The notes below the pieces were generated by a model, which saw nothing but the letters and a program-made list of their open reading frames with translations, was not told the DNA's origin and searched no databases. A program made the translations under genes and the position numbers. DNA of 64,000 nt from Blautia sp. (GTDB taxonomy: Bacteria > Bacillota > Clostridia > Lachnospirales > Lachnospiraceae): assembly GCA_017475035.1 (NCBI GenBank), contig JAFVGK010000031.1:1-64000 (forward strand), read 5' to 3'. Shown in pieces: positions 1 to 64,000 of this stretch (its first letter is position 1; each line of letters opens with the position of its first letter).

Positions 1-1
1 A

Positions 2-406
2 TCGAAGCGGAAGAACATCTGGGAAAGCCTCGGCAACAACATGGATCGTCAGGATCGGATCGACGAGGAATTCGACGACGGACTGGCCGAGGGAGGACCA
101 AGGGAAGGTCTGAACGAGAAGCCGTATCCGATTACGGCGGAAGAATTTGCGAATGAGAATCGGCACTTTGACAAGACTACCATCTTTTACTATGGGGACG
201 GCACCGCGGTGGACCAGTCGGACTACAGAGAACGTCTGATCGATGACCTAGACCAGTTGATCGGCAGAGACAATCTGCGTCAGTTGGGTGTTCTGGCGGA
301 TGACGAGGGTGTCGTCCTGATTCGAAATGAAATGAGGAGCACGGACTATGAGATCATCCTTCAGGAAGGGAATTATATTCCTGACAGTGCTCCCGTGCCT
401 GACTGA
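2..406 (+). CDS. Left-edge partial phage protein of unknown function
   Basis: The reading frame is open from the first complete codon and no Shine-Dalgarno precedes the internal ATG at 41, so this is probably the C-terminal part of a longer protein cut by the window edge. The visible 134 residues are acidic, with no membrane segment and no motif I recognise. Its TGA overlaps the ATG of the next gene (TGATG), so the two are likely translationally coupled in the early operon that leads into the replication module. Confidence 0.6.
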   Translation, partial: SKRKNIWESLGNNMDRQDRIDEEFDDGLAEGGPREGLNEKPYPITAEEFANENRHFDKTTIFYYGDGTAVDQSDYRERLIDDLDQLIGRDNLRQLGVLADDEGVVLIRNEMRSTDYEIILQEGNYIPDSAPVPD

Positions 407-930
407 TGGATTACTTCTCATGGCTATGCTTCTGGGCTGTGCCGGACGGAAGTAAACGCAGAGACTATTCGCAACTACTGCTCGCATTGCATGATATTCC
501 ATTTCGATGGAGTGTCGCGCACGATGAAAACAGGGCCGGGGATGGGCTTCAGCTCCGGTCCATTTATGAGGATGAGACCGGCGAATGGTGCGATGAAGAG
601 AGTCCGGACTGTACGCTTCTGGAGATGTTTCTGGCTCTCGCCATTCGCTGTGACACCGAAATCATGTACGATCCGGACGATCTTAACCGGGCGGATCGGT
701 GGTTTTGGATGATGATGGAGAACCTCAAGCTGGACAAATTCACGGATGAAAATTTCGATTATGGACAGTTTTTGGATATTTGTGGACAGTTTATGGACAG
801 AAATTATGGCAAAAGTGGACAGTTTTGTCCGTTTTGGGTTCCGGATTTGTCCATGAAAATGCGGAAAATTGAGCTGTTTTATCAGATGAATTACTACTTG
901 AAATGGCGTTTTCCGCGGTTTTTTGAGTGA
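406..930 (+). CDS. Conserved phage early protein of unknown function
   Basis: 174 residues, soluble, rich in Trp, Asp and Tyr, with blocks such as LLLALHDIPF and LLEMFLALAIRC. I recall this type of protein as common just upstream of phage primase/helicase genes, but no function is established to my knowledge. It starts on the stop codon of the preceding gene. The last third has a shifted base composition and holds several TGGACAG repeats, so its C-terminus may be shaped by a DNA-level signal rather than by protein function. Confidence 0.7.
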   Translation: MDYFSWLCFWAVPDGSKRRDYSQLLLALHDIPFRWSVAHDENRAGDGLQLRSIYEDETGEWCDEESPDCTLLEMFLALAIRCDTEIMYDPDDLNRADRWFWMMMENLKLDKFTDENFDYGQFLDICGQFMDRNYGKSGQFCPFWVPDLSMKMRKIELFYQMNYYLKWRFPRFFE

Positions 931-990
931 AATCGGCTATTTTTAGGCCAAAAATGATTTTTTGTAGCCACAATATGGACAAATGGACAA
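731..990 (+). repeat. Cluster of TGGACA repeats
   Basis: TGGACA occurs at 731, 762, 783, 794, 816, 976 and 984, four of them as TGGACAG within 60 bases. The cluster crosses the end of the coding region into the spacer before the polymerase gene. Protein-binding or priming sites are possible; nothing in the sequence decides. Confidence 0.5.
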
Positions 991-1133
991 AAACAGCCCT
1001 ATCCCTTTATGAAAAAAAAAAAAAAAAAAATATATAAATAGGGTTTTTAAAAAAAATGTGCCATTTATCCGCCATGTGATTTTTTATGTGAATTTTTCAT
1101 TCGTGAAAGTCCGGTAGAGAGGAGGCCGATTGT
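931..1133. other. Spacer with A-tract upstream of the replication polymerase
   Basis: About 200 A+T-rich bases with a run of roughly 20 A from about 1011, then TATATAAATAGGG and a second A-run. No convincing sigma-A -35/-10 pair is visible. AGAGGAGG near 1118 is the ribosome binding site for the TTG start at 1134. The A-tracts could bend DNA or act as an UP-like element. Confidence 0.4.
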
Positions 1134-4100
1134 TTGGACTTTTTTGAAATCTGGTGGGAGCCGGGAAAGACAAAGAAATCTCCCCCAACGATATTTCCGG
1201 TCTTTGTTGTGAAGAGCAGTAAGGACCTGATGATAAAGGGCGGCAAGTTCTACGCGATCTGGGATTCGGACCGCGGTATATGGTCTACCGATCAGGACGA
1301 TGTGACAAATATGATCGACCGAGAGCTTGCCAAGTATAAAGATGAGCATCCAGAGCTGGAAGGTGCAAAAGTGAAATGGATGCGATACTCAAATTCCGGT
1401 ATCGTGGATCAGTGGAACAAGTATTGCGAGAAGCAGCTTGTTGACAACTTCCATCCATTGGATGAGAAACTGATATTTGCCAACACGAAACCAAAACGGG
1501 AGGACTATTCAACCAAGCATCTGGACTATGCTCTGGAAGAGGGACCGTTCCTGTGCTGGGATGAACTGGTCGGAACATTATATTCTGAAGAAGAGCGGCA
1601 TAAGATCGAGTGGGCGATTGGATCCGTGGTGAGCGGTGACAGCCGGTGGATCCAGAAGTTCCTGGTGTTCTACGGCTCGGCCGGAACAGGTAAGTCCACG
1701 ATTCTGAACATTATTCATGATCTGTTTGAACCATATACCTGTTCGTTCAGTGCACAGGCGCTCTGCAGTGGAACCGACCGATTCGCGCTGGAGCCATTTA
1801 ATGATAATCCTCTTGTGGCGATTGATCACGAGGGAGACCTCAGTAAGATTGAAAACAACACCAGACTGAACGCGCTGGTCTCTCACGATACGATGATCGT
1901 GGACCAGAAGTACGCAAACTTATATTCTCAGCAGTTCAACGCGATGCTGTTTATCGGTACGAACCGGCCGGTGAAGATCACAGACTCTAAAAGCGGTGTA
2001 ATCCGAAGACTGATTGACGTGAGACCGGCAGAGAAGAAGATCCCGATCAAGCGGTACAGATATTTGACTGAGCAGGTGAAGTTTGAGCTGGGAGCCATTG
2101 CATATCACTGTCTGCAGGTCTACCAGGCAGATCCGTATTACTACCAGGATTATATTCCGCAGGACATGATCGGCGCGACCAACGACTTCTATAACTTTAT
2201 GGAAGAGTACGCGCTGGATTTTCGGAAAAAGGAAAACGTGTCCCTGAGTTATGCCTGGACCCAGTACAAAACCTACTGCGCGGAAGCCCAGGTGCCGTAT
2301 CCCTATCCGAAACGGATATTCAAGGAGGAACTGAAGAGTTACTTCAATAGCTTTCAGAGCCGCTTCGGCGGAAGCGAGGACCGAAGATGGAACATGTACG
2401 TCGGATTCAGAGCCGACAAGTTCAAGCATCTGTTTGATGATCTGGATATTTCGGAAAAGGACGCCGTGAAGTCTGACAGTAAGTCTGGGACTGATGGTTC
2501 TGTTGGATCCGTCGGTGCGGCATCTATCAGGCAGGAGGAGCCGGAAGGTCCTCCCAACTGGCTGATATTTGAGAGCCAGCCGAGTGTCTTTGACGCAGCG
2601 TATGCCAACTGCCCTGCGCAGTATGCGGTCTTCAAGGATGACGGCAGCGACAAGCCGGCGGATATTTGGGACAAATGCAGGACGGTCCTCGGCGATCTTG
2701 ACACCAGCAAGCTGCATTACGTGCGGGTGCCGGCGAACCTGATCGTCATCGACTTTGATATTAAGGATCCCGTGACCGGAGAGAAGTCATTTGAGCGCAA
2801 TCTGGAGGCCGCGTCCAAATGGCCGAAGACCTATGCCGAGACGAGCAAGAGCGGCAAAGGAATTCACCTGCATTATATTTACAACGGCGACGTTACGAAG
2901 CTGAGCGCGGTTTACGACGACGAGATCGAGGTGAAGGTCTATCCGGCCGACAAGAAAAGCTCGGTCCGGAGAATGCTGACCGTATGCAACAATCTTGCCA
3001 TCGCGACGATCAGTTCGGGACTGCCGCTGAGAAAGGAGAGCAAATTGGTAAACTTTGACGGACTGAAGAGTGAAAAGGCACTGCGGACCATCATCCGGAA
3101 GAATCTGAACAAGGAGATCCACGCGGACACCAGGTCCAGCATCGATTTCATCAACAAGATTCTGAACGACGCTTATGCGTCCGGGATGAGCTATGACCTG
3201 CGGAACATGCGTCCGGACGTGATCAAGTTCGCGGCGGCAAGCAGCCATCAGGCGGCTTACTGCATCAAGCTGACTTCGCAGATGCCCTTCTGCTCCAAAG
3301 ATATTCTGGACAGTGAGTATGAGGCGGCGAAGGTAGCCGAAGCGGAGTACGATGAGATCGTATTCTTCGACGTGGAAGTGTTCAAGAACCTATTTATCGT
3401 GGTCTGGATGAAGGACGGCGGCGTGCCGGTGAAGATGATCAACCCGAAGCCGGAAGAGATTGAGGAGCTCTGCAAGTATAAGTTAGTCGGATTCAACTGC
3501 AGACGCTACGACAATCATATTCTGTACGCCAGGATGATGGATTACTCGAACGAGGATCTTTATATTCTGAGCAACCGGATCATCAACTCCGATGGCAGCA
3601 GAAGCCCTGCCTTTTTCCGGGAGGCCTACAACATCTCTTACACGGATGTGTATGACTTCGCGGCCAAGAAGCAGAGCCTTAAGAAGTGGGAGATCGAGCT
3701 GGATATTCACCACCAGGAGCTGGGTCTGCCCTGGGACCAGCCGGTGGATGAGGCGCTCTGGCCGAAGGTGGCCGACTACTGCGTAAACGACGTGATGGCG
3801 ACCGCTGCGGTGTTCCACCATCTGAAGGCGGACTTTACGGCGAGGGAGATCCTGGCCGACATCTCCGGTCTGAGCGTGAACGCGACGACAAACCAGCACA
3901 CCACGAGAATTATATTCGGCGACGATCCTGCGCCGCAGGGCGCCTTTGTATATACGGATCTGAGCGAGATGTTCCCGGGCTATGAGTTTGACGAGCGCGG
4001 AATCGATCAGAACAGATATTTGCCGGGGACAAAGATCGTTTCCGGCAAGTCCATTTACATGGGCGAAGACCCCGGGGAAGGCGGGTATGTGTACTCGGAA

Positions 4101-5303
4101 CCGGGAATGTACGAGAACGTGGCGCTGCTGGATATTGCATCCATGCACCCGAGCAGCATTGTGGCATTGAACCTCTTCGGCGATGTGTACACGAAGCGCT
4201 TCTATGATATTATGCAGATCCGTCTGCTGGTTAAGCACGGTGAGTACGAGAAGGCGGCGAAGCTGTTCGACGGTAAACTGGAAAGATATTTGACGGACAA
4301 GGATCAGGCGAAGGCCCTGGCCCAGGCGCTGAAGATCGCGATCAATTCGGTCTACGGCCTGACCTCGGCAAAGTTCGACAACAAGTTCCGGGATCCGAGG
4401 AACGTGGACAACATCGTGGCAAAGCGCGGGGCGCTGTTCATGATCACGCTGAAGAACGAGCTGCAGCGGCGCGGATATTCCGTAGCACACTGCAAGACCG
4501 ACTCCATCAAAATCCCGAACGCGACGCCTGAGATCATCGAGTTCGTGATGGACTTCGGAAAGAAGTACGGCTATACCTTTGAGCATGAGGCGACCTATTC
4601 GAAGATGTGTCTGGTGAATGAGTCGGTTTATATTGCCAAGTACGCGGATGGACCGCACAAGTTCGAGCTGCCGACCGGCGAGGTGATCGAGACTGAGTGG
4701 ACCGCGACCGGGACACAGTTTCAGATTCCGTATGTGTTCAAGGCGCTGTTCGCCAAGAGCCCGATCAAGTTTCGCGATGTATGCGAGACCAAGACGGTCA
4801 GCACGGCATTATATTTGGACTTCAATGAGGATCTACCGGATGTGAGTCTGGAAGAGAAGCAGCTGAAGGCAGTGGAGAAGTGCCTGGCAGACCTGTGGGG
4901 GAAGAACTGGGTTCAGATTCTGGAGGATCTTGGGAACAAGACACCTGACGAGCTGGATCAGATGGATATTTCGCAGGAGACCATTGATAGGTCCAACGAT
5001 CTGATCCGGCAGCATGGACAGCTTACTCAGGATATTTCGAAGGGACACAGCTACGTGTTCGTCGGAAAGGCCGGACTGTTCTGCCCCATGATACCCGGTG
5101 TTGGAGGTGGACTGCTGATGCGGGAAGGTGGAGGCAAGTTCTCTTCCGTGGCAGGAACAAAGGGCTACCGCTGGATGGAGTCTGAGGTGGTTCGGGAATC
5201 CGGCAAGGAAGACCTGATCGACAAAAGATATTACGCGGCACTGGTGGATGAAGCGATTGCGACAATCTCCGAATACGGAGACTTTGAAGCTTTCGCTTCA
5301 TAA
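1134..5303 (+). CDS. Fused SF3/D5-like helicase, AEP primase and family B DNA polymerase
   Basis: A 1,389-residue replication protein that appears to hold three activities. Residues ~130-350 form a P-loop helicase of the D5/SF3 type, with Walker A GSAGTGKS at 181-188. Residues ~485-650 look like an archaeo-eukaryotic primase: VIDFDIKD (D540, D542) and SGKGIHLHY (H578). Residues ~740-1389 are a proofreading family B polymerase: ExoI FFDVEVF (D746, E748), ExoII GFNCRRYDN, ExoIII YCVNDV, motif A LLDIASMHPS (D1000), motif B KIAINSVYG (K1067), motif C KTDS (D1123). Motif C lacks the first Asp of the usual DTDS; I recall the KTDS form from other phage polymerases. The start is a TTG 8-10 bases after AGAGGAGG. 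In P4/D5-type proteins the primase usually precedes the helicase; here the helicase is first. Next come an SSB and an SF2 helicase, consistent with a self-contained replisome. Confidence 0.85.
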   Translation: MDFFEIWWEPGKTKKSPPTIFPVFVVKSSKDLMIKGGKFYAIWDSDRGIWSTDQDDVTNMIDRELAKYKDEHPELEGAKVKWMRYSNSGIVDQWNKYCEKQLVDNFHPLDEKLIFANTKPKREDYSTKHLDYALEEGPFLCWDELVGTLYSEEERHKIEWAIGSVVSGDSRWIQKFLVFYGSAGTGKSTILNIIHDLFEPYTCSFSAQALCSGTDRFALEPFNDNPLVAIDHEGDLSKIENNTRLNALVSHDTMIVDQKYANLYSQQFNAMLFIGTNRPVKITDSKSGVIRRLIDVRPAEKKIPIKRYRYLTEQVKFELGAIAYHCLQVYQADPYYYQDYIPQDMIGATNDFYNFMEEYALDFRKKENVSLSYAWTQYKTYCAEAQVPYPYPKRIFKEELKSYFNSFQSRFGGSEDRRWNMYVGFRADKFKHLFDDLDISEKDAVKSDSKSGTDGSVGSVGAASIRQEEPEGPPNWLIFESQPSVFDAAYANCPAQYAVFKDDGSDKPADIWDKCRTVLGDLDTSKLHYVRVPANLIVIDFDIKDPVTGEKSFERNLEAASKWPKTYAETSKSGKGIHLHYIYNGDVTKLSAVYDDEIEVKVYPADKKSSVRRMLTVCNNLAIATISSGLPLRKESKLVNFDGLKSEKALRTIIRKNLNKEIHADTRSSIDFINKILNDAYASGMSYDLRNMRPDVIKFAAASSHQAAYCIKLTSQMPFCSKDILDSEYEAAKVAEAEYDEIVFFDVEVFKNLFIVVWMKDGGVPVKMINPKPEEIEELCKYKLVGFNCRRYDNHILYARMMDYSNEDLYILSNRIINSDGSRSPAFFREAYNISYTDVYDFAAKKQSLKKWEIELDIHHQELGLPWDQPVDEALWPKVADYCVNDVMATAAVFHHLKADFTAREILADISGLSVNATTNQHTTRIIFGDDPAPQGAFVYTDLSEMFPGYEFDERGIDQNRYLPGTKIVSGKSIYMGEDPGEGGYVYSEPGMYENVALLDIASMHPSSIVALNLFGDVYTKRFYDIMQIRLLVKHGEYEKAAKLFDGKLERYLTDKDQAKALAQALKIAINSVYGLTSAKFDNKFRDPRNVDNIVAKRGALFMITLKNELQRRGYSVAHCKTDSIKIPNATPEIIEFVMDFGKKYGYTFEHEATYSKMCLVNESVYIAKYADGPHKFELPTGEVIETEWTATGTQFQIPYVFKALFAKSPIKFRDVCETKTVSTALYLDFNEDLPDVSLEEKQLKAVEKCLADLWGKNWVQILEDLGNKTPDELDQMDISQETIDRSNDLIRQHGQLTQDISKGHSYVFVGKAGLFCPMIPGVGGGLLMREGGGKFSSVAGTKGYRWMESEVVRESGKEDLIDKRYYAALVDEAIATISEYGDFEAFAS

Positions 5304-5391
5304 GTCTATACGGGGCCGTTTTGTCATGCGCAAATACTGTTTCACAACGAAAGCAACAACGAAGGATTGAGTCTGAAAGGAGACCAAGATT

Positions 5392-5892
5392 ATGGCGAGA
5401 AACAACGTGAACAACATCTGCATCGAGAACGCGAGAATTATATTTCGCAACTTCTCCGGAGAGCCGACAACGTTTAACAAGAACGGCGGGAAACGCACCT
5501 TCAGCGTGGTGCTGGACGAGGATACCGCAGCAAGGCTGAGAGAAGACGGCTGGAACGTCAAGCCCCTGAAGTCCAGGGATCCGGACGAGCCGCCGGCTTT
5601 CCATCTGTCGGTTGAGGCATCCTACCGCAACTATCCGCCGAGAGTCTATCTGATCGCCGGGAAAAAGAAAACTGAGCTGACAGAGGACACGATCAGCACA
5701 CTGGACTACGCCGAGATCAAGAACGCGGATATTATCATCAATCCCTATTCCTGGGAGGTCCAGGGCAAGAGCGGGGTCAAGGCGTATCTGAAGACCATGT
5801 ACGTGACCGTGGTCGAGGATGAGTTCGAGAAGAAGTACCGCGACTATGGCGATGACTCGGACGATGAGGACGACGGCGAGCTGCCGTTCTGA
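5392..5892 (+). CDS. Single-stranded DNA-binding-like protein
   Basis: 166 residues behind a good GAAAGGAG. The body is a beta-rich, OB-fold-sized domain (FRNFSGEPTTFNKNGGKRTFSVVL and onward). The tail ends in a run of Asp/Glu followed by GELPF, which resembles the acidic, aromatic-terminated tip of bacterial SSB that recruits partner proteins. It lies between the replicative polymerase and the SF2 helicase, as expected for a replisome SSB. Sequence similarity to classical SSB is weak by eye, so the call rests on tail, size and context. Confidence 0.7.
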   Translation: MARNNVNNICIENARIIFRNFSGEPTTFNKNGGKRTFSVVLDEDTAARLREDGWNVKPLKSRDPDEPPAFHLSVEASYRNYPPRVYLIAGKKKTELTEDTISTLDYAEIKNADIIINPYSWEVQGKSGVKAYLKTMYVTVVEDEFEKKYRDYGDDSDDEDDGELPF

Positions 5893-5918
5893 CATTTGAG
5901 CATTCGTGAAACTGGGAT

Positions 5919-5962
5919 AAGGGGCTGCCGGACTTTCGGCGGTCCCTTGTCTGATATTTTTC
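5919..5962 (+). terminator. Rho-independent terminator after the SSB gene
   Basis: A 12-bp stem (5919-5930 with 5937-5948, two G-U pairs) with a six-base loop is followed by a T-rich tail containing GATATTTTT. It separates the polymerase-SSB unit from the helicase gene. Confidence 0.7.
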
Positions 5963-5984
5963 GAAAGAAGAAAGTGAGATGCAT

Positions 5985-7223
5985 ATGTCAGTAACACTCC
6001 GGGACTATCAGATTGACGCGATCAACCGGATGCACAACGGCAGCATCCTCTGCGGCGGGGTCGGGTCCGGCAAGAGCCTGACCGCCATCGGATATTACTT
6101 CACGAAGATTGGAAACGGTCTGTTGGACGGTCTGCAACATGGATATTCGGAAGACTATGTTCCAATGACGGATCCGGTGGATCTCTACATCATCACAACG
6201 GCCCGCAAGCGCGACACAAAGGAGTGGGAAGGGGAACTGGCCAGATATTTGATCAGCCCGGATGATGAGGTGAATCTCTACTCCGGGAAGATGAAGGTCA
6301 CGGTGGATTCCTGGAATAACATCAGCAAGTATCAGAATGTGAAGGATGCGTTCTTTATATTTGACGAGCAGCGTGTGGTCGGGTCCGGAGCCTGGGTCCG
6401 GGCGTTTCTGATGATCACGAAAGCAAACCGGTGGATCCTGCTGAGCGCGACGCCTGGTGATACCTGGATGGACTATGTTCCGGTCTTCATCGCCAATGGA
6501 TATTTTAAGAACCGGACCGAGTTTACGCGCAAACATGTGGTATTCAACCGTTTCACCAGGTATCCGCAGGTTGACAGATATTTGAGCCAGGGGGCGCTGA
6601 TCCGGTATCGGAACCAAATTTTGGTGAACATGGATTACAACAAGCCGACGCACGCGCATCATGAGACCCTGGAGGCAGACTATGACAAGATATTGTACAA
6701 ACAGGTGCTGTCTACCAGGTGGAACGTTTTCGAGGACGCACCGATCGTGAACGCGGCGGAGCTCTGCTATGTGGCACGGCGCGTGGTGAATTCGGATCCG
6801 AGCCGGATCGAGATCATCAGGGAGCTTCTGAAGTTTCATCCGAAGGTCATTATATTTTACAACTATGACTATGAACTGGAGCTGCTGAAGAGTGCCGACT
6901 GGGGTGAGGACTTTGTGGTCGCGGAATGGAACGGACATCGGCATGAAGCGATTCCGCGAAGTGATCACTGGATCTATCTGGTGCAGTACACAGCCGGCGC
7001 TGAAGGCTGGAACTGCATTGAGACGGACACCATTATATTCTACTCAATGAACTATTCCTACAAGATCATGGTGCAGTCCGCCGGGCGCATCGACCGGATG
7101 AACACACCGTTTACGGATTTATATTACTACCGTATCAAGTCGCTATCGTCTCTCGATCTCGCGATCTCCAGAGCTCTGAAGCGGAAACAGAACTTCAACG
7201 AGAACAAGTTTCTGTCAGGCTGA
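5985..7223 (+). CDS. SF2 DNA helicase (SNF2-like)
   Basis: 412 residues. Walker A GGVGSGKS lies near residues 24-31, the Walker B-type IFDEQR near 130, motif III LLSATPGD near 155, and motif VI QSAGRIDRM with the following LYYYRI near 365-380. This is the two-RecA-domain layout of phage SNF2-like helicases that act in replication or recombination. The start at 5985 is preferred to the in-frame ATG at 5979, because AAAGTGAG then sits at normal spacing. The gene is dense in the GATATT/TTATATT word. Confidence 0.85.
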   Translation: MSVTLRDYQIDAINRMHNGSILCGGVGSGKSLTAIGYYFTKIGNGLLDGLQHGYSEDYVPMTDPVDLYIITTARKRDTKEWEGELARYLISPDDEVNLYSGKMKVTVDSWNNISKYQNVKDAFFIFDEQRVVGSGAWVRAFLMITKANRWILLSATPGDTWMDYVPVFIANGYFKNRTEFTRKHVVFNRFTRYPQVDRYLSQGALIRYRNQILVNMDYNKPTHAHHETLEADYDKILYKQVLSTRWNVFEDAPIVNAAELCYVARRVVNSDPSRIEIIRELLKFHPKVIIFYNYDYELELLKSADWGEDFVVAEWNGHRHEAIPRSDHWIYLVQYTAGAEGWNCIETDTIIFYSMNYSYKIMVQSAGRIDRMNTPFTDLYYYRIKSLSSLDLAISRALKRKQNFNENKFLSG

Positions 7224-7242
7224 CAGCCGCCTGGAAGGAAAG

Positions 7243-7380
7243 GCCTCGCGAAAAATACATACCTTATAATAGAGGGGATACGCTTTTACGCGTATCTTTT
7301 ATATTTCTCACGCGGGCCTCGCGAAAAATACATACCTTATAATAGAGGGGATACGCCTTTTGCGCGTATCTTTTATATTT
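7243..7380 (+). promoter_or_regulatory. Tandem promoters, each with a 5'-terminal hairpin (two 73-bp repeats)
   Basis: Two near-identical units. Each has CTCGCG (7245, 7318), exactly 14 bases, then TATAAT (7265-7270, 7338-7343). Seven bases after each -10 begins a GATACGC/GCGTATC hairpin (7277-7296, 7350-7370) followed by T-runs; the second is very long (~20 T). Because the hairpin sits at the likely transcript start, it may cap and stabilise the 5' end rather than terminate. The promoter form recurs at six other places. The unit precedes the nuclease gene at 7433. Confidence 0.75.
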
Positions 7381-7432
7381 TTTTTTTTTTTTTTTGGAAC
7401 ATTTGGAACGAATTCAGAAAGGACGAACAGCT

Positions 7433-7741
7433 GTGGCCAGGAAGAAGCGCGAGAACGAGTTTCAGCCAAAACTCATCAAAGAACTGAAGGATCGCTTCGA
7501 AGGCTGCATCGTGCTGAAGAACGATCCGAATTATATTTCCGGGATCCCGGATCTGACCGTGCTCTACGGTTCGCACTGGGCGTTCCTGGAAACCAAGAGA
7601 GATGAAAATGCGGCTCATCGTCCATTACAGGACTACTACGTCGAGCATGGGAATGAGATGTCCTTTGCTCGATTTATATCTCCAGAAAACAAGGAGGAAG
7701 TGCTGAATGACCTTCAACAATCATTTCAATCTGGTGGGTAA
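7433..7741 (+). CDS. VRR-NUC-like nuclease
   Basis: 102 residues. NDPNYISGIPDLTVLYGSHWAFLETKRDE carries the G-PDL...ETK pattern of VRR-NUC-type PD-(D/E)XK nucleases. Phage members of this family are usually encoded beside SNF2-like helicases and are thought to resolve branched DNA. The start is GTG 7433, nine bases after AGAAAGGA. An upstream in-frame ATG at 7394 falls next to the poly-T tract and has no ribosome binding site. The gene overlaps the next by 35 bases. Confidence 0.8.
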   Translation: MARKKRENEFQPKLIKELKDRFEGCIVLKNDPNYISGIPDLTVLYGSHWAFLETKRDENAAHRPLQDYYVEHGNEMSFARFISPENKEEVLNDLQQSFQSGG

Positions 7742-8264
7742 GCACGCGTTCCTCAGCGCGTCTAAGTACACCTGGATCAATGACGATGAGGAGAAGCTGA
7801 TGGCAAGATATTCGAACTTCCTTGCCGTCGAACGGGGAACCAGGCTGCACGACTTCGCCAGGCAGGCGATTGAGCTCGGCATCAAACTCCCCAATACCAA
7901 GAAGACGCTGAACCGCTATGTCAACGATGCCATCGGGTATCAGATGACACCGGAGCAGCCTTTATATTTTTCCGAGAACTGTTTCGGCACGGCCGACACG
8001 ATCTCTTTCAATAAGAACCTTCTGCGCATCCATGACCTTAAGACCGGTGTCACGCCGGCACATATGGAACAGCTGATGATCTATGAGGCGCTGTTCTGTC
8101 TGGAATACCGGTACAGCCCGAAGGACATCGACGTGGAACTTCGAATCTATCAGCTGGATGATGTGCAGATCGAGAGCCCTGATCCGGAGGACATCCTGAC
8201 CATCATGGACAGAATTATATTCTTCGATCAGACCATTAACAAAATGAAGGAAGAGAGGAGATAA
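7707..8264 (+). CDS. RecB/Cas4-like PD-(D/E)XK nuclease
   Basis: 185 residues starting at ATG after AAGGAGG. The core GTADTISFNKNLLRIHDLKTG shows the D...(h)DLKTG arrangement of RecB-family exonucleases, and RLHDFARQAIELG upstream fits the helical part of the fold. It lies between the VRR-NUC gene and the RNA polymerase, so a role in replication-linked recombination or end processing is likely. Confidence 0.75.
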   Translation: MTFNNHFNLVGKHAFLSASKYTWINDDEEKLMARYSNFLAVERGTRLHDFARQAIELGIKLPNTKKTLNRYVNDAIGYQMTPEQPLYFSENCFGTADTISFNKNLLRIHDLKTGVTPAHMEQLMIYEALFCLEYRYSPKDIDVELRIYQLDDVQIESPDPEDILTIMDRIIFFDQTINKMKEERR

Positions 8265-8267
8265 GCC

Positions 8268-11033
8268 ATGCCTGAGAGATCAGGATATTTGAAACACTGG
8301 CATGTCGGTTACCTGGAGCACTACGGAACGCCGAGGCATTCGGGAAGGTATCCCTGGGGATCCGGAAAGAATCCGAGGCAGAGTCTGAACCGCCACTTCA
8401 TCGCCCGTGACCGTGAGCTGAAGGCGCAGGGCCTGACTGAGAAGCAGCGTGCCAAGGCCTGGGACATGACGGTCGTTGAATATCGTGCAAGATATTCTGC
8501 GGCATCCAACGCGGCCAAGAAGGAAGACATCGCCAAAGTCAAGAAGATGCACGATCACGGCGACAGCAACATGGCAATCAGCCGGGCAACCGGGATTCCC
8601 GAGTCGACGATCCGAAACTATCTGAGACCGGAGTTCGAGGCCAGACGTGATACAGCAACGAAGATCGCTGAGGAGCTGAAGCTGCAGATCGAGGAGCGGC
8701 CCTATCTCGATGTCGGTAAGGGCGTGGAGACGCAGCTCGGCGTCAGCAGGGAGCAGCTGAAGACTGCGATCGAGATTCTGAAGCAGGAAGGATATTCTGA
8801 GCACCGCATCGGGATCCGACAGACGACCGATCCGTCGAAGCAGCTGAACGTGAAGGTCCTCACCAAGGGTGATGTCAGCTACAGCGATGTGCTGGCGAAC
8901 AAGGAAAAGATATCCTCGCCGCATGGCGTCAAGTTTGAGGACTATGCCGATACGGTCAAGCATATGGAGCCGCCGAAGAGCATCAGCTCCGACCGTGTAC
9001 AGATCAGGTATGCCGATGATGTCGGTCCGGATGGAGCCACAGGCCTTGACAAGGACGGTGTTATTGAAATTCGCGAAGGCGTTCCGGATCTGGATATCGG
9101 CGGGAACCGCTATGCACAGGTTCGCATTGCTGTCGACGAGACACATTACCTCAAGGGTATGGCGATGTACAGTAACAACCTTCCGGATGGCATTGATATT
9201 GTCTTCAACACCAACAAGAGCAGCGACACCCCGATGATCAACCGCGAGGACAAAGACCATTCGGTCCTGAAGCCGATGAAGAAGGACAAGGATGGGAATA
9301 TTGATATTGAGAACCCCTTTGGTGCCACCGTGAAGGACCAGAGGGGTGCTCTTAATATTGTCAATGAAGAGGAAGACTGGCAGAAGTGGTCCAAGACGCT
9401 TTCGGCGCAGTTTCTCTCCAAGCAGTATCCGACGCTCGCGAAGAAGCAGCTTGACAAGACGCATCTTGAGCGGGTTGAGGAGTTTAAGGATATTTGTGAG
9501 CTGACGAATCCGGTTGTGAAGCGGAAACTGCTGGAGGACTTTGCGGAGAGTTGTGACTCGGCGTCCGTGCATCTGAAGGCGACTTCGTTCCCGCGTCAGG
9601 CGGCTCATGTGATATTGCCGATCAGCAGTCTGAAGGACAATGAGATCTATGCTCCAAACTATGACAACGGTGAGGAGGTCGTGCTTATTAGATATCCTCA
9701 CGCCGGTGTGTTTGAAATTCCGAGACTGATCGTGAACAACAACAATCCGGAAGGCAAGGCTCTGCTCAAGCAGGCGAAGACTGCGGTCGGGATCAATGCT
9801 CATGTGGCGGCTCAGCTTTCCGGTGCGGATTTTGACGGCGATACAGTTACGGTTATTCCGACCAGAGGCCTGAAGATTCGAACCGACAAGCCCTGGAAGA
9901 AGCTTCAGGATTTTAACCCAAAGACGGAGTATCCGCCCTATGAGGGAATGCCGCGTGTTGGCCCTGATACGGGCTTCCACAAGCAGACCGAGATGGGTAA
10001 GGTCTCCAATCTGATTACCGATATGACCGTGAAGGGTGCGACGCCGGAAGAGATCACGAGAGCGGTTCGGCATTCGATGGTTGTCATCGACGCCGAGAAG
10101 CACAATCTCGACTGGCGAAAGTCCGAAGTCGACAACGGTATTGCCGAGCTGAAGAAGAAGTACCAGGGTAAGGCGACCGGTGGTTCGGCCACATTGATAT
10201 CTCGCGCCAAAAGCGAAGCGCATCCTTACGAGTATCGTGAGAAGCGCGTCAACGAGATGACCGATGAGGAGAAGAAGCGTCATGCAAACGGCGAATTGAT
10301 ATTCGTCGAAACGGAGCGTCTGATGCGCGACAAGAACGGCAATTATACCAAACGCGCAACGATTAACTCCACCAAGATGGCTGAAGTATTCCGGGAAGGG
10401 AAAGATGCAACCGCGCTCTCCTCCGGGACGATCATTGAGGATATCTATGCCGATTATGCCAACAAGACGAAGGCTTTGGCGAACGCTGCAAGGAAGGAAT
10501 TATATTCTACCGGCAGGCTTGTGCTTTCGCCTTCTGCCAAGAAGACGTATGAGGTGGAACGGGCGTCATTGATATCCAAACTGAATATGGCCAAGAAGAA
10601 TGCACCGCTGGAGCGCCAGGCGCAATTGATATCCGGCGTGAAGGCCAGAACCCGCATTGAGGCCAATGGAATTGAGGACAAAGACGAGATCAAGAAGATT
10701 CGTCAGCAGGAGCTTAAGCGTGCCCGTGAGAACGTCGGCACCCGGTCCAGGAATCCTAAGGCCAAGAACTCGCTGTCCATTAAGGTCACCGACCGTGAAT
10801 GGGAAGCAATTCAGGCTGGCGCGATCTCGCATTCCCAGCTTGAGGAGATTCTGAAGTATTGCGACATGGATGAGATTCGGCAGAGAGCCACACCGAGAAA
10901 GAGCACGAGAGGAATGACTTCTGCTGTTCGTTCCAGAGCGAGAAGCCTTCTGAACCGTGGATATTCTCAGGCTGAGGTTGCAAGTGAGCTCGGCATCTCC
11001 GTGTCGACACTGGTACGTGAATTGGATCTGTGA
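8268..11033 (+). CDS. Two-barrel (YonO-like) single-chain DNA-dependent RNA polymerase
   Basis: 921 residues. The decisive feature is AAQLSGADFDGDTVTVIP, with D521-F-D523-G-D525. This is the metal-binding DxDGD loop of double-psi-beta-barrel RNA polymerases such as SPbeta YonO, crAss-like phage polymerases and eukaryotic RdRps. The preceding ~150 residues fit the second barrel and the following helical region a bridge/trigger-like segment. Two HTH-like segments are visible: near residues 95-125 (NMAISRATGIPESTIRNYL) and at the C-terminus (YSQAEVASELGISVSTLVREL). These could give promoter recognition without a sigma factor. The N-terminus carries HYGTPRHSGRYPWGSG, which resembles the HYG..GMKWG tag of five head-region proteins. 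The start ATG follows AGAGGAG closely after the nuclease gene. Confidence 0.8.
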   Translation: MPERSGYLKHWHVGYLEHYGTPRHSGRYPWGSGKNPRQSLNRHFIARDRELKAQGLTEKQRAKAWDMTVVEYRARYSAASNAAKKEDIAKVKKMHDHGDSNMAISRATGIPESTIRNYLRPEFEARRDTATKIAEELKLQIEERPYLDVGKGVETQLGVSREQLKTAIEILKQEGYSEHRIGIRQTTDPSKQLNVKVLTKGDVSYSDVLANKEKISSPHGVKFEDYADTVKHMEPPKSISSDRVQIRYADDVGPDGATGLDKDGVIEIREGVPDLDIGGNRYAQVRIAVDETHYLKGMAMYSNNLPDGIDIVFNTNKSSDTPMINREDKDHSVLKPMKKDKDGNIDIENPFGATVKDQRGALNIVNEEEDWQKWSKTLSAQFLSKQYPTLAKKQLDKTHLERVEEFKDICELTNPVVKRKLLEDFAESCDSASVHLKATSFPRQAAHVILPISSLKDNEIYAPNYDNGEEVVLIRYPHAGVFEIPRLIVNNNNPEGKALLKQAKTAVGINAHVAAQLSGADFDGDTVTVIPTRGLKIRTDKPWKKLQDFNPKTEYPPYEGMPRVGPDTGFHKQTEMGKVSNLITDMTVKGATPEEITRAVRHSMVVIDAEKHNLDWRKSEVDNGIAELKKKYQGKATGGSATLISRAKSEAHPYEYREKRVNEMTDEEKKRHANGELIFVETERLMRDKNGNYTKRATINSTKMAEVFREGKDATALSSGTIIEDIYADYANKTKALANAARKELYSTGRLVLSPSAKKTYEVERASLISKLNMAKKNAPLERQAQLISGVKARTRIEANGIEDKDEIKKIRQQELKRARENVGTRSRNPKAKNSLSIKVTDREWEAIQAGAISHSQLEEILKYCDMDEIRQRATPRKSTRGMTSAVRSRARSLLNRGYSQAEVASELGISVSTLVRELDL

Positions 11034-11049
11034 AAGGAGCTGATTATGT

Positions 11050-11289
11050 ATGAAAGTAGCGTTCCTTACGACTATTGATAATCCGTACGATCCGCATGAT
11101 CAGTTCGATCAGTGGCTCGCGTACGATACTGTGAATGGGTACAATACCTGTGGATATTTGGCAAACATTGCAAATACATCGCCTGATGCATCTCAGGCCG
11201 ATAACCAGTTTGCCGTCGAGGCTGCAATTGATGAGATTGTGGCTTTGAATCTGCCAGGTAATCTGAAGAAGGTTGTCAAGGAAATTTGA
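11050..11289 (+). CDS. Small conserved phage protein downstream of the RNA polymerase
   Basis: 79 residues with the NPYDPHDQFDQWLAYD...YNTCGYLANI pattern that I recall as a regular companion of this polymerase type. AAAGGAG lies 9 bases upstream. It may be a polymerase partner, but no domain is recognisable. It is the last gene before the 1.3-kb noncoding region. Confidence 0.7.
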   Translation: MKVAFLTTIDNPYDPHDQFDQWLAYDTVNGYNTCGYLANIANTSPDASQADNQFAVEAAIDEIVALNLPGNLKKVVKEI

Positions 11290-11340
11290 TTATTGATTTT
11301 CTGGGCTTTCGTTTTTCATTCATTCCTCCGAAGGGCTATG

Positions 11341-11370
11341 AGACAGCTGATGAACATAAGTCAGCTGTCT
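11341..11370 (+). other. Perfect 10-bp hairpin
   Basis: AGACAGCTGA pairs exactly with TCAGCTGTCT around a 10-base loop. No T-run follows, so it is more likely an RNA-stability or protein-binding element than an intrinsic terminator. Confidence 0.6.
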
Positions 11371-12313
11371 TATAGTCTGACTAAGAGACGATGGATATTT
11401 GTTGTGCTGCCTATAGAACTTATGACACCCAAAAGAAGAACGATTTGAGCGAAAAGTATGGATATTTATACCCCTATCTCCATTTAGCCCCTGTGTTATC
11501 GAGGGCTGAATCTTTTAGGACTAAGGTGCATTAACCAAAACTATTGATTTTTGCGTTTTCTTTAATTTTTTCATTTTCAGTGCTTATTTCAGAGCTCTAA
11601 ACATGAATATCAAGCTTTAAAAATGGTCTTTTTGGACTCTGTAAGAACAATCGCCTTATTGATATTGCATGTCATTAAATACCACCTAAAAATAGCATCA
11701 AATATCATTTACAAGCCGAATTCTATTGATATTGCATTAGTACCGTTGCTTTAATGGTAATTGACTATAGCACATATACGTGCAAGCGAACTATTGATAT
11801 TGTAGAATCAGCTCTATAATGCCTTTCTTGGCTATTTGCAGGCCTTCTGTGAGATGTCGTGACTATAGTTATGGATATTTACAAAGTGCTTTGAGTGAGC
11901 TTACATGCACTATAGAACACCTATAGGAGCAGCCTAACTATTGATTTTTACAGAAACATACTATGTAACACTTAAAGTATTAGTATTAACAGTTATGGTT
12001 TAGGTTACTTCATGCCAAACTATTGATTTTTGTGAACAACTCTTTGTAATACAGCATACTTTACAACAAGTTTGAGTACTATTAATAATGCTTTTAAGCA
12101 TTAGAAAGTTTATTGATTTTTAAGAACGTTTGTTTAAGTAATAAAACTAAATAAGTTTATGTGGTTCTACAACAACTTAACAAAACTATTGATTTTTGAA
12201 ACTCAAATGAATGCTATTTAACAACTTTTGTTTTAGTTTCATAACTTTTTAATAAAAATTTTAATAAAAATAAATAAAAAATTTAATTACAAAACTATTG
12301 ATTTTTGAAACTG

Positions 12314-12355
12314 AACACCCACGGGGGTGTTTCCAAAAACAGGCCCCCGGGCCTG
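12314..12355 (+). other. Two adjacent G+C-rich hairpins
   Basis: AACACCC/GGGTGTT (12314-12331) and a CAGGCC/GGCCTG hairpin (12340-12355) sit directly after the last AACTATTGATTTTTG copy. They end the A+T-rich part of the noncoding region and could act as a terminator or boundary. Confidence 0.5.
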
Positions 12356-12423
12356 CATCGAGTGCGCCTTTTAAAATTCTCCGGAGGTGATATTTTCAAG
12401 ACCTCTATGAAACTCTCGGTGAT

Positions 12424-12587
12424 ATTTTTAAGCATTTTTTACAGGAGCGCGGGTTTTTCTTGCACTTTTTAGTGTTGCCCTCCAGTCATTGCTGAGCTCT
12501 CCTTTCACTGTTCATGATCGGCCTCCTTTCAACCTACCGTCCACTTACTATTACCCACCCGCGCTTCTGTAAAAGGTGCTTAAAAGT
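12424..12587. other. Long inverted repeat enclosing two anti-Shine-Dalgarno sequences
   Basis: Arms 12424-12454 and 12557-12587 pair over 31 positions as RNA, with about four G-U and no mismatch, enclosing ~102 bases. The loop holds CTCCTTTC (12499-12506) and CCTCCTTTC (12522-12530), like the 3' end of 16S rRNA. Read on the minus strand these are strong ribosome binding sites in front of two micro-ORFs (9 and 6 codons; ATGs at 12515 and 12489). Confidence 0.65.
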
Positions 12588-12623
12588 CTATACAAACTTC
12601 GACCAAGAAGAGGTGAACTATGA

Positions 12624-12986
12624 ATGAGTCGAACAAAAGCTATACAAAACTCCACAAAAGAGCCTAAGAACCGGCCGGCAAGAACGGCTGAGGCTCGTGA
12701 AAACCAATTAATAGCTCTCGCATATGACCTAGCTGAAGAACGGCTTAGAAATGGGACAGCCTCTTCGGCTGAGATCGTCCAATGGATGAAACGTGGATCT
12801 CAGAAAGAACGCCAGGAACTTGAGCTCACTAAGAAAAAGATGGAGCTCATGCAGGCAAAAGTAGAAGCCCTTCAATCTGCAAAGCATGTTGAAGAGCTCT
12901 ATGGCGAAGCGATAGTGGCTTTCCGTCGCTACAATGGAGTGTTTGATGAAGGTGAGGATGTTGACGATGGAACTGACGAATTCTGA
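12624..12986 (+). CDS. Small phage protein; candidate small terminase or terminase-adjacent protein
   Basis: 120 residues. AEARENQLIALAYDLAEERLRNGTASSAEIVQWMKRGSQKERQELELTKKK has an HTH-sized helical front and a coiled-coil rear, then an acidic tail. I recall such proteins next to HNH endonuclease and packaging genes, where a small-terminase role has been proposed. AGAGGTGA lies 7 bases before the ATG. A short alternative frame from ATG 12620 runs only 15 codons. Confidence 0.6.
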   Translation: MSRTKAIQNSTKEPKNRPARTAEARENQLIALAYDLAEERLRNGTASSAEIVQWMKRGSQKERQELELTKKKMELMQAKVEALQSAKHVEELYGEAIVAFRRYNGVFDEGEDVDDGTDEF

Positions 12987-13004
12987 TTCTTTGGTGATCT
13001 GCCT

Positions 13005-13418
13005 ATGAGAACTTACTCCGAACTGATTCAGATCCCGAGCTTTATTGAACGCTATCGATATTTGAGGATGAGCGGGACGATTGGGGAAGCGACGTTCGGG
13101 TTTGACCGATGGCTGAACCAGACATTTTATCGATCTCCTGAATGGAAAAAGATCCGCAGGGAAGTGTTACTAAGAGACAATGCCTGTGACCTTGCGCATC
13201 CGGACTATCCGGCGTCAGGAAGGCTGATTATTCATCATATGAATCCGATCACCGAGAAGGACATTGTTGAGAGATCAGAGACTCTGCTGGATCCTGAGTA
13301 TCTGATTACGACAACTCATGATACTCATAACGCGATTCACTATGGTGATGAGTCTCTGTTGGTGTCAGACATTCCGATTGAACGGTATCCGAATGATCTG
13401 TGTCCGTGGAGACTTTAA
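13005..13418 (+). CDS. HNH endonuclease
   Basis: 137 residues. WKKIRREVLLRDNACDLA...GRLIIHHMNPIT...LDPEYLITTTHDTHNAIHY matches the HNH fold, with the central HH and the late H...N...H. HNH genes beside terminase are typical of phages with cohesive-end packaging, where the nuclease assists terminase. The usual zinc-binding CxxC pairs are not evident. Its end overlaps the convergent minus-strand gene by four bases. Confidence 0.8.
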   Translation: MRTYSELIQIPSFIERYRYLRMSGTIGEATFGFDRWLNQTFYRSPEWKKIRREVLLRDNACDLAHPDYPASGRLIIHHMNPITEKDIVERSETLLDPEYLITTTHDTHNAIHYGDESLLVSDIPIERYPNDLCPWRL

Positions 13419-14017
13419 TCGGTTGAACTTCTCAGCATGTTTATCGTGTTTATCAAATCTGTTCTGGTTGCTTCCCACTGGCGGTACTCGGCACTGTTTT
13501 CACTGAGAGTATACCTCAGACCGGTGGTTTTAATCAGCGCCGAATCGTAGTCTTTAATCTCGAGATCTTTCTGAATTTCATTGAATAGATTATTGAGCCT
13601 GTCGAGCTCTACTGCTTTTGCTTCGGCTTCTTGCTTAGTATAAGCTGAGTGCCGAATACTGTAGCCAAGGTCGTCAATGATTCCAGAAGTTACAATCAGG
13701 AACAGCGCGGCTATTATACCAAATATTATCAGAGCGATTTTCCAGGTCTTGCTGCCATGTTTCTTTGATTCTTTTCTTTCCTCAGAACGGATTTTTTCGA
13801 TTGTTGTGCGCTCGGAAGCTGCGATTGACGCCTGCTCTAGTTTTGAGTCGAAGGCTTTGTCTATGACTTTTGCAGCAATTTTACTGCGAACAACCGAAGG
13901 GTTTTGTCCGTCGAGTACGATTTTTGTTCCGCAATACTTGCAGAAGAAGGTGTCGACTCCGTTCTCTACTTCAAGATCGGCGGAACAGTTTGGACATTTC
14001 AATTGAAACATGTTCAT
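13415..14017 (-). CDS. Zinc-ribbon membrane protein
   Basis: 200 residues. An N-terminal zinc ribbon CPNC...CKYC (residues ~8-35) is followed by a basic linker, one membrane segment (IALIIFGIIAALFLIVTSGII) and a coiled-coil domain, probably outside the membrane. First of three minus-strand genes in an otherwise plus-strand phage, so probably an accessory gene expressed in the lysogen. Cell-surface change or superinfection exclusion is a guess from topology. Confidence 0.7.
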   Translation of the reverse strand: MNMFQLKCPNCSADLEVENGVDTFFCKYCGTKIVLDGQNPSVVRSKIAAKVIDKAFDSKLEQASIAASERTTIEKIRSEERKESKKHGSKTWKIALIIFGIIAALFLIVTSGIIDDLGYSIRHSAYTKQEAEAKAVELDRLNNLFNEIQKDLEIKDYDSALIKTTGLRYTLSENSAEYRQWEATRTDLINTINMLRSSTD

Positions 14018-14049
14018 GATTAGGATTCCTTTCTAAAATTCAAAATGGT

Positions 14050-14316
14050 TTACACGATCACTTTTACTACCACGAAGACCAAACCAACGATTATCATCAC
14101 GATCAACGCTGATAGGATGAGGAATAATTGTACCGGCTTTGAGATCCTGAATCCTTTGAAGAATTTCATGATCAGATAAATCGTGCTAATTGCCGCAAGA
14201 ATTCCCAGTACAATGATCACGGTATCGGATGCTTTGAAAATTAGACTGAACACAAAACAAATACATATCATAACGGCTATCGCGGACGTGTTTGACATTT
14301 CTTCAGAGAATTTCAT
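14050..14316 (-). CDS. Small membrane protein
   Basis: 88 residues with about three hydrophobic segments (AVMICICFVFSLIF, VIIVLGILAAISTIYLI, LFLILSALIVMIIVGLVFVVV). GGAAAGGA lies before the ATG on the minus strand. It is the middle gene of the minus-strand accessory island. No family recognised. Confidence 0.65.
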   Translation of the reverse strand: MKFSEEMSNTSAIAVMICICFVFSLIFKASDTVIIVLGILAAISTIYLIMKFFKGFRISKPVQLFLILSALIVMIIVGLVFVVVKVIV

Positions 14317-14355
14317 GCTATCCTGTCCTTTCCGAAATTCAAAATGGATTTGTAA

Positions 14356-14640
14356 TTATAGGGTTAGTATAAAGTCAAAAACATACAGTACAGCAACAAT
14401 GAGCAGCAGGGCTATCAGTATGAAAACGGCGATTTTCAGCATTACGCTGAAGACCGGCCAGAAGTCGTGAATTAGGATACATATTTCTATGAGCGCTACG
14501 ATGCCGATGATAGCTGTTACAACATTAAAGCCGGTGAAGATCAGACACGGAAGAAAAGCGGCGACTGCCAGTCCGCCTATAATTTCACCTATGGTTTGAT
14601 GGTCTCCTTCCGAATAAGTTCGTTTACGACGATTCTTCAT
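14356..14640 (-). CDS. Small membrane protein
   Basis: 94 residues: a basic head (MKNRRKRTYSEG) then three or four hydrophobic stretches. It has a GAAAGGAG site and is the promoter-proximal gene of the minus-strand island. Similar design to its neighbour, so the two may act together. No family recognised. Confidence 0.65.
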   Translation of the reverse strand: MKNRRKRTYSEGDHQTIGEIIGGLAVAAFLPCLIFTGFNVVTAIIGIVALIEICILIHDFWPVFSVMLKIAVFILIALLLIVAVLYVFDFILTL

Positions 14641-14687
14641 GTCGGCTCTGAACTCCTTTCAGGAACAATATTACGGCTGCTACCGTT

Positions 14688-14716
14688 ACTATAGCATAAG
14701 AAAAAGCATTTGAAAA
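14688..14716 (-). promoter_or_regulatory. Sigma-A promoter with extended -10 for the minus-strand island
   Basis: On the minus strand: TTTTCA, 17 bases, then TGC-TATAGT. The -10 is extended by TG. It sits ~50 bases upstream of the ATG at 14640 and likely serves all three minus-strand genes. Confidence 0.6.
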
Positions 14717-14750
14717 TACACTTATCTTAGTTTTCGAGGAGATGGAAAAC

Positions 14751-15413
14751 ATGTACTACGTTAGAAGCGACGAACTTATGCATTACGGCGTTATGGGCAT
14801 GAAGTGGGGCGTGCGGCGGTATCAGAATGCGGATGGATCCTATACCGCGGCGGGGCGTGCCAGATATGGAATTTCCGAAGCCGGGCGAAAGGTGAAAGGC
14901 GCGGCAGGGAAAGCGGCCGGAAGCTACGTCAATGCCCGTGAGAAAGCTTATGAGCGCCGTGGAAAAGCGACCCTGGGACCGAAGAGCTGGAGGCCGATCT
15001 TCGGCAGTGATTACGGCCGGCCGACGGACCGTAAGCAGCGAAGCGAAAACCAGCTCCTGGACACCATGGGCGGGCGCAAGATCAACGCCAGCTATGAGAC
15101 ACGTAGAGAACGCGGAAAGAAACTGAAGGTCTATGGTCATCGAAGCAAGGTCGGCGCAGTCGGCAGACATATGGGCCGTGCAATGGGGGTGAATCTTATC
15201 AGCGGAGCCCTGGAGACAGGACTCAGCAGCATGATACCGAGCCCGAAAGGAAAGCAAGCGGTCCGTTCGCTGATGAAGGCTGGAAGGCTTGCCTTCACCG
15301 CAAGCTCCGTTATTAAGACCTATCAGGATATTTCGGACATCAAGACCTACGAGCAAAGCCGGCGCAAGACTACGAAACGTAAAACTTCAGGTACGAGCGC
15401 CGGAAGAACTTAA
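14751..15413 (+). CDS. GMKWG-tag phage protein 1
   Basis: 220 residues. The N-terminus carries DELMHYGVMGMKWGVRRYQ then DGSYTAAG, the tag also found on four later proteins. The rest is very basic (Arg/Lys), with a short hydrophobic stretch near LISGALETGLSSMI. The start at 14751 is favoured over 14742, because GAGGAGATGG is then well placed and the protein begins MYYVR like its relatives. The basic body suits DNA or membrane contact. Function unknown. Confidence 0.7.
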   Translation: MYYVRSDELMHYGVMGMKWGVRRYQNADGSYTAAGRARYGISEAGRKVKGAAGKAAGSYVNAREKAYERRGKATLGPKSWRPIFGSDYGRPTDRKQRSENQLLDTMGGRKINASYETRRERGKKLKVYGHRSKVGAVGRHMGRAMGVNLISGALETGLSSMIPSPKGKQAVRSLMKAGRLAFTASSVIKTYQDISDIKTYEQSRRKTTKRKTSGTSAGRT

Positions 15414-15421
15414 TTAGCAGC

Positions 15422-15553
15422 CTCGCGAAAAATACATACCTTATAATAGAGGGGATATGTCTTATTATCCCTTTCAGATCTTAGAATACCTATTTATTAA
15501 ACGGTTATGCAAGATCGCTAAAGAGCAGCTTACACGCTGCTCTTAGTTTTTTT
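15422..15553 (+). ncRNA. Promoter, 5' hairpin and terminator: ~100-nt RNA candidate
   Basis: CTCGCG (15422-15427), 14 bases, TATAAT (15442-15447) matches the recurrent phage promoter. A GGGATA/TATCCC hairpin (15452-15471) begins at the likely transcript start. About 70 bases later, AAGAGCAGC/GCTGCTCTT (15521-15544) plus a T-run forms a terminator. The unit would give a ~100-nt RNA without an evident gene, or act as an attenuated leader of the connector gene at 15583. Confidence 0.6.
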
Positions 15554-15582
15554 CTCAACAGGAAAGGATGTGAAAATTCAAA

Positions 15583-16119
15583 ATGGACCAGGATGATCAG
15601 GTAACGACCGGAACCGATCAGAAAGAAGGCCAGACAACAAGCGATGGAACGACTGACTCCACAGGAGACCCCGGTACGAGTCAGACGACCGACAGCGGGG
15701 CAAGCGACGTAACAGGAGATACCGGCGCGACAGAACCAATAAGCAATACCGATGCGGAGGATGATGGCGAGACGGAAGAATCCGGAGAATCGATCCTCAA
15801 CTCGATCAAGAAGCTCCTCGGCCCTGAGGAGGATTACACCCATTTCGACAAAGATATTATCCTGCACATCAACGCGGCGTTCTCGAGACTCTGCCAGCTG
15901 GGCGTGGGTCCGTCAACACCATTCAAGATCCGGAGCGCGGAGGAGGTCTGGACCGACTTTATTGAAGACGGCATGCTGGAAGATGTAAAGCAGTATGTCT
16001 ATCTGAAGGTCCGGGTGATATTTGACCCGCCGGGAAACAGCTCACTGCTGAACGCGATGGACGCCCAGATTAATCAGCTGGAATGGCTGATGAACTCTGT
16101 GGCGGAAGTCGGATACTAA
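15583..16119 (+). CDS. Head-tail connector-like protein (gp6-type)
   Basis: 178 residues. The first ~70 are Thr/Gly/Asp-rich and probably disordered; the rest (DYTHFDKDIILHINAAFSRLCQLGVG...YVYLKVRVIFDPP...INQLEWLM) is helical and resembles adaptor proteins of the head-tail interface. The ATG lies inside the repeated ATTCAAAATGG element, with GGAAAGGA 12 bases upstream. The connector is encoded far ahead of portal and capsid, between two tag proteins, an unusual order. Confidence 0.65.
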   Translation: MDQDDQVTTGTDQKEGQTTSDGTTDSTGDPGTSQTTDSGASDVTGDTGATEPISNTDAEDDGETEESGESILNSIKKLLGPEEDYTHFDKDIILHINAAFSRLCQLGVGPSTPFKIRSAEEVWTDFIEDGMLEDVKQYVYLKVRVIFDPPGNSSLLNAMDAQINQLEWLMNSVAEVGY

Positions 16120-16160
16120 GCTTTGCGTTTGGATCACGCAGGAAAAGAGAGGGAACCAAG

Positions 16161-16805
16161 ATGAGTACCTACAGATATTATCCGCGGCAGGATGAGCTGA
16201 TGCACTACGGCGTGATGGGAATGCGCTGGGGCGTCAGACGATATCAGAATGCCGACGGAACCAGAACGGCGCTCGGAAAACGCAGAGAGCGTAGGGGCGG
16301 GGCTCTGGATGAAGAAGAGAAAGAACGGCGGAAAAAGTCCAGAAAGCGTGCCGCCGTTATCGGAGGCGTCGCCGGCGGGCTTGCCGGGGCTGCAAGCATT
16401 ATCGGGCAGAGCGGAGTAAACGCCGCTGATAGTAAGATCGACCGAAAAAAGATCCCGGAGCTCTTTGAGCGGAACGTCAAAGGCGGCAAGGATAAGCCGA
16501 ACATTTCGCCAATTGAGCGAGAAGTGAGCGACATCAAGCGGGTTACCGACAAGCTTGATGAAAAGAAAAAGAAAAAGCAGAAAGCCGCGGACCGAGAGAG
16601 AATCCGGAAGGAAGTTTCTCATTTATCCGACGATGAACTGCGTAAGCGGATCAATCGCCTGAACATGGAGAAGCAGTACACCGATCTGAAAACGGAAGAT
16701 CTGGACGCCGGTAAGTGGAGCACTTATGAAGTTCTCGATATTGCCGGGAATGTTGTTACGATCGCCATCGGTGCATACGGATTATACAAAACGATCCGGA
16801 AATAA
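16161..16805 (+). CDS. GMKWG-tag phage protein 2
   Basis: 214 residues. Tag DELMHYGVMGMRWGVRRYQ near residues 11-29, then a highly charged Lys/Arg region, a small hydrophobic Gly/Ala stretch (VIGGVAGGLAGAASII), a long charged helical part and a second hydrophobic segment at the C-terminus (VTIAIGAYGLY). The two weak membrane-like segments would fit a protein that inserts into or crosses a membrane. AGAGAGGG precedes the ATG. Confidence 0.7.
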   Translation: MSTYRYYPRQDELMHYGVMGMRWGVRRYQNADGTRTALGKRRERRGGALDEEEKERRKKSRKRAAVIGGVAGGLAGAASIIGQSGVNAADSKIDRKKIPELFERNVKGGKDKPNISPIEREVSDIKRVTDKLDEKKKKKQKAADRERIRKEVSHLSDDELRKRINRLNMEKQYTDLKTEDLDAGKWSTYEVLDIAGNVVTIAIGAYGLYKTIRK

Positions 16806-16837
16806 ACATTGATGCAATTCTGCAGGGAGGATTCAAA

Positions 16838-17218
16838 ATGGCTTTTGTATTCTTTAATCCGAATCCAAACGGCAGATTTGTCGGTGACTGTACGATTCGG
16901 GCGATCTGCAAACTGACAAACCAGGACTGGGATACGGTTTATACGGGAACAGCCTTTGAAGGATTTCTGCGAAAAGATATGCCTTCCGGTAATGCCACCT
17001 GGGGTGCGTATCTCGTGCGAAAAGGTTTTGTCAGAAGATTCATACCGGACAGCAAGCTCGGATTCTATACGGTGAAAGACTTCTGTATAGATCATCCGAG
17101 CGGAACTTTTTTACTGGCCCTGGATCAGCATGTCGTAACAGTGGTGGACGGAAACTATTACGATACATGGGATTCGGGAAACGAAATGCCGATCTATTAC
17201 TGGATGAAAGGAGACTAA
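16838..17218 (+). CDS. Papain-like cysteine peptidase-fold phage protein
   Basis: 126 residues. RFVGDCTIRAI (C18), LALDQHVVTVVDG (H98) and the following Asp-rich YYDTWDSG make a Cys-His-Asp arrangement like small papain-fold enzymes. I recall close relatives in many Firmicutes phages. The ATG is part of the ATTCAAAATGG element, with GGGAGG directly upstream. It could act in virion maturation or on host cell wall or proteins; context (head-region genes) does not decide. Confidence 0.6.
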   Translation: MAFVFFNPNPNGRFVGDCTIRAICKLTNQDWDTVYTGTAFEGFLRKDMPSGNATWGAYLVRKGFVRRFIPDSKLGFYTVKDFCIDHPSGTFLLALDQHVVTVVDGNYYDTWDSGNEMPIYYWMKGD

Positions 17219-17222
17219 GACA

Positions 17223-17771
17223 ATGGCAGGGATATTTGGTGGATTTGATCCTTATTCAAACACGTACAGATATGGAGGATACGGACCTGGAAACGGAGTA
17301 GGTTACACAACGTCGACTCCGCCGACAACGCCGACAGTTCCATCATATGGGTCGATGGCCACACAGCCGGTCCCGCAGGTTCCGACCATGCAGCCGCAGT
17401 CGTTCACTCCGCAGAGCAACATCATCTGGGTGAACAGCGAGCAGGAGATCAACAATTATCCGACAGGACGAGGCTGGCAGCAGCTCTTCGGCGATAAGAA
17501 CAAAAACATGTTCTACATCCGCGAAACTGATCTGAACGGCGTCACACAGCCGATCAGACGACTCAGCTATACTTTTGAGGATCAGACTCAGCATGCGCCT
17601 GCTCCGGTCCCGACTCAGATGCCTCAGCAAGTATCTGGACAGCCGCAGATGCAGCCTCAGCAGACTACCGCACCGGAAGTTCCGGCTGGCGGTGTCTCCA
17701 GAGAGGAGTTCGACAAGCTGGCGCAAGCCGTGAGTCTCATGACTGATAAACTTGCGGATCTTCTGAAGTGA
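17223..17771 (+). CDS. Phage head-region protein with Pro/Gln-rich arms
   Basis: 182 residues: Gly/Tyr-rich start, Thr/Pro-rich linker, a conserved core (IIWVNSEQEINNYPTGRGWQQLFG...MFYIRETD, residues ~73-120), a Gln/Pro linker and a final helix. The core is familiar from other gut phages but unnamed. The layout of low-complexity arms around one small domain suits a structural or scaffold-binding protein. Confidence 0.65.
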   Translation: MAGIFGGFDPYSNTYRYGGYGPGNGVGYTTSTPPTTPTVPSYGSMATQPVPQVPTMQPQSFTPQSNIIWVNSEQEINNYPTGRGWQQLFGDKNKNMFYIRETDLNGVTQPIRRLSYTFEDQTQHAPAPVPTQMPQQVSGQPQMQPQQTTAPEVPAGGVSREEFDKLAQAVSLMTDKLADLLK

Positions 17772-17781
17772 GGTGAATGAC

Positions 17782-17994
17782 ATGAACCCACTTTTTCAGT
17801 CTTTCCAGAAGAATCAGCAGAACGGATTCAACCTTCAGACTGAACTTCAGAACTTGGCGAGACAGATCGCACCGATGGGAATGACGCCGGAACAGATTGT
17901 CCGCCAGAAAATTCAAAATGGCGAAATGAGCATGGAACAGTTCCAGCAGTTTTCGGCCATTGCGGATCAGATCACCGGACGGAACAGACAGTAA
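17782..17994 (+). CDS. Small Gln-rich phage protein
   Basis: 70 residues, about a quarter Gln/Asn, mostly helical. The start at 17782 has AGGTGA five bases upstream. It contains an in-gene copy of ATTCAAAATGG (17911). Often next to the preceding gene type in related phages, by recall. Function unknown. Confidence 0.6.
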   Translation: MNPLFQSFQKNQQNGFNLQTELQNLARQIAPMGMTPEQIVRQKIQNGEMSMEQFQQFSAIADQITGRNRQ

Positions 17995-18013
17995 CAATAA
18001 GGAGGCATGAATC

Positions 18014-18679
18014 ATGCCATATACACTCAAGATCCAGCAGATTGCGATTCGGAATCCGGTCTCCGGCGCTTATTCCGGCGTCGACGTACTGACTGAACAG
18101 ACGACCGAAGGACTTCTTGCGGAACTTCAGGCAAAAGGGACCACGATTAAAGGCGAGCTGGACACCAAAAGCGCAACTCTGAAGAGTGATCTCGACAGCT
18201 ATGTCGCAAACACCAGCAAGCCCAGTCTCGATACGTATGTTACAGGAACTTTACAGCCGCAGCTGGACAGCTATGTGATCAATACCAGCAAGCCGAGCCT
18301 GGATGCCTACGTGGATAATACCAGTAAACCAAGCCTGGATACCTATGTGACAAACACCAGCAAACCGAGTCTCGACACCTATGTCTCGGGGACATTGCAG
18401 TCACAGCTGGACACTTATGTGACCGGCACCAGCAAACCAAGCCTCGATGCATATGTTAACGGGACCAATAAGCCAGCTCTCGATACCTATGTGAACAGCA
18501 CGCTCAAATCGCAGCTGGATGCTTATGCCAACTCACTGACGACCAACGTTACCTGGAGCAATACCAGCGGATCGGAATGGACACAGGTGCTTGGCGACTT
18601 CTATGTCATGGGACGAGACGGTGTCAAGAGACAGATCGTGTTCAACAATGACAACACGGTTTCCTGGCAGACGGTATAA
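18014..18679 (+). CDS. Fibre-like protein with 12-residue tandem repeats
   Basis: 221 residues. The N-terminal anchor MPYTLKIQQIAIRNPVSGAYSG resembles the start of the esterase fibre at 20794. Residues ~58-175 are nine to ten repeats of 12 residues (LDTYVTNTSKPS and variants), alternating with LDTYVSGTLQSQ forms, as in trimeric fibres. The C-terminus ends in a short beta-rich tip. Position among head genes, before terminase, points to a head fibre; a tail-tip role is possible. Confidence 0.65.
   Translation: MPYTLKIQQIAIRNPVSGAYSGVDVLTEQTTEGLLAELQAKGTTIKGELDTKSATLKSDLDSYVANTSKPSLDTYVTGTLQPQLDSYVINTSKPSLDAYVDNTSKPSLDTYVTNTSKPSLDTYVSGTLQSQLDTYVTGTSKPSLDAYVNGTNKPALDTYVNSTLKSQLDAYANSLTTNVTWSNTSGSEWTQVLGDFYVMGRDGVKRQIVFNNDNTVSWQTV
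18185..18530 (+). repeat. 36-bp tandem repeats in the fibre gene
   Basis: About 9.5 copies of a 36-base unit encode LDxYVxxTxxxx. Copies differ at synonymous sites as well as in the variable positions, so the array is not freshly expanded. It offers a route to fibre length change by recombination. Confidence 0.7.
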
Positions 18680-18849
18680 GCTTCCGGTTCTCAATCATCA
18701 GTTATTCAAAATGGACGAGGAACGGCCAGCCTCGGACATTTGAACGTACGTATCAACCCAATGTTTACGTCAGCTTTGTTCAGACTTTTCTAGAGAGCCG
18801 GAAAAAGAAGATGTAAACGCCGAATTTTTCAAGGAAAGGACAAATTGAA

Positions 18850-19665
18850 ATGTCTTACAGCGAAAACGCAGGTTCCATGTCTCCCTTCACCATGCCGGTA
18901 GCACCGATGTATGGCGGCGGAAACGACGGTTTTGGATTTGGCAACAGTGGCCTCTGGTGGCTGATCATTCTGCTTCTGTTCACCAACAATGGCTGGGGCA
19001 ACGGCTTCGGCTTCGGAGGCGGCATGATGCCCTGGATGTTCATGAACGGTCAGCAGGGCAACGATGTTCAGCGCGGCTTTGACCAGTCGGCCATCATGGG
19101 CTCTCTGAACGGCATCACCAGCGGTATGTCTACCGGCTTTGCCAATGCTGAGATCTCCCGCTGCAACGCCAATATGAACGTGCTTCAGACCCTTAACGCC
19201 AACCAGGCGGCCTCCAACGCGGCGATGAATGGGCTCGCCATGAACCTTCAGAACTGCTGCTGTGAAAACAGAGCGGGTCTCGCGGATCTGAAGTACACCG
19301 TCGCGACCGAGAACTGCGCAGACCGCACGGCTCTGAGTGAAGGCCTCCGCGACCTGCTGATTGCCGATAACGCGAACACGCAGAGACTTGTTGACGGCAT
19401 CGGCGCGAAAATCGACGGCGTGATGAACAAGATCTGCCAGCTCGAACTCGCCGGCAAGGATCAGCAGATTGCTGCGCTGACGGCTCAGCTGAATGAAGCA
19501 AACCGCCTGGCCTCTCAGGCACAGCAGACGGCAACCATTCAGGCCGGTCAGAGAGCGCTTGCCAATGAGATCGAGCAGTATGTTCTGCCGACTCCGCGCC
19601 CGGCCTATATGGTACAGAATCCCAACTGCTGCACGCAGACTTTCGGATGCGGTTGTGCCGCGTAA
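18850..19665 (+). CDS. Gly- and Cys-rich phage structural-region protein
   Basis: 271 residues. A Gly/Phe/Trp-rich hydrophobic front includes a membrane-like stretch (LWWLIILLLF). A long helical middle has NQAASNAAMNGLAMNLQNCCCENRAGL and Gln-rich coiled coil; the end is Cys-rich (NPNCCTQTFGCGCAA). I recall this protein as a frequent neighbour of phage head genes, with no proven role. The hydrophobic N-terminus and coiled coil would suit an internal or ejected protein. A 170-base spacer before it contains ATTCAAAATGG at 18704. Confidence 0.65.
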   Translation: MSYSENAGSMSPFTMPVAPMYGGGNDGFGFGNSGLWWLIILLLFTNNGWGNGFGFGGGMMPWMFMNGQQGNDVQRGFDQSAIMGSLNGITSGMSTGFANAEISRCNANMNVLQTLNANQAASNAAMNGLAMNLQNCCCENRAGLADLKYTVATENCADRTALSEGLRDLLIADNANTQRLVDGIGAKIDGVMNKICQLELAGKDQQIAALTAQLNEANRLASQAQQTATIQAGQRALANEIEQYVLPTPRPAYMVQNPNCCTQTFGCGCAA

Positions 19666-19677
19666 GGAGGTGCCACC

Positions 19678-20130
19678 ATGGCTGAATGGACTAGCGTGGC
19701 TGTACAGACAGTCAATCCAGGAGAGTCCATCCTCTTTACGGAAACCAACCGTCCCTGCTACAAGGGCCTGATCCTCCACCGCGAGGACAGCGGACTCTTC
19801 CTGATCAAGGGCTCGAATGGAAACACATTTATGCGCCGGTGCCCGTGCATGGGGTATCCGTCCGTCGACTATATGGTCGACTTCGGAGCGAACATCGCGA
19901 TACCGACCGGAGAGACCGTCGGCCCAATCAGCGTGGCCTTCGCTCTGGAAGGCGCCACCCTGGCCGGAACCACGATGACCGTGACACCGGCAGCCGTGGA
20001 GCAGTTCTTCAACGTCTCCAGGGCGACTAATGTTCCGATCTGGCTCGGGTGCTGCGAATCGTTCAGTATTCGCAACGTAAGCGACATCCCGATCCTGGTC
20101 TCGAACGCGAACCTGGTTATTACCAGATAA
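19678..20130 (+). CDS. Beta-rich head-region protein, decoration candidate
   Basis: 150 residues with alternating hydrophobic/polar strands and many Gly/Thr, no membrane segment, ending NVSDIPILVSNANLVITR. The pattern resembles small jelly-roll or Ig-like decoration proteins. AAGGAGG lies 7 bases upstream and the gene starts 12 bases after its neighbour. No specific family is claimed. Confidence 0.55.
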   Translation: MAEWTSVAVQTVNPGESILFTETNRPCYKGLILHREDSGLFLIKGSNGNTFMRRCPCMGYPSVDYMVDFGANIAIPTGETVGPISVAFALEGATLAGTTMTVTPAAVEQFFNVSRATNVPIWLGCCESFSIRNVSDIPILVSNANLVITR

Positions 20131-20146
20131 GATGGAGGAAATCAAA

Positions 20147-20710
20147 ATGGAAAAAGAAGCACTGAAGAAACTGAAATCCTCTGTCGAGAAATGCATCGAG
20201 GAGCTTTCAAAGAAACCTGAGCTGAGCGCTGCGGAGACCAAGGCAGCCCTCGATGGAATGCAGCTTCGTGCATGGCTCTGTAAGGAGATCGAAGACTGCG
20301 AGATGAAAGAAGAAGGCTATTCCGAGCGCGGATATTCCCGTCATGGAGAGCCTTACCGTCAGTACCATATTACCTCCTACGGTCCGATGCCGGCATCCGG
20401 TATGAGGGCCTATGGAGAGGGCGAGGGCTATTCCAGCACTCCTCAGTATGGCGTCCACGGATGGTATCAGTCGAATGGAAATTCGATGCTGCCTGGTTAT
20501 CCGGTGGAGCACATGAGGAGCTACTGCGGAGATCCTTACTATTATGATGGTCCTGATGGAGGATATTCTGAAAGACGGCGCTACAGCAGACACAGCATTT
20601 CCGACCGCGCCGTTGAGAAACTGGAGAATATGATGGACACGGCAGGCTCTGAGTATGAACGCGAAGAACTGCTCAAGTTTATCCGGATGATTCGCCAGTC
20701 AGCAGAATAA
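20147..20710 (+). CDS. Phage protein with helical ends and Tyr/Gly-rich middle
   Basis: 187 residues: helical N-terminus (EALKKLKSSVEKCIEELSKK), a low-complexity Tyr/Gly/Ser/Arg middle, then a helical C-terminus. The ATG is in an ATCAAAATGG element 6 bases after GGAGG, which decides the start over ATG 20132. It accompanies the two preceding genes in similar phages by recall. Possibly structural. Confidence 0.6.
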   Translation: MEKEALKKLKSSVEKCIEELSKKPELSAAETKAALDGMQLRAWLCKEIEDCEMKEEGYSERGYSRHGEPYRQYHITSYGPMPASGMRAYGEGEGYSSTPQYGVHGWYQSNGNSMLPGYPVEHMRSYCGDPYYYDGPDGGYSERRRYSRHSISDRAVEKLENMMDTAGSEYEREELLKFIRMIRQSAE

Positions 20711-20721
20711 CACAATGAAAT

Positions 20722-20768
20722 GAAGAAGAACCTGGGAGGAGACTTTCGGGTTCTTCTTCTATCTTAAC
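20722..20768 (+). terminator. Intrinsic terminator
   Basis: A perfect 11-bp stem (20722-20732 with 20749-20759) with a 16-base loop is followed by TATCTTAACTT. The T-run is weak, so read-through into the fibre gene is likely. Confidence 0.6.
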
Positions 20769-20793
20769 TTAAGAGAACAAAAGGAGGATCAAC

Positions 20794-22953
20794 ATGCCTA
20801 TCACTCTTAAAAAAGATGTCTGGAAGGTGAAAGATCCTTCTTCAGGACAATATAGAGGCGCGGCGATTCTGAGTACGACTTTGCCACAGGACGCTGCCCA
20901 AATCATTTCTGAAAGCAACGCCACGATTCAGAATATTAAAGACACGGCCATTGAAGCCGTGGATACGGCGCTGAACGACGAAAGTACCGGTCTTATTCCG
21001 AAGGCCGAAGCCGATCGAGATGCTATCGATGACTCTTTGAATAACGCGTCGAACGGCATCATTCCGACGGCGCAGTCCGACCGAGATGACATTGATGATT
21101 CTCTGAATAATACCAACAGCGGTATCATTCCGGAAGCGCAGGCGAATCTCGCCACCATTGCACAGGCCGTTCAGAGTCAAATCGGCCAGGGAACTGATAA
21201 GACTCTCAGTGTCGCAAAGGGTTTTGCCGATGCTAAAGCCGCTGGTATGATGGTCAGGGTATCGAATTACCAGCCAGGTTCAGCCCTGGACGATCCGGCG
21301 ACATCTCAGGATGCCTCCCAGAATACTGGGTATCCGGTATATAAGGACTCCAACCGTGTGTGGGTAAAGGAGACCTATGCTGAGCTGGAAGTCCCGACGA
21401 TGGAGGATCATAATGGCTTAAAGAGCGCACTAAGTCTTCTTAATAATTCAGTAATTATAACCAAAGACGTAGCCGGCTATGCGTATATAGATTACACTTT
21501 TGAAGTCGGGAAACGATATTATTTCCGCAATATGTATTCGGGAGCAGTTGTGGCAAATACGACTGACACGAAATCAAGTAGCGCGCCCACAATAAACAAT
21601 ATAACAGGTGGTGCGACTGACGAGGCTATATTGAGTTTTCAGCCGACACAAGCTGCAAGTGTCCTACGTGTTTATTTTAATTCTGCAAACGGTAAAGCCG
21701 AAATTGGAGAATGGGGGACCACAAAAAACACGGCTGATATTATAAATGAATCATATTCACAAATTGCCAACTATAGAAAAATAAGTGTTAAAAATAGCAC
21801 AAATTCAATTTATTATCCTGTAGCAATTGGAAAAACATACCGTTTTACCTTGCTTTCTGGTAATGGCGTACAGCTATACACAAGAAACACACCAGCCGGA
21901 TCAAACATTGAAACAATCGCGTCTTCATTAGTTGCTGGTGAATCTGTTGAATTTACGCCAAATTCAAATGCTGACTATATTCGTATTATTACGAATGGTT
22001 TACAATTGAATACGGTAACGATATCTGAGTTAGGGACACTGCTTGAAGCGGAAAGCACAAATAGAAAAAAGCCCTATCAATCCGGGCAAATACATTTTAC
22101 AGTTCCCGTGAACCAGAAACGGCTGTATTTTACTCAGGGGGATGAGAACACATCGCAGGATATCGAAACAGATATTGTAAATGTAAACTGCGTTTTAATG
22201 TTGCCGTCAACCTATACACCAACTGGTGATAAAACTAATCTGCTGATGATCGTTCACGGCTCTGGCGGTGGTGTTACCGAAACCGCATGGTTTAGGGATG
22301 ATGCGACAGTCCTTGCGTTCTTCCAGAAATTCATTGATGCGGGGTTTGCTATTTTTGATTGCAACGGCTACAAAAACGGCTCTGAAGGGCAGGAAAGCTG
22401 GGGCGTTGATACTGCGTCCATTGCATATCATAAAGCCTATGAATATGTTGTAAGAAATTATAACGTCACAACAGAAATGTGTGTTTACGGCTTTTCAATG
22501 GGTGGCCTGAATGCGCTGAATTATTGCAACATGTTCCCCGGTGGCATCAAAGCGCTTGGCCTCGGTTCACCTGTTGTGTCCTTATATAATACAATTTGGG
22601 TTGATGCCTCTGTGCAAGCTAAAGGTGATGTTTCCCGTGCATATGGATTCACGGTTTCCGGGACGTATGAGGCTGACACGGTTGGTAATTGCGATGCGTA
22701 TACCCGGATTAAAACTATTGATGATGTTGATTATTATTTGCAGAGATTGCCGACCGTGAAAATCTGGCATGGTGATAGCGATACGGCCGTGTATTATCGG
22801 TATTCCCAGCGCCTTTATAATGCAATTAAAAATTCTGGCGGGTTTGCCTATTACCGCATCGTAACTGGGAAAGGCCACGAAATCTGTTATGGCGGAAATG
22901 TAAATGTTACAAATGAAATCATAATGTATTTCAAACGGTTTGTTTTAACTTAA
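20794..22953 (+). CDS. Fibre protein with C-terminal alpha/beta-hydrolase (esterase) domain
   Basis: 719 residues. The N-terminal anchor MPITLKKDVWKVKDPSSGQY resembles the 18014 protein. Next come helical repeats around SLNNxxxGIIP (residues ~60-115), a beta-rich middle, then an alpha/beta-hydrolase from ~residue 440. It has oxyanion-type HGSGGG, nucleophile elbow GFSMGG, acid WHGDSD and base GKGHEI. It would deacetylate or cleave surface glycan esters during adsorption. Bases ~21,430-22,950 are visibly richer in A+T than the flanking head genes, so the tip looks acquired. Whether it sits on head or tail is unknown. Confidence 0.8.
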   Translation: MPITLKKDVWKVKDPSSGQYRGAAILSTTLPQDAAQIISESNATIQNIKDTAIEAVDTALNDESTGLIPKAEADRDAIDDSLNNASNGIIPTAQSDRDDIDDSLNNTNSGIIPEAQANLATIAQAVQSQIGQGTDKTLSVAKGFADAKAAGMMVRVSNYQPGSALDDPATSQDASQNTGYPVYKDSNRVWVKETYAELEVPTMEDHNGLKSALSLLNNSVIITKDVAGYAYIDYTFEVGKRYYFRNMYSGAVVANTTDTKSSSAPTINNITGGATDEAILSFQPTQAASVLRVYFNSANGKAEIGEWGTTKNTADIINESYSQIANYRKISVKNSTNSIYYPVAIGKTYRFTLLSGNGVQLYTRNTPAGSNIETIASSLVAGESVEFTPNSNADYIRIITNGLQLNTVTISELGTLLEAESTNRKKPYQSGQIHFTVPVNQKRLYFTQGDENTSQDIETDIVNVNCVLMLPSTYTPTGDKTNLLMIVHGSGGGVTETAWFRDDATVLAFFQKFIDAGFAIFDCNGYKNGSEGQESWGVDTASIAYHKAYEYVVRNYNVTTEMCVYGFSMGGLNALNYCNMFPGGIKALGLGSPVVSLYNTIWVDASVQAKGDVSRAYGFTVSGTYEADTVGNCDAYTRIKTIDDVDYYLQRLPTVKIWHGDSDTAVYYRYSQRLYNAIKNSGGFAYYRIVTGKGHEICYGGNVNVTNEIIMYFKRFVLT

Positions 22954-23025
22954 AGAACACTTTAACTCATTGCAGTCACGTCACTTACTAAACAATTCAA
23001 AATGGAAAAGAGGTCCTGATACCTT

Positions 23026-24795
23026 ATGCTGTCGAACACAGCGACACCGAGATATTACGGCCTCTTTCGGGATGCCGTGATGAGAGGCGAGATCCCGGTC
23101 TGCCATGAGATTGACCTGGAGATGCAGCGGATCGACGCGTTGATCCGAAATCCGAGATATTACTATGACGACGAAGCCGTGGAGGGGTTCATTGAGTTCT
23201 GCGAGAACGAACTGACCCTGACGGACGGCACGGAGCTGCGGCTGCTGGACACCTTCAAGCTGTGGGCGGAGCAGATCTTCGGCTGGTATTACTTTGAGAA
23301 ACGGTCCGTATATGTGCCGAATGAAGACGGCTACGGCGGACACTATGAGACGAGACGGTTTCGGAACCGGCTGGTGAAGAAGCAGTACCTGATTGTCGGA
23401 CGAGGCGCGGCAAAGTCCATGTATGCGGCAGCTATCCAGGCCTACTTCCTGGCGGTAGACGCGAGTACCACGCACCAGATTACAGTGGCCCCGACGATGA
23501 ACCAGGCGAATGAAGTCATGTCGCCCATCAAGACCGCGATTACACGGTCGAGAGGTCCATACTTCCGCTTCCTGACGGCTGGGTCCATCAACAACACCAC
23601 AGGCAATAAGGCCAACCGCGTGAAGCTGGCCTCCACCAAGAAGGGAATCGAGAACTTCCTGACGGGAAGCTATCTGGAGATCAGGCCCATGAGCATCGAC
23701 AAGCTGCAGGGCTTGCGGTGCAAGTGTGCCAGTGTGGACGAATGGCTCTCGGGCGACATCCGGGAGAATCCGATCAACGCGATTGAGGAAGGCTGCGCCA
23801 AGGGCGGCGTAGACGACTATGTGATCCTTGCCATCAGCTCGGAAGGAACGGTTCGAAACGGCAGCGGGGACTCCATCAAAATGGAGCTGCTGAAGATCCT
23901 GAGAGGCGAGTTTGACGACGAGGACAAGAGCGCGTTCGACGACACCTCGATCTGGTACTACCGGCTAGACGACATCAAGGAAGTCGGCGACGAGAGCATG
24001 TGGCTCAAGGCTAATCCGAATCTTGGTCACACCGTGACCTACCGCACTTACGAGAAGGCGGTCACGAGGGCCGAGAACTTCCCGGAGCAGCGCAACGAGA
24101 TCCTGGCGAAGCGATTCAACCTGCCGATGGAGGGCTATACCTTCTTCTTTAAATATGAGGACACGATCCCGTGCGAACGGCGCAGAGAGTTCTGGGGCAT
24201 GCCGTGCGCGATGGGCGCGGACCTGAGCCAGGGCGACGACTTCTGTGCGTTCACCTTCCTGTTTCCGTTGCGGGACGGAAGTTTCGGTATCAAGTGCAGA
24301 AGCTACATCAGCTCTGTCACCATGGCGAAGCTGCAGATCGCGACCCGGTCGAAGTATGAGGAGTTCATGCGAGAAGGCAGCCTGGTGGTCCTGGAGTGCA
24401 CGGTACTCGATATGATGGACGTGTACGACGACCTGGACGACTTTATCCTTGAGGCCCAGTACGACGTGCGCTGCTTCGGCTTCGACCCGTACAACGCGAA
24501 AGAGTTCGTGCAGCGCTGGGCGACGGAGAACGGCAGCTTCGGCATTGAGAAAGTCATCCAGGGCGCGAAGACGGAATCTGTGCCGCTTGGTGAGCTCGGA
24601 ACCTATGCGGAAGAGCACATGCTGGTGTTCGACCAGGAGCTGATGGGCTACGCCATGCGCAACTGCATCACCCTGGAGGACTCAAACGGCAACCGCAAAC
24701 TCTCGAAGGAGAGACGGGACCGGAAGATCGACAATGTGTCCGCGCTGATGGACGCCTATGTGGCATGGAAGGCAAACAAGGATGCGTTTGAATGA
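23026..24795 (+). CDS. terL: Terminase large subunit
   Basis: 589 residues. The ATPase half has a phage-type Walker A (YLIVGRGAAKS), adenine-contact sequences upstream, and a Walker B-like CASVDEWL. The nuclease half shows GADLSQGDDFCAF, the first Asp cluster of the RNase H-like fold, with FGFDPYNAKEF and DRKIDNVSALMDAYVAW later. It packages DNA through the portal. The start follows AAGAGG with ~12-base spacing; ATTCAAAATGG lies 21 bases upstream. It is separated from the small-terminase candidate by ~10 kb, an unusual distance. Confidence 0.9.
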   Translation: MLSNTATPRYYGLFRDAVMRGEIPVCHEIDLEMQRIDALIRNPRYYYDDEAVEGFIEFCENELTLTDGTELRLLDTFKLWAEQIFGWYYFEKRSVYVPNEDGYGGHYETRRFRNRLVKKQYLIVGRGAAKSMYAAAIQAYFLAVDASTTHQITVAPTMNQANEVMSPIKTAITRSRGPYFRFLTAGSINNTTGNKANRVKLASTKKGIENFLTGSYLEIRPMSIDKLQGLRCKCASVDEWLSGDIRENPINAIEEGCAKGGVDDYVILAISSEGTVRNGSGDSIKMELLKILRGEFDDEDKSAFDDTSIWYYRLDDIKEVGDESMWLKANPNLGHTVTYRTYEKAVTRAENFPEQRNEILAKRFNLPMEGYTFFFKYEDTIPCERRREFWGMPCAMGADLSQGDDFCAFTFLFPLRDGSFGIKCRSYISSVTMAKLQIATRSKYEEFMREGSLVVLECTVLDMMDVYDDLDDFILEAQYDVRCFGFDPYNAKEFVQRWATENGSFGIEKVIQGAKTESVPLGELGTYAEEHMLVFDQELMGYAMRNCITLEDSNGNRKLSKERRDRKIDNVSALMDAYVAWKANKDAFE

Positions 24796-24864
24796 ATGTG
24801 AAATGTTCAATGATAAATGATCAATTGTCGATGAAAATTCAAAATGGAAGTGAGGTGAGCAGCC

Positions 24865-25947
24865 GTGTACTATGTTCGAGTGCCGCAGAGCGAACCCGGG
24901 CCGGATGAACTATATCACCACGGTATTCTCGGCATGCGGTGGGGAAAGCGGAACGGGCCTCCCTATCCACTTACTTATAACGCGCATTCCGCAGCGGAAA
25001 AGAAACAGAATAGCAAGAAGGAACTGTCCGGATACACCGATTCAAAAGGACGGCGCACATTTGCAAAACGCGAACGAGTAAAGTCCTCCAGGACGAGCGG
25101 CAAGGGACAGAAGCAGTCTTCCGCGAAGGAGAAAAAAGATATTCGCTCCATCGAAAATGAGGCTGCCGAGCGGGTAAACCGGCAGGCGAAAGACCATATG
25201 CGGGAACGAGTCTCGGAGATCCTGCACAGCAAGAAGTTCAAGACCGGAATGAAGATCGCGATCGGCGTTGCTGCCTTGTATGGCGCGACAAAACTCGGAA
25301 AGTCGGCACTTCGGAAGTACGTTCTGAAGTCGATTTACCAGCCGAACTTTGAATCCCTGCCGAAGAATTTCAGCAAGCTGAAAGACGTGCCGAAAGCCGC
25401 CACCAACTACTACAAGGATTTCTTCTCCAGTAAGGACCCGGATGCCTGGAGAAATCTGACCAAGGGCGTCAACCATGGCGTAAATGAAGAAAATCTCCTG
25501 GACAATCTTTTAAGCGGCAGAACGCAAAACTGTACCTTCTGCTCTTCATCGATCGTCATGCGGCTGAAGGGCTATGATGTCACGGCGGCTAAGACCGATA
25601 TAGGGATGCTCCACGAGATCACGGATAAGTGGTTCACTAACGTGAAGATGCAGAAACCAAAGACCGCCAGCGCGAAGAAGCTGTACAAAGCGCTTCTGAA
25701 GCAGGGCGACGGCACCTATGGGACGCTTAATGTCTTCTGGAAAGGCGGCCAGGGCGGACACTCAGTGGCTTACGTGGTAAAGAACGGCGCAGTTGAGATT
25801 CTTGACGGACAGCTGGACAAGAGTTACGGAAACACTCTAGAGGCTCTGAATGAGAATCTGTTCAAGAACTGTGATCTGAAGATGACGGAGTTCTTTAACT
25901 TGACAAACTGCGAGCCGACCGAGTATATTCTCAGAGCGATCATGTAA
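24865..25947 (+). CDS. GMKWG-tag protein 3 with papain-like toxin/deamidase domain
   Basis: 360 residues. Tag DELYHHGILGMRWGKRNG near residues 14-31, then a basic linker and a hydrophobic stretch (MKIAIGVAALYGATKL). The C-terminal domain (~residues 195-360) has NCTFCSSSIVMRLKGYDV (C223, C226), GGHSVAYVV (H299) and VEILDGQ (D314). That Cys-His-Asp order matches papain-fold toxins of polymorphic systems (Tox-PL, often glutamine deamidases). GTG start, seven bases after GAGGTGA. A virion-carried effector injected with the DNA is my reading; a peptidase acting in head maturation is the main alternative. Confidence 0.7.
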   Translation: MYYVRVPQSEPGPDELYHHGILGMRWGKRNGPPYPLTYNAHSAAEKKQNSKKELSGYTDSKGRRTFAKRERVKSSRTSGKGQKQSSAKEKKDIRSIENEAAERVNRQAKDHMRERVSEILHSKKFKTGMKIAIGVAALYGATKLGKSALRKYVLKSIYQPNFESLPKNFSKLKDVPKAATNYYKDFFSSKDPDAWRNLTKGVNHGVNEENLLDNLLSGRTQNCTFCSSSIVMRLKGYDVTAAKTDIGMLHEITDKWFTNVKMQKPKTASAKKLYKALLKQGDGTYGTLNVFWKGGQGGHSVAYVVKNGAVEILDGQLDKSYGNTLEALNENLFKNCDLKMTEFFNLTNCEPTEYILRAIM

Positions 25948-25964
25948 CAAAGGAGGAGCCGGTC

Positions 25965-26207
25965 ATGACTATCGAAAAGGCGCTTGAATGCTATGAAAAA
26001 GCGAAGCGCGAAGGCAAACTGACTCGTAAACGGAAGGTCAGTAAGTATATACCTTATAACGAGGGTATTATTTTGCTGCCAGTACCGGATGCGGTTCCTG
26101 TACTCGGAGAGGTCTGGTACTATGTCAGATCTGATGGACGTATCAGTGAAGTGCCTGTGGCTGTATTCGCATCCAAGGTCGACTTTGACGATGCAAAAAC
26201 GATCTGA
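25965..26207 (+). CDS. Small phage protein of unknown function
   Basis: 80 residues after AAAGGAGG. Helical Lys-rich front, then beta-rich (GIILLPVPDAVPVLGEVWYYVRSDGRISEVPVAVF). No motif recognised. It follows the toxin-domain gene by 17 bases, so an immunity or chaperone partner is possible but unproven. Confidence 0.55.
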   Translation: MTIEKALECYEKAKREGKLTRKRKVSKYIPYNEGIILLPVPDAVPVLGEVWYYVRSDGRISEVPVAVFASKVDFDDAKTI

Positions 26208-26209
26208 GG

Positions 26210-26235
26210 TTCGCAAGAAAAACATCTCTTTTAAT
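26210..26235 (+). promoter_or_regulatory. Recurrent phage promoter, copy at 26.2 kb
   Basis: TTCGCA, 14 bases (with ACAT in the usual place), TTTAAT. AAAGGAG and a start codon follow within ~20 bases. It drives the small cassette 26250-26495. Confidence 0.65.
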
Positions 26236-26249
26236 AGAAAGGAGATGTT

Positions 26250-26495
26250 ATGATGAAGGGCGAGAAATTCATGCTCTATCTGGCACACCGTGCAGGCTAC
26301 GGCCTCTGCAGTGAAACGGAGATTGTGCAGCGTGACAGTCATGTCTTGAGCAACAAGGCATTTCAGGAGCGATACGGTCTTACGAAAGGGCAGTGGTTTA
26401 TGGCCAAACTGAGATACGGTGATCCATGCAGAGCAAACGAGAAGCTGCGTGAGCAGATCTACAGATCCATAAAACAGAGCAGACGAGAGGGCTGA
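26250..26495 (+). CDS. Small cassette protein of unknown function
   Basis: 81 residues, basic, with LSNKAFQERYGLTKGQWFMAKLRYG suggesting a small helical DNA- or RNA-binding domain. It has its own promoter and a double terminator, so it can be expressed independently of the late operon. ATG 26253 is an equally good start by spacing. Confidence 0.6.
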   Translation: MMKGEKFMLYLAHRAGYGLCSETEIVQRDSHVLSNKAFQERYGLTKGQWFMAKLRYGDPCRANEKLREQIYRSIKQSRREG

Positions 26496-26548
26496 ACAAA
26501 CAGCTCTCTTCGTTTTTCGGGACGCGAAACGCGTCCTTTTTATTTTTT
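26486..26548 (+). terminator. Double intrinsic terminator
   Basis: First hairpin AGAGGGCTG/CAGCTCTCT (26486-26509) with TCGTTTTT. Second GGACGCG-AAA-CGCGTCC (26520-26536) with TTTTTATTTTTT. They close the small cassette and block entry into the next tag gene. Confidence 0.8.
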
Positions 26549-26564
26549 CGGAGCAAAATTCAAA

Positions 26565-27212
26565 ATGGAAGCGAGGTTGGTTTCGTTGAGTGACTACAAA
26601 GCCGTTTCACCGGTCATGAGAGAAACGGAACTTTACCATCACGGCATCCTCGGAATGAAGTGGGGCGTCCGGCGCTATCAGAATTCGGACGGGAGCTATA
26701 CAGCCGCAGGGAAGATCCGATACGGCGGCGGATCTCGTATCGGGACCGGTAGGACGAACATGCACCGGGCCTATGAACGGGAATATAATCTGCCGGAGAA
26801 CGTCCGGGAGCGCGAGAACTATAAGCGGACGCAGAAAGAAATTCAGGATCGTCTGCAGGCCGACCGCGATAAAAAACGGTCCGGACATGCTCAGGCCAGC
26901 AATTACAGCGAGCAGCAGCGAACCCGGGACCGGAAGATCTATGGTAAGGGCGCGGAAAAGCGGATCAACAAACGCATGCTGGAGGGCGAATCCATTCAGA
27001 GCGCCCGCCACAATGAAGTCATCCGAAAGGGCCGCGTCGACACCGCCAAGAAGATCGGAAAGACCGCCGCAAAGGGCGCTCTTGTGGTCGGAGGAAGCAT
27101 TGCCGTAACTAAATACCTGAAGAAACAGGGCTTCAACACGTACCAGGTGGACCAGCTGGCCAGCACCATGATTAATATGGGGCGGCATTTCATTAATCAG
27201 ATTTTCCGATAG
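26565..27212 (+). CDS. GMKWG-tag phage protein 4
   Basis: 215 residues. Tag ETELYHHGILGMKWGVRRYQ then DGSYTAAGKIRYGG, followed by a highly basic helical body and a small hydrophobic stretch (AAKGALVVGGSIAVTKYL). ATG 26565 is inside ATTCAAAATGG; TTG 26586, nine bases after GAGG, is an alternative start giving MSDYKAV. One of two adjacent tag genes just upstream of the portal gene. Confidence 0.65.
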   Translation: MEARLVSLSDYKAVSPVMRETELYHHGILGMKWGVRRYQNSDGSYTAAGKIRYGGGSRIGTGRTNMHRAYEREYNLPENVRERENYKRTQKEIQDRLQADRDKKRSGHAQASNYSEQQRTRDRKIYGKGAEKRINKRMLEGESIQSARHNEVIRKGRVDTAKKIGKTAAKGALVVGGSIAVTKYLKKQGFNTYQVDQLASTMINMGRHFINQIFR

Positions 27213-27227
27213 GTGGTGAGAAACAAG

Positions 27228-28007
27228 ATGTATTACGCAGCAATTATTCCCAATTCAGAGGAACTGTATCACTACGGTGTACAGGGCATGAAGTGGGGCG
27301 TGCGGCGGTATCAGAATCCTGATGGCAGTTTAACTGCAGCAGGCCTTGCCAGATACGGAAACCTGAGCCGCAGCCAGCGAAACGATCTGGCCAATTACGG
27401 AACCCGCGGCTTTGCCCGTATGCAGAGAATGCAAAAGAAGGGCTACAGCCAGGAGCGGGCCAGACGGTATGAGCAGGACCGAAAAGAGTTCGGACGCAAA
27501 GGCGCAAACCGTATTCAGAAGGGCATGAATCGAGATCAGAGACGGTATGACCGCGCAAAAGAACGCTATGAACGCACCGGCCAGGGAAGACCGATCAAAG
27601 ACCGCACCGACGTTTACGGAAGCGGCAGTCAGCGTTCCAGGGAGCGTGCCAGACGCTTTGTCAAAAAAGCTCTGAGAATTACCGCCGGTGTGGCGGTCGG
27701 TGTCTACGCTATCAAGCACCGGAAGCAGATTGCCGCCGGGGCCAAGACCGCCGGACGTATTCTGAAGAAATCCGGAAATGCCGTACAATGGGCAAAGAAC
27801 GCTTCTCAGGGCTACAAAGCTCAGCGATTCACACAGACCGCGAAAGACACAATCCGCAGCTTCGGGCGAGATGTTACCCAGCGGCGGGCCGTCTTCACAG
27901 AGAAAGGCAGAGCTGTTAACCGTTCCGGACGGCGTTATATTCGCAGGGCCAGTCAGACTCCCGAGCGCTTTGCCGGACGGACCGTTCAGAGAGCGAGGTT
28001 CCGCTGA
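27228..28007 (+). CDS. GMKWG-tag phage protein 5
   Basis: 259 residues. Tag EELYHYGVQGMKWGVRRYQ then DGSLTAAGLARYGN, followed by an Arg-rich body with little acidic character and a short hydrophobic patch (ITAGVAVGVYAI). Strong positive charge fits DNA packing inside the head or passage with DNA. The start at 27228 gives MYYAA, like the family, and has AGGTGGTGAG upstream. Confidence 0.65.
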   Translation: MYYAAIIPNSEELYHYGVQGMKWGVRRYQNPDGSLTAAGLARYGNLSRSQRNDLANYGTRGFARMQRMQKKGYSQERARRYEQDRKEFGRKGANRIQKGMNRDQRRYDRAKERYERTGQGRPIKDRTDVYGSGSQRSRERARRFVKKALRITAGVAVGVYAIKHRKQIAAGAKTAGRILKKSGNAVQWAKNASQGYKAQRFTQTAKDTIRSFGRDVTQRRAVFTEKGRAVNRSGRRYIRRASQTPERFAGRTVQRARFR

Positions 28008-28034
28008 ACCGAGACAATTTCATAAACTAACCCC

Positions 28035-28085
28035 AGCCGACTTGAGTATCACACAGGCGTGATATTTGAGCCGGCTATTTTTATG
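28035..28085 (+). terminator. Intrinsic terminator before the portal gene
   Basis: AGCCG...GAGTATCAC pairs with GTGATATTTGAG...CGGCT, followed by ATTTTTATG. The 3' arm is itself a GTGATATTTG word. Confidence 0.6.
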
Positions 28086-28131
28086 CCCTTTTTTTTCGGG
28101 GCAAAACCAATAAACAGGGAGGCATTTTCCC

Positions 28132-29427
28132 ATGCCAACATTTGCCGAAAGGCTCCAGCACGGCTGGAATGCCTTCATCAACAATAAAGATCCGACGCCG
28201 GTGATCCCGACGATCAGTTACGGCGGCTACTCCTATCGACCGGATCGGCCGCGCCTCACCAGAGGAAACGAACGATCCATCGTTAACGCGATCTACAACC
28301 GGATCGCGACGGATGTCGCCGAGATCGGCATTCAGCACGTGCGGACCGATGAAAACGGCCTCTTCATGGAGGTCGTGCACTCGGGGCTTAACAACGTGCT
28401 GACCCTGGAGGCGAACCTGGATCAGACCGGGCGGGCGTTCATCATGGACATCGTGATGAGCATGTTCGACGAGGGTGTGGTCGCAGCCGTGCCCATCGAC
28501 ACCAGCATCGACCCGATCAATAACAACGCATTCGACATTCTCACAATGCGGACGGGCAAGATTAAGCAGTGGTACCCGGAGGCGATCCGGGTGGAGCTGT
28601 ACAACGAGAAGACGGGAAAGAAACAGGAAGTCGTCGTCCCGAAGCGGATGTGCGCGATCATGGAAAACCCATTTTACTCGATCATGAACGAGCCCAACTC
28701 CACGCTGCAGAGACTGATTCGAAAACTGAACCTGCTGGACGCCATCGATGAGCAGAGCGGAGCAGGGAAGCTGGATCTGATCATTCAGCTGCCCTACACG
28801 ATCCGATCTGAGGCGAGAAGGCTGCAGGCAGATGCAAGACGCAAGGATATCGAGAACCAGCTTAACAACTCGAAATACGGCATCGCGTATGCCGACGGCA
28901 CCGAGAAAATCGTTCAGCTGAACCGCCCCGTGGACAACAATCTGATGAATCAAATCAAATACTTGACTGAGACACTGATGGGCCAGCTCGGGATTACGAA
29001 TGAGATTCTGAACATGACGGCCTCGGAGCAGGTGATGGCAAACTATTACGCCCGGATTGTCGAGCCGATTCTCGCAACGATTGTCAATGAGATGAAACGC
29101 AAGTTCCTGACGAAGACCGCAAGGACCCAAGGACAGAGCATCATGTTCTTCCGCGAGCCGTTCAAACTGGTTCCGGCGACGAACCTGGCGAATATCGCGG
29201 ATCGTCTCACGAGCAATGAAATCCTGTCGCCGAACGAGATCAGGCGTCTGATCGGCTACAAGCCGAGCACGGACCCGCGTTCGGACGAACTCAGAAACCG
29301 CAACATCAGCCAGCCCATGCAGGGCGAGATGCTTCCCGAAGATCCGTACCCGGAGGACGACCTGTCGCCTGAAGAGGCCCAGGGCGGGTACTACGACGAG
29401 GGAACATACCCTGAAGACGGCGGATGA
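28132..29427 (+). CDS. Portal protein
   Basis: 431 residues. RGNERSIVNAIYNRIATDVAEIGIQHVR near residues 45-75 and the late QLGITNEILNMTASEQVMANYYARIVEPIL are typical of siphovirus portals (HK97 family, SPP1-like helices). The acidic Pro-rich tail is common. It forms the 12-mer vertex through which TerL packages DNA. GGGAGG site; the protease-capsid gene follows 29 bases later. Confidence 0.85.
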   Translation: MPTFAERLQHGWNAFINNKDPTPVIPTISYGGYSYRPDRPRLTRGNERSIVNAIYNRIATDVAEIGIQHVRTDENGLFMEVVHSGLNNVLTLEANLDQTGRAFIMDIVMSMFDEGVVAAVPIDTSIDPINNNAFDILTMRTGKIKQWYPEAIRVELYNEKTGKKQEVVVPKRMCAIMENPFYSIMNEPNSTLQRLIRKLNLLDAIDEQSGAGKLDLIIQLPYTIRSEARRLQADARRKDIENQLNNSKYGIAYADGTEKIVQLNRPVDNNLMNQIKYLTETLMGQLGITNEILNMTASEQVMANYYARIVEPILATIVNEMKRKFLTKTARTQGQSIMFFREPFKLVPATNLANIADRLTSNEILSPNEIRRLIGYKPSTDPRSDELRNRNISQPMQGEMLPEDPYPEDDLSPEEAQGGYYDEGTYPEDGG

Positions 29428-29456
29428 ATACAAGTATTTCCCGGAGGAAATTCAAA

Positions 29457-31406
29457 ATGAGCAGGAAGTTTGACTTCAGTGGATGGGCCACGAAAAATGA
29501 CTTGCTTTGCGCCGACGGGCGGATCATCCGCCATGACGCATTCAAGGACAACGACGGTCAGACAGTCCCCCTGGTCTATCAGCATCAGCATACCGACCCC
29601 ACCAACATTCTGGGGCACGCGATCCTGGAGAACCGCGACGACGGCGTTTACGCCTATTGCAGCTTCAACGACACGGACGCGGCGCAGCATGTGAAGGAAG
29701 CGGTGCGGCACGGAGACGTGGTGTCTCTGTCCATCTATGCCAACAAGCTGGTCCAGAAGGGCAACGAAGTGCTTCACGGCGTCATCCGCGAAGTCAGCAT
29801 CGTACTGGCCGGTGCAAACCCCGGAGCCTACATCGATAACCCGATTCTGGTGCACGGTGAAGGAACCGACAGCGAAAGCTATGAAGACGTCCTGACCGAG
29901 GCCGTCATCTACGCAGACAGTGATATTTCACTTTATCACGCCGAGCCCGAAGAGGACGAGAAGAAGACCAAAGAAGCGGAAGCTTCCAAGGAAGGCAACG
30001 AGTCCAAGGAAACCAAGGCTTCCGGCATCGCCGAAAAGAAAGAGGAGGAACCTGAAATGGCGAAAGAGAACGAAGGAAAGACTGTTCAGGACGTGTTCGA
30101 CGAGTTCACCGAGGAACAGAAGAATGTTGTTTACTATCTGATCGGCCAGGCGCTGGAGGATCAGAACAATGACGCCGACGACGATGAAGACGGCGACGAA
30201 GACGAAGGAGAAAAAGAAATGAAGCACAATGTATTTGACACCGACGGCGATTACCTGTACGGCCCTGTCCTGAGCCACTCCGACGAGATGGAGATCCTCG
30301 CCAACGCCAAGAAGTACGGCAGCCTGAACCAGGCCTGTGAAGACTTCTGCATCGATAACGGCCTGCAGCACGACGCCCTTGCCGGCGCGAGCGGCTTCGG
30401 CTCCTATCCCCCGGTCGGCGGCGGTGCGGCGAATGTCGACCAGCTGTTCCCGGATTACCACGAAGTATACCCCGGCGCTCCCGAGATCGTCACCAATGAC
30501 CACGCGTGGGTAAAGGCTGTTCTCGGTAAAGTTCACAAGAGCCCGTTCAGCCGTATCCGCACCAGCTCCGTCGACCTGCGCGGCATCGAAGAGATCCGTG
30601 CCAAGGGCTACGCGAAGGGCAAGCAGAAGGTCCTGGCCGGCAACTACGCCGTCGCGAAGCGTGCCACCGACCCGCAGACTGTGTATGTTCGCAGCAGCCT
30701 GAACCACGACGACATCGTGGACATCACCGACTTCGACTATGTTGACTATCAGTACGGCATTGACCGCGCCCAGCTGGAGTTCGAGCTGGCCCAGGCCATT
30801 CTGATCGGCGACAACCGCGAAGACACCGATGCCGACAAGATTATGCCGGATCACATCCGCAACATCTGGACCGACGCCGACATCTTCACCATTCACAAGA
30901 TTGTCAATGTCTCCGGTACCCCGAACGGCACCAACACCGCCGCGAACTTCGGCAGCAACTACCTGTACGCCCAGGCCACCGAGGAAGCCCTCCTCGACGC
31001 GAAGATCGACTTCCGCGGCACCGGCGCCTGCGACATGTTCTGCACCCAGCAGTTCTTCAACAAGCTCCTGCTTGCCAAGGACCTCAACGGCCGCAGACTG
31101 TATCAGAACAAGGGCGAACTCACCGCGGCTCTCGACGTGGAGAACATGTTCCCGGTCGCCGAGATGGCCAACAAGACCCGCACCGTGACCGTGGACGGCG
31201 TGGAGAAGACCTATCGTCTGCTTGCCATCATCGGCAACCTCAGCGCTTATGCTCTGGGCGCCACCAAGGGCGGCGAGGTCATCCACCGCACCCAGTTCGA
31301 CATCGACTTCAACCAGGAGAAGAGCCTGCTTGAGACCCGTGTCAGCGGCGCCACCACCAAGCTCTACAGCTTCATCGTCCTCGAAGAGGAAGTTACAAAC
31401 CCTTAA
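29457..31406 (+). CDS. Prohead protease-scaffold-major capsid fusion protein
   Basis: 649 residues. Residues ~1-135 are an HK97-type prohead protease: GWATKNDLL, PLVYQHQH, a Ser-containing VVSLSIYA, and VIREVSIVLAGANPGAYI. Residues ~150-270 are an acidic helical delta/scaffold-like part. From ~290 comes an HK97-fold capsid protein (ending EEEVTNP). One polypeptide therefore encodes protease, scaffold and shell, needing self-cleavage to mature. The ATG lies in an ATTCAAAATGA element seven bases after GGAGG. The last two sense codons form a -1 slippery heptamer. Confidence 0.85.
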   Translation: MSRKFDFSGWATKNDLLCADGRIIRHDAFKDNDGQTVPLVYQHQHTDPTNILGHAILENRDDGVYAYCSFNDTDAAQHVKEAVRHGDVVSLSIYANKLVQKGNEVLHGVIREVSIVLAGANPGAYIDNPILVHGEGTDSESYEDVLTEAVIYADSDISLYHAEPEEDEKKTKEAEASKEGNESKETKASGIAEKKEEEPEMAKENEGKTVQDVFDEFTEEQKNVVYYLIGQALEDQNNDADDDEDGDEDEGEKEMKHNVFDTDGDYLYGPVLSHSDEMEILANAKKYGSLNQACEDFCIDNGLQHDALAGASGFGSYPPVGGGAANVDQLFPDYHEVYPGAPEIVTNDHAWVKAVLGKVHKSPFSRIRTSSVDLRGIEEIRAKGYAKGKQKVLAGNYAVAKRATDPQTVYVRSSLNHDDIVDITDFDYVDYQYGIDRAQLEFELAQAILIGDNREDTDADKIMPDHIRNIWTDADIFTIHKIVNVSGTPNGTNTAANFGSNYLYAQATEEALLDAKIDFRGTGACDMFCTQQFFNKLLLAKDLNGRRLYQNKGELTAALDVENMFPVAEMANKTRTVTVDGVEKTYRLLAIIGNLSAYALGATKGGEVIHRTQFDIDFNQEKSLLETRVSGATTKLYSFIVLEEEVTNP

Positions 31407-31492
31407 CAGGGCTGACGGTAACGGCATATTCCGGCAATGAAGATCTCCTCGGCAAGTCTGTCGGGGATCTTCAGACCGGGGTAACCGTCAGC
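31397..31492 (+). promoter_or_regulatory. Programmed -1 frameshift signal at the end of the capsid gene
   Basis: A AAC CCT at 31397-31403 is an X XXY YYZ heptamer in the capsid frame, directly before TAA. After a seven-base spacer, GCTGACGGT (31411-31419) pairs exactly with ACCGTCAGC (31484-31492). Nested inside, GAAGATCTCC (31439-31448) pairs with GGGGATCTTC (31463-31472). Heptamer, spacer and stem are in the classical -1 layout. Confidence 0.75.
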
Positions 31493-31792
31493 GGCACTGC
31501 CATTACCGGCACGCTGAAGTATGTGGATGACTATATCGGATTCTCCGGCGATGTGAATGAGCAGAGCGGAAACTATCTGGTCCTGCACGCCGATGTCGAT
31601 GAGGACACCATCGTAACCGCTGAGGTTATAGGCGGAGACCACGGGCCTGTAACCCTGGATCCTGACGGCATTCTGGTCGTGAGAATCAAGAACACCACGC
31701 AGCAGGTGAAGTTCACCGCCAGCAGTGACGACGCGGACGACAACGTTCAGACCTTCACTCTGACGGGCCTGACCCTTGAGCCTGAAATCTGA
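31403..31792 (+). CDS. C-terminal capsid extension read by -1 frameshift
   Basis: The -1 frame continues from the slip as LTGLTVTAYSGNEDLLGKSV for 129 residues to TGA at 31792. It is clearly coding from its first codons (beta-rich, Gly/Thr/Val), yet it has no ATG, GTG or TTG start or ribosome binding site before the internal region near 31523. A fraction of capsid proteins would gain this Ig-like-sized domain, as in T7 gp10B. The alternative, a separate gene starting near 31523, would discard the conserved-looking first 40 residues. Confidence 0.7.
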   Translation, partial: LTGLTVTAYSGNEDLLGKSVGDLQTGVTVSGTAITGTLKYVDDYIGFSGDVNEQSGNYLVLHADVDEDTIVTAEVIGGDHGPVTLDPDGILVVRIKNTTQQVKFTASSDDADDNVQTFTLTGLTLEPEI

Positions 31793-31827
31793 GCAACTGA
31801 ATAAAATCAAAATGGAAGTGGTGAAGC

Positions 31828-32157
31828 ATGGCGAAATTCTACGGCGCGATCGGTTTTGAAGTGACGGAGGAGACCCGGCCGAGCGTCTGGACCCCGGTGA
31901 TCACAGAGCGGCAGTACGCAGGCGATGTGGTCAAACACTACAGACGGCTTGAATCCGGAGCCGGGATCAACGACGATCTCAATCTTCAGAACGAACTGAG
32001 CATCCTCGCAGACCCCTATGCGATGAACCACTTCCAGGACATGCGCTATGTCAAATGGCACGGCGCATACTGGAAAGTGACCGGCGTAGAGGTCTCCTTT
32101 CCGCGATTATCGCTTACGATCGGAGGAGTCTACAATGGACCGACGGCTGAAACTTGA
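31828..32157 (+). CDS. Head closure/connector-like protein
   Basis: 109 residues. The pattern FYGAIGFEVTEETRPSVWTPVITERQYAGDVVKHYRRL and a beta-rich end fit small head-closure proteins of siphoviruses. It sits between capsid and tail-terminator candidates, the expected place. An ATCAAAATGG element lies 12 bases upstream of the ATG. The call is from position and size. Confidence 0.6.
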   Translation: MAKFYGAIGFEVTEETRPSVWTPVITERQYAGDVVKHYRRLESGAGINDDLNLQNELSILADPYAMNHFQDMRYVKWHGAYWKVTGVEVSFPRLSLTIGGVYNGPTAET

Positions 32158-32455
32158 CGAAGAGCTGCGCGAGGTGCTGCAGAACGTTCTGGGGTATGTG
32201 AACCTCTACTTTCAGCCCCCGGCGTCCGTGAAAATGAAGTACGACTGTATCCGATACAGCGAAGAAACCATGAATGTAACCTCGGCCGACAGCATGAAGT
32301 ATCTTGTGCGGAAACGGTATGAGGTGATCGTTATTACAAGAGATCCGGATTCAGCACTGCCGAAGGCGGTCCTGGACCGGTTTGAGTACTGCAGTCCAGG
32401 ACGGAAGTATACGGCAGACAACCTGTATCACTATCCGTTCACGATCTACTACTGA
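32135..32455 (+). CDS. Tail terminator-like protein
   Basis: 106 residues, overlapping the previous gene by 23 bases, with GGAGGAG upstream. LDEELREVLQNVLG...VYFQ-type helix then strands, RKRYEVIVITRDPDS, YCSPGRKYTADNLYHYPFTIYY. Size, fold pattern and place immediately before the major tail protein suit a tail terminator. Confidence 0.6.
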   Translation: MDRRLKLDEELREVLQNVLGYVNLYFQPPASVKMKYDCIRYSEETMNVTSADSMKYLVRKRYEVIVITRDPDSALPKAVLDRFEYCSPGRKYTADNLYHYPFTIYY

Positions 32456-32472
32456 GAAAGAGGTATTCTACT

Positions 32473-33291
32473 ATGAGTGCTACTACTGGAAAGCTTGTTT
32501 GGGACGAATCCGGCAAGCGATTTTATCAGACCGGCGTCCGTAAGGGTGTACTCTATGTCCGAAACGGCAACACCTATCCCAATGGCGTGGCCTGGAACGG
32601 CCTGACCGCCGTCACGGAGTCTCCCGAAGGCGCGGAACCCACCGATATCTACGCCGACGACATCAAGTACCTGTCCATCCGCAGCGCAGAGAACTACAAG
32701 GCCACGATCGAGGCCCTGTTCAGCCCGGATGAATTTGACGAATGTGACGGCTCGGTCTCGGTGATCCCCGGCATGCGCATCAGCGGTCAGGCTAGAAAGC
32801 CCTTCGGCTTCAGCTGGCAGACCCGCCTGGGCAACGACGAGCTCTTTGAGGAATACGGCTATGTGATCCACGTGATCTACGGCGCGACCGTCAGCCCCTC
32901 CGAAAAGAACTATCAGACCATCAACGACAGCCCCGAGACCATGAACCTGAGCTGGGAGATCGACACGATTCCCGTGCCAGTCACTGGTCACAGGGCCACG
33001 GCGCATCTGTCCTTCGACTCCACCGAGCTGAAGCCCGCGCAGCTGACAGCTCTGGAGGCGGCGCTTTACGGCACCGACGGCACCTACATCGAGACCGAGG
33101 ACACCGAACCGCAGGCAGGCAAGACCTATTACACCAAGAGCGGCGAGACCTATACGGAATTCACAGGCGAAGAGTTCGCCACCGGCACGACCTATTACGA
33201 GATGAGCGCCGGTACCGTCGCCCACCTGCCGATGCCGGATGAGATCATTTCTCTTCTGCAGGCCGCCGACCCCGACAACCCGAATCCCTGA
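32473..33291 (+). CDS. Major tail tube protein
   Basis: 272 residues. GKLVWDESGKRFYQTGVRKGVLYVR at the start, then beta-rich tube-type sequence (AFGFSWQTRLGNDELFEEYGYVIHVIYGATVSPSEKNYQTI). Near the end (residues ~205-245) is an inserted TYYTKSGETYTEFTGEEFATGTTYYE module also present in the tail endopeptidase and receptor-binding proteins. Placed directly before the tail chaperones, as usual for the tube subunit. Confidence 0.85.
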   Translation: MSATTGKLVWDESGKRFYQTGVRKGVLYVRNGNTYPNGVAWNGLTAVTESPEGAEPTDIYADDIKYLSIRSAENYKATIEALFSPDEFDECDGSVSVIPGMRISGQARKPFGFSWQTRLGNDELFEEYGYVIHVIYGATVSPSEKNYQTINDSPETMNLSWEIDTIPVPVTGHRATAHLSFDSTELKPAQLTALEAALYGTDGTYIETEDTEPQAGKTYYTKSGETYTEFTGEEFATGTTYYEMSAGTVAHLPMPDEIISLLQAADPDNPNP

Positions 33292-33326
33292 TTCGTGATA
33301 TTTCCAGGCGATACCAATCCATAAGC

Positions 33327-33381
33327 AAAAGTGGGAGAAGGGCTTTCGGGCAATCCGTCCGGGTCCTTCTCCGCTTTTTAT
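33327..33381 (+). terminator. Intrinsic terminator after the tail tube gene
   Basis: GGGAGAAGG with CCTTCTCC (33334-33341 with 33365-33372), loop with CTTTCGGG, then GCTTTTTATAA. It may lower expression of chaperones relative to the abundant tube protein. Confidence 0.75.
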
Positions 33382-33401
33382 AACTTTTCTGGCCGTGATA
33401 T

Positions 33402-33875
33402 TTGAAAGGAGAGCACAACATGATCGTTAAAACAGTGAAGTATAAAGGCTTTGACGGAGAAGACATTGAAGAGACCATCCGACTGCACCTGACGAAGGCA
33501 GAGTTTCTGAATCTGGACCTCAAGTACAGTGACTACGGCGGACTGATCAACTACCTCAGGAAGCTGCTGACCGATGTGAAGGACGGGGACAGCTACATGC
33601 GGCCGATGGTCACCATGCTCCAGACTCTGATCCTTGCCGCCTACGGCAAGAAGACAGACGACGGACGTTTTGTAAAGAAAGTAAACGGCACCCTGCTGGC
33701 GGATGAGTTTGAGACCTCGGAGGCGTACTCCCAGCTGCTTATCCATCTGTTGAGTGAGGAGGGCCTTGACGAAATAGAGCCTCTGATCATGGGCATTATC
33801 CCGAGCGACGGCGTGGACCCGAAGGAACTGCAGGCTAAGAAAGAGCAGATTAACGCCGCGCTGAACCTGGCGTAA
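33402..33875 (+). CDS. Tail assembly chaperone 1
   Basis: 157 residues. The start KTVKYKGFDGEDIEETIRLHLTKAEFLNLDL is typical of gpG-type chaperones between tube and tape measure genes. It is preceded by the 18-mer CGTGATATTTGAAAGGAG, which includes the ribosome binding site. Binds the tape measure during tail assembly. Confidence 0.8.
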   Translation: MKGEHNMIVKTVKYKGFDGEDIEETIRLHLTKAEFLNLDLKYSDYGGLINYLRKLLTDVKDGDSYMRPMVTMLQTLILAAYGKKTDDGRFVKKVNGTLLADEFETSEAYSQLLIHLLSEEGLDEIEPLIMGIIPSDGVDPKELQAKKEQINAALNLA

Positions 33876-33879
33876 GCTC

Positions 33880-34446
33880 ATGCCGATGCAGATCCAGGTC
33901 CCCGCGACGGAAATCTATGACGAGGCAAAGGGCCGGTTCTTCTTCACCCCGAAGACGGTGCTGACGCTGGAGCACTCGCTGATCAGTGTGAGCAAATGGG
34001 AAGAGAAGTGGCACCGGCCCTATCTCTACCAGACGGTTCTAACCGAGGAAGCGAACCAGAAGACGAAGGAAGAGGAACTGGATTATATCCGCTGCATGAC
34101 GATCGGAAACGGCGTGGACCCGAACGTGTACCGGGTACTGCGGGCGAGCGATATTCAGAAGATCAAGGATTACATCAATAATCCTATGACTGCGACGAAG
34201 ATCCGTCAGCAGCAGAAGAAACCGAACCGGGAGATTGTCACGAATGAACTCATCTATTACTGGATGGTTGCGGCGGGTATCCCGTTCAAGCCCTGCGAGA
34301 CCTGGCATCTGAACAAGCTGCTGACGCTGATCGGCGTGTACGCGGCCAAGAACCAGGAGCAGGAGAAGGCAAATCCCAGACAGCAGGCACAGCAGCGCCA
34401 CTCGATCAACGCGGCGAGACGTGCGGCGCACGCCAGAAGACGATAA
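33880..34446 (+). CDS. Tail assembly chaperone 2 (GT-like)
   Basis: 188 residues, helical, with FTPKTVLTLEHSLISVSKWEEKWHRP and a late PFKPCETWHLNKLLTLIGVYAAK, then a basic tail. It begins four bases after the first chaperone stop without a visible ribosome binding site, so it is made either by reinitiation or by a shift of frame near GCG TAA G, echoing the G/GT frameshift of other phages. Confidence 0.75.
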   Translation: MPMQIQVPATEIYDEAKGRFFFTPKTVLTLEHSLISVSKWEEKWHRPYLYQTVLTEEANQKTKEEELDYIRCMTIGNGVDPNVYRVLRASDIQKIKDYINNPMTATKIRQQQKKPNREIVTNELIYYWMVAAGIPFKPCETWHLNKLLTLIGVYAAKNQEQEKANPRQQAQQRHSINAARRAAHARRR

Positions 34447-34462
34447 AAGGAGTGAACCACGC

Positions 34463-34837
34463 ATGGTCACGTTTCAGGCCAAAGGAAGTTTTCGCAAGAC
34501 CAAAAAGTTTCTGGAGCGGGCCGAGCAGATGGACTTCCGTGATATTCTGGACCGCTACGGCGTGAAGGGCGTGGCTGCCCTGGCGGCGGCAACCCCGAAG
34601 GACAGCGGCAACACGGCTGCCTGCTGGGGGTATGAGATCAAGTACGGTCCAGGAGTGGCAAGAATCTACTGGACCAACAGCAACATCAATGACGGTGTGC
34701 CAATCGCCGTGATCTTACAGTACGGGCACGGCACCGGAACAGGCGGCTGGGTGGAAGGGCGCGATTACATCAACCCCGCCATTCAGCCGATTTTTGACGA
34801 AATCGCCGAGAAGGCATGGAAGGAGGTTAACCGCTGA
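34463..34837 (+). CDS. HK97 gp10-like tail completion protein
   Basis: 124 residues. TPKDSGNTAACWGYEI...IYWTNSNINDGVPIAVILQYGHGTGTGGWVEGRDYINPAIQPIFDEIA is the recognisable HK97-gp10-like pattern. Usually encoded between connectors and tail terminator; here it lies between chaperones and tape measure. Its stop overlaps the tape-measure start (TGATG). Confidence 0.8.
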   Translation: MVTFQAKGSFRKTKKFLERAEQMDFRDILDRYGVKGVAALAAATPKDSGNTAACWGYEIKYGPGVARIYWTNSNINDGVPIAVILQYGHGTGTGGWVEGRDYINPAIQPIFDEIAEKAWKEVNR

Positions 34838-37800
34838 TGGCTACAGAAGTTGAAGAACGGATTGTACAAATGAAGTTCGACAACGCCCAGTTTGAGAAAG
34901 GCGCGAAGCAGTCGCTTTTGACACTCGAAAAACTGGACGGGGTTCTGGACCGGCTCGGACAGGGCGGCCTGGACCATCTGGCAAACACACTGGACATGGT
35001 GGAACGGCGGTTTTCCTCTTTTGGCATTGCCGGTATGACGGCGATTCAGAAGATCACCAACTCGGCAATTGACCTCGGCGTGCGCCTGATGACGGCAATT
35101 CCGCAGCAGATTATCTCAGGCGGTACAAGGCGAGCCAACAACATTGAGCAGGCGAGATTCCAGCTGAAGGGTTTGGGTATTGAATGGGATCAGGTCAAGG
35201 ACGCGATGGATTATGCCGTTAGCGGCACGGCTTACGGTCTGGATGAGGCAGCCAAGGCAGCCGCCCAGTTCGCGGCCTCCAAGAAAGACATGATCACCAC
35301 GGCGGACATCAACGGCGTCACGGACATGGCAAAAGCACTGAGAGCCATCTCAGGCGTCGCAGCCATGACCAACAGCACCTATGACGAGATCGCGAATATC
35401 TTTACCGGCATTTCAGGCACCGGCCACGTGATGACACAGGACCTTCGAATGCTGGAAGGGCGAGGCCTGAACGCGGCAGCCAAACTGGCGGAAGTGTTGA
35501 GCGATGGCCCTGATAATATCAAGTACACCGAGGAACAGATCCGCGAGATGATCTCGAAGGGCGAAATCGACTTTTTGACCTTCGCGAAAGCTATGGACTA
35601 TGCCTTCGGTGAGCACGCAACCGCAGCAAACGAGACCTATACTGGCTCACTCGCAAACATGAAGGCGGCTCTGAGCCGAATCGGCGCGGACTTTATTCAG
35701 CCCTGGCACAACGGAATGATCAAGATCCAGAATGCGCTGAGAAATACCTTCAATCTGGCGAGAAAGGTGACGCAGCCTTTCGCGGAAGGGCACTTCACCG
35801 ACTGGGCGGAGAGACTCTCGGATATTGTGTCGAGACTTGCTGGAAACATTAAATTCGGCTGGCTGGAGAATCTGTTGAATCTGGCTGGAAACGCTGGAGA
35901 TAAGATTCTTGATGTCCTTGAAGGAGTTGCCAGCGCTTTCCCACGCGGTCTCTTCGGCGAAGACAAGATTCTGGCCTTTACGAACCAGGATGCCATGAAC
36001 CGCTACAGCAAGCTGCAGCATACGCTGGCAGGTATCCGCGTGATATTTGACAGCTTGAGGAAAGTCGGAAAGGGCGTCTTCGAGAACCTTTTCGGCGGAA
36101 AAAGCTTCGATGCCGTCGAACTGCTGGACAAGCTCCTGGACAAGGGAAAACAGTTCGGCGACTGGATCGTCAATCTGAAGGGCCGAAACCAGGGCTTTGC
36201 ACCGCAGATTCAGAATGCGGTCACAAGGATCAGCAACGTTCTGCAGTCGGCGTCCAAGGTGTTTAAGTCGGCCGGCAATGTGATCGCGGCCATTATCGAA
36301 CGGATCTTCGGATATCTCAGCAAAAATGGCAGCAAAATGGCCGGACGTTTCGGGACCATCTTTAACGGTCTCGCGGACGGACTCACCGGAGTGAACAACA
36401 AACTTTCGGAGTTTCTGGACAAGATCGCCGAGTTTATCAGGGAACATGGCATCCTCAGCGGAATTCTGGAGGCGGCCAGCGATGGATTCTGGAATCTCGG
36501 AAGCGGGATCTGGAACGCGATCCAGAAGGTCACGGACTTTGTGAAGGGTCTTCTTGGAATCGAGGACGGCGTGAATGCCTGGGAGAAGATCAGTAACGCA
36601 TTCCAGACGGCAGGAGAAAAAATGCGCGGTGCATTTGATCTGATGCGAAACGGTTTGCAGGAAATCTTTGCTCCCGGCGGGATCGGCGAAGGCGCGATTA
36701 CGGTCGCTTCGCTGCTATACACGGCGCTGTTTGGGTTCCGAAAGTACCAGACAACAAAATGGTCTTTCCAACGTCTCGGCAGAGGCATTGAACTGGTACG
36801 GCATTCCGGGCAGACGCTTTGGAAATGGATGAAGGCGATCAACCCACTGGAGTACATCGACAAGGTCGAAACCCTTCTTGGCCGAACCTCTGGTGCACTG
36901 AGAGCCTTTGCGGATAACCTGAATGCAAAGTCTCTGCTGACGATCGGCGGAGCGGTCTTTGTCCTTGCGACAGCCCTTGGGATCTTGTTCATGCTGGCAG
37001 GCGATGCACAGAGAATGACCGTGGCAATCACGGGCTTGGCGGCCGTTATGGGCATTCTTACTGCAGCGGCCTCCGCGATGTGGAAGATCTTTGGAAGCGA
37101 TAAGCTGATCATGGGCACCGTCGACAAAAATCTGAAGGGCTTTAAGAAGCTGAAAGCGGTATTCGGAAATTTCGGATCATTTTTAATCGGATTTGCAGAC
37201 AGATTTGCAAGAGGTTACAATTTCCAGCAAATCGCGAAGGGCCTGCTGTACTTCGCCGGTGCGGTGCTGGTGCTGGCGGTGGCTGTCGGTGTCTTTGCCT
37301 ATACCTATAACAAATTCGGATGGAAGGCCATGGCAGCCGGTGTCATCGGCATGGCTGTTGCAATCGGGGTATTGGTGGCAGCCATTGCTTTGCTTGACAA
37401 ATATGTCAAAAGCACTATGCCATTCAAAATGGCAGGAATTGCCGTGGCTCTTGTAGGCCTCGGCGTTGCGCTGCTGCTGGTTACGGCCGCGATGTGGGCC
37501 CTGAGCAGACTGAGCTGGTCAGAACTGGCGAAAGGAATGCTCGGAGTTGCCGTCGGAATTGGTATTATGGTCGCGGCTATCGCGTTCCTTGGATCGAGTA
37601 TCGAAGGAAAAGGCGCAAGGATCAAGCTTCGGGCGGCACTGCTGGCACTGAGCCTAGTGGCGGTGGCCGCGGCAGTCCTGATCCTGGCGGTTGCTATTCG
37701 TGTGATTGCGAGCCTGCCCATGCAGCAGCTGGGCCTGGCGCTTGGAACTCTGGCAATCGGCCTGTTCGCCATGGTAGCGGCATTGGCTCTGCTCAGTAAT

Positions 37801-40635
37801 ATTAATCCGGGCAAGCTGCTTGCTGCGGGAGCCTCGATGATGATGGCTGGCGTTGCGATGATCTTACTTGCGGCGGCCATGACCATTATGACGGTGGCTC
37901 TGATGGCGTTATCGGTGGTTCCGTATGACGCGCTGATGAATTCACTGAAGGCGCTGGGGCTCACTCTGCTCGGCATTGTCGCGGCTCTGGTTATTCTCGG
38001 CGCAATGGGGCCGATTGTCCTGGCTGCCGGAGGCGCGATCCTGATGGTTGGTATCGCCTTCCTGGCACTTGGAGCTGGTCTGTCTCTGGCGGGTACGGGA
38101 ATCATTAAGCTTGCCGTTGCGGCAAATATGCTTCAGGGGATCAACCTCCTGAAACTGGCAGGCGGTCTGCTGGCAATGAGCGTCGCTCTGGCGGCACTCG
38201 GCGTCGGGGGTATTCTGACCAACTTTGCAAGCGGTGGATTTGACGGGCTTGTGGTCCTGGCCACGGCAATGAAGATGATGCAGGGCCTGGATTATAAGAC
38301 TCTGAACGATAAAGAAAACGGACTTCGCGGACTTGCCAAGAGCCTGAGAGCCTTTGGCGGTCTGAAGGGTATCTGGCTTTCTCTCGGCGCAGGCGGTCTG
38401 GTCACAGTCGGCCCGGCTCTTGTTTCGCTGGCAGCCGGCGTAAAAGCCATGGTTCCGGCGATGAAAGAACTGACTACCATTGAGAACCCTGAAAAGGCTC
38501 TCGGCATTTATGAGGGTATCGCCAACAGTGCCAGAAAACTCATGTCTATCGGTGCATTCAGCAAACGTGCAGATACGGAAGGCTTCGCCGATGCGATTGT
38601 TGCTATTGTTCCGGCAATCAAGCAGCTTGATGATATTAAGGACCCCTATCAGGCGATAACGGTTCTGGAAGCAATCGCAGAAGCCGGACGGATCATGGGG
38701 AGCGCCGGGTTCTTCCAGCACAATACCGACATGTCCGGTGTTGCGGATGCACTTGTAAAGATCGTGCCTGTCATGCATGAACTGAACGGCGTGGAAGACC
38801 CGGCCAAGGTCCGACAGGTGCTTGACGCAATCGCCTATGCCGGGAGCATCTTCGGAACAACAGAATTCTGGAATAAGTCCATAGATGTTACATCGGTCGG
38901 AACCGCCATGTCGACCATTCTGCCGTCGATTCGAGAACTGAACGATGTGACGATTGATCCGGTAAACGTCGCCGCGATCCTGAAGGCAATCGGCGAGGCC
39001 GGCAGAATACTCGGCGGAATGTCTGTATTCGAGCGCCAGTCCGATGTTATCGCAATCGGTGATGCACTGAAGGCCGTGATTCCGGTCATTCAGGACATGA
39101 ACGGCATTACCACCGATCCCGCCTCCATCGACAGTATTCTCACCTCGGTTGCCGATGCCGGCAAGAAGCTCGGGACCATGAGCTTTGCCAGCAAGGGTAC
39201 GGATGTGGAAGCTATCGCATCGGCTCTGCGAACGGTCATCCCTGTGATTCAGGAGCTGAACGCGGTTACCATTGATGCAGACAGTGTGGATCTGATCATG
39301 AGCGCGATCGGCTCAACAGCCGACCATATGAGCGAAATGCCGGTGTTCAAAAAACAGGCTGATGTGGCGGCAATTGCAGATGCCTTAAATATTATCATAC
39401 CAGTGATCGCCAATCTCGGGACAATCACAGACCCGACAGGCGTCGCGCTCACTCTTGACACCTTAGGACCGTCTCTTCAGACATTTGGAACGCGGAGTTT
39501 CTGGTCGAAAGAGAGCAACATGGACGGAATCGCAGATGCAATCGTCAAGATTATACCGGCGATCGTACAGCTCGGAACAATCACAGACCCGACAGGCGTC
39601 GCACTCACGCTGGATACCTTGGGTCCATCGCTTCAGACGTTCGGAACGCGGAGTTTCTGGTCGAAAGAGAGCAATATTGACGGGATCGCGGATGCGATCA
39701 CCAAAATTGTGCCGGCGGTCCTGCAGCTCGAGCAGATCTCGGATACCGAAGGTCTGTCTGCAAAGATGTCTATACTTGGCTCAGCAATAGAAGCCTTCGG
39801 GACCAGGGGAATCTTTAGCAAAGAACAAAATCTGGTCCCTGTGGCCGACGGACTTGTCGGTATCGCCTCAGCGCTCTCCAGCATCACGGACGATCAGGTT
39901 TCACGACTGGGCCAGCTGGCTACCATACTGATGACTGACTTCGGTGCGGGGATTACCGGGATGGCTCTTGAAATCGAGACCTCGTTCAGTACGATGCTCA
40001 GCAACCTGACTACGACGATCACAGCCTATGACGCAACCTGGGTGACTCTGGGCGGAAACATCACGGCAGGCATCGCCAACGGTATCATGAGCCGGACGGC
40101 GGAGGCGGCCAGCGCCATGGCAAGCATGGCATCTTCTCTTGCCACAAGCTTCACGGTTACCCTCGGCATCAATTCACCGTCCAGGGTCTTTGCGGGACTT
40201 GCCGGTTATATTCCGGAAGGCGTCGCGAAGGGCATTACGGACGGCAGTGGTCAGGTTACGGATGCGATGATCACGGCCATGAGCCCGGCGATGATGGTTC
40301 TGATGAGCCTGATGAGCTCGGATTATGACTTCAGCCCGACCATCACCCCGGTGGTGGATCTCAGCAACGTGACCAGCGCGGCAAACGCGGTGGACGGCAT
40401 GTTCGGGTCGGCCGATTTCTCGGCGGGCTATAACGGTCATGTCAGCAGCATCGCGGACTACGTTGGAAACCTCGCATCCGAAATGGGCGAGGTGACCAAC
40501 ATCACTAACAATACCGGAGACTCGTACAACTTCAACATTTACGCGTCGGAAGGTATGGATGAAGAAGCAATCGCCGAAGCGGTGATGAACCGGATTCGGA
40601 CGACAACAGTTAGAAGAGGGGCCGCCTTCGGGTAA
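34837..40635 (+). CDS. Tape measure protein
   Basis: 1,932 residues. The N-terminal part is tape-measure-like (FDNAQFEKGAKQSLLTLEKLD, YDEIANIFTGISGTGHVMTQDLRMLEGRGLNAA). Residues ~700-1150 are a long series of hydrophobic segments. Residues ~1240-1680 are tandem repeats of about 57 residues; the C-terminus has GITDGSGQV and the usual SINSPSRVF-like helix. Using the rule of thumb of ~0.15 nm per residue, the tail would be near 290 nm. Few GATATT words occur here (about four in 5.8 kb), in contrast to the replication genes. Confidence 0.9.
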   Translation: MATEVEERIVQMKFDNAQFEKGAKQSLLTLEKLDGVLDRLGQGGLDHLANTLDMVERRFSSFGIAGMTAIQKITNSAIDLGVRLMTAIPQQIISGGTRRANNIEQARFQLKGLGIEWDQVKDAMDYAVSGTAYGLDEAAKAAAQFAASKKDMITTADINGVTDMAKALRAISGVAAMTNSTYDEIANIFTGISGTGHVMTQDLRMLEGRGLNAAAKLAEVLSDGPDNIKYTEEQIREMISKGEIDFLTFAKAMDYAFGEHATAANETYTGSLANMKAALSRIGADFIQPWHNGMIKIQNALRNTFNLARKVTQPFAEGHFTDWAERLSDIVSRLAGNIKFGWLENLLNLAGNAGDKILDVLEGVASAFPRGLFGEDKILAFTNQDAMNRYSKLQHTLAGIRVIFDSLRKVGKGVFENLFGGKSFDAVELLDKLLDKGKQFGDWIVNLKGRNQGFAPQIQNAVTRISNVLQSASKVFKSAGNVIAAIIERIFGYLSKNGSKMAGRFGTIFNGLADGLTGVNNKLSEFLDKIAEFIREHGILSGILEAASDGFWNLGSGIWNAIQKVTDFVKGLLGIEDGVNAWEKISNAFQTAGEKMRGAFDLMRNGLQEIFAPGGIGEGAITVASLLYTALFGFRKYQTTKWSFQRLGRGIELVRHSGQTLWKWMKAINPLEYIDKVETLLGRTSGALRAFADNLNAKSLLTIGGAVFVLATALGILFMLAGDAQRMTVAITGLAAVMGILTAAASAMWKIFGSDKLIMGTVDKNLKGFKKLKAVFGNFGSFLIGFADRFARGYNFQQIAKGLLYFAGAVLVLAVAVGVFAYTYNKFGWKAMAAGVIGMAVAIGVLVAAIALLDKYVKSTMPFKMAGIAVALVGLGVALLLVTAAMWALSRLSWSELAKGMLGVAVGIGIMVAAIAFLGSSIEGKGARIKLRAALLALSLVAVAAAVLILAVAIRVIASLPMQQLGLALGTLAIGLFAMVAALALLSNINPGKLLAAGASMMMAGVAMILLAAAMTIMTVALMALSVVPYDALMNSLKALGLTLLGIVAALVILGAMGPIVLAAGGAILMVGIAFLALGAGLSLAGTGIIKLAVAANMLQGINLLKLAGGLLAMSVALAALGVGGILTNFASGGFDGLVVLATAMKMMQGLDYKTLNDKENGLRGLAKSLRAFGGLKGIWLSLGAGGLVTVGPALVSLAAGVKAMVPAMKELTTIENPEKALGIYEGIANSARKLMSIGAFSKRADTEGFADAIVAIVPAIKQLDDIKDPYQAITVLEAIAEAGRIMGSAGFFQHNTDMSGVADALVKIVPVMHELNGVEDPAKVRQVLDAIAYAGSIFGTTEFWNKSIDVTSVGTAMSTILPSIRELNDVTIDPVNVAAILKAIGEAGRILGGMSVFERQSDVIAIGDALKAVIPVIQDMNGITTDPASIDSILTSVADAGKKLGTMSFASKGTDVEAIASALRTVIPVIQELNAVTIDADSVDLIMSAIGSTADHMSEMPVFKKQADVAAIADALNIIIPVIANLGTITDPTGVALTLDTLGPSLQTFGTRSFWSKESNMDGIADAIVKIIPAIVQLGTITDPTGVALTLDTLGPSLQTFGTRSFWSKESNIDGIADAITKIVPAVLQLEQISDTEGLSAKMSILGSAIEAFGTRGIFSKEQNLVPVADGLVGIASALSSITDDQVSRLGQLATILMTDFGAGITGMALEIETSFSTMLSNLTTTITAYDATWVTLGGNITAGIANGIMSRTAEAASAMASMASSLATSFTVTLGINSPSRVFAGLAGYIPEGVAKGITDGSGQVTDAMITAMSPAMMVLMSLMSSDYDFSPTITPVVDLSNVTSAANAVDGMFGSADFSAGYNGHVSSIADYVGNLASEMGEVTNITNNTGDSYNFNIYASEGMDEEAIAEAVMNRIRTTTVRRGAAFG
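38560..39870 (+). repeat. Tandem ~57-residue repeats in the tape measure
   Basis: Seven to eight diverged units with the pattern ADAI..I.P.I..L..I.DP......L..I......G...F.K. Two adjacent units are almost identical in protein and DNA (from about 39420 and about 39588), sharing ACAATCACAGACCCGACAGG and TTCTGGTCGAAAGAGAGCAA, so this step of tail lengthening is recent. Confidence 0.75.
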
Positions 40636-40677
40636 ACCCCTCTTCTTTATACACAGCAGGAAGGAGGCGTTTCCCGG

Positions 40678-41418
40678 ATGATTATCTGGGCCGGAACCAG
40701 CAGCGACGAGGTCGGCATGATTGTCGAGCATCTTCCAAGCATTCTGGTTCCGAAGAAGAGTCAGGAAGTACAGGTCGTTCCGGGACGAAACGGGAATATT
40801 GTGCTGGAGGACGGATCATTTGAAGATTACGAGCAGCCATATTCCGTGTTTCTTGACGCGAAGGAGATTGGTGGTATTCAGCGCGTGATGCCGAGAGTCG
40901 TGGACTGGCTGCTCGGACACGAAGGATACCAGAGACTGGAGGATACCTATTTCCCGGATGTGTACCGCAAAGCCTATTACAGCGGCGGCTCGGAGTTTCT
41001 GAACATCTTCGGCGAGTACGGAGAGGGAACCCTGACCTTTGTATGCGCTCCGGCGAAATATTTCAAAATGGGAGAGAGACCCGTGCAGATAACAAGCGGC
41101 GGGAAGCTCTTTAACCCCTCGGCCTTTGCAGCCCACCCGACATTCGTCTTCGATATGATCAGTCCGGCGGGCACCGGCAGCATCACGGTGAATGATAGCA
41201 CCGTAAACATTGTCAGCAATGGCCAAAGCTATGAAGAAGGAACGGTGACGGTCTACCTGGACACGGCAAAACACAAGGCGTACACATCCGGGAACCTGAA
41301 CCTCAACAATAAAATCAGCGGAGACTATGAAGCGCTGAAGCTCGGAAAGACCTCAGTGATCAGCTATACGGGCGACGTGCAGAACCTGCGGGTGATCCCG
41401 AATTGGTGGACCGTCTGA
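40678..41418 (+). CDS. Distal tail protein (Dit-like)
   Basis: 246 residues. Position directly after the tape measure, the PGRNGNIVLEDGSFEDYEQPYSVFLDAKEIGGIQRVMPRVVDWLLGHEGYQRLEDTYFPDVYRKAYYSGG core and beta-rich remainder match Dit/siphovirus tail-component proteins, which form the hub joining tube and tip. AAGGAGG site upstream. Confidence 0.8.
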   Translation: MIIWAGTSSDEVGMIVEHLPSILVPKKSQEVQVVPGRNGNIVLEDGSFEDYEQPYSVFLDAKEIGGIQRVMPRVVDWLLGHEGYQRLEDTYFPDVYRKAYYSGGSEFLNIFGEYGEGTLTFVCAPAKYFKMGERPVQITSGGKLFNPSAFAAHPTFVFDMISPAGTGSITVNDSTVNIVSNGQSYEEGTVTVYLDTAKHKAYTSGNLNLNNKISGDYEALKLGKTSVISYTGDVQNLRVIPNWWTV

Positions 41419-41437
41419 CGGAAGGGCGTGATATTCT

Positions 41438-43780
41438 TTGATACCAATTCTGTTTGAATATGACGCGACCGATTTTTCTACGCACGGAATCGGCGATCTG
41501 ATCGAAGCAACGAACTGCAAAGCCAAGGTAACGGCAGAGGGTGAGTATGAACTGTCCTTCCAGTATCCGGCCAGTGGCGAGATGTTCCCAGAGCTGCAGA
41601 TCAACCGTATCGTGCTGGCGAAGGTGAACGACTATCAGGACCTGCAGCAGTTTCGCATCTACGGCGTGGGCTCGGAGACTAAGAAAATGGTCACGGTCAA
41701 TTGTCAGCACATCAGCTATGATCTGGCGAACTATCCAGTGAGGCTGTTCAAGGATCAGGTATCCCCGGCGGGCGCAATCGCCATGCTGCGGCGGAATATC
41801 GTGTCCATCGACCCTATAAATCCACAGGCGCATCCGTTCACGCTGTCCGGTTACGCCATCGAGGACTACACCCAGAGAGCCTACGCCCTTGGGGAATACG
41901 CGCTCTATGACGGCGGAGGAGACCTGGGCAAATGCACCTGGCAGTGCGTGGAGGCGATCCCGACTGGAGAGGTCTGGAACAGCGACCACTGGAATATCCT
42001 GAAGAAGTTTGAAGTCAACGAGCCGAGGAGCGCCCGCAGCATTCTGCTGGATGGGAGCGACAGCATTCTGGGCCACTGGGGCGGGGATCTGGTGATCGAC
42101 AACCTCAGTTTCACGATCGAAAAGGACGCCGGCGCGGAGCGGAAGGCTCTGAACCATGTGATCGAGTATGGGGTAGATCTGATCGACCTGAAACAGGAAA
42201 AGAACATCTCGGAACGGGTGACCGGCATTCTGCCCTACTGGAAGGGAACCATCCGCGGCGCGACATCCTCGGATTACTATGTGAGCTCTGTATCCAGTGG
42301 CTTTGAGTCCGGCGTCACGTATTTCGAGCTCAACGCGAACTACAGCCAGACGGTGGACGCGAGTCGGCAGCTCAGCAAAACCTATTATATTTCCGTGAGC
42401 GGGGTATTCGTGCCGGCTACGGACGCGCAGATGGACTTTCTGAGCGGCATCACGTATTACGAGTATAAGGCGATTATTGATGAGGATACGGAACTTGCCA
42501 AGATGGAGTACGTCCAGACGGAGGACACACACTATAATTCGCTGACCTCGTATTACAGGAAAAACGGCCAGGTCTATGAGCCGATCGTGTCGGCAGATCT
42601 GGGCTTCGACAGCAGGAAGACCTATTTTGAGGAGACCTCACACTCCTTCACACCGACCGCGGATACCACGCCGCAGGCCGGGAAGACCTATTACCGCTAT
42701 GAGACCAACGCGTACTCTGAGGAAGAGGAGATCATCTACGGTGATATTCAGTACTGCGAGGGGGCGAGACAGCTCTCTCAGGCAGCGCAGAAGATCGAGG
42801 CAGTGGATCTAAGCGAGTTCTTCGATGCGGAGACCAATGAGCAGCTGCCGAGCAAGGACGCGATCAACAAAAAGGCAAGGCACTACATGATCGTGAACAA
42901 TGTAGGAGAGCCGACTGTCGACCTGACTGTCAGCTATGCCAACATGGGACAGGATATTCGCCTTCACGATACGGTCACAGTGCGTTTTGTAAAGCTTGGC
43001 GTCGACGCGAAGGCCAAGGTGACCAGCTTTACCTACGACGTGCTGAACGAACGCTGCACACAGATCGAGGTGGCAAATGAGAAGGCGGTCTCGGCCTGGT
43101 CAGCACTGGAGGACGCGTCCAGACTCCGGAAGGGGACGCTGAGCACGGACCGTATCGCGGATAAATCCCTGACCAGTGAGAAATACGGGACAGGCTCGGT
43201 CGGCAGCAAGGCGATCGGGACTACAGCCGTGCACGACTGGCACATCGGGAACGAGGATATTACGACCAGGACGATCGCCAAGGACGCCGTGGTCGAGGAG
43301 AAGATCAAGGATACGTCCGTCACAGTGAACAAGATCAAGGACGGAGCCGTGATCACTGAGAAGATTGCGCCAAATGCCGTAACCACCAGCAAGGTCCTGA
43401 ATGAGGCGATTACCCTTGCGAAAATGTGGGGCGACTTTCAGGTGTTCTACGCGGATATTGTCGCGGCACTGGCGATCTTCTCTGATTACGTTAAAGTTAC
43501 GAGGTCTCTGGAGTGCAGTGTATTGTATGTGCGCAGTAATCAGATCGTCATGGGGGCGGCCGGATCCAGTAATATTTATTCGCCGACAACCGCGACGCTG
43601 AATATGGCAACCGGTATCAGCGGAGGATCGTACAGCATCGACCACTCTCGTTACAGCGCTTGGGTTGATGAAGACGGCAAATACCGCTATTATCTGACCA
43701 GCTTATATGGAAGTGCACCAAGTCTGAGTAAGACGACGATTTATCTTTATTATCTTGGAAAATACACAGGAACCGGATAA
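41438..43780 (+). CDS. Tail-associated endopeptidase/tip protein (Tal-like)
   Basis: 780 residues, TTG start. The N-terminal ~380 residues follow the prophage tail endopeptidase pattern (FEYDATDFSTHGIGDLIEATNCKAKVTAEGEYELSFQYP). Inserted at ~residues 150-190 is a CBM5/12-like piece (ALGEYALYDGGG...CTWQCVEAIPTGEVWNSDHWN), likely sugar-binding. Several TYYE-type modules follow (~residues 285-430), also found in the tail tube and receptor-binding proteins. The final part is repetitive (helix-beta stalk) and ends in a compact tip. Acts at the tail tip on cell wall or receptor. Confidence 0.8.
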   Translation: MIPILFEYDATDFSTHGIGDLIEATNCKAKVTAEGEYELSFQYPASGEMFPELQINRIVLAKVNDYQDLQQFRIYGVGSETKKMVTVNCQHISYDLANYPVRLFKDQVSPAGAIAMLRRNIVSIDPINPQAHPFTLSGYAIEDYTQRAYALGEYALYDGGGDLGKCTWQCVEAIPTGEVWNSDHWNILKKFEVNEPRSARSILLDGSDSILGHWGGDLVIDNLSFTIEKDAGAERKALNHVIEYGVDLIDLKQEKNISERVTGILPYWKGTIRGATSSDYYVSSVSSGFESGVTYFELNANYSQTVDASRQLSKTYYISVSGVFVPATDAQMDFLSGITYYEYKAIIDEDTELAKMEYVQTEDTHYNSLTSYYRKNGQVYEPIVSADLGFDSRKTYFEETSHSFTPTADTTPQAGKTYYRYETNAYSEEEEIIYGDIQYCEGARQLSQAAQKIEAVDLSEFFDAETNEQLPSKDAINKKARHYMIVNNVGEPTVDLTVSYANMGQDIRLHDTVTVRFVKLGVDAKAKVTSFTYDVLNERCTQIEVANEKAVSAWSALEDASRLRKGTLSTDRIADKSLTSEKYGTGSVGSKAIGTTAVHDWHIGNEDITTRTIAKDAVVEEKIKDTSVTVNKIKDGAVITEKIAPNAVTTSKVLNEAITLAKMWGDFQVFYADIVAALAIFSDYVKVTRSLECSVLYVRSNQIVMGAAGSSNIYSPTTATLNMATGISGGSYSIDHSRYSAWVDEDGKYRYYLTSLYGSAPSLSKTTIYLYYLGKYTGTG

Positions 43781-43814
43781 CGCGAACATTCTGCAATTGC
43801 GAAAGGAGAGCAGT

Positions 43815-44255
43815 ATGAGCTATAAAATCATCTTGGCAAACGGAACCGTATATGATTCTTCTTCGATGACTTACAGTTTCAATAAACTCAACGGATTTCT
43901 GACCTTTCAGGTCCAGCCTACGAACCCGGTTGAGCTGTATAACCGATTTGGCAACCAGGAAGCCACGAAGATGATCAAAGTCGTCCACTTCATTGAGAAG
44001 AGCGTCATCATCACGGAAGCAGACGGAAGACGGCATATCGAGACCACGGTGGAGCAGGACCCGAAGGTCAAGATCTTCAAAACGTACACTTCAATCCATG
44101 CAATCGAGAAGGCCGATGACGGAGACGATGCCTGGGAACTGACGCTATCTTCCAATGAAACCCCGGAACCGGAGATCGTTCTGGAGATCTACGAAGAAGA
44201 CGAGCCTACCACTGAACCTGGAGGCAATGCTGATGACGACAGTACGGCTGAATAA
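43815..44255 (+). CDS. Phage tail-region protein of unknown function
   Basis: 146 residues, beta-rich (YKIILANGTVYDSSSMTYSFNKLNGFLTFQVQP), acidic disordered tail. Start chosen for GAAAGGAGAGC upstream. Overlaps the next gene. Likely a minor tail or regulatory protein; no family recognised. Confidence 0.6.
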   Translation: MSYKIILANGTVYDSSSMTYSFNKLNGFLTFQVQPTNPVELYNRFGNQEATKMIKVVHFIEKSVIITEADGRRHIETTVEQDPKVKIFKTYTSIHAIEKADDGDDAWELTLSSNETPEPEIVLEIYEEDEPTTEPGGNADDDSTAE

Positions 44256-44565
44256 CGGTACCGAGATCGAGGCGGCTGTGGCCCTCTACGCCGAGCAGTT
44301 CCGCCTGATTCACATCTACACGGACAAACTCAGCATGACTCAGGCCTGCGAGCTGTTCGACAACCCGGAGAACACGGCAGTTATCACGGTCAAACGGGAT
44401 GACGAAACCCGGGAAGTCTATAAGGGCTATACGGAGCTCTACTCCGTGCAGAAGGGAAAAGCACTCGGCGGAGACGGCATGATCCTGATCTGGCTGCAGC
44501 CGCCGGACGTCACTCCGGACCAGACACAGCAGACAATGGGGAAGTTCCTCGGTCATCTGCAGTAG
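44233..44565 (+). CDS. Phage tail-region protein of unknown function
   Basis: 110 residues. TTVRLNNGTEIEAAVALYAEQFRLIHIYTDKLSMTQACELFDNPENTAVITV resembles the preceding protein in layout (LANGT / LNNGTEI start, beta-rich), so the two may be diverged duplicates. GGAGG lies eight bases before the chosen ATG, inside the previous gene. Confidence 0.6.
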   Translation: MTTVRLNNGTEIEAAVALYAEQFRLIHIYTDKLSMTQACELFDNPENTAVITVKRDDETREVYKGYTELYSVQKGKALGGDGMILIWLQPPDVTPDQTQQTMGKFLGHLQ

Positions 44566-44616
44566 AAATTCAAAATGGAAATCACGAAAACTTCATAACG
44601 AAAGAGGTGACAGACC

Positions 44617-44676
44617 GTGACAAGAGACGATCTTGACGAGTTTGTCAATGAACTGTTGGAGGCAGGCAGAAAATGA
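44617..44676 (+). CDS. 19-residue micro-ORF coupled to endolysin
   Basis: GTG start after AAAGAGGTGA; product TRDDLDEFVNELLEAGRK-like, acidic helix. Its TGA overlaps the endolysin ATG (ATGA), so translating it would deliver ribosomes to the endolysin start. An ATTCAAAATGG element lies 39 bases upstream. Confidence 0.55.
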   Translation: MTRDDLDEFVNELLEAGRK

Positions 44677-45500
44677 GCTACTACCAGACGATTTACAACA
44701 GGCTCCGGCAGCATGGCATTTCGGAGGCCGGGGCGCTCGGATTCCTCGGCAACTGGGACTGCGAATCCAACTGTGAGCCATACCGGGTCCAAGGCGATTT
44801 CTCGTCCTATCGCTCGACCAGCAAGGCCTATGTGAATTCCCTGAACACCGGCGAGCTGACCAGAGACCGCTTCATGCACGATCAGAAGGGTTTTGGTCTG
44901 GCACAGTGGACCTATTTCAGCAGGAAGGCTGAACTCTATGACGAGTGGAAAAAGCTCGGCTGCCTGATCGACGATCCGGTTTTCCAGACAGACTTCGCGA
45001 TGAAGGAACTGAAGCGGGACAATGGTGATCTATATCGGTATCTTCTCAGTACGAACAACGTTTACGACGCCTGCAGCAGGATCTGCGTAGAGTTTGAGAG
45101 ACCCTATCATAACAATGTCGACGCGCGGTTCCAGTCAGCGACTCGGATCAAGTCCGAAATTGACCTGAATGCCTGGAGCGGAGAGGAAGCACTGAAACCG
45201 GCAGAGAGTTCCTCATCGTCTACTCAGCCGCAGGAGGCTGTTACCGTGAAACCGGAGCTGATCCCGGCGACGGATTACTGGCCGCCGAGAGATGTGGATC
45301 AGAATATGCATGGCTATGACGTAATGGTCCTGCAGGCGGTTCTGAAGGCTAGAGGCTATCCGGTGACGATCATCACAGGAGACTTCGATGCGGAGCTTGA
45401 CAAGATTGTCCGGCAGTTTCAGGAGGCCTATCAGCTCGGAGCCGACGGGGTTGTCGGGCCAAAGACCTGGAAGAAACTCCTGGAGCTGAGCCGGATATGA
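44673..45500 (+). CDS. Endolysin: phage tail-lysozyme domain plus peptidoglycan-binding domain
   Basis: 275 residues. Residues ~1-165 fit the phage lysozyme2 type (GISEAGALGFLGNWDCESNCEPYRVQGD, GFGLAQWTYFSRKAELYDEW, FAMKELKR), with the catalytic Glu expected in DCESN. After a Ser/Pro linker, residues ~210-275 form a PG_binding_1 domain (YDVMVLQAVLKARGYPV...GDFDAELDKIVRQFQEAYQLGADGVVGPKTW). No signal peptide, so release depends on the holin downstream. Confidence 0.85.
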   Translation: MSYYQTIYNRLRQHGISEAGALGFLGNWDCESNCEPYRVQGDFSSYRSTSKAYVNSLNTGELTRDRFMHDQKGFGLAQWTYFSRKAELYDEWKKLGCLIDDPVFQTDFAMKELKRDNGDLYRYLLSTNNVYDACSRICVEFERPYHNNVDARFQSATRIKSEIDLNAWSGEEALKPAESSSSSTQPQEAVTVKPELIPATDYWPPRDVDQNMHGYDVMVLQAVLKARGYPVTIITGDFDAELDKIVRQFQEAYQLGADGVVGPKTWKKLLELSRI

Positions 45501-45799
45501 AAGGACTGAGTGTAATGAACAGTCACAGCGAGAAAGATCCCATTCATAGTCCCGAGAATGTGGTTCCGCGGAAAAAGCTCCAGATCCGGATAATCAAAAT
45601 GGATGATCAGGGACCGGACGTGAAGCTGGCTCAGGCGGCCCTGCAGTGCTGGGGCTACTCCACGATTGTGTCCGGCATTTTCGGCAGGGAGATGCATGAC
45701 AAGATCCGGGACTTCCAGGAGAAGCACGGTCTCCCGGCAAACGGAGAGATCGGGTCTGAGACCTGGAGAGCGCTGTTGACGCTGCCGGATAAACTATAA
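45497..45799 (+). CDS. Stand-alone peptidoglycan-binding domain protein
   Basis: 100 residues; residues ~35-100 are a PG_binding_1 domain (GPDVKLAQAALQCWGYSTIVSGIFGREMHDKIRDFQEKHGLPANGEIGSETWRALL). It overlaps the endolysin stop (ATGA), so production is coupled. A separate wall-binding subunit could assemble with the endolysin; a duplicated domain that split off is also possible. Confidence 0.75.
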   Translation: MKGLSVMNSHSEKDPIHSPENVVPRKKLQIRIIKMDDQGPDVKLAQAALQCWGYSTIVSGIFGREMHDKIRDFQEKHGLPANGEIGSETWRALLTLPDKL

Positions 45800-45844
45800 G
45801 CAAGGCGTGATATTTGAAAGGAGCCTCTTCGGAGTGGTACCAAC

Positions 45845-46351
45845 ATGAGCTATCAGGATTTTTTGACGGCAATCGGGATGAAGTCCTTCACGTTCTGGGG
45901 GATTCTGGTGTTCCTGATGTCGCTGGGGATTGAGTTTACCCCTAAAATCAAGTGGAACCCGTGGACCGCGATCTTCAAGTGGATCGGATCGCGGTTCAAC
46001 AGTGCAATCGATGCAAAGATGGACAGTGTCCGGGGAGAGCTTAAGGCATTGGACAAAAAAGTCGGCCATCTGCAGGATGAGCTGGAAAAGCATATTACAG
46101 AATCAAAAGCAAAGGAACTCCAGGATACCAGGCGTGATATTCTGGAGTTCTGCAATTCCTGCATGAACAAGCGAAGACATACCAGGGAACAGTTTCGGTT
46201 CGTTCTGAAGCAATGCGACGAATACGAAGCGTATATCGAGAAGAACCATTTGAAGAACGGTGAAATCACGGACGCCATCAACGAAATCCGGCGTCTGCAT
46301 GCCAAGTGTATTCAGGAGAATGATTTCCTGAAGGAAGGAGAAGAGTCATGA
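45845..46351 (+). CDS. Membrane-anchored coiled-coil lysis-cassette protein
   Basis: 168 residues. One N-terminal membrane segment (FTFWGILVFLMSLGIEF) then a long charged coiled coil. Located between endolysin and holin and overlapping the holin start. Likely a holin partner (antiholin or spanin-like organiser). It follows the 18-mer CGTGATATTTGAAAGGAG. Confidence 0.65.
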   Translation: MSYQDFLTAIGMKSFTFWGILVFLMSLGIEFTPKIKWNPWTAIFKWIGSRFNSAIDAKMDSVRGELKALDKKVGHLQDELEKHITESKAKELQDTRRDILEFCNSCMNKRRHTREQFRFVLKQCDEYEAYIEKNHLKNGEITDAINEIRRLHAKCIQENDFLKEGEES

Positions 46352-46695
46352 GCAACAAAGTGTATGATATTCTGAAGTTTATTGCGCAGATCGTGCTGCC
46401 GGCTATCGGTACGCTGTACTTCGCGCTGGCCGGAATCTGGGGCTTTCCGTACGGCGAGGAGATCGTCGGCACAATCGCGGCGATCGACGCATTCCTGGGT
46501 GCGCTGCTGGGGATCAGCTCGGCGCAGTATTACAAGGCCGGGAAAGACATCGACGGAACGCTCAATATTGACACGGAAAATGAGGTCATTACCTATAATT
46601 TCGGTAAGGTCTCCGTGGACGATCTGCTGAAGAAGCAGGTTGCAAAGGTCGAAATTACATCCGAGACAGACCCAGACTACCAGGGACAGCACTGA
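46348..46695 (+). CDS. Holin (Dp-1-like)
   Basis: 115 residues. Two membrane segments (FIAQIVLPAIGTLYFALAGIW and VGTIAAIDAFLGALLGISSAQYY) with a GFPYGEEIVG turn are characteristic of Dp-1-type phage holins. Makes the membrane lesion that releases endolysin. Starts on the ATGA overlap with the preceding gene. Confidence 0.85.
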   Translation: MSNKVYDILKFIAQIVLPAIGTLYFALAGIWGFPYGEEIVGTIAAIDAFLGALLGISSAQYYKAGKDIDGTLNIDTENEVITYNFGKVSVDDLLKKQVAKVEITSETDPDYQGQH

Positions 46696-46729
46696 ACCGG
46701 TGAATCGTATCTGAGGAGGAACTGAGGCA

Positions 46730-47107
46730 ATGGGCAGACCTATGTACAGTCCTGATACGGACTATGCGATCATCAAGAACAAGCCTCGTATCGGAGGGAT
46801 TGAGCTTGACGGTGACATGAAGCTGTCCGACCTGGGGATGCGGTCCATTCACTACGGGACAAAAGAGGAATGGGACGCCGCTGGAGAGACCGTCAGCGAG
46901 AACGGCGCGATCTATATCTACAGCGACTTCGACAGCAGCGGATCAGTGGCGAGACCCGCCATCAAGATCGGCGACGGCACGACGAAGCTGAAGAATCTGC
47001 CCGTGATCGGGGGAGCTGATTCCGCGGATCAAGGCAAGAGACTGTTCAATGCCATGTCCGCGCTGGTCGACGGTCTGTACGGCATCTTCGGGCTGGTGAC
47101 GACCTGA
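46730..47107 (+). CDS. Small tail/baseplate protein candidate
   Basis: 125 residues. GTKEEWDAAGETVSENGAIYIYSDFDSSGSVARPAIKIGDGTTKLKNLPVIG is the beta-hairpin repeat style seen in phage fibre shafts and baseplate proteins. It lies between lysis genes and the receptor-binding protein, so it is probably a fibre accessory. Confidence 0.6.
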   Translation: MGRPMYSPDTDYAIIKNKPRIGGIELDGDMKLSDLGMRSIHYGTKEEWDAAGETVSENGAIYIYSDFDSSGSVARPAIKIGDGTTKLKNLPVIGGADSADQGKRLFNAMSALVDGLYGIFGLVTT

Positions 47108-47125
47108 GCTAGCGAGAACAAGACG

Positions 47126-47174
47126 AAGAGACTCTGAGCGGGCGGCAAACGGCTTCCCCTCAGGGTCTCTTTTA
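47126..47174 (+). terminator. Intrinsic terminator
   Basis: 13-bp stem (47126-47138 with 47159-47171, one G-U) followed by TTT. It separates lysis/tail-tip genes from the receptor-binding gene, which then has its own ATTCAAAATGG element at 47242. Confidence 0.75.
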
Positions 47175-47281
47175 CGATACGGATTCCGCACGCCTTCTAA
47201 ATTTTATTGAGAAATTGGAGGGCCGCAGAGTTCTGTCAACAATTCAAAATGGAAATTTTGGAATGAAAGGAGCCGTGAATC

Positions 47282-49963
47282 ATGGCTTTAGACATTATCA
47301 GTACGATCAATCTTGATCTGAAACGTCCGAATACGGAGACCGTTTATGCGGTGCAGTACGACACGGCCGGACGTATCAAGGCTCAGTTGACCAACGACGG
47401 AGAGGCCTGGCATGTTCCGAGCAGCGCCGGCGGTATGGTGTCCTTCCGCAAGAGCGACAACATCGGCGGATTCTATGACACGACGGAACTTGGCGAAGTG
47501 GCGGTCAGTGTGGATGAGAACGACGATTCCATCATCTATATCGCGCTGGATGCGCAGACCACGATCACCGCAACACCGCTGGATCATCCGGTGCAGATGC
47601 AGATCAATTTCTACAACAGCCAAGGGAAGCGGCTCAGCACCTTCGCGTTTTATCTGAGGGTTCAGGCGAGCGTGCTGTTCGATGGCGACCAGGATGAAAG
47701 ACCGGCGGCATCCGAGTGGACATTCCGCATTTTGACCGGGGCGCTCGGACAGACTATCAAGAACCAGGAAGATGCCATCAAGTGGATGGCGGACAACATC
47801 CGCACCCAGGCGGGCTACGTTGTTGATGACACGCTGAAGGTCCCGGGCGCGGCCGGCGACGCCAAGAAGATTGGTGAGCTATTCGAGGAGATCGTCAAGA
47901 TTTCGGACTCAATGCCGGGGTATTTCCCAACGATGGATACCGAGCGGGTCGGCAGCACGAAGTACTACACCCGCAGCGGGACATCGCCCGACTATGTGTA
48001 TACCGAGTTCACCGGGGCAACCTTCGCGACCGGTGTGACGTATTATGAATACTCCCCGTGGAACCGCATCTGGATCGACCCGGACGACAATGATGTCGTG
48101 ATTCCGACGATGGATGATATCGATGAGTTAAATCGCCATTTAAGTGATGTGACAGAGGCGATTGAAGACATATCAAAGCGTATTAACCTTTTTGATAAAA
48201 GGACAGTCGTTTCAGGTGGGTATTTTTCATCTGCTGGTGGTATCTTGCCAAACGCTAACAGCGAATACTCGACACAGTATATCAAAGTTGACCCAAGCAA
48301 GACTTACTCTATGAGCAAAGCAAAGACTGGCGCAGAATTTCTTACCTACAATCAGAATAAGCAGTTTATTAGTGGCGGCAGAATTACTCCGTCTACAAAT
48401 ATAAACTTTTCTTTTGGTTCGGGTGTCTATTATGTCAGGCTTTCTTTCTACAATACAACATTTGGAAACGATTTCATGCTGGTCGAAGGAGCAACAGTCC
48501 CTAGCACATATGTAGGATATATTAACTACATTGAAGGATCATCTGTCCTCCCCGGTTCGCTTGATGTTAGTGCATTGCCAGCTTCTATATCTGACAGTAT
48601 TAACGCGAACACTGGGGCATTTTCAAGAGAAATACGTGATAATGCAAATTGGACTTTCTACGGTAATTATTTCCCAAGCAGTGCTGGAACGCAAAACGCA
48701 TCTGCCAATTACAATGAATATTATTTTGTTGCCCCGTCAGATTTTGAAATCTGGACAGACACAGATTTGTGGAGTGGCACGGACTGTGATGACTTCTGGC
48801 TGAAGTTATACACGGGCCTTCCTTTTGGCACGGAAACAAATGTTACTGGTGTATATAGACAGAGGAAAAATAGCAGTGGCGTAATTACATCGGACACAAT
48901 GCCAAAGGAAAACAGCAAACTCAAGGTAACGGCTGGTCAGTATGTTGTTATATCATACTATAAAACTGTTTCTTATTTCAGGTTCATGGTAAGCGGTTTG
49001 GAAAGTGCTTACTATTATGGCAACGATAAAATCGTGCTTAGTGAAGACACCTGTAAACAAATCGCGGCATCAGATGCGTTTAAGACTTGTAAGTTTATAT
49101 ATAACGCATACACAGGGCCTTATCCCGGAGATTTTTACCATACTGAAAGAGTTTGCATTTACCTCCCGGCAAAGTATGGGTATGTCCGACACAGTCTGTA
49201 TCATTGCGTCCTTGAGTCTGCATATGCTGATTCGTGGAGACTTGCACCGTCACTTGCGTGCGATGATAACTATATCAAACGGTTTGACTTAACAGTCGGA
49301 GGCGAATGGGAATTTGCAGTAAAACTAAATGGCCGGGATGATTTCAGCGGTGGAATTACACATGGTGATGAGATTTATACGAATATCACATTCTTCCTTG
49401 ACGGTGAGGAAATCACAATCACCGACTACACAGCCTTAACATTATTCAACGAATTGAGAGTTGTCGAGACTACTGATGTTTACGACCCGGCTGACCACAC
49501 TACTGTAATAGGCGTGCATACTAGAGAATACGTATTTAACAGCGACGGGTTAAGGCTACGGCAAACAATGAAGTGGGCTGGTGTTTTCCCCGTTCTCAAT
49601 GCTTATATGCCAATGTATCTCCCGGCTAAAACAAGCAACGGTATAACGGTTACAAATGAGATCGTGCTTGATAGTAATTATACGCCGTTTTCTATTCCCG
49701 CATCAAGATTTAATTACACATTCCCGGACACTAAAAATTGCGTTATTTATTCTGCTGAAAGCGCAGCAATACAAGCTGTTGACTGTACTTGGCAGGTTGT
49801 AAACGTTGCACGCAGCGGCGAGTTTAACCTTACGGATAACGCAAATAATAATTACAACAAGATTTATTATCGCACAGTAGAAAACACTGTATACAACACA
49901 TCAGAAAACGAACTTTGGAAAAGCGAACAGCACGTAAAAATAAGCATTTCAGATAATTCTTAA
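47282..49963 (+). CDS. Receptor-binding/baseplate upper protein (BppU-like N-terminus)
   Basis: 893 residues. Residues ~1-150 fit the BppU N-terminal domain (NLDLKRPNTETVYAVQYDTAGRIKAQLTNDGEAW...VQASVLFDGD). A TYYE module follows (KYYTRSGTSPDYVYTEFTGATFATGVTYYEY, ~residues 225-260), then a helical neck. From ~residue 280 a long beta-rich receptor-binding part follows whose DNA (from ~48,110) is visibly richer in A+T. The C-terminal half resembles secreted or adhesin-type domains, not a recognised enzyme. Confidence 0.75.
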   Translation: MALDIISTINLDLKRPNTETVYAVQYDTAGRIKAQLTNDGEAWHVPSSAGGMVSFRKSDNIGGFYDTTELGEVAVSVDENDDSIIYIALDAQTTITATPLDHPVQMQINFYNSQGKRLSTFAFYLRVQASVLFDGDQDERPAASEWTFRILTGALGQTIKNQEDAIKWMADNIRTQAGYVVDDTLKVPGAAGDAKKIGELFEEIVKISDSMPGYFPTMDTERVGSTKYYTRSGTSPDYVYTEFTGATFATGVTYYEYSPWNRIWIDPDDNDVVIPTMDDIDELNRHLSDVTEAIEDISKRINLFDKRTVVSGGYFSSAGGILPNANSEYSTQYIKVDPSKTYSMSKAKTGAEFLTYNQNKQFISGGRITPSTNINFSFGSGVYYVRLSFYNTTFGNDFMLVEGATVPSTYVGYINYIEGSSVLPGSLDVSALPASISDSINANTGAFSREIRDNANWTFYGNYFPSSAGTQNASANYNEYYFVAPSDFEIWTDTDLWSGTDCDDFWLKLYTGLPFGTETNVTGVYRQRKNSSGVITSDTMPKENSKLKVTAGQYVVISYYKTVSYFRFMVSGLESAYYYGNDKIVLSEDTCKQIAASDAFKTCKFIYNAYTGPYPGDFYHTERVCIYLPAKYGYVRHSLYHCVLESAYADSWRLAPSLACDDNYIKRFDLTVGGEWEFAVKLNGRDDFSGGITHGDEIYTNITFFLDGEEITITDYTALTLFNELRVVETTDVYDPADHTTVIGVHTREYVFNSDGLRLRQTMKWAGVFPVLNAYMPMYLPAKTSNGITVTNEIVLDSNYTPFSIPASRFNYTFPDTKNCVIYSAESAAIQAVDCTWQVVNVARSGEFNLTDNANNNYNKIYYRTVENTVYNTSENELWKSEQHVKISISDNS

Positions 49964-50226
49964 ATAAATCTATGCGGATCGAGCTGGAGAACGTCACAAA
50001 TAGCCAGACCTATCCGAAGAGATACGCTTGCCATTGTGCGCTCTCCGCTTTCCAATCGGGTGTACTGACGGAGATTGATTCCTGACTGGTTGGCTACATC
50101 TTGTTGAGTCAGCCCTAATTGGTTACGTCTTGCATAGAGGATGCCTTTGCCGGGCTGGAGTAGCTCAAAAGATTCGCCATTAATGATTTCGATAGGCGTC
50201 TGATAGTTGTCATTATAGCTGGTCAT
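49960..50226 (-). CDS. XRE-family repressor
   Basis: 88 residues from the ATG behind GGAGGTAATGTT. The C-terminal HTH (LTQQDVANQSGINLRQYTRLESGERTMASVSLRIGLAICDVLQL) is a classic XRE domain. It sits alone on the minus strand next to a consensus promoter with an inverted repeat, typical of a self-regulated lysogeny repressor; the divergent target would be the accessory-integrase side. Confidence 0.8.
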   Translation of the reverse strand: MTSYNDNYQTPIEIINGESFELLQPGKGILYARRNQLGLTQQDVANQSGINLRQYTRLESGERTMASVSLRIGLAICDVLQLDPHRFI

Positions 50227-50254
50227 AACATTACCTCCGAAAAAAGATAATCCA

Positions 50255-50283
50255 ACTATATGACCAATCGGACATAATGTCAA
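50255..50283 (-). promoter_or_regulatory. Consensus sigma-A promoter and operator of the XRE gene
   Basis: Minus strand: TTGACA, 17 bases, TATAGT. The spacer holds TATGACC-N4-GGACATA, an inverted repeat with one mismatch, so repressor binding would block the promoter (autoregulation). Confidence 0.75.
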
Positions 50284-50358
50284 TTGTATCTTAAATCTAA
50301 ACTCAAGTCACTTAAAGGCCTATTTAACTCAACAAAATTCAAAATGGAAGTGATTAAC

Positions 50359-50823
50359 ATGAATCCTTCAATATTCGCCATTCCACATAAGGTTGAGATC
50401 CCAGCAGGAGCTTACGGTGTATGGCAGCTTCCGGAACTCGGTGTCTCGATTCCTGTCTACAGAGCGTTCGGGTACGCGGCTCAGAAGATTGTCGATACGG
50501 AAAACGCGGCGTCGCTTCAGAACTTCGGCGTCGGAAAGCTTATCGCGGACCACGCAGCGTCGTTAAGTAACGGCGGAAAGGGAAGCTGGGACCTCTGGAA
50601 ATGCCATCCGGATGACTCAGCTTTCTTTATTCTGCCTAACGAGACGCAGCAGTATCGCTGTATCTCCGTTTCCAGGGTAAAAGTCCTTCGTGGCGGCTAT
50701 CAGCTTGACGGAGCCGGGGTGTATCTGAGGCTTCCAACAGATATTGCCTGTGTAGGCTGTGTCGATCCGGAAGGGAAAGAGAACTACATGGCAATTTTCA
50801 AGCTGACAGGAAAACTGCCGTAA
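50359..50823 (+). CDS. Phage protein of unknown function, divergent from the repressor
   Basis: 154 residues, no membrane segment; NFGVGKLIADHAASLSNGGKGSWDLWKCHPDDSAFFILP, then beta-rich. Its ATG is 12 bases after an ATTCAAAATGG element. Diverges from the XRE repressor and ends in a strong terminator, so it forms a single-gene unit. Confidence 0.6.
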   Translation: MNPSIFAIPHKVEIPAGAYGVWQLPELGVSIPVYRAFGYAAQKIVDTENAASLQNFGVGKLIADHAASLSNGGKGSWDLWKCHPDDSAFFILPNETQQYRCISVSRVKVLRGGYQLDGAGVYLRLPTDIACVGCVDPEGKENYMAIFKLTGKLP

Positions 50824-50830
50824 ACAATGA

Positions 50831-50880
50831 GAGATCGGGAACTTTATGAGATTCATAGAGCACCCGATCTCTTTTGCTTT
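50831..50880 (+). terminator. Intrinsic terminator
   Basis: GAGATCGGG pairs exactly with CCCGATCTC (50831-50839 with 50863-50871), followed by TTTTGCTTT. Confidence 0.8.
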
Positions 50881-50927
50881 ACGCGAATTATACACCGCTT
50901 CTTTTTTTTTTCGCCAGTAAGATGATT

Positions 50928-50963
50928 CTTTCAACCATGAGAGCTGTTTTGTATGGTTGAAAG
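50928..50963. other. Perfect 11-bp hairpin in the spacer
   Basis: CTTTCAACCAT pairs with ATGGTTGAAAG around a 14-base loop. It could be an operator for a DNA-binding protein or an RNA element. No strong T-run follows. The spacer 50881-51014 otherwise shows only T-tracts. Confidence 0.55.
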
Positions 50964-51014
50964 GCTTGTTTTAGGGGTAAATAGGGCCTGAGACGGCTTA
51001 CAACTACATACAGC

Positions 51015-51040
51015 CTCGCAATTTTTACATCTCCATTAAT
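51015..51040 (+). promoter_or_regulatory. Recurrent phage promoter, micro-ORF unit
   Basis: CTCGCA, 14 bases (with TACAT), ATTAAT. It starts a ~220-base unit with several strong ribosome binding sites and no ordinary gene, closed by the terminator at 51243. Confidence 0.6.
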
Positions 51041-51079
51041 GACAGGAGAAGACTAATTGAAAGGAGGCGATCTGAGACA

Positions 51080-51121
51080 ATGATGAACATTCTGGACAAA
51101 AAGGAGGACGATGTGAAGTGA
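51080..51121 (+). CDS. Micro-ORF 1 (13 residues)
   Basis: MMNILDKKEDDVK behind AAAGGAGG. The stop TGA overlaps the GTG of the next micro-ORF. Whether the peptide or the act of translation matters is unknown. Confidence 0.4.
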   Translation: MMNILDKKEDDVK

Positions 51122-51141
51122 AAAAGAGAAGTTTTACGTAA
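51118..51141 (+). CDS. Micro-ORF 2 (7 residues)
   Basis: GTG start ten bases after AAGGAGG, peptide MKKRSFT. Overlaps the stop of micro-ORF 1 and leads into the third ribosome binding site. Confidence 0.35.
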   Translation: MKKRSFT

Positions 51142-51158
51142 AGGAGTGAGGCTAGACA

Positions 51159-51197
51159 ATGAGAAACGGAAGTCTTGTGAAAAGGAGTGACGCGTAG
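51159..51197 (+). CDS. Micro-ORF 3 (12 residues)
   Basis: MRNGSLVKRSDA behind AAAGGAGTGAG. The start context AGACAATGA repeats that of micro-ORF 1, so the unit may be an internal duplication. A further AAAGGAG at 51181 has no following start of note. Confidence 0.4.
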   Translation: MRNGSLVKRSDA

Positions 51198-51242
51198 AAC
51201 AGAGAGACGAAACGAGATAGTCGATTCTGACTGACACGAAAA

Positions 51243-51276
51243 GAAGTGGCTTTTACACGCCGCTTCTTTTTTTTTT
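51243..51276 (+). terminator. Intrinsic terminator of the micro-ORF unit
   Basis: GAAGTGGC/GCCGCTTC (51243-51250 with 51259-51266, one G-U) followed by ten T. Confidence 0.85.
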
Positions 51277-51293
51277 CTTGTGGCCACAGTAAT

Positions 51294-51319
51294 CTCGCAA
51301 GTTTTACATGGCTTATAAT
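51294..51319 (+). promoter_or_regulatory. Recurrent phage promoter before 51351
   Basis: CTCGCA, 14 bases (with TACAT), TATAAT, directly after the previous terminator. AAGGAGG follows 20 bases later. Confidence 0.7.
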
Positions 51320-51350
51320 AGAAAGAACATATTATAAGGAGGTTTTTGAA

Positions 51351-51686
51351 ATGAAAGAAATTAATGGTCACAAAGTGGTAGCATGCCCGTATCAGTGCGG
51401 AGCCTGCCCTTATTGGGTCAGCGACGGCGAAAGCGGGTTTCTCTACTGCTATGAGGATGAGAAACCAAACGTATGTGTGTTTGAGAAGGAAGGAGAAGGA
51501 ATAAGAGAAGACGTAGAGGAGAACGAGAAACTAATAAACGAGGTAGACGAGCGTCTCGATGCGGTTGAGGAGACTCTGGGCAAACTGGTCAAAAATCAGG
51601 TGATCGATGAAGATGATTATCTGTATAAGATCCTGGAACTCATGAGGCATGAACTCAGCAGCACAAGAGAATGTATCTATCTTTGA
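51351..51686 (+). CDS. Cys-rich cassette protein with coiled coil
   Basis: 111 residues. CPYQCGACPYWVSDGESGFLYCYEDEKPNVC at the front suggests a small metal-binding fold; the rest is an acidic coiled coil (ENEKLINEVDERLDAVEETLGKL). Own promoter and terminator, so probably an independently expressed accessory gene. Function unknown. Confidence 0.65.
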   Translation: MKEINGHKVVACPYQCGACPYWVSDGESGFLYCYEDEKPNVCVFEKEGEGIREDVEENEKLINEVDERLDAVEETLGKLVKNQVIDEDDYLYKILELMRHELSSTRECIYL

Positions 51687-51715
51687 GGAGGTCTAAGATC
51701 TCCTCTTCTTTTTAT
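51685..51715 (+). terminator. Intrinsic terminator
   Basis: GAGGAG/CTCCTC stem (51685-51705) immediately after the stop codon, with TTCTTTTT. Confidence 0.7.
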
Positions 51716-51723
51716 CGCGGGAC

Positions 51724-51749
51724 CTCGCAAATTTTGCATACCTTTTAAT
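51724..51749 (+). promoter_or_regulatory. Recurrent phage promoter before 51787
   Basis: CTCGCA, 14 bases (with TGCAT), TTTAAT; then GAAGGAGG and the ATG. Confidence 0.7.
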
Positions 51750-51786
51750 GGAAGGACAATAAATACTTTAGAAGGAGGTTCTGACG

Positions 51787-51906
51787 ATGAAAGAAAAGAT
51801 TCGGAAAATGATGAAAAAGCTGGCCGATGGATTGGCGCAAGGAATGATCCAGGGCGAGCTGATCGTAGCAAACGGAGGAGGTGTGTATATTAGAACAGCT
51901 CCGTAA
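51787..51906 (+). CDS. 39-residue cassette peptide
   Basis: An amphipathic Lys-rich helix (MKEKIRKMMKKLADGLAQGMIQGELIVANG) then GGGVYIRTAP. Strong ribosome binding site, own promoter and terminator. Too short for a family call; a small regulatory or membrane-active peptide is possible. Confidence 0.6.
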   Translation: MKEKIRKMMKKLADGLAQGMIQGELIVANGGGVYIRTAP

Positions 51907-51927
51907 ATGGAGTATGAGCCTACGCAA

Positions 51928-51966
51928 GAGAGTCGTTGAGTGATCAGCGGCTCTCAATTTTTTCAT
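51928..51966 (+). terminator. Intrinsic terminator
   Basis: GAGAGTCG/CGGCTCTC (one G-U) with a 12-base loop, then AATTTTTTC. Confidence 0.8.
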
Positions 51967-52026
51967 CGTCAGAGCTTTTTATCAGCGCAATTCAAAATGG
52001 AAATCTTATAAGCAAGGAGGCAGAAG

Positions 52027-52614
52027 ATGGATGTTATCGCGAGTCGAAACAGTCAGATGTTCCATCGAACAAACTGCACATATGTAAAGCGAATCCATAA
52101 GGAGAACCGAATACATCTGGATGACAGTGATATTTTGCTGCAGGGCTACAGTCCGTGCAGTGTATGCAGTATCGCGAACCGGGTTGCGAAAAAGTATCAC
52201 AAGCGAAACCCCAGGATCTTCTGGGACAGAAAACATGACGGCGTCTGCATCAGGACGGATGACAGCTTCTGGCGGGCCAAGTTCAACAGCGAGCAGCGAA
52301 ACTGGGTGCTGTATCACCAGAACAGCAAGGGCACCAAGTGCTTTGACAAAGTCGCGCCCGACGAGATCCTGATGCAGGGCGCATTTCACAAGCAGTCTGA
52401 TTTCGGCGCAGTACCGTCGGACCAGTTCGACAGGATCTTTGAATACATCGGGAAACATGATCATTATCGGCGGATCTGTGAGGACGACTACAGAAAGCTG
52501 CCGGCGAAAGATCGCAAGCGCGAGAAAAAGCGCCGTAAAAAGGCAGGACTCAGAAAAGTAAACAAGCTGTTTAAGCAGCTGGAAAAAGAGAAAGGAGCAA
52601 ACAAACATGGATGA
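52027..52614 (+). CDS. Ada-like zinc-binding domain protein
   Basis: 195 residues. MDVIASRNSQMFHRTNCTYVKRI...SPCSVC at the start resembles the small Ada-type metal-binding domain (Cys...CxxC). The middle is Trp/Arg-rich, the C-terminus a long basic coiled coil. A DNA- or nucleoprotein-binding role is likely. Preceded by ATTCAAAATGG at 51990 and GCAAGGAGG. Confidence 0.6.
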   Translation: MDVIASRNSQMFHRTNCTYVKRIHKENRIHLDDSDILLQGYSPCSVCSIANRVAKKYHKRNPRIFWDRKHDGVCIRTDDSFWRAKFNSEQRNWVLYHQNSKGTKCFDKVAPDEILMQGAFHKQSDFGAVPSDQFDRIFEYIGKHDHYRRICEDDYRKLPAKDRKREKKRRKKAGLRKVNKLFKQLEKEKGANKHG

Positions 52615-53407
52615 AAGCATCAGAATCTACAGCCCGGGAACGCAGATCACCAGGGCACGGATGATCGCGGACAACAGCATCTACGGACTGACTCAGGCGA
52701 GATTCGACCTGCCGGCGAGCGACAAGCGGAGGAAGCAGTCGCCGTGGAGAAGGAAGAGCAACATGGAGATCCTGAAGGATGTCTTTGACGAGCGGGAGGC
52801 TGAGATTCATGCCCTGTATCAGAAATATCCGTGGGCGGACATCCTGCGCAACTGGATCAATGCACTTCTGATCATAGCATTATTTGCGAGCTTCGTGATC
52901 TGGGGTCTGAACATTCGGACCGAGCGGATTGCGGCGGATATGGCAGCCGTTGAGGTCGCCAAGGTCAATGCCGAACATGAAGCGAAAGAGCTGGCCAGAC
53001 AGCAGGAGTTGGAGGCCTTGGAGCGATCTCGGGAGGCCATTATGAAGAAGAATGCCAGGATCAAGGCGCAGGTGTTCTACGGGTCCAGGAACTTCGAGGA
53101 GAAATACGGCTATACAAAAGCGGACTTCCTGACGCTCGGGACCTGCATGGACAATCGCTGCGAGTTCTACGGCCTGGACCTGGAGACGGTGGCGAAGAAG
53201 GAGGGTTGGTGGGTCGGTTATTACGATTCGAATCCACCGATCGACAAATATTACCAGTGGGCGCTGGAGTCCGAGAAGGAACGCGTGGAGCAGGATGTCA
53301 AGGCGATCGGGACCGATTATATTTACACGAATTACACCGAGCGCGGTCTCTATCTGTCCAAGGAATTCAACAGCGACGCGCCATATACCTGGTGGCGGCA
53401 CGAGTGA
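52607..53407 (+). CDS. Single-pass membrane protein with coiled coil
   Basis: 266 residues. A basic cytoplasmic-type front, one membrane segment (NALLIIALFASFVIWGLNI, ~residues 85-105), a coiled coil (AAVEVAKVNAEHEAKELARQQELEALERSREAI), then a C-terminal domain with a CxxxxC pair and many Tyr/Trp. Topology suggests a domain outside the membrane. Upstream of the integrase module, so a lysogeny-expressed surface or exclusion protein is possible. Confidence 0.6.
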   Translation: MDESIRIYSPGTQITRARMIADNSIYGLTQARFDLPASDKRRKQSPWRRKSNMEILKDVFDEREAEIHALYQKYPWADILRNWINALLIIALFASFVIWGLNIRTERIAADMAAVEVAKVNAEHEAKELARQQELEALERSREAIMKKNARIKAQVFYGSRNFEEKYGYTKADFLTLGTCMDNRCEFYGLDLETVAKKEGWWVGYYDSNPPIDKYYQWALESEKERVEQDVKAIGTDYIYTNYTERGLYLSKEFNSDAPYTWWRHE

Positions 53408-53448
53408 TATTTTGCGGATGTGATACGGAGAGGAGGTGAGATGTTCGC

Positions 53449-53586
53449 ATGACCGATATACCGCTGACAAGAGAGGAACAGGACAGGGCCTTGAGAAGGC
53501 TCAGAGCAATCAAGAGATTTGTAGACGCGTATCTGGCCGAGGAAGCGGAGAGCCAGACGGAGAGAGAAGTGACGGACGATGGATAA
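53449..53586 (+). CDS. Small helical protein (45 residues)
   Basis: TDIPLTREEQDRALRRLRAIKRFVDAYLAEEAESQ..., a charged helix. AGGAGG lies 12 bases upstream; the stop overlaps the next start. Could be a recombination directionality factor by size and place, but the sequence does not show it. Confidence 0.5.
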   Translation: MTDIPLTREEQDRALRRLRAIKRFVDAYLAEEAESQTEREVTDDG

Positions 53587-53851
53587 CTATGTGAAGGCGA
53601 GAATGCTGTATCTTTTATACAGTATGCTCGCCATGGAGGCGGCTGGAGACAGGCGTGATATTTACCGGATTGTATTCGAGCCGCATGACGGGTTGCATCA
53701 CAGCGGAACCTATGATGTGTATGCTAATCCGGAGGTCTGTGATATTCCGGACGAGGCGGAAGAACAAACAACAGATGAAACAATTGAAACTACGAATGAA
53801 ACGGCCGATGAGCCGGAATTGAAAGGAGAACATGACAATGGAATTTCTTAA
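53579..53851 (+). CDS. Small acidic phage protein
   Basis: 90 residues: hydrophobic-helical front (MDNYVKARMLYLLYSMLAMEA), beta-type middle, Glu/Thr-rich tail. Overlaps neighbours on both sides. No family recognised. Confidence 0.55.
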   Translation: MDNYVKARMLYLLYSMLAMEAAGDRRDIYRIVFEPHDGLHHSGTYDVYANPEVCDIPDEAEEQTTDETIETTNETADEPELKGEHDNGIS

Positions 53852-54434
53852 GAAGATTATCGCATGGTTTAAGGCACTGATTTGCGGGCTTGAGGCGCTG
53901 GAGGAGAGCCCGGAGAAGATTGCAGCGGATCAGGCGGTGCTAACCGGGGCGGTGTCCTATACGAAGCCGCAGGATCAGCAGCCGGTCGTGATCTATGAGG
54001 AGCGGGAGGAAGTGAAACCTGCGGAGGACGCGACGAATGGAATGGTTGAGGCTGAGGAGTTTGTTGAAATGACCGAGACTTTGAATCCCGAGCCGAGCTT
54101 TCAGTACTATAAGCTGAGCTATGTGATGGACCGTTACATCGAGTCCGTCGCGGGTGAGAAGGCGGTGAGTACCATCAAGGGTTACCTCAGTATTCGGCGG
54201 AACTACTTCCTGGAACTGCAGGAAATGGGCGTCAATGAGATCGACGCGGTGTATGTGCAGGCTGCCCTGGATGATGAGATGCGAAAAGGTCTGGCGCTGA
54301 AGACCGTCCAGAACGCCTATCGATTCCTGAAGAATGTGCTGGAGTATGCCTTCCAGGAGCATTGGATCCAGCGTCCGATCAACCTGGAGTATGTCAAGCC
54401 GACAATATTTGCCCAATTGAGGCCAGCGAAATGA
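53838..54434 (+). CDS. Stand-alone integrase core-binding (SAM-like) domain protein
   Basis: 198 residues. The first ~90 have an amphipathic helix (FLKKIIAWFKALICGLEAL) and an acidic linker. Residues ~95-190 (YKLSYVMDRYIESVAGEKAVSTIKGYLSIRRNYFLEL...DAVYVQAALDDEMRKGLALKTVQNAYRFLKNVLEYAFQEHWI) match the core-binding domain of tyrosine recombinases, but no catalytic domain follows. It overlaps the full integrase by ATGA. ATG 53838 gives better spacing than 53832. Confidence 0.75.
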   Translation: MEFLKKIIAWFKALICGLEALEESPEKIAADQAVLTGAVSYTKPQDQQPVVIYEEREEVKPAEDATNGMVEAEEFVEMTETLNPEPSFQYYKLSYVMDRYIESVAGEKAVSTIKGYLSIRRNYFLELQEMGVNEIDAVYVQAALDDEMRKGLALKTVQNAYRFLKNVLEYAFQEHWIQRPINLEYVKPTIFAQLRPAK

Positions 54435-55474
54435 GACTGCCGAAACCTGAGAAACTTCCATCCGGCAACTGGCGGGTCAGGCTGCAGGTCGGCAAGGAGC
54501 GAAAGTCTTTCACTGCGGCCACGAAGAAGGAAGCGCTAGAGAAGGCGAAAAAGTTTTATGCCGGGATCGAAATGGAGAAGAGGATTCCTCTGACGGTCGG
54601 AAAAGCGATCGACCGGTATATCGAGGAGAAGGGCAAGGTTCTGTCTCCGTCTACGATTCAGGGATACAAGACGATCCGTAAGAACTATCTGCAGTCTCTG
54701 ATGAACATTAACATAATTGACCTGAAACAGAGTGATATTCAGGTTGCGGTCGGTGACGATGCTGTGGACGGCAAAAGCCCGAAGACGATTCGGAACGCGC
54801 ACGGCTTGTTAGCGGCAGTACTTGACTTGTATCGGCCGGAATTTGTGCTGAAGACCAGATTGCCGCAGAAAAAGAAGTATACGGCTCGCATCCCCGGCGA
54901 AGAGGAGATGCAAAAGATATTGGCAGCTCTGAAGGGTGATCCTTATGAGCTGCCTATTCTTTTGGCGATCTGGCTCGGACTGCGTATGAGTGAGGTACGA
55001 GGTCTTCGCTACCGTGATATTTGCGACGGACGGGTTCACATCCACACGGCAATTGTGACTGGGCCGGACGGAGATGTCGAGAAGGGGACGAAGACCGTTG
55101 CAGGTGATCGGTGGATCAAGCTGCCGGAGGAGATTGAGCAGCTGATCGATAAGGACAAAGTCGAGGCCAAGTCAGATGAGTTTATTGTCAAGGCGGCTCA
55201 CAATACGATCTATAAAAACTTCATCCGAATCTGTGAGGTTGCCGGTGTTAAGCCCTGTCGCTTCCATGACCTGAGGCATTTTGCGGCGAGTGAATCCTTG
55301 GCTTTGGGTGTCCCGGACAAGTATTCCATGAAGCGTATGGGGCACCAGACCGACAATATGTTGAAGACAGTGTACCAGCATACGCTGACAACCAAAGAGG
55401 ACGAGTTTTCGGATCTTATTGACAAGAAAATGCGAGAATTGTATAATAGTGGACACGAAAGTGGTCACGAGTAG
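54431..55474 (+). CDS. int: Tyrosine-family integrase
   Basis: 347 residues. Arm-binding domain (KLPSGNWRVRLQVGKERKSFTAATKKEALEKA), core-binding domain (~residues 65-150), catalytic domain with Arg in GLRMSEVRGLRY, HDLRHFAAS (H-x-x-R), MGH and the nucleophile Tyr in VYQHT. Integrates the phage at the adjacent tRNA/tmRNA-like site. The start overlaps the upstream accessory gene, coupling their translation. Confidence 0.9.
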   Translation: MRLPKPEKLPSGNWRVRLQVGKERKSFTAATKKEALEKAKKFYAGIEMEKRIPLTVGKAIDRYIEEKGKVLSPSTIQGYKTIRKNYLQSLMNINIIDLKQSDIQVAVGDDAVDGKSPKTIRNAHGLLAAVLDLYRPEFVLKTRLPQKKKYTARIPGEEEMQKILAALKGDPYELPILLAIWLGLRMSEVRGLRYRDICDGRVHIHTAIVTGPDGDVEKGTKTVAGDRWIKLPEEIEQLIDKDKVEAKSDEFIVKAAHNTIYKNFIRICEVAGVKPCRFHDLRHFAASESLALGVPDKYSMKRMGHQTDNMLKTVYQHTLTTKEDEFSDLIDKKMRELYNSGHESGHE

Positions 55475-55519
55475 TGAAGAAGGTCAATGAATACTGGCCT
55501 ATTGAGGGGTTCGTGACTC

Positions 55520-55545
55520 GGGTTCAACTCCCCTCATCTCCACCA
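55520..55545 (+). other. Attachment-site core resembling the 3' end of tmRNA
   Basis: GGGTTCAACTCCCC then TCATCTCCACCA: T-loop (TTCAACT), five-base T-stem strand, seven-base acceptor strand (CATCTCC), discriminator A and CCA. The upstream half of a tRNA is absent. It lies 45 bases after the integrase stop, the classic attP position. CATCTCC pairing with a GGGGATG 5' end fits ssrA better than most tRNAs, but a tRNA target is possible. Confidence 0.65.
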
Positions 55546-55578
55546 AATAAGTGGTTCCACAAGGGGCCTGTAAAACTT

Positions 55579-55623
55579 GAAAAGCTCGTTAATCCTTAGT
55601 GATTGGCGGGCTTTTCTGTTTTT
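55579..55623 (+). terminator. Intrinsic terminator after integrase/att
   Basis: GAAAAGCTCG with CGGGCTTTTC (55579-55588 with 55607-55616, one G-U), then TGTTTTT. Confidence 0.7.
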
Positions 55624-55727
55624 CAGGAGAGAAATCAAAATGGAAAAACTGCATGGAAAAGTGCACACATGAGATAAAAAAGTGGACATGAAAATGGACA
55701 CGCGATTTCGAGAAGGAGGTGATATTT

Positions 55728-55865
55728 ATGAGGGACAAAAAGAGGATGGATCCAAATGAGATTGAGTTTATGTCAGATGAAGAACTGGCGGCGATGGAGT
55801 TCATGCTTCACGACATTGAGGAACATCCAGACCTCTACCCGGAGATTGAGCTTGTGCATTTCTAA
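55728..55865 (+). CDS. Small acidic protein (45 residues)
   Basis: RDKKRMDPNEIEFMSDEELAAMEFMLHDIEEHPDLYPEIELVHF, acidic helices. AGAAGGAGG upstream and GATATTT between site and ATG. First gene right of the attachment core; function unknown. Confidence 0.55.
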   Translation: MRDKKRMDPNEIEFMSDEELAAMEFMLHDIEEHPDLYPEIELVHF

Positions 55866-55904
55866 AAATTTTGCACATGAGTTAGATTAAACTAATTAAG
55901 GAGG

Positions 55905-56402
55905 ATGATAACAACCACCAATTTAAAAGATTACAGAATCCCGGAGATTACGGTCCGGATGTACGTCAAAGAGATCGACGCGATGTATTCCAGAGAGCCT
56001 GTCACGAATACCTTTGAGATGGGCGAACTGCTTTGTCGGCAATTCCGAGACCTGGACCGTGAACAGATGATCGTGATGAACCTGGACGCACAGGGACGGC
56101 CGATCAGTTATTATGTGGCCGGCGTTGGCGGGACAAACGCGGTTCATTTCCCGATCACTAATGTATTCAAGACCGCGATTATTCAGAACGCGGTATCCAT
56201 TGTGCTGTGCCACAATCATCCAGGCGGAAGGCTGGTTCCATCGAGCGAAGACCTTGACGCGACAAAAGAGTGCGTCCGGGTCGGTGAATTATTGGGTATC
56301 AGGCTGCTGGACCACTTCATCATCAGTCCGGATGATTACTACAGCATGCGTGAACGAAATCCAGAGCTATTTCATTACAATAATAAAGGAGGAATTATTT
56401 GA
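55905..56402 (+). CDS. RadC-like JAB/MPN domain protein
   Basis: 165 residues. CHNHPGGRLVPSSEDLDATKE contains the HxHx7SxxD metal-binding motif of JAB/MPN enzymes, and ISYYVAGVGGTNAVHFP precedes it as in RadC. The N-terminal helix-hairpin-helix of RadC is missing. Role in phages unresolved. GGAGG abuts the ATG with no spacer, an unusual arrangement that may keep translation low. Confidence 0.85.
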   Translation: MITTTNLKDYRIPEITVRMYVKEIDAMYSREPVTNTFEMGELLCRQFRDLDREQMIVMNLDAQGRPISYYVAGVGGTNAVHFPITNVFKTAIIQNAVSIVLCHNHPGGRLVPSSEDLDATKECVRVGELLGIRLLDHFIISPDDYYSMRERNPELFHYNNKGGII

Positions 56403-56800
56403 GTAATAACATCAGATTATCGAAAAAATACGGTGTGAATCCATCGCTCGGCATCTGCTTTTGGTGCGGAGAGAATAATGGAGAGATTATTCTGTTTGGC
56501 AAGATCGGCAAGGGTCAGGATGACCAGGAAGCTCCCAAGAGAGCTCTGACAGGTTATGATCCATGCTTCGAATGCCGGAAGAAGTGGGAGCTCGGGGTCG
56601 CAGTACTTGAGGCCAGCGAAGAACCGGTCTTTGAGAACCAGCCGGAAATTCAAAATGGAATTTATCCGACCGGCAGATGGAGTGTCGTCAAGGGAGAGGC
56701 AGCGGAACGGATCTTCCAGATTGACTCGGAAGAGAACAAAATCCTGCTGCTCGACAAAGAACTGTACGAAGAAATCGGATTCGGCGGTGCTGAATGCTGA
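56399..56800 (+). CDS. Zinc-binding phage protein of unknown function
   Basis: 133 residues. Two Cys pairs, CFWC (residues ~20-23) and CFEC (~56-59), probably bind zinc. The TTG start overlaps the RadC-like stop (TTGA) and has AAAGGAGG upstream. An in-gene ATTCAAAATGG lies at 56648. I recall similar proteins in gut phages; no function known. Confidence 0.65.
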   Translation: MSNNIRLSKKYGVNPSLGICFWCGENNGEIILFGKIGKGQDDQEAPKRALTGYDPCFECRKKWELGVAVLEASEEPVFENQPEIQNGIYPTGRWSVVKGEAAERIFQIDSEENKILLLDKELYEEIGFGGAEC

Positions 56801-57114
56801 GATTCTTCCAGCAGATGTGCGAGGACACCGGATATTCGCCGCAGACAAGCTTCTGGGAGGATTTCTCAATCGCTGAGTACTACGGTTCGGATGCTATTTA
56901 CGATACTTTCTTCAAAGCCATGCGTGAATGGCGTAAGAATCATGTTTATCTCACGGAACTTGTCATGATTCTGAACTGGAAGATCTGGGCCTGGTATAAG
57001 CATGATCCTGAGCTGTCCAAAGTGTATCAGGCATTGTATGAGCAGGCCGACAAGTTCGCAATCGATAATCTTAAAGATGAAGAACTCGAATACTTTCTCA
57101 GGACGGTAGATTAA
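56794..57114 (+). CDS. Conserved phage protein of unknown function
   Basis: 106 residues, helical, Trp/Tyr-rich: FFKAMREWRKNHVYLTELVMILNWKIWAWYKHDPELSKVYQALYEQAD. The pattern is familiar from phage early regions. Overlaps the preceding gene by seven bases. Confidence 0.65.
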   Translation: MLRFFQQMCEDTGYSPQTSFWEDFSIAEYYGSDAIYDTFFKAMREWRKNHVYLTELVMILNWKIWAWYKHDPELSKVYQALYEQADKFAIDNLKDEELEYFLRTVD

Positions 57115-57129
57115 GAAAGGAGAGCGAGC

Positions 57130-57405
57130 ATGAAACAAATCAAGCGCAACCTGGACGATGTAAACTCGGAATCCAGGTTCGACAAGGTCATACCGACAAG
57201 CGCTCAGGATGCCGGTGAACTTCAGATGCACAATACCGGATACAAGTATCTGGCGGTCGGATTCGATACAGCGAAAGGTCAGACACCGATGTTCGGGATG
57301 GATCCAGATATGGCGGTCGGCGTAGGCAGCTATCTGGTGAAACGCGGACTGCGGGCAGTGATCAACAACGGCTTTGTTCGCGGGGCCGGCAAACTGCACA
57401 AATAG
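57130..57405 (+). CDS. Small phage protein of unknown function
   Basis: 91 residues, with TGYKYLAVGFDTAKGQTPMFGMDPDMAVGVGSYLVKRGLRAVINNGFVRG. GAAAGGAG site. Last gene before the operator-promoter region at 57.47 kb. Confidence 0.6.
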   Translation: MKQIKRNLDDVNSESRFDKVIPTSAQDAGELQMHNTGYKYLAVGFDTAKGQTPMFGMDPDMAVGVGSYLVKRGLRAVINNGFVRGAGKLHK

Positions 57406-57471
57406 ATTTCAGGGCTGCAATAAAAATTCGGCATACACAGCTGAAAGGAATCTTGCAGATCTGAAAGAAAA

Positions 57472-57487
57472 GTTTCAAAGTTGAAAC
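57472..57487. promoter_or_regulatory. Perfect inverted-repeat operator
   Basis: GTTTCAA-AG-TTGAAAC, a 16-base perfect palindrome centred 27 bases upstream of the -35 box at 57506. Likely bound by the XRE repressor or by the HTH protein encoded next. Confidence 0.65.
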
Positions 57488-57505
57488 AAGTGGTAACAAA
57501 GTGGC

Positions 57506-57534
57506 TTGACGAGTGAAAACACCTCAATTATACT
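57506..57534 (+). promoter_or_regulatory. Sigma-A promoter of the right early operon
   Basis: TTGACG, 17 bases, TATACT. ATAAGGAG and the ATG of the HTH gene follow ~45 bases downstream. Close to consensus, so a probable early lytic or regulator promoter. Confidence 0.75.
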
Positions 57535-57577
57535 GATCGTGCTGGCCAGCAATCTATATTTGATAAGGAGATTGCTG

Positions 57578-57892
57578 ATGATGAAAATCGGATTGACCGA
57601 ACAGGAGAGGCTGTTGGAGCTGGTCCGGAGACGGATGGATCGCTTTGACGCAGTCGTGAACGAGCATCTAAGGGCTTACAACGAAACTACCAGATGCTTC
57701 GCGGAAAAGATCGGCTGTGATCCATCCAGTCTCTGGCGCTACCGGAACGATGTAAAGGCCTTCATGAGGATGCCCACATCGGTTCTGAGCGCGAGCCTGC
57801 GACTGATCAATGTTTCGAACGAGGACCTTCGTTATATTCTGGGGCTGCCAACGGGGAAGGCAGACGACTCCGGGAGGTCCGAGCATCGATGA
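57578..57892 (+). CDS. Helix-turn-helix regulator
   Basis: 104 residues. TRCFAEKIGCDPSSLWRYRNDVKAFMRMPTSVLSASLRLINVSNEDLRYILGL is an HTH of the XRE/Cro type. First gene after the promoter-operator at 57.47-57.53 kb, so probably a Cro-like switch protein. AAGGAG lies seven bases before the ATG. Confidence 0.7.
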   Translation: MMKIGLTEQERLLELVRRRMDRFDAVVNEHLRAYNETTRCFAEKIGCDPSSLWRYRNDVKAFMRMPTSVLSASLRLINVSNEDLRYILGLPTGKADDSGRSEHR

Positions 57893-58206
57893 AAACTGAA
57901 TACACACTGAGTAAGCATCGCTTTTACGAGCTGAAGCACTTCTGCCTTCAATATCCGGATTGGAAGAAGTTATATTCTCTGAGCGACGGATGGCCGAAGG
58001 AGATCAGCAAAGGTGAAGGCGACACGACTTCAAGAGATGGGATCAAGCGCGGAGATCTGCGGCGTAACATTGAGCTTGTGGAGGAATGCGCTCGATTGGT
58101 CGGGAATGATATTCTTCGTTTCGTGACCGATGACAGCCTTGCCATGCCTTCTGACCGAATGTACGATTACAGACGATTCTTCTGGGAGTTGAGCAGGAGA
58201 CGGTGA
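57889..58206 (+). CDS. Conserved phage early protein of unknown function
   Basis: 105 residues. RFYELKHFCLQYPDWKKLYSLSDGW...YDYRRFFWELSRRR is a pattern I recall as common beside phage regulators. Overlaps the HTH gene by ATGA. Confidence 0.7.
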   Translation: MKTEYTLSKHRFYELKHFCLQYPDWKKLYSLSDGWPKEISKGEGDTTSRDGIKRGDLRRNIELVEECARLVGNDILRFVTDDSLAMPSDRMYDYRRFFWELSRRR

Positions 58207-58213
58207 TATTCTG

Positions 58214-58239
58214 CTCGCGGATTTTTCATCTCCTTTAAT
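58214..58239 (+). promoter_or_regulatory. Recurrent phage promoter before 58270
   Basis: CTCGCG, 14 bases (with TTCAT), TTTAAT; GAGGAGG follows. Directly preceded by a GTGATATT word. Confidence 0.65.
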
Positions 58240-58269
58240 GGAACAATACTATTTGAGGAGGTTTATCCA

Positions 58270-58542
58270 ATGAAGAAGAAAATCAGTTATGAAGCGTACC
58301 AGGAAATGTTTCCCGAGAGAGTGAAGATCGAAGATCAGGTCACACATCTGCTTGAAAAAGATCTCAGGAATCGATGGGATAGTATCTGGTGGCCAGGTAC
58401 GACCAACGAAGAATTGAGAACCATTATCCGCATGGCGGAAGATCTGAGAGATTATATGGATTCAATTAGGGAGAAGTCGCAGGAGGCTTTTGACGAGGAC
58501 GAAGAAGGAGACGCCATAGTAGTTATTGACGTAAAGGAATAA
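58270..58542 (+). CDS. Small acidic cassette protein
   Basis: 90 residues, helical, with an acidic end (FDEDEEGDAIVVIDVKE). Own promoter and terminator. No family recognised. Confidence 0.65.
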   Translation: MKKKISYEAYQEMFPERVKIEDQVTHLLEKDLRNRWDSIWWPGTTNEELRTIIRMAEDLRDYMDSIREKSQEAFDEDEEGDAIVVIDVKE

Positions 58543-58545
58543 GCA

Positions 58546-58582
58546 AAGAGACCGTTGAGAAATCAGCGGTCTTTTTATTTTT
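58546..58582 (+). terminator. Intrinsic terminator
   Basis: AGACCG/CGGTCT extended by A-T pairs, then TTTTTATTTTT. Confidence 0.75.
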
Positions 58583-58599
58583 GAAAGGAGAACTATGCA

Positions 58600-59064
58600 A
58601 TGACAGAACCACAAAATAAGAAGCTGAGCAAACCGATTGAGGACGGCGAGCAGCTGTTCAACACCATGATGACGTACAATTCTTTTCTGTTCGGCCGCAA
58701 CTTCAACTGGGCGGAAAAAGGACTCGCCAGTGGCGAGGCTCGGAGTCTGCTCATCTCTATTGCCGAGGGTACGTGGCTTGATGGGGATTCGATTCTTCAT
58801 GATCTAACAGAAAAATACGGCTCCGGCAGCAGTAAATCGGACGCTGACAAAGAATCTTCGGATATCATGAAGGATCTTCTCAGCAAGATCGACACTCAGA
58901 TTGATGGACTGCACGAGTATCTGTTTCAATTCAGATGGGAGCTTGAGACCGATCCAGATCTGCAGTGGAAACTCGGGATGAGCGAATATGACCTGGAGAA
59001 AATCCGGACAACAATAGAGCTCATCCGCTACAAGCATGAGAACACAAAAAAGCATTCAGTTTAA
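58600..59064 (+). CDS. Phage protein of unknown function
   Basis: 154 residues, helical, with KPIEDGEQLFNTMMTYNSFLFGRNFNWAEKGLASGEARSLLISIAEG and a coiled-coil second half. GAAAGGAG site. Overlaps the next gene by 29 bases. Confidence 0.6.
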   Translation: MTEPQNKKLSKPIEDGEQLFNTMMTYNSFLFGRNFNWAEKGLASGEARSLLISIAEGTWLDGDSILHDLTEKYGSGSSKSDADKESSDIMKDLLSKIDTQIDGLHEYLFQFRWELETDPDLQWKLGMSEYDLEKIRTTIELIRYKHENTKKHSV

Positions 59065-59353
59065 AAACGGCAACATCAATCTGCGGATCCCGCGGGAGGA
59101 CCTGGAGGACTTCAAGAAAGACCAGGTCCTCTATCTTTCGGAGCTGCTGAGCTGGAACAATTGTGACTTTATCGGAGAGACCTACTGCCTGAATAACTTC
59201 GAGACGGGCCACACAATCTATAACTGGTATATGGACTGCACTTATATTTTCCCGTGGCGAGAACTGGAAACACTGGCAGCAGGGAAGATGGTGAAGCTGT
59301 ATGCAAGACCGGTAGAAGACTGGGAACTAGAGATCATCGAACGTGATATTTGA
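59036..59353 (+). CDS. Phage protein of unknown function
   Basis: 105 residues, mixed alpha/beta, Trp-rich end. Its stop TGA lies inside the 18-mer CGTGATATTTGAAAGGAG, which also provides the next gene's ribosome binding site. Confidence 0.6.
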   Translation: MRTQKSIQFKNGNINLRIPREDLEDFKKDQVLYLSELLSWNNCDFIGETYCLNNFETGHTIYNWYMDCTYIFPWRELETLAAGKMVKLYARPVEDWELEIIERDI

Positions 59354-59364
59354 AAGGAGCTAAC

Positions 59365-59556
59365 ATGGACTCGATCACAGGAAATGATTTGATTCGAATT
59401 ATACAGGAAAATCATCTGGAAGAATATCCTGTATATACCGGTTATGATGAGATCCGGTTTGAAGCGTCCGCCAAAGAAAATGAAGATGGTACCTTCGAGT
59501 ACACGGATTATGTGGTGGACATTTATACCGGCGAAGTAAAGAAACACGACTATTAA
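59365..59556 (+). CDS. Small phage protein
   Basis: 63 residues: helix (ITGNDLIRIIQENHLEEY) then strands. Start chosen at ATG after GAAAGGAGCTAAC. No family recognised. Confidence 0.6.
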   Translation: MDSITGNDLIRIIQENHLEEYPVYTGYDEIRFEASAKENEDGTFEYTDYVVDIYTGEVKKHDY

Positions 59557-59573
59557 GAAAAGGAGAAAATATT

Positions 59574-60626
59574 ATGTTCGCTATTATCATCGCTGTTTTT
59601 CTGTTGGTTGCCGGCTTCGTTGCAAGCGCGGCTATGATGGGTCACAATGCCAAGCAGAGGAGTGAGCACTCGCCCGACTTCCAGGAGCTGATCCCTGAAG
59701 GTCTGGTGAAGGCTCCGAGACTGGTTGGAATCCTGCTGGCTATTGTGATATTGGCAGCAAGCTGTATTTCAATTGTGCCAACTGGTTATACTGGCATTCT
59801 GACGACCTTCGGCAAGGTGGAGGACCGGACAATCGGCTCAGGTATTAACTTTGTCGCACCCTGGCAGCAGATTGTGAAGATGGACAACCGGACACAGAAG
59901 ATTGAGATCCAGACCTCGGCCTTCAGTAGTGATATTCAGCAGGTGGACCTTGTGCTGTCCGTCAACTACTGCATCGATCAGACGACGGCACAGAAGCTGT
60001 ATCGCACGGTCGGCCTGAATTACTATGACAATGTTATGCATCCGAGGATTCAGGAGAATGTAAAGGCAGTCATCGCACAATACACGGCGGAAAACCTGAT
60101 CGGTAAGCGTGATATTCTGTCCGATCAGATTGCGGAGACCACCGCTACAGACATGAAGAGCTACGGCATTACGATTGTATCGATCGCGGTAGAAGATATT
60201 GACTTCACTGATGCTTTCACGAATGCGGTGGAAGCCAAGCAAGTCGCGGCTCAGAACAAGCTGACGGCGGAGACTCAGCAGGCCCAGAAGACCATGGAGG
60301 AGAAAGCGGCTGCCGAGCGTTCCGTGATTGTAGCGAACGCGGAAGCAGAAAAATCCATCATTGCAGCCAATGCTGATCTTGAGGTCGTAAAGGTACAGGC
60401 CGAAGCAGCACTTTACGCCGGCGAAAAGGAAGCCGAGATGAACAAGCGAATCTCTGAATCTCTGGCTGGTGATATTATTCAGTACTACTGGATCAAGCAG
60501 TGGAACGGGGAACTGCCGACGACCGTATTGGGCGGTGACACGAGTTATATGATCGATCTGACGAAGGAACCAGCAAGCGGCAAAATTCCAAATAATTCTG
60601 AAGATGAAAATGAAATGACAGAATAA
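59574..60626 (+). CDS. SPFH/prohibitin-family membrane protein
   Basis: 350 residues. One or two N-terminal membrane segments (MFAIIIAVFLLVAGFVASAAMM; LVGILLAIVILAASCISIV), a band-7/SPFH domain (~residues 70-230: PTGYTGILTTFGKVEDRTIGSGINFVAPWQQIVKMDNRTQKIEI) and a long Ala/Glu coiled coil. SPFH proteins form large ring scaffolds on membranes and control proteases or raft-like domains. Phage copies are known but unexplained; a role in superinfection control or organising replication at the membrane is possible. Confidence 0.85.
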   Translation: MFAIIIAVFLLVAGFVASAAMMGHNAKQRSEHSPDFQELIPEGLVKAPRLVGILLAIVILAASCISIVPTGYTGILTTFGKVEDRTIGSGINFVAPWQQIVKMDNRTQKIEIQTSAFSSDIQQVDLVLSVNYCIDQTTAQKLYRTVGLNYYDNVMHPRIQENVKAVIAQYTAENLIGKRDILSDQIAETTATDMKSYGITIVSIAVEDIDFTDAFTNAVEAKQVAAQNKLTAETQQAQKTMEEKAAAERSVIVANAEAEKSIIAANADLEVVKVQAEAALYAGEKEAEMNKRISESLAGDIIQYYWIKQWNGELPTTVLGGDTSYMIDLTKEPASGKIPNNSEDENEMTE

Positions 60627-60706
60627 TAAAGAAGTACTCCGTTTAAGATATTGAATAAGATACTTTTCCAGTAACGGTATTATTCAACATTTTCGAAACA
60701 TAAACT

Positions 60707-60752
60707 AAAGAGGCCACTGTATTTAACAGTCAGCCTCTTTATGTTTTTTTTT
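60707..60752 (+). terminator. Strong intrinsic terminator
   Basis: AAAGAGGC with GCCTCTTT and a nested ACTGT/ACAGT stem, then ATG and nine or more T. Closes the 58.6-60.6 kb group. Confidence 0.85.
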
Positions 60753-60770
60753 AAAGGAGGCTATTCTGAA

Positions 60771-60968
60771 ATGGGACAGCATAAGTATAATCCGACAGCT
60801 ATTGCTGCTAAAAATGGTGAGATCCCAGAAAAGCCAAAAAGGCCATCCAAACGAGAAAGAGAACTTGCCGAATATATGGCTTTTCAAGAAGCCATGCATC
60901 GTAAAGGCTTGCTTACTCCATTTGACATTAACGCTTTATTGGGTAATGACATATTTTATAAGTATTGA
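60771..60968 (+). CDS. Small basic phage protein
   Basis: 65 residues, Lys/Pro-rich front then helices (KRERELAEYMAFQEAMHRKGLL). AAAGGAGG upstream. Weak nucleic-acid-binding look; no family. Confidence 0.6.
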   Translation: MGQHKYNPTAIAAKNGEIPEKPKRPSKRERELAEYMAFQEAMHRKGLLTPFDINALLGNDIFYKY

Positions 60969-60982
60969 AGGGAGAGCCAAAA

Positions 60983-61183
60983 ATGTGCAATAACTATGTG
61001 CTTGCTGAGTCAGAATTCGCCGAATGGGATAAGGACTATCTAGTTATTGATGAAAACGGTCATAGTCCATACAGTTTGACTCGCAAAGGACTTCTGATTG
61101 CAGGTTTTGATACACGAGAAGAAGCCGAGGCTCTTGTTGAAGAACTGGATAGTCCGGGTCATGTCATTCTTGGACCGAGGTGA
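60983..61183 (+). CDS. Small phage protein
   Basis: 66 residues, acidic, alpha/beta (YLVIDENGHSPYSLTRKGLLIAGFDTREEAEALVEEL). GAAGGGAG site six bases upstream. No family. Confidence 0.55.
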   Translation: MCNNYVLAESEFAEWDKDYLVIDENGHSPYSLTRKGLLIAGFDTREEAEALVEELDSPGHVILGPR

Positions 61184-61208
61184 AGTAAGGCTATGGAGGA
61201 AAAGAATT

Positions 61209-61712
61209 ATGAATAAAATTTATATCGAGAAAAATACAAATGGGGATTCGAGAGTGGCTGATCATGAGCCTACCATTGAAGAATTTATGCAAGCAAACAC
61301 TTCTCATATTGTGGATGTTGCGAATCTTATGCAGATCTGTGCCCACGAGCTTATAGATCGCTCCTGCCGACATGACTGGACAAAGCTTGAAGAACCATAC
61401 CGTACCATGTTCTATAAGGATCTCTGTGCAACGATCCGTGGTGAAATGAACTTCACGGACGGAGAGTGGTCAAAGCTGCACTATACCGAACTGGAACGGC
61501 ACCACCTGTCCAGACATGTTCCAGACGATGTCGATCTCTTCGATGTCATAGAGATGCTCTGTGACTGTGTCTGCGCCGGAAAAGCCCGCAATGAAGAAGA
61601 GTTGTATTTGCCGAAGATCGATCCGGAAGTCCTCAACAGAGCATTCCAAAACACTTTTCAGAAGCTGGCAGAATGCGTTGAGGTGAAGGACGTTGAGACA
61701 CCGGCCGAGTAA
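61209..61712 (+). CDS. HD-like phage protein (DUF5662-type)
   Basis: 167 residues. HIVDVANLMQICAHELIDRSCRHDWTKLE...ERHHLSRHVPDDVDLFDVIEMLCDCVCAGKAR has the H...HD...HH...D layout of this HD-like family, common in gut phages and probably metal-dependent. Function unknown. GGAGG lies 11 bases before the ATG. Confidence 0.75.
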   Translation: MNKIYIEKNTNGDSRVADHEPTIEEFMQANTSHIVDVANLMQICAHELIDRSCRHDWTKLEEPYRTMFYKDLCATIRGEMNFTDGEWSKLHYTELERHHLSRHVPDDVDLFDVIEMLCDCVCAGKARNEEELYLPKIDPEVLNRAFQNTFQKLAECVEVKDVETPAE

Positions 61713-61724
61713 TCCGAACGGTGA

Positions 61725-61762
61725 AAGAGGCTTCTGAGTTTTTCAGGAGCCTCTTATATTTA
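61725..61762 (+). terminator. Hairpin terminator
   Basis: AAGAGGCTTCTG/CAGGAGCCTCTT (one G-U) then ATATTT; weak U-tail. Confidence 0.6.
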
Positions 61763-61779
61763 CAAAAAGGATGATTAAG

Positions 61780-61944
61780 ATGATCTGCAACAATGATTGT
61801 AATAATTGTATTTATGCTGTTCCACACATTACGATCCGATGCAAAAAAGACGGAATCGTTTGTAATAAAGATTGCTCGAACTGTCCATTTCGAAGCAGAC
61901 TGAAAACAACTTATATTTGCAGAAAGGGAATGAAACTAAGATGA
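61780..61944 (+). CDS. Cys-rich mini-protein (54 residues)
   Basis: Two matching blocks, CNNDCNNC and CNKDCSNC, plus two more Cys, suggest one or two zinc sites. AAAAAGGATG upstream; the stop overlaps the dCTP deaminase ATG (ATGA). Confidence 0.6.
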   Translation: MICNNDCNNCIYAVPHITIRCKKDGIVCNKDCSNCPFRSRLKTTYICRKGMKLR

Positions 61945-62555
61945 TCCTGACAGGACAACAGATTAAATGGGCTCAGGAGCAGGGATATTTGAGCATTTCC
62001 GATTTCGACGAGAAGCGGCTCAATCCGAATTCTTATAACCTGAGGCTGGCGGATGAGCTGATGGTGTACGGAGCTGCTGATGTTTCATTCAGGCCTTTGG
62101 GGATGAGAGACGGCATTATCTACCCACATGAACTGGACATGAAGAAGCAACTGCCAACAGTCACTTTTCGCGTTCCAGAAGAAGGCTATACTCTTGAGCC
62201 CGGTATTTTATATTTGGGACGGACCATGGAGTACACAGAGACTCATAAGTTCGTACCTATGTTGGAAGGGAGATCTTCAGTGGGACGGCTGGGGATCTCT
62301 ATTCATTCAACGGCCGGGTTCGGAGATATCGGGTTCTGTGGATACTGGACACTGGAGATCAGCTGTGTTGAGCCGGTGGTAATCTATCCGGGTGTGGAGA
62401 TCTGCCAGATCTATTATCACACGATCGGACCTGACTGTGATATTTGGATTCCAGATGGCGATAACAAAAACATCATGAAGTATGAAGAAAGCGGTAAGTA
62501 CCAAAAGAACACCGGTATTCAGCCGAGCATGCTGTGGAAGGAGTTTGAATCATGA
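61941..62555 (+). CDS. dcd: dCTP deaminase/dUTPase-family protein
   Basis: 204 residues. LNPNSYNLRLADEL and LEGRSSVGRLGISIHSTAGFGDIGFCGYWTLEISC are the trimeric dUTPase-fold motifs; the RSS block and GxxGFxDxGF-type loop fit dCTP deaminase. Supplies dUMP or dUTP for dTTP synthesis and may alter base supply during replication. Confidence 0.85.
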   Translation: MILTGQQIKWAQEQGYLSISDFDEKRLNPNSYNLRLADELMVYGAADVSFRPLGMRDGIIYPHELDMKKQLPTVTFRVPEEGYTLEPGILYLGRTMEYTETHKFVPMLEGRSSVGRLGISIHSTAGFGDIGFCGYWTLEISCVEPVVIYPGVEICQIYYHTIGPDCDIWIPDGDNKNIMKYEESGKYQKNTGIQPSMLWKEFES

Positions 62556-62746
62556 GCTTCAGTCTGGCGCAGTTTGTCACGATACTTGTTGTGTACGTGA
62601 TATTTGTCGGAAGTTACATCCTTACATTGAACTCTAACAATAGCAATGAGCTTTATATATGGCTGATGATCATGATCACTGTTATTCTGCCGATATGGAG
62701 TACCTTCCTAACGATACGGTTTTTCCTGGAGAAAGGATGGATGTGA
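62552..62746 (+). CDS. Small membrane protein
   Basis: 64 residues with two membrane segments (FVTILVVYVIFVGSYILTL; WLMIMITVILPIWSTFLTIRFF). Overlaps both neighbours. No family. Confidence 0.6.
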   Translation: MSFSLAQFVTILVVYVIFVGSYILTLNSNNSNELYIWLMIMITVILPIWSTFLTIRFFLEKGWM

Positions 62747-63243
62747 TGACACGATGCAAATTCTACACTCCACATCTGGAGACGATTCAGCGATATATCG
62801 AGTGCCTGTACTCCATCGAGGGCTGCAGCAGTGGAGGACTGCTGCACGTTCTGACGGACGACGGCAATATTCAGGACCATGATATTGACTGGTGCCTGGA
62901 ATACATCGAGCAGGAAGAAAACCGCGGGCGGGAGGAGTATGAGATCTCGAAGCTGATCTGTCAGGAGATGAAGAAGCTGTCACTGCCGCAGAGAAAGCTC
63001 GTATATGGCTACGGACCGTATTCCTTCATCTGCAATGAACCGCATAGATGCTGCGAGTGCGAGGTCTGCGAGGAAACGACGAACTACTCAGATACCAACA
63101 CTATTGAGGTATTTGGTGAAATGAAGCCAGGAACAGTCATTCGCCTGCCAGACGGAAGCTATGGCGTAATCAAGACTACGGATGGAAAAGAAATTTACTC
63201 CTATCAGCCTTTGGCGAACTGTCATGTGGAGGAGTTGTCATGA
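62746..63243 (+). CDS. Cys-rich phage protein of unknown function
   Basis: 165 residues. CNEPHRCCECEVCEE in the middle suggests a zinc site; a beta-rich end (PGTVIRLPDGSYGVIKTTDGKEIYSYQPL) follows. The start shares a base with the previous stop (TGATG). No family. Confidence 0.6.
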   Translation: MTRCKFYTPHLETIQRYIECLYSIEGCSSGGLLHVLTDDGNIQDHDIDWCLEYIEQEENRGREEYEISKLICQEMKKLSLPQRKLVYGYGPYSFICNEPHRCCECEVCEETTNYSDTNTIEVFGEMKPGTVIRLPDGSYGVIKTTDGKEIYSYQPLANCHVEELS

Positions 63244-63437
63244 GCAACGCGGAGCATCTGGTTGAAAACCTCATCATGGGGATGAAGGACGGAAAATCTG
63301 CTGATGAGATCATCCTGTATCAGGAGAATCAGGACATGCTGAATGATATTCATACCGGGATCACGGGCGATGAGGCTGTCAGGATCGCCTGTCATGTGGT
63401 CTGGTCGCTGTATGACGGCCGGTTTCCGGAAGATTGA
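63240..63437 (+). CDS. Small helical phage protein
   Basis: 65 residues, acidic, helical (EHLVENLIMGMKDGKSADEIILYQENQDML). ATGA overlap with the previous gene. No family. Confidence 0.55.
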   Translation: MSNAEHLVENLIMGMKDGKSADEIILYQENQDMLNDIHTGITGDEAVRIACHVVWSLYDGRFPED

Positions 63438-63459
63438 GTGATATTTGAAGGAGAATGCA

Positions 63460-64000
63460 ATGAGTAAAGCTATCATTATTTCGGGCTTTCCGGGGGTTGG
63501 GAAGTCCTATCTTGCCAAACAATCGGCAGTCGATTCGCAGCTTCCGCCCTGCTATGACTGTGAGTCGTCCGATTACCAGTGGAAGAGGGATCCGCTTGGG
63601 ATCGCCGGACCGACCAGAGTGGAAAACTGGGTCGAAAAGTACGTGGATGATATTATCCATCTGAAAGACTATGGGACGAACGGCCGGTTCGACGCCAAGA
63701 TCTACGATTATATTCTCATTTCGGCGCATGAGGAGGTCCGCAAAGAACTTCAGAAACGAAAAGTTGACTATCTTGTGGTATATCCGGCAGGCGGCTTGAG
63801 AAATCGGTACATGGCCAGATATCTCAAGAGGGGTTCGTCTCTTGAATTCATGAAGAACATGTATAGCACCTGGATGTATAAGATCAGCTCTATGGCGGAA
63901 GACCCGATGCCGCAGATCATCCTCGCAGATGGACAGTATCTGATTGATCTGTTCACGGGAGAACGCTTTGACCGAGTGAAGATATGCCACGGGACCCATT
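63460..64000 (+). CDS. P-loop nucleoside/polynucleotide kinase-like protein, cut by the window edge
   Basis: The frame stays open to the last base (180 codons visible). SKAIIISGFPGVGKSYLAK is a Walker A of the kinase type. LVVYPAGGLRNRYMARYLKRGS resembles the LID-like Arg-rich part. A nucleotide-metabolism kinase fits the dCTP deaminase nearby. Preceded by GTGATATTTGAAGGAG. Confidence 0.75.
   Translation, partial: MSKAIIISGFPGVGKSYLAKQSAVDSQLPPCYDCESSDYQWKRDPLGIAGPTRVENWVEKYVDDIIHLKDYGTNGRFDAKIYDYILISAHEEVRKELQKRKVDYLVVYPAGGLRNRYMARYLKRGSSLEFMKNMYSTWMYKISSMAEDPMPQIILADGQYLIDLFTGERFDRVKICHGTH

Follow-up and report, generated by a model that had tools for sequence, protein, structure and literature searches.

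A one-strand, spaced array of a short ATATT word runs through genes and gaps in a family of phages

The window analyzed here, 64,000 nucleotides from the start of a 90,374-bp phage contig in a Blautia assembly, opens with replication and transcription genes on the plus strand (Table 1). In the replicase, the primase-like residues D-x-D and S-x-S-G-x3-H are invariant among 19 aligned sequences; the Prim-Pol family PF09250 matches 10 of the 19, at best with an E value of 0.0013, and the window's own protein falls below the Pfam cut-off. The small protein encoded before the putative exonuclease has no VRR-Nuc-type Pfam match, that name coming from the annotation of relatives. The single-chain RNA polymerase is found alike in relatives that bear the array described below and in relatives that do not. 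The ORF calls followed a simple longest-ORF criterion, covering both strands in the earlier analyses and the plus strand only in the later ones, SPbeta excepted.

Table 1. Genes and array features of the window (B, any base but A; sites are given by the first base of B-ATATT)
Feature	Position	Strand	Remarks
Replicase: D5-type helicase part, AEP primase-like part, family B DNA polymerase	1134..5303	+	Homologous to phage 1706 GP55; may be the protein that reads the array
Putative phage ssDNA-binding protein	5392..5892	+	PF24083
Helicase	5979..7223	+	
Small protein	7394..7741	+	Homologues in 19/19 other genomes compared; its position before the exonuclease is that of others' "endonuclease"/VRR-Nuc protein
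DUF2800-match protein	7707..8264	+	Homologues in 19/19 other genomes compared; by place, others' "exonuclease" (Cas4/RecB-like by annotation)
Single-chain RNA polymerase	8268..11033	+	phrog_4291; helix-turn-helix stretches near both ends
Array sites in the replicase gene (n = 27)	1190, 1472, 1579, 1921, 2059, 2151, 2315, 2445, 2564, 2661, 2757, 2874, 3300, 3516, 3561, 3702, 3911, 4015, 4131, 4206, 4285, 4474, 4629, 4810, 4965, 5031, 5227	+	Span 1190..5232
Array sites in the next replication/transcription genes and gaps (n = 29)	5439, 5728, 5953, 6091, 6142, 6244, 6356, 6499, 6577, 6689, 6851, 7034, 7120, 7300, 7374, 7532, 7807, 7963, 8216, 8284, 8491, 8791, 9195, 9303, 9489, 9611, 10298, 10501, 10960	+	Span 5439..10965
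Dense part of the array	1..12600	+	68 B-ATATT sites, 5.4 per kb; 7 on the minus strand
Sparse part, over structural genes	12601..47200	+	44 sites, 1.27 per kb; 19 on the minus strand
Array rising again	47201..64000	+	40 sites, 2.38 per kb; 8 on the minus strand; goes on to the contig end at 90,374

A preliminary description of this DNA had reported that GATATT and TTATATT are crowded onto one strand of the polymerase gene. Our recount agrees: the plus strand carries 18 GATATT (codon phases 9/5/4) and 8 TATATT (4/3/1), all eight of the latter being TTATATT, and the minus strand has 0 AATATC and 0 AATATA. The expectation of about one GATATT was slightly low, since 1000 synonymous shuffles of the gene gave a mean of 2.27 (maximum 7), with 0.27 (maximum 3) for TTATATT. 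The richness reported beyond this gene was also found, with 36 GATATT and 19 TATATT on the plus strand of 1190-11033 and 1 and 0 on the minus strand, as was the poverty of the tape measure gene (3 GATATT and 1 TATATT, where about four had been counted). The choice of words proved correct but too narrow. CATATT is freely used in several other phages; the core is B-ATATT-Y and the full form (C)B-ATATT-Y. By the B-ATATT definition there are 56 sites within 1190-11033, with a median gap of 155 and shortest gaps of 45 and 51. The whole window holds 152 such sites on the plus strand versus 34 on the minus strand (GATATT, 105 versus 12). The observation is real, and larger than first noted.

The array had been taken to mark the replication and transcription module. 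It is not confined there but runs through coding and intergenic DNA of the whole 90,374-bp contig (266 plus versus 49 minus), more densely in 0-12.6 kb and about 50-90 kb, more sparsely in the structural genes. Even the sparse part has 37 coding sites versus 17.1 expected. Nor did a module-specific signal emerge from seven other phages, in which fold enrichment in late versus early genes was mixed: higher in late genes in three (Bing, 9.2 versus 6.7; DrGrey, 9.4 versus 6.3; Scap1, 8.9 versus 1.8), about equal in two (Camille, 5.5 versus 5.7; Pepy6, 3.8 versus 4.8) and lower in two (Kenosha, 3.6 versus 6.3; FP_oengus, 1.0 versus 2.2). Most sites lie inside genes, and they are spread along them (45-71 in each decile). 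Almost no minus-strand genes were found in these phages; the integrase and gp68 genes of FP_oengus, a strand test with few sites, hold 1 + 3 sites in the genome-plus orientation and 2 + 2 in the coding orientation.

Could codon usage, protein sequence, base composition or a habit of the host genome make the words? We regard this as next to impossible, in line with the preliminary description. Codon nulls for the window were exceeded in all three phases (42/21/12 versus 13.4/3.8/0.9). Dipeptide-preserving shuffles of its plus-strand ORFs gave 33.4 GATATT (maximum 42 in 60 shuffles) versus 84 observed, and 5.0 TTATATT (maximum 11) versus 27. The strands, moreover, are unequal. Some details do lean toward codons: GATATT surpasses the dipeptide null overall and in phases 0 and 1, with a smaller margin in phase 2 (12 versus 7.0), and for phase 2 that null is hardly exceeded in the contig (29 versus 24.0), Pepy6 (18 versus 15.4) or Bing (20 versus 17.0). 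Phase 0 (GAT ATT) prevails in some modules (37/5/6 in contig 64-90 kb; 40/3/9 in FP_oengus early genes), and a few loci scored as polar show little or no codon-shuffle excess (fold 1.0 in L126). However, codons could produce neither a spacing floor nor polarity between genes (24 plus and 0 minus in the early gaps of Bing), and as a full account this reading is refuted by the two kinds of null. Sampled host DNA (146 ORFs, 156 kb, 18 stretches from other contigs of the assembly) showed no excess of GATATT, with 84 versus 75.1 expected, and on this ground host codon habit or a host Chi was rejected as the source.

The array also occurs in relatives infecting Faecalibacterium, Streptomyces, Microbacterium, Gordonia and Rhodococcus. 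Polarity is nearly absolute in ReqiPepy6 (159 plus, 1 minus), Bing (101/2) and DrGrey (94/0), and less strict in FP_oengus (86/30). Arrays comprise 24-266 sites per record or stretch, and enrichment of the sense word is about 2- to 9-fold in those named records that are clearly polar. Lactococcus phage 1706 and Arthrobacter phage Mudcat have no array, nor do FP_Mushu and FP_Lugh, although their host genus is that of an array-bearing phage. SPbeta, with genes on both strands, is balanced in its first 50 kb (101/100), and ATATT is absent from its top coding words listed. Among the scanned records and loci of array-free or unclear status, no substitute word of similar strength turned up; GACC in phage 1706 numbers 99 versus 50.7 expected, without spacing. 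These relatives were gathered through RNA polymerase or replicase homology and so are family members only, the named phages being covered as stretches of at most 50 kb. The status of IMG/VR loci reflects strand counts alone (codon-shuffle excess is low in L126, 1.0; L124, 1.5; and L057, 1.5), and locus tallies overstate independence because some pairs share a contig (L021/L117, L022/L137, L026/L119, L027/L118 and L051/L125). We call "clostridial" the window's own group, including IMG/VR contigs whose hosts may differ.

Two properties of the array go beyond enrichment. With the codons of the sites held fixed, the wrong orientation is depleted, at 9 versus 59.9 expected in six actinophages and 106 versus 220.8 in eight loci of the window's group, whereas the palindrome AATATT is neutral (11 versus 11.0 and 78 versus 71.6, respectively). 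In array-free phages the wrong orientation is neutral. The size of the deficit varies with the null (Pepy6, 0 versus 4.7 to 16.6; Bing, 2 versus 2.4 to 3.9), and antisense depletion is weaker under one dipeptide null. The other property, missed in the preliminary description, is a spacing rule: sites avoid one another within about 60 bp, with 0 of 158 gaps below this floor in Pepy6 versus 28 expected, and median gaps across arrays of 128-381. In a blind scan of 5-mers, over-dispersion was strongest for ATATT in four of the seven array-bearing genomes; in an eighth, whose word has drifted, it was strongest for ATATC. The weaker enriched variants ATATC and TTATT are also scarce near full sites. 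Minus-strand B-ATATT is as common within 60 bp of plus sites as expected (93 versus 97.5 in 12 clostridial loci); antisense B-ATATC is lower there (rate ratios 0.45 and 0.70). No distal partner motif above 0.05 bits was seen within 60 bases, outside the positions adjoining the core. As to whether positions or only densities are conserved in relatives, positions are mostly kept above background, with turnover as well.

The analysis shows a genome-wide, strand-polar word array that is independent of frame and gene, is underrepresented in the opposite orientation, seldom has two sites within about 60 bp of each other and drifts in specificity between lineages. From these features we infer that a phage-encoded protein reads the word directly on phage DNA. 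The spacing floor and the polarity, seen dozens to hundreds of times over in genes and gaps, point to an undescribed signal read along that DNA, and the properties found favor a polar DNA signal over an mRNA signal or a sigma-type promoter. The genome-scale role first suggested fits best among the readings, and the remark that no described phage signal has this form agrees with our search of open PMC papers, in which nothing comparable was found.

A search for the determinant of the array produced no clear candidate. No gene family was shared by every array-bearing phage and missing from the array-free ones (blastp E 1e-3, 20 genomes or stretches; queries were ORFs of four genomes, with rows for three, and families had matches in at least three other genomes), so an accessory gene was set aside. 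Replicase homologues occur in array-free contigs too, so having the replicase is not enough to bring the array. Array status needs 8-14 changes on each tree built from ten core proteins, from which 31 of 127 loci lacking clear status were left out; this is fewer than in all 200 shuffles for six of the ten, with no clear winner. Among residue columns, the best at splitting array-bearing from array-free phages reached a balanced accuracy of 0.86 (helicase), which is not convincing.

Known one-strand words offer partial parallels. All EcoP15I sites of T7 lie in one orientation, and CAGCAG indeed counts 0 versus 36; but there one orientation was lost without clear gain of the other (32 versus 22.5, z 1.9), whereas the array word was gained, and this strong enrichment of the sense word does not fit Type III restriction polarity. 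Mycobacteriophage stoperators are oriented repressor sites of about 13 bp scattered through the genome, a few tens of them and mostly intergenic; array sites, by contrast, are mostly inside genes. Chi and KOPS/SRS are oriented short words that run through genes in any frame, are read by host enzymes and are enriched in host genomes. A loading or protection signal of this kind, read by a phage exonuclease, helicase or packaging factor, would account for polarity and for a harmful wrong orientation, but we consider it quite unlikely. The array, at about 1-6 sites per kb, is far denser than Chi or KOPS, its word is not enriched in the sampled host DNA beyond codon use, and the spacing floor is not predicted; to our knowledge, Chi and KOPS/SRS have none. 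Acceptance of ATATC follows the exonuclease best among six core proteins (rho 0.41, others 0.15-0.20; 34 shared taxa, phylogeny uncorrected). In larger taxon sets, however, an unrelated early 239-aa protein does as well (0.33 versus 0.31), and for first-base choice, the other specificity trait, the exonuclease gives 0.02. The correlation is weak, and the exonuclease was rejected as the specificity factor.

Signals for transcription were weighed likewise. Pause or entry sites on the nontemplate strand, for phage or host RNA polymerase, are a rather unlikely reading, despite genes nearly all co-oriented with the sites, a 60-75 bp floor like a polymerase footprint, and the resemblance of ATATTY and TTATTY to the NusG pause word TTNTTT. 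A pause word does not predict depletion on the minus strand, the sites run throughout genes, and two phages sharing a host genus with an array-bearing one lack the array. A sigma-70 -10 element is disfavored: its best consensus, TATAAT, should be at least as enriched, yet the core TATAA is depleted (30 versus 65.9; 233 versus 274.4), and in the gaps displayed a single site occupies the -10 place, the rest lying elsewhere. In favor of the transcription reading, the promoter of YonO was left undescribed in the 2017 paper on that polymerase (PMC5467207). A cleavage or protein-binding site on phage mRNA, the RNA role first suggested, is improbable: sites do lie on the coding strand, in genes and leaders, but such a signal should leave the wrong orientation neutral, and it is depleted, if less so under one dipeptide null. 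Some sites also fall in promoter spacers upstream of the -10, where read-through transcripts could carry them.

The main rival among DNA signals, although still unlikely, is a phage enzyme that nicks the plus strand at B-ATATT-Y, like the nicking known from T5, phiKMV-like and tf-like phages; with sites on the minus strand there would be a danger of double-strand breaks, and sites close together would release short fragments. Those interruptions share with the array a short one-strand word, spread over a clade, with a drifting consensus. In tf, 14 TACT/RTGMC sites are reported, all on the top strand, and a different main site in its relatives (PMC3517423), like the drift seen here; 60 relatives of Rembedalsseter are reported to be enriched for its nick motif, measured as a net strand difference (PMC11780129). 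The array word, too, is over-represented and confined to one strand, if less strictly in the window's contig and FP_oengus. Against this, tf and Rembedalsseter have 13-14 mapped nicks per genome at a 9-base word, whereas the array has 24-266 sites of 5-7 bases with a 60-bp floor, probably longer than any piece that would melt off. Minus-strand B-ATATT is not specially rare near plus sites, though antisense B-ATATC is lower there, and no nickase candidate was found.

The reading we prefer, while thinking it doubtful, is that the sites are one-strand start points for the phage's own DNA synthesis by its helicase-primase-polymerase or a partner. Genes and sites nearly all share one direction, so this reading requires a fork that travels round the genome in a single direction, with the plus strand exposed as the template for the lagging strand. 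The replicase or its partner would begin a fragment at whichever B-ATATT-Y is closest, starting the copy with a purine opposite the final pyrimidine. One site per 130-400 bases would suffice; a second within 60 would bring no benefit or do harm, and one on the opposite strand would send synthesis the wrong way. GP55 of phage 1706, a homologue of the replicase, is a measured primase whose RNA primers begin at a short template sequence (PMC12205980), and NrS-1 PrimPol requires an 8-nt template sequence (PMC7102993). The window phage encodes a helicase-primase-polymerase of the GP55 type and, judging by conserved residues and this homology, a primase; T7 gp4 likewise starts at a short template word. 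Also in favor of start sites are the polarity, the use of all phases, the null models, the arrays in phages of unrelated hosts, the depletion of the wrong orientation, the spacing floor, the scarcity of the weaker enriched variants near full sites, conservation above background with turnover, and the AEP primase-like domain. The strongest point against them is CCAAC in phage 1706, the only measured primase site in the family, which numbers 38 plus and 55 minus (coding, 37 versus 30.3, z 1.9) and is neither polar, clearly enriched nor spaced, the ATATT array being absent. The T7 primase site is GGTC, and its (G/T)GGTC sites also lack polarity (118/117) and spacing. Neither primase site leaves a polar, spaced array in its own genome. 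No gene or residue column separated array-bearing from array-free phages.

Depletion of the wrong orientation, the size of which depends on the null, is not clearly predicted by priming.

Put more broadly, the array may represent an undescribed class of genome signal, frame-independent, one-strand and ruled by distance, that tells the replication machinery where to start or cut strand pieces, with coding sequence written around it; we hold this view tentatively, at somewhat less than even confidence. If the array is read in this way, almost all genes of a virus are under constraint from a DNA-processing machine, and the array opens to experiment the question of how second-strand copying works in phages with a GP55-type replicase. 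Polarity and spacing together make a quick genome test applicable to any phage, and the array-bearing phages already span two bacterial phyla of hosts.

The window covers the initial 64 kb of a 90,374-bp contig (the window contig) belonging to a tailed phage, with its genes in the order replicase (a helicase, AEP primase-like and family B polymerase protein), ssDNA-binding protein, helicase, exonuclease-like protein and RNA polymerase, and terminase, portal, head and tail genes downstream. The preliminary description had counted 18 GATATT and 8 TTATATT in the replicase gene and none reversed, beyond codon bias. A recount agrees (GATATT phases 9/5/4), and 1000 synonymous shuffles of the gene gave 2.27 GATATT (maximum 7) and 0.27 TTATATT (maximum 3); the strand bias extends through the window (GATATT 105 plus, 12 minus). 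The claim that protein sequence and codon bias do not explain the words is supported in total: under 60 dipeptide-preserving shuffles, coding GATATT still stood at 84 against 33.4 (maximum 42) and TTATATT at 27 against 5.0. For B-ATATT taken together, phase 2 was barely above expectation under this null (20 against 15.5 in the window). Because the stretches sampled from the assembly's other contigs have no excess (GATATT 84 against 75.1 expected, z 1.1; 18 stretches, 189 kb, 146 ORFs), the word is a trait of the phage and not of the sampled host DNA.

Features of the window
Feature	Position
Replicase	1134-5303
Two alike stretches with GCGTATCTTTTATATT	7300-7400
Single-chain RNA polymerase	8268-11033
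TATTGATATTG, three copies spaced 67-68 bp	11661-11801

ATATT is the top enriched 5-mer of the window contig (198 against 74.9 expected in coding DNA), with G/T preferred 5' and T/C 3'. When six genomes or loci per host group were pooled, information was confined to the core and adjoining positions, c-B-ATATT-Y (B, not A; Y, pyrimidine), and no position beyond these exceeded 0.05 bits within 60 bases. AATATT was not enriched in either group (11 against 11.0; 78 against 71.6).

The comparison took in records carrying a polymerase or replicase homologue; up to 50 kb of each was read, and 90 kb of the window contig. Among 17 named relatives, 12 are clearly polar, two weak or shifted and three without an array. 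In a survey of 127 loci, mostly from IMG/VR, 62 were positive, 34 negative and 31 unclear, status resting on strand counts, with some loci sharing one contig and some positives barely exceeding codon shuffles. Presence is patchy across the polymerase tree. Phages of other lineages on the FP_oengus host have no array (sense/antisense, FP_Mushu 7/14, FP_Lugh 6/12), nor does phiC31 (1/1); the first 50 kb of SPbeta, with genes on both strands, gave 101/100. We conclude that the genome signal is real, strong and common to phages of Firmicutes and Actinobacteria. Searches of open PMC papers yielded no description of the word, of strand-biased over-represented phage motifs or of primase-site asymmetry. 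Three properties go beyond the preliminary description: depletion of the wrong orientation, a spacing floor and drifting specificity.

B-ATATT in the records compared (gaps, seen vs ±1 kb jitter; genes, coding sites vs codon shuffles)
Record	Sense/antisense	Gaps <60 bp	Late genes	Early genes	Remark
Pepy6 (Rhodococcus)	159/1	0 vs 28.4 (sd 4.1)	26 vs 6.8	103 vs 21.3	
Kenosha (Gordonia)	148/4	2 vs 28.5	32 vs 8.8	91 vs 14.6	
Bing (Streptomyces)	101/2	3 vs 12.5	35 vs 3.8 (phases 12/13/10)	39 vs 5.8	
DrGrey	94/0	2 vs 11.1	38 vs 4.0	33 vs 5.2	
pSt2402	91/2				
Camille (Microbacterium)	78/2	2 vs 8.1	20 vs 3.6	45 vs 8.0	
DizzyRudy	59/1				
Siphovirus 29632	48/1				
Rainydai	44/2				
contig89	42/3				
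Scap1 (Streptomyces)	24/0				
FP_oengus (Faecalibacterium)	86/30	6 vs 10.7 (sd 2.8)	4 vs 4.0		gap deficit weaker
Window contig	266/49	14 vs 51.6	37 vs 17.1	57 vs 8.7 (first 12.6 kb)	rest 114 vs 42.1
L125 (IMG/VR locus)		6 vs 28.9			
Argan	53/36				weak or shifted
Eevee	41/14				drifted word CATAT(T/C)
G014	105/54				weak or shifted; around relative in bacterial genome, same genus
G011	192/116				as G014; flanking host DNA probably included
Mudcat (Arthrobacter)	70/76	7 vs 7.2			no array
1706 (Lactococcus)	99/147	9 vs 11.0			no array
MT835495	74/69				no array

The codons within sites take up rare codons that end in T, and they were therefore held fixed in the antisense null while the remaining codons were shuffled. 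Antisense B-ATATT was depleted in six actinophages (9 against 59.9) and in the window's group (106 against 220.8; eight loci, some close kin), and not in the array-free Mudcat (63 against 52.6) and 1706 (127 against 126.0). Part of the actinophage effect is general, because TATAA (30 against 65.9) and TAATA (10 against 43.0) are low as well. In the window's group, TTATA (383 against 380.3) and ATATC (184 against 197.1) are neutral, with mild dips in TAATA (137 against 177.8) and TATAA (233 against 274.4). One dipeptide null shrinks the deficit (Pepy6 0 against 4.7, Bing 2 against 2.4, window contig 42 against 62.0).

Close pairs are avoided in array-bearing phages, and array-free phages show no such deficit (table); the window alone has 6 gaps below 60 bp against 27.5 (sd 4.0) by jitter, with a median gap of 198. 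In a blind scan for absent close pairs that took in all 5-mers present 35 times or more, ATATT ranked first in Kenosha (z -5.1), Pepy6 (-4.9), the window contig (-3.6) and Bing (-2.6), and ATATC in Eevee (-2.5). Bing and Eevee are marginal taken singly, because phiC31 reaches -2.4, the minimum among array-free, weak and control genomes. ATATT was not top-ranked in Camille or FP_oengus, and Scap1 had too few sites for scoring. In eight actinophage-type records, full sites were also surrounded by fewer ATATC (30 against 75.7), TTATT (10 against 32.4), GTATT (16 against 35.0) and ATTTT (6 against 24.6); ACATT, CTATT and ATGTT were not excluded. ATATC (1.67 fold) and TTATT (1.71) are themselves enriched in sense there, and ATTTT is not (0.92). 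This assay is not clean: GC-rich words (CGGCG, 136 against 194.8) were also low near sites, as were AATATT, with 2 copies inside the zone and 16 outside, and antisense B-ATATC, with 9 inside and 74 outside (ratio 0.45). Exclusion was smaller in the clostridial set, the loci of the window's own group (B-ATATC 0.56, BATTTT 0.63, BTTATT 0.77, BGTATT 0.93).

Individual positions turn over while array density is retained. Between Bing and pSt2402 (90% identity), 66/80 aligned sites (82%) were intact against 52% of other AT-rich 6-mers; the figures were 22/61 (36%) against 18% for Bing/DrGrey, 19/57 (33%) against 17% for Bing/Rainydai and 10/43 (23%) against 18%, barely apart, for DrGrey/Rainydai.

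The array is genome-wide and not tied to one module, FP_oengus late genes being an exception. In Scap1 it is present in late genes (17 against 1.9) and absent from early ones (3 against 1.7), which suggests that array-bearing and array-free phages have exchanged modules. Polarity also holds for intergenic sites (early, sense/antisense: Bing 24/0, Pepy6 28/0, Kenosha 20/0, FP_oengus 18/5; window contig 11/4 and 34/2), except late in FP_oengus (6/5). In the gaps displayed, sites lie in promoter spacers, 3' of terminators and 5' of ribosome sites, adjoining apparent TATAATGAGACCCC promoters, with one site replacing a -10.

The minus-strand depletion and the polar intergenic sites favour a signal that is read from the DNA itself. 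Our first guess is that the sites would be start points for a phage-owned start enzyme, the replicase being the candidate. Its AEP primase residues (D-x-D; S-x-S-G-x3-H) are invariant in 19 aligned sequences, including the window's, 10 of which match PF09250 Prim-Pol (best E 0.0013). Its homologue in 1706 is GP55 (51% identity, residues 477-1228), which a 2025 paper shows to be a single protein with helicase, primase and polymerase functions, priming at 5'-CCAAC-3' (PMC12205980). The prediction that a primase site would leave a polar, spaced array in its own genome was checked in 1706, where CCAAC was not polar, not clearly enriched and not spaced. T7 primase sites were neither polar nor spaced in the T7 genome. 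Start sites are still ranked first only because the one-way polarity, the 130-400-base interval and a phage-owned start enzyme agree with them, and because 1706 itself has no ATATT array.

Next after start sites comes one-strand nicking at the sites; among described phenomena, the motifs of tf-type phages come nearest (PMC3517423, PMC11780129). The site density is not a neat fit to nicking, nor is the absence of local avoidance of minus-strand B-ATATT around plus sites (93 against 97.5 expected). The low count of TATAA speaks against sigma-type promoters.

Other sequence features were seen. In 1706, coding-strand GACC is enriched (99 against 50.7), with no spacing rule, and GATC avoided (67 against 146.8). 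Kenosha over-represents the palindrome GGATCC (59 against 14.1 in coding ORFs; 61 in the 50-kb stretch), the reverse of restriction-site avoidance. Early gaps of Streptomyces, Gordonia and Rhodococcus phages (L150, L157, L146) hold near-alike promoter/leader cassettes, TATAATGAGACCCCTAC then an AAAGGA-like stretch, 5' of many tiny early genes. In the window, the GCGTATCTTTTATATT pair, with a long T run after the second, lies directly 5' of endonuclease/exonuclease-like genes and looks like a terminator pair. The TATTGATATTG copies lie within an AT-richer stretch without long ORFs (about 11.3-12.6 kb), which may be a repeat region or one of non-coding RNA.
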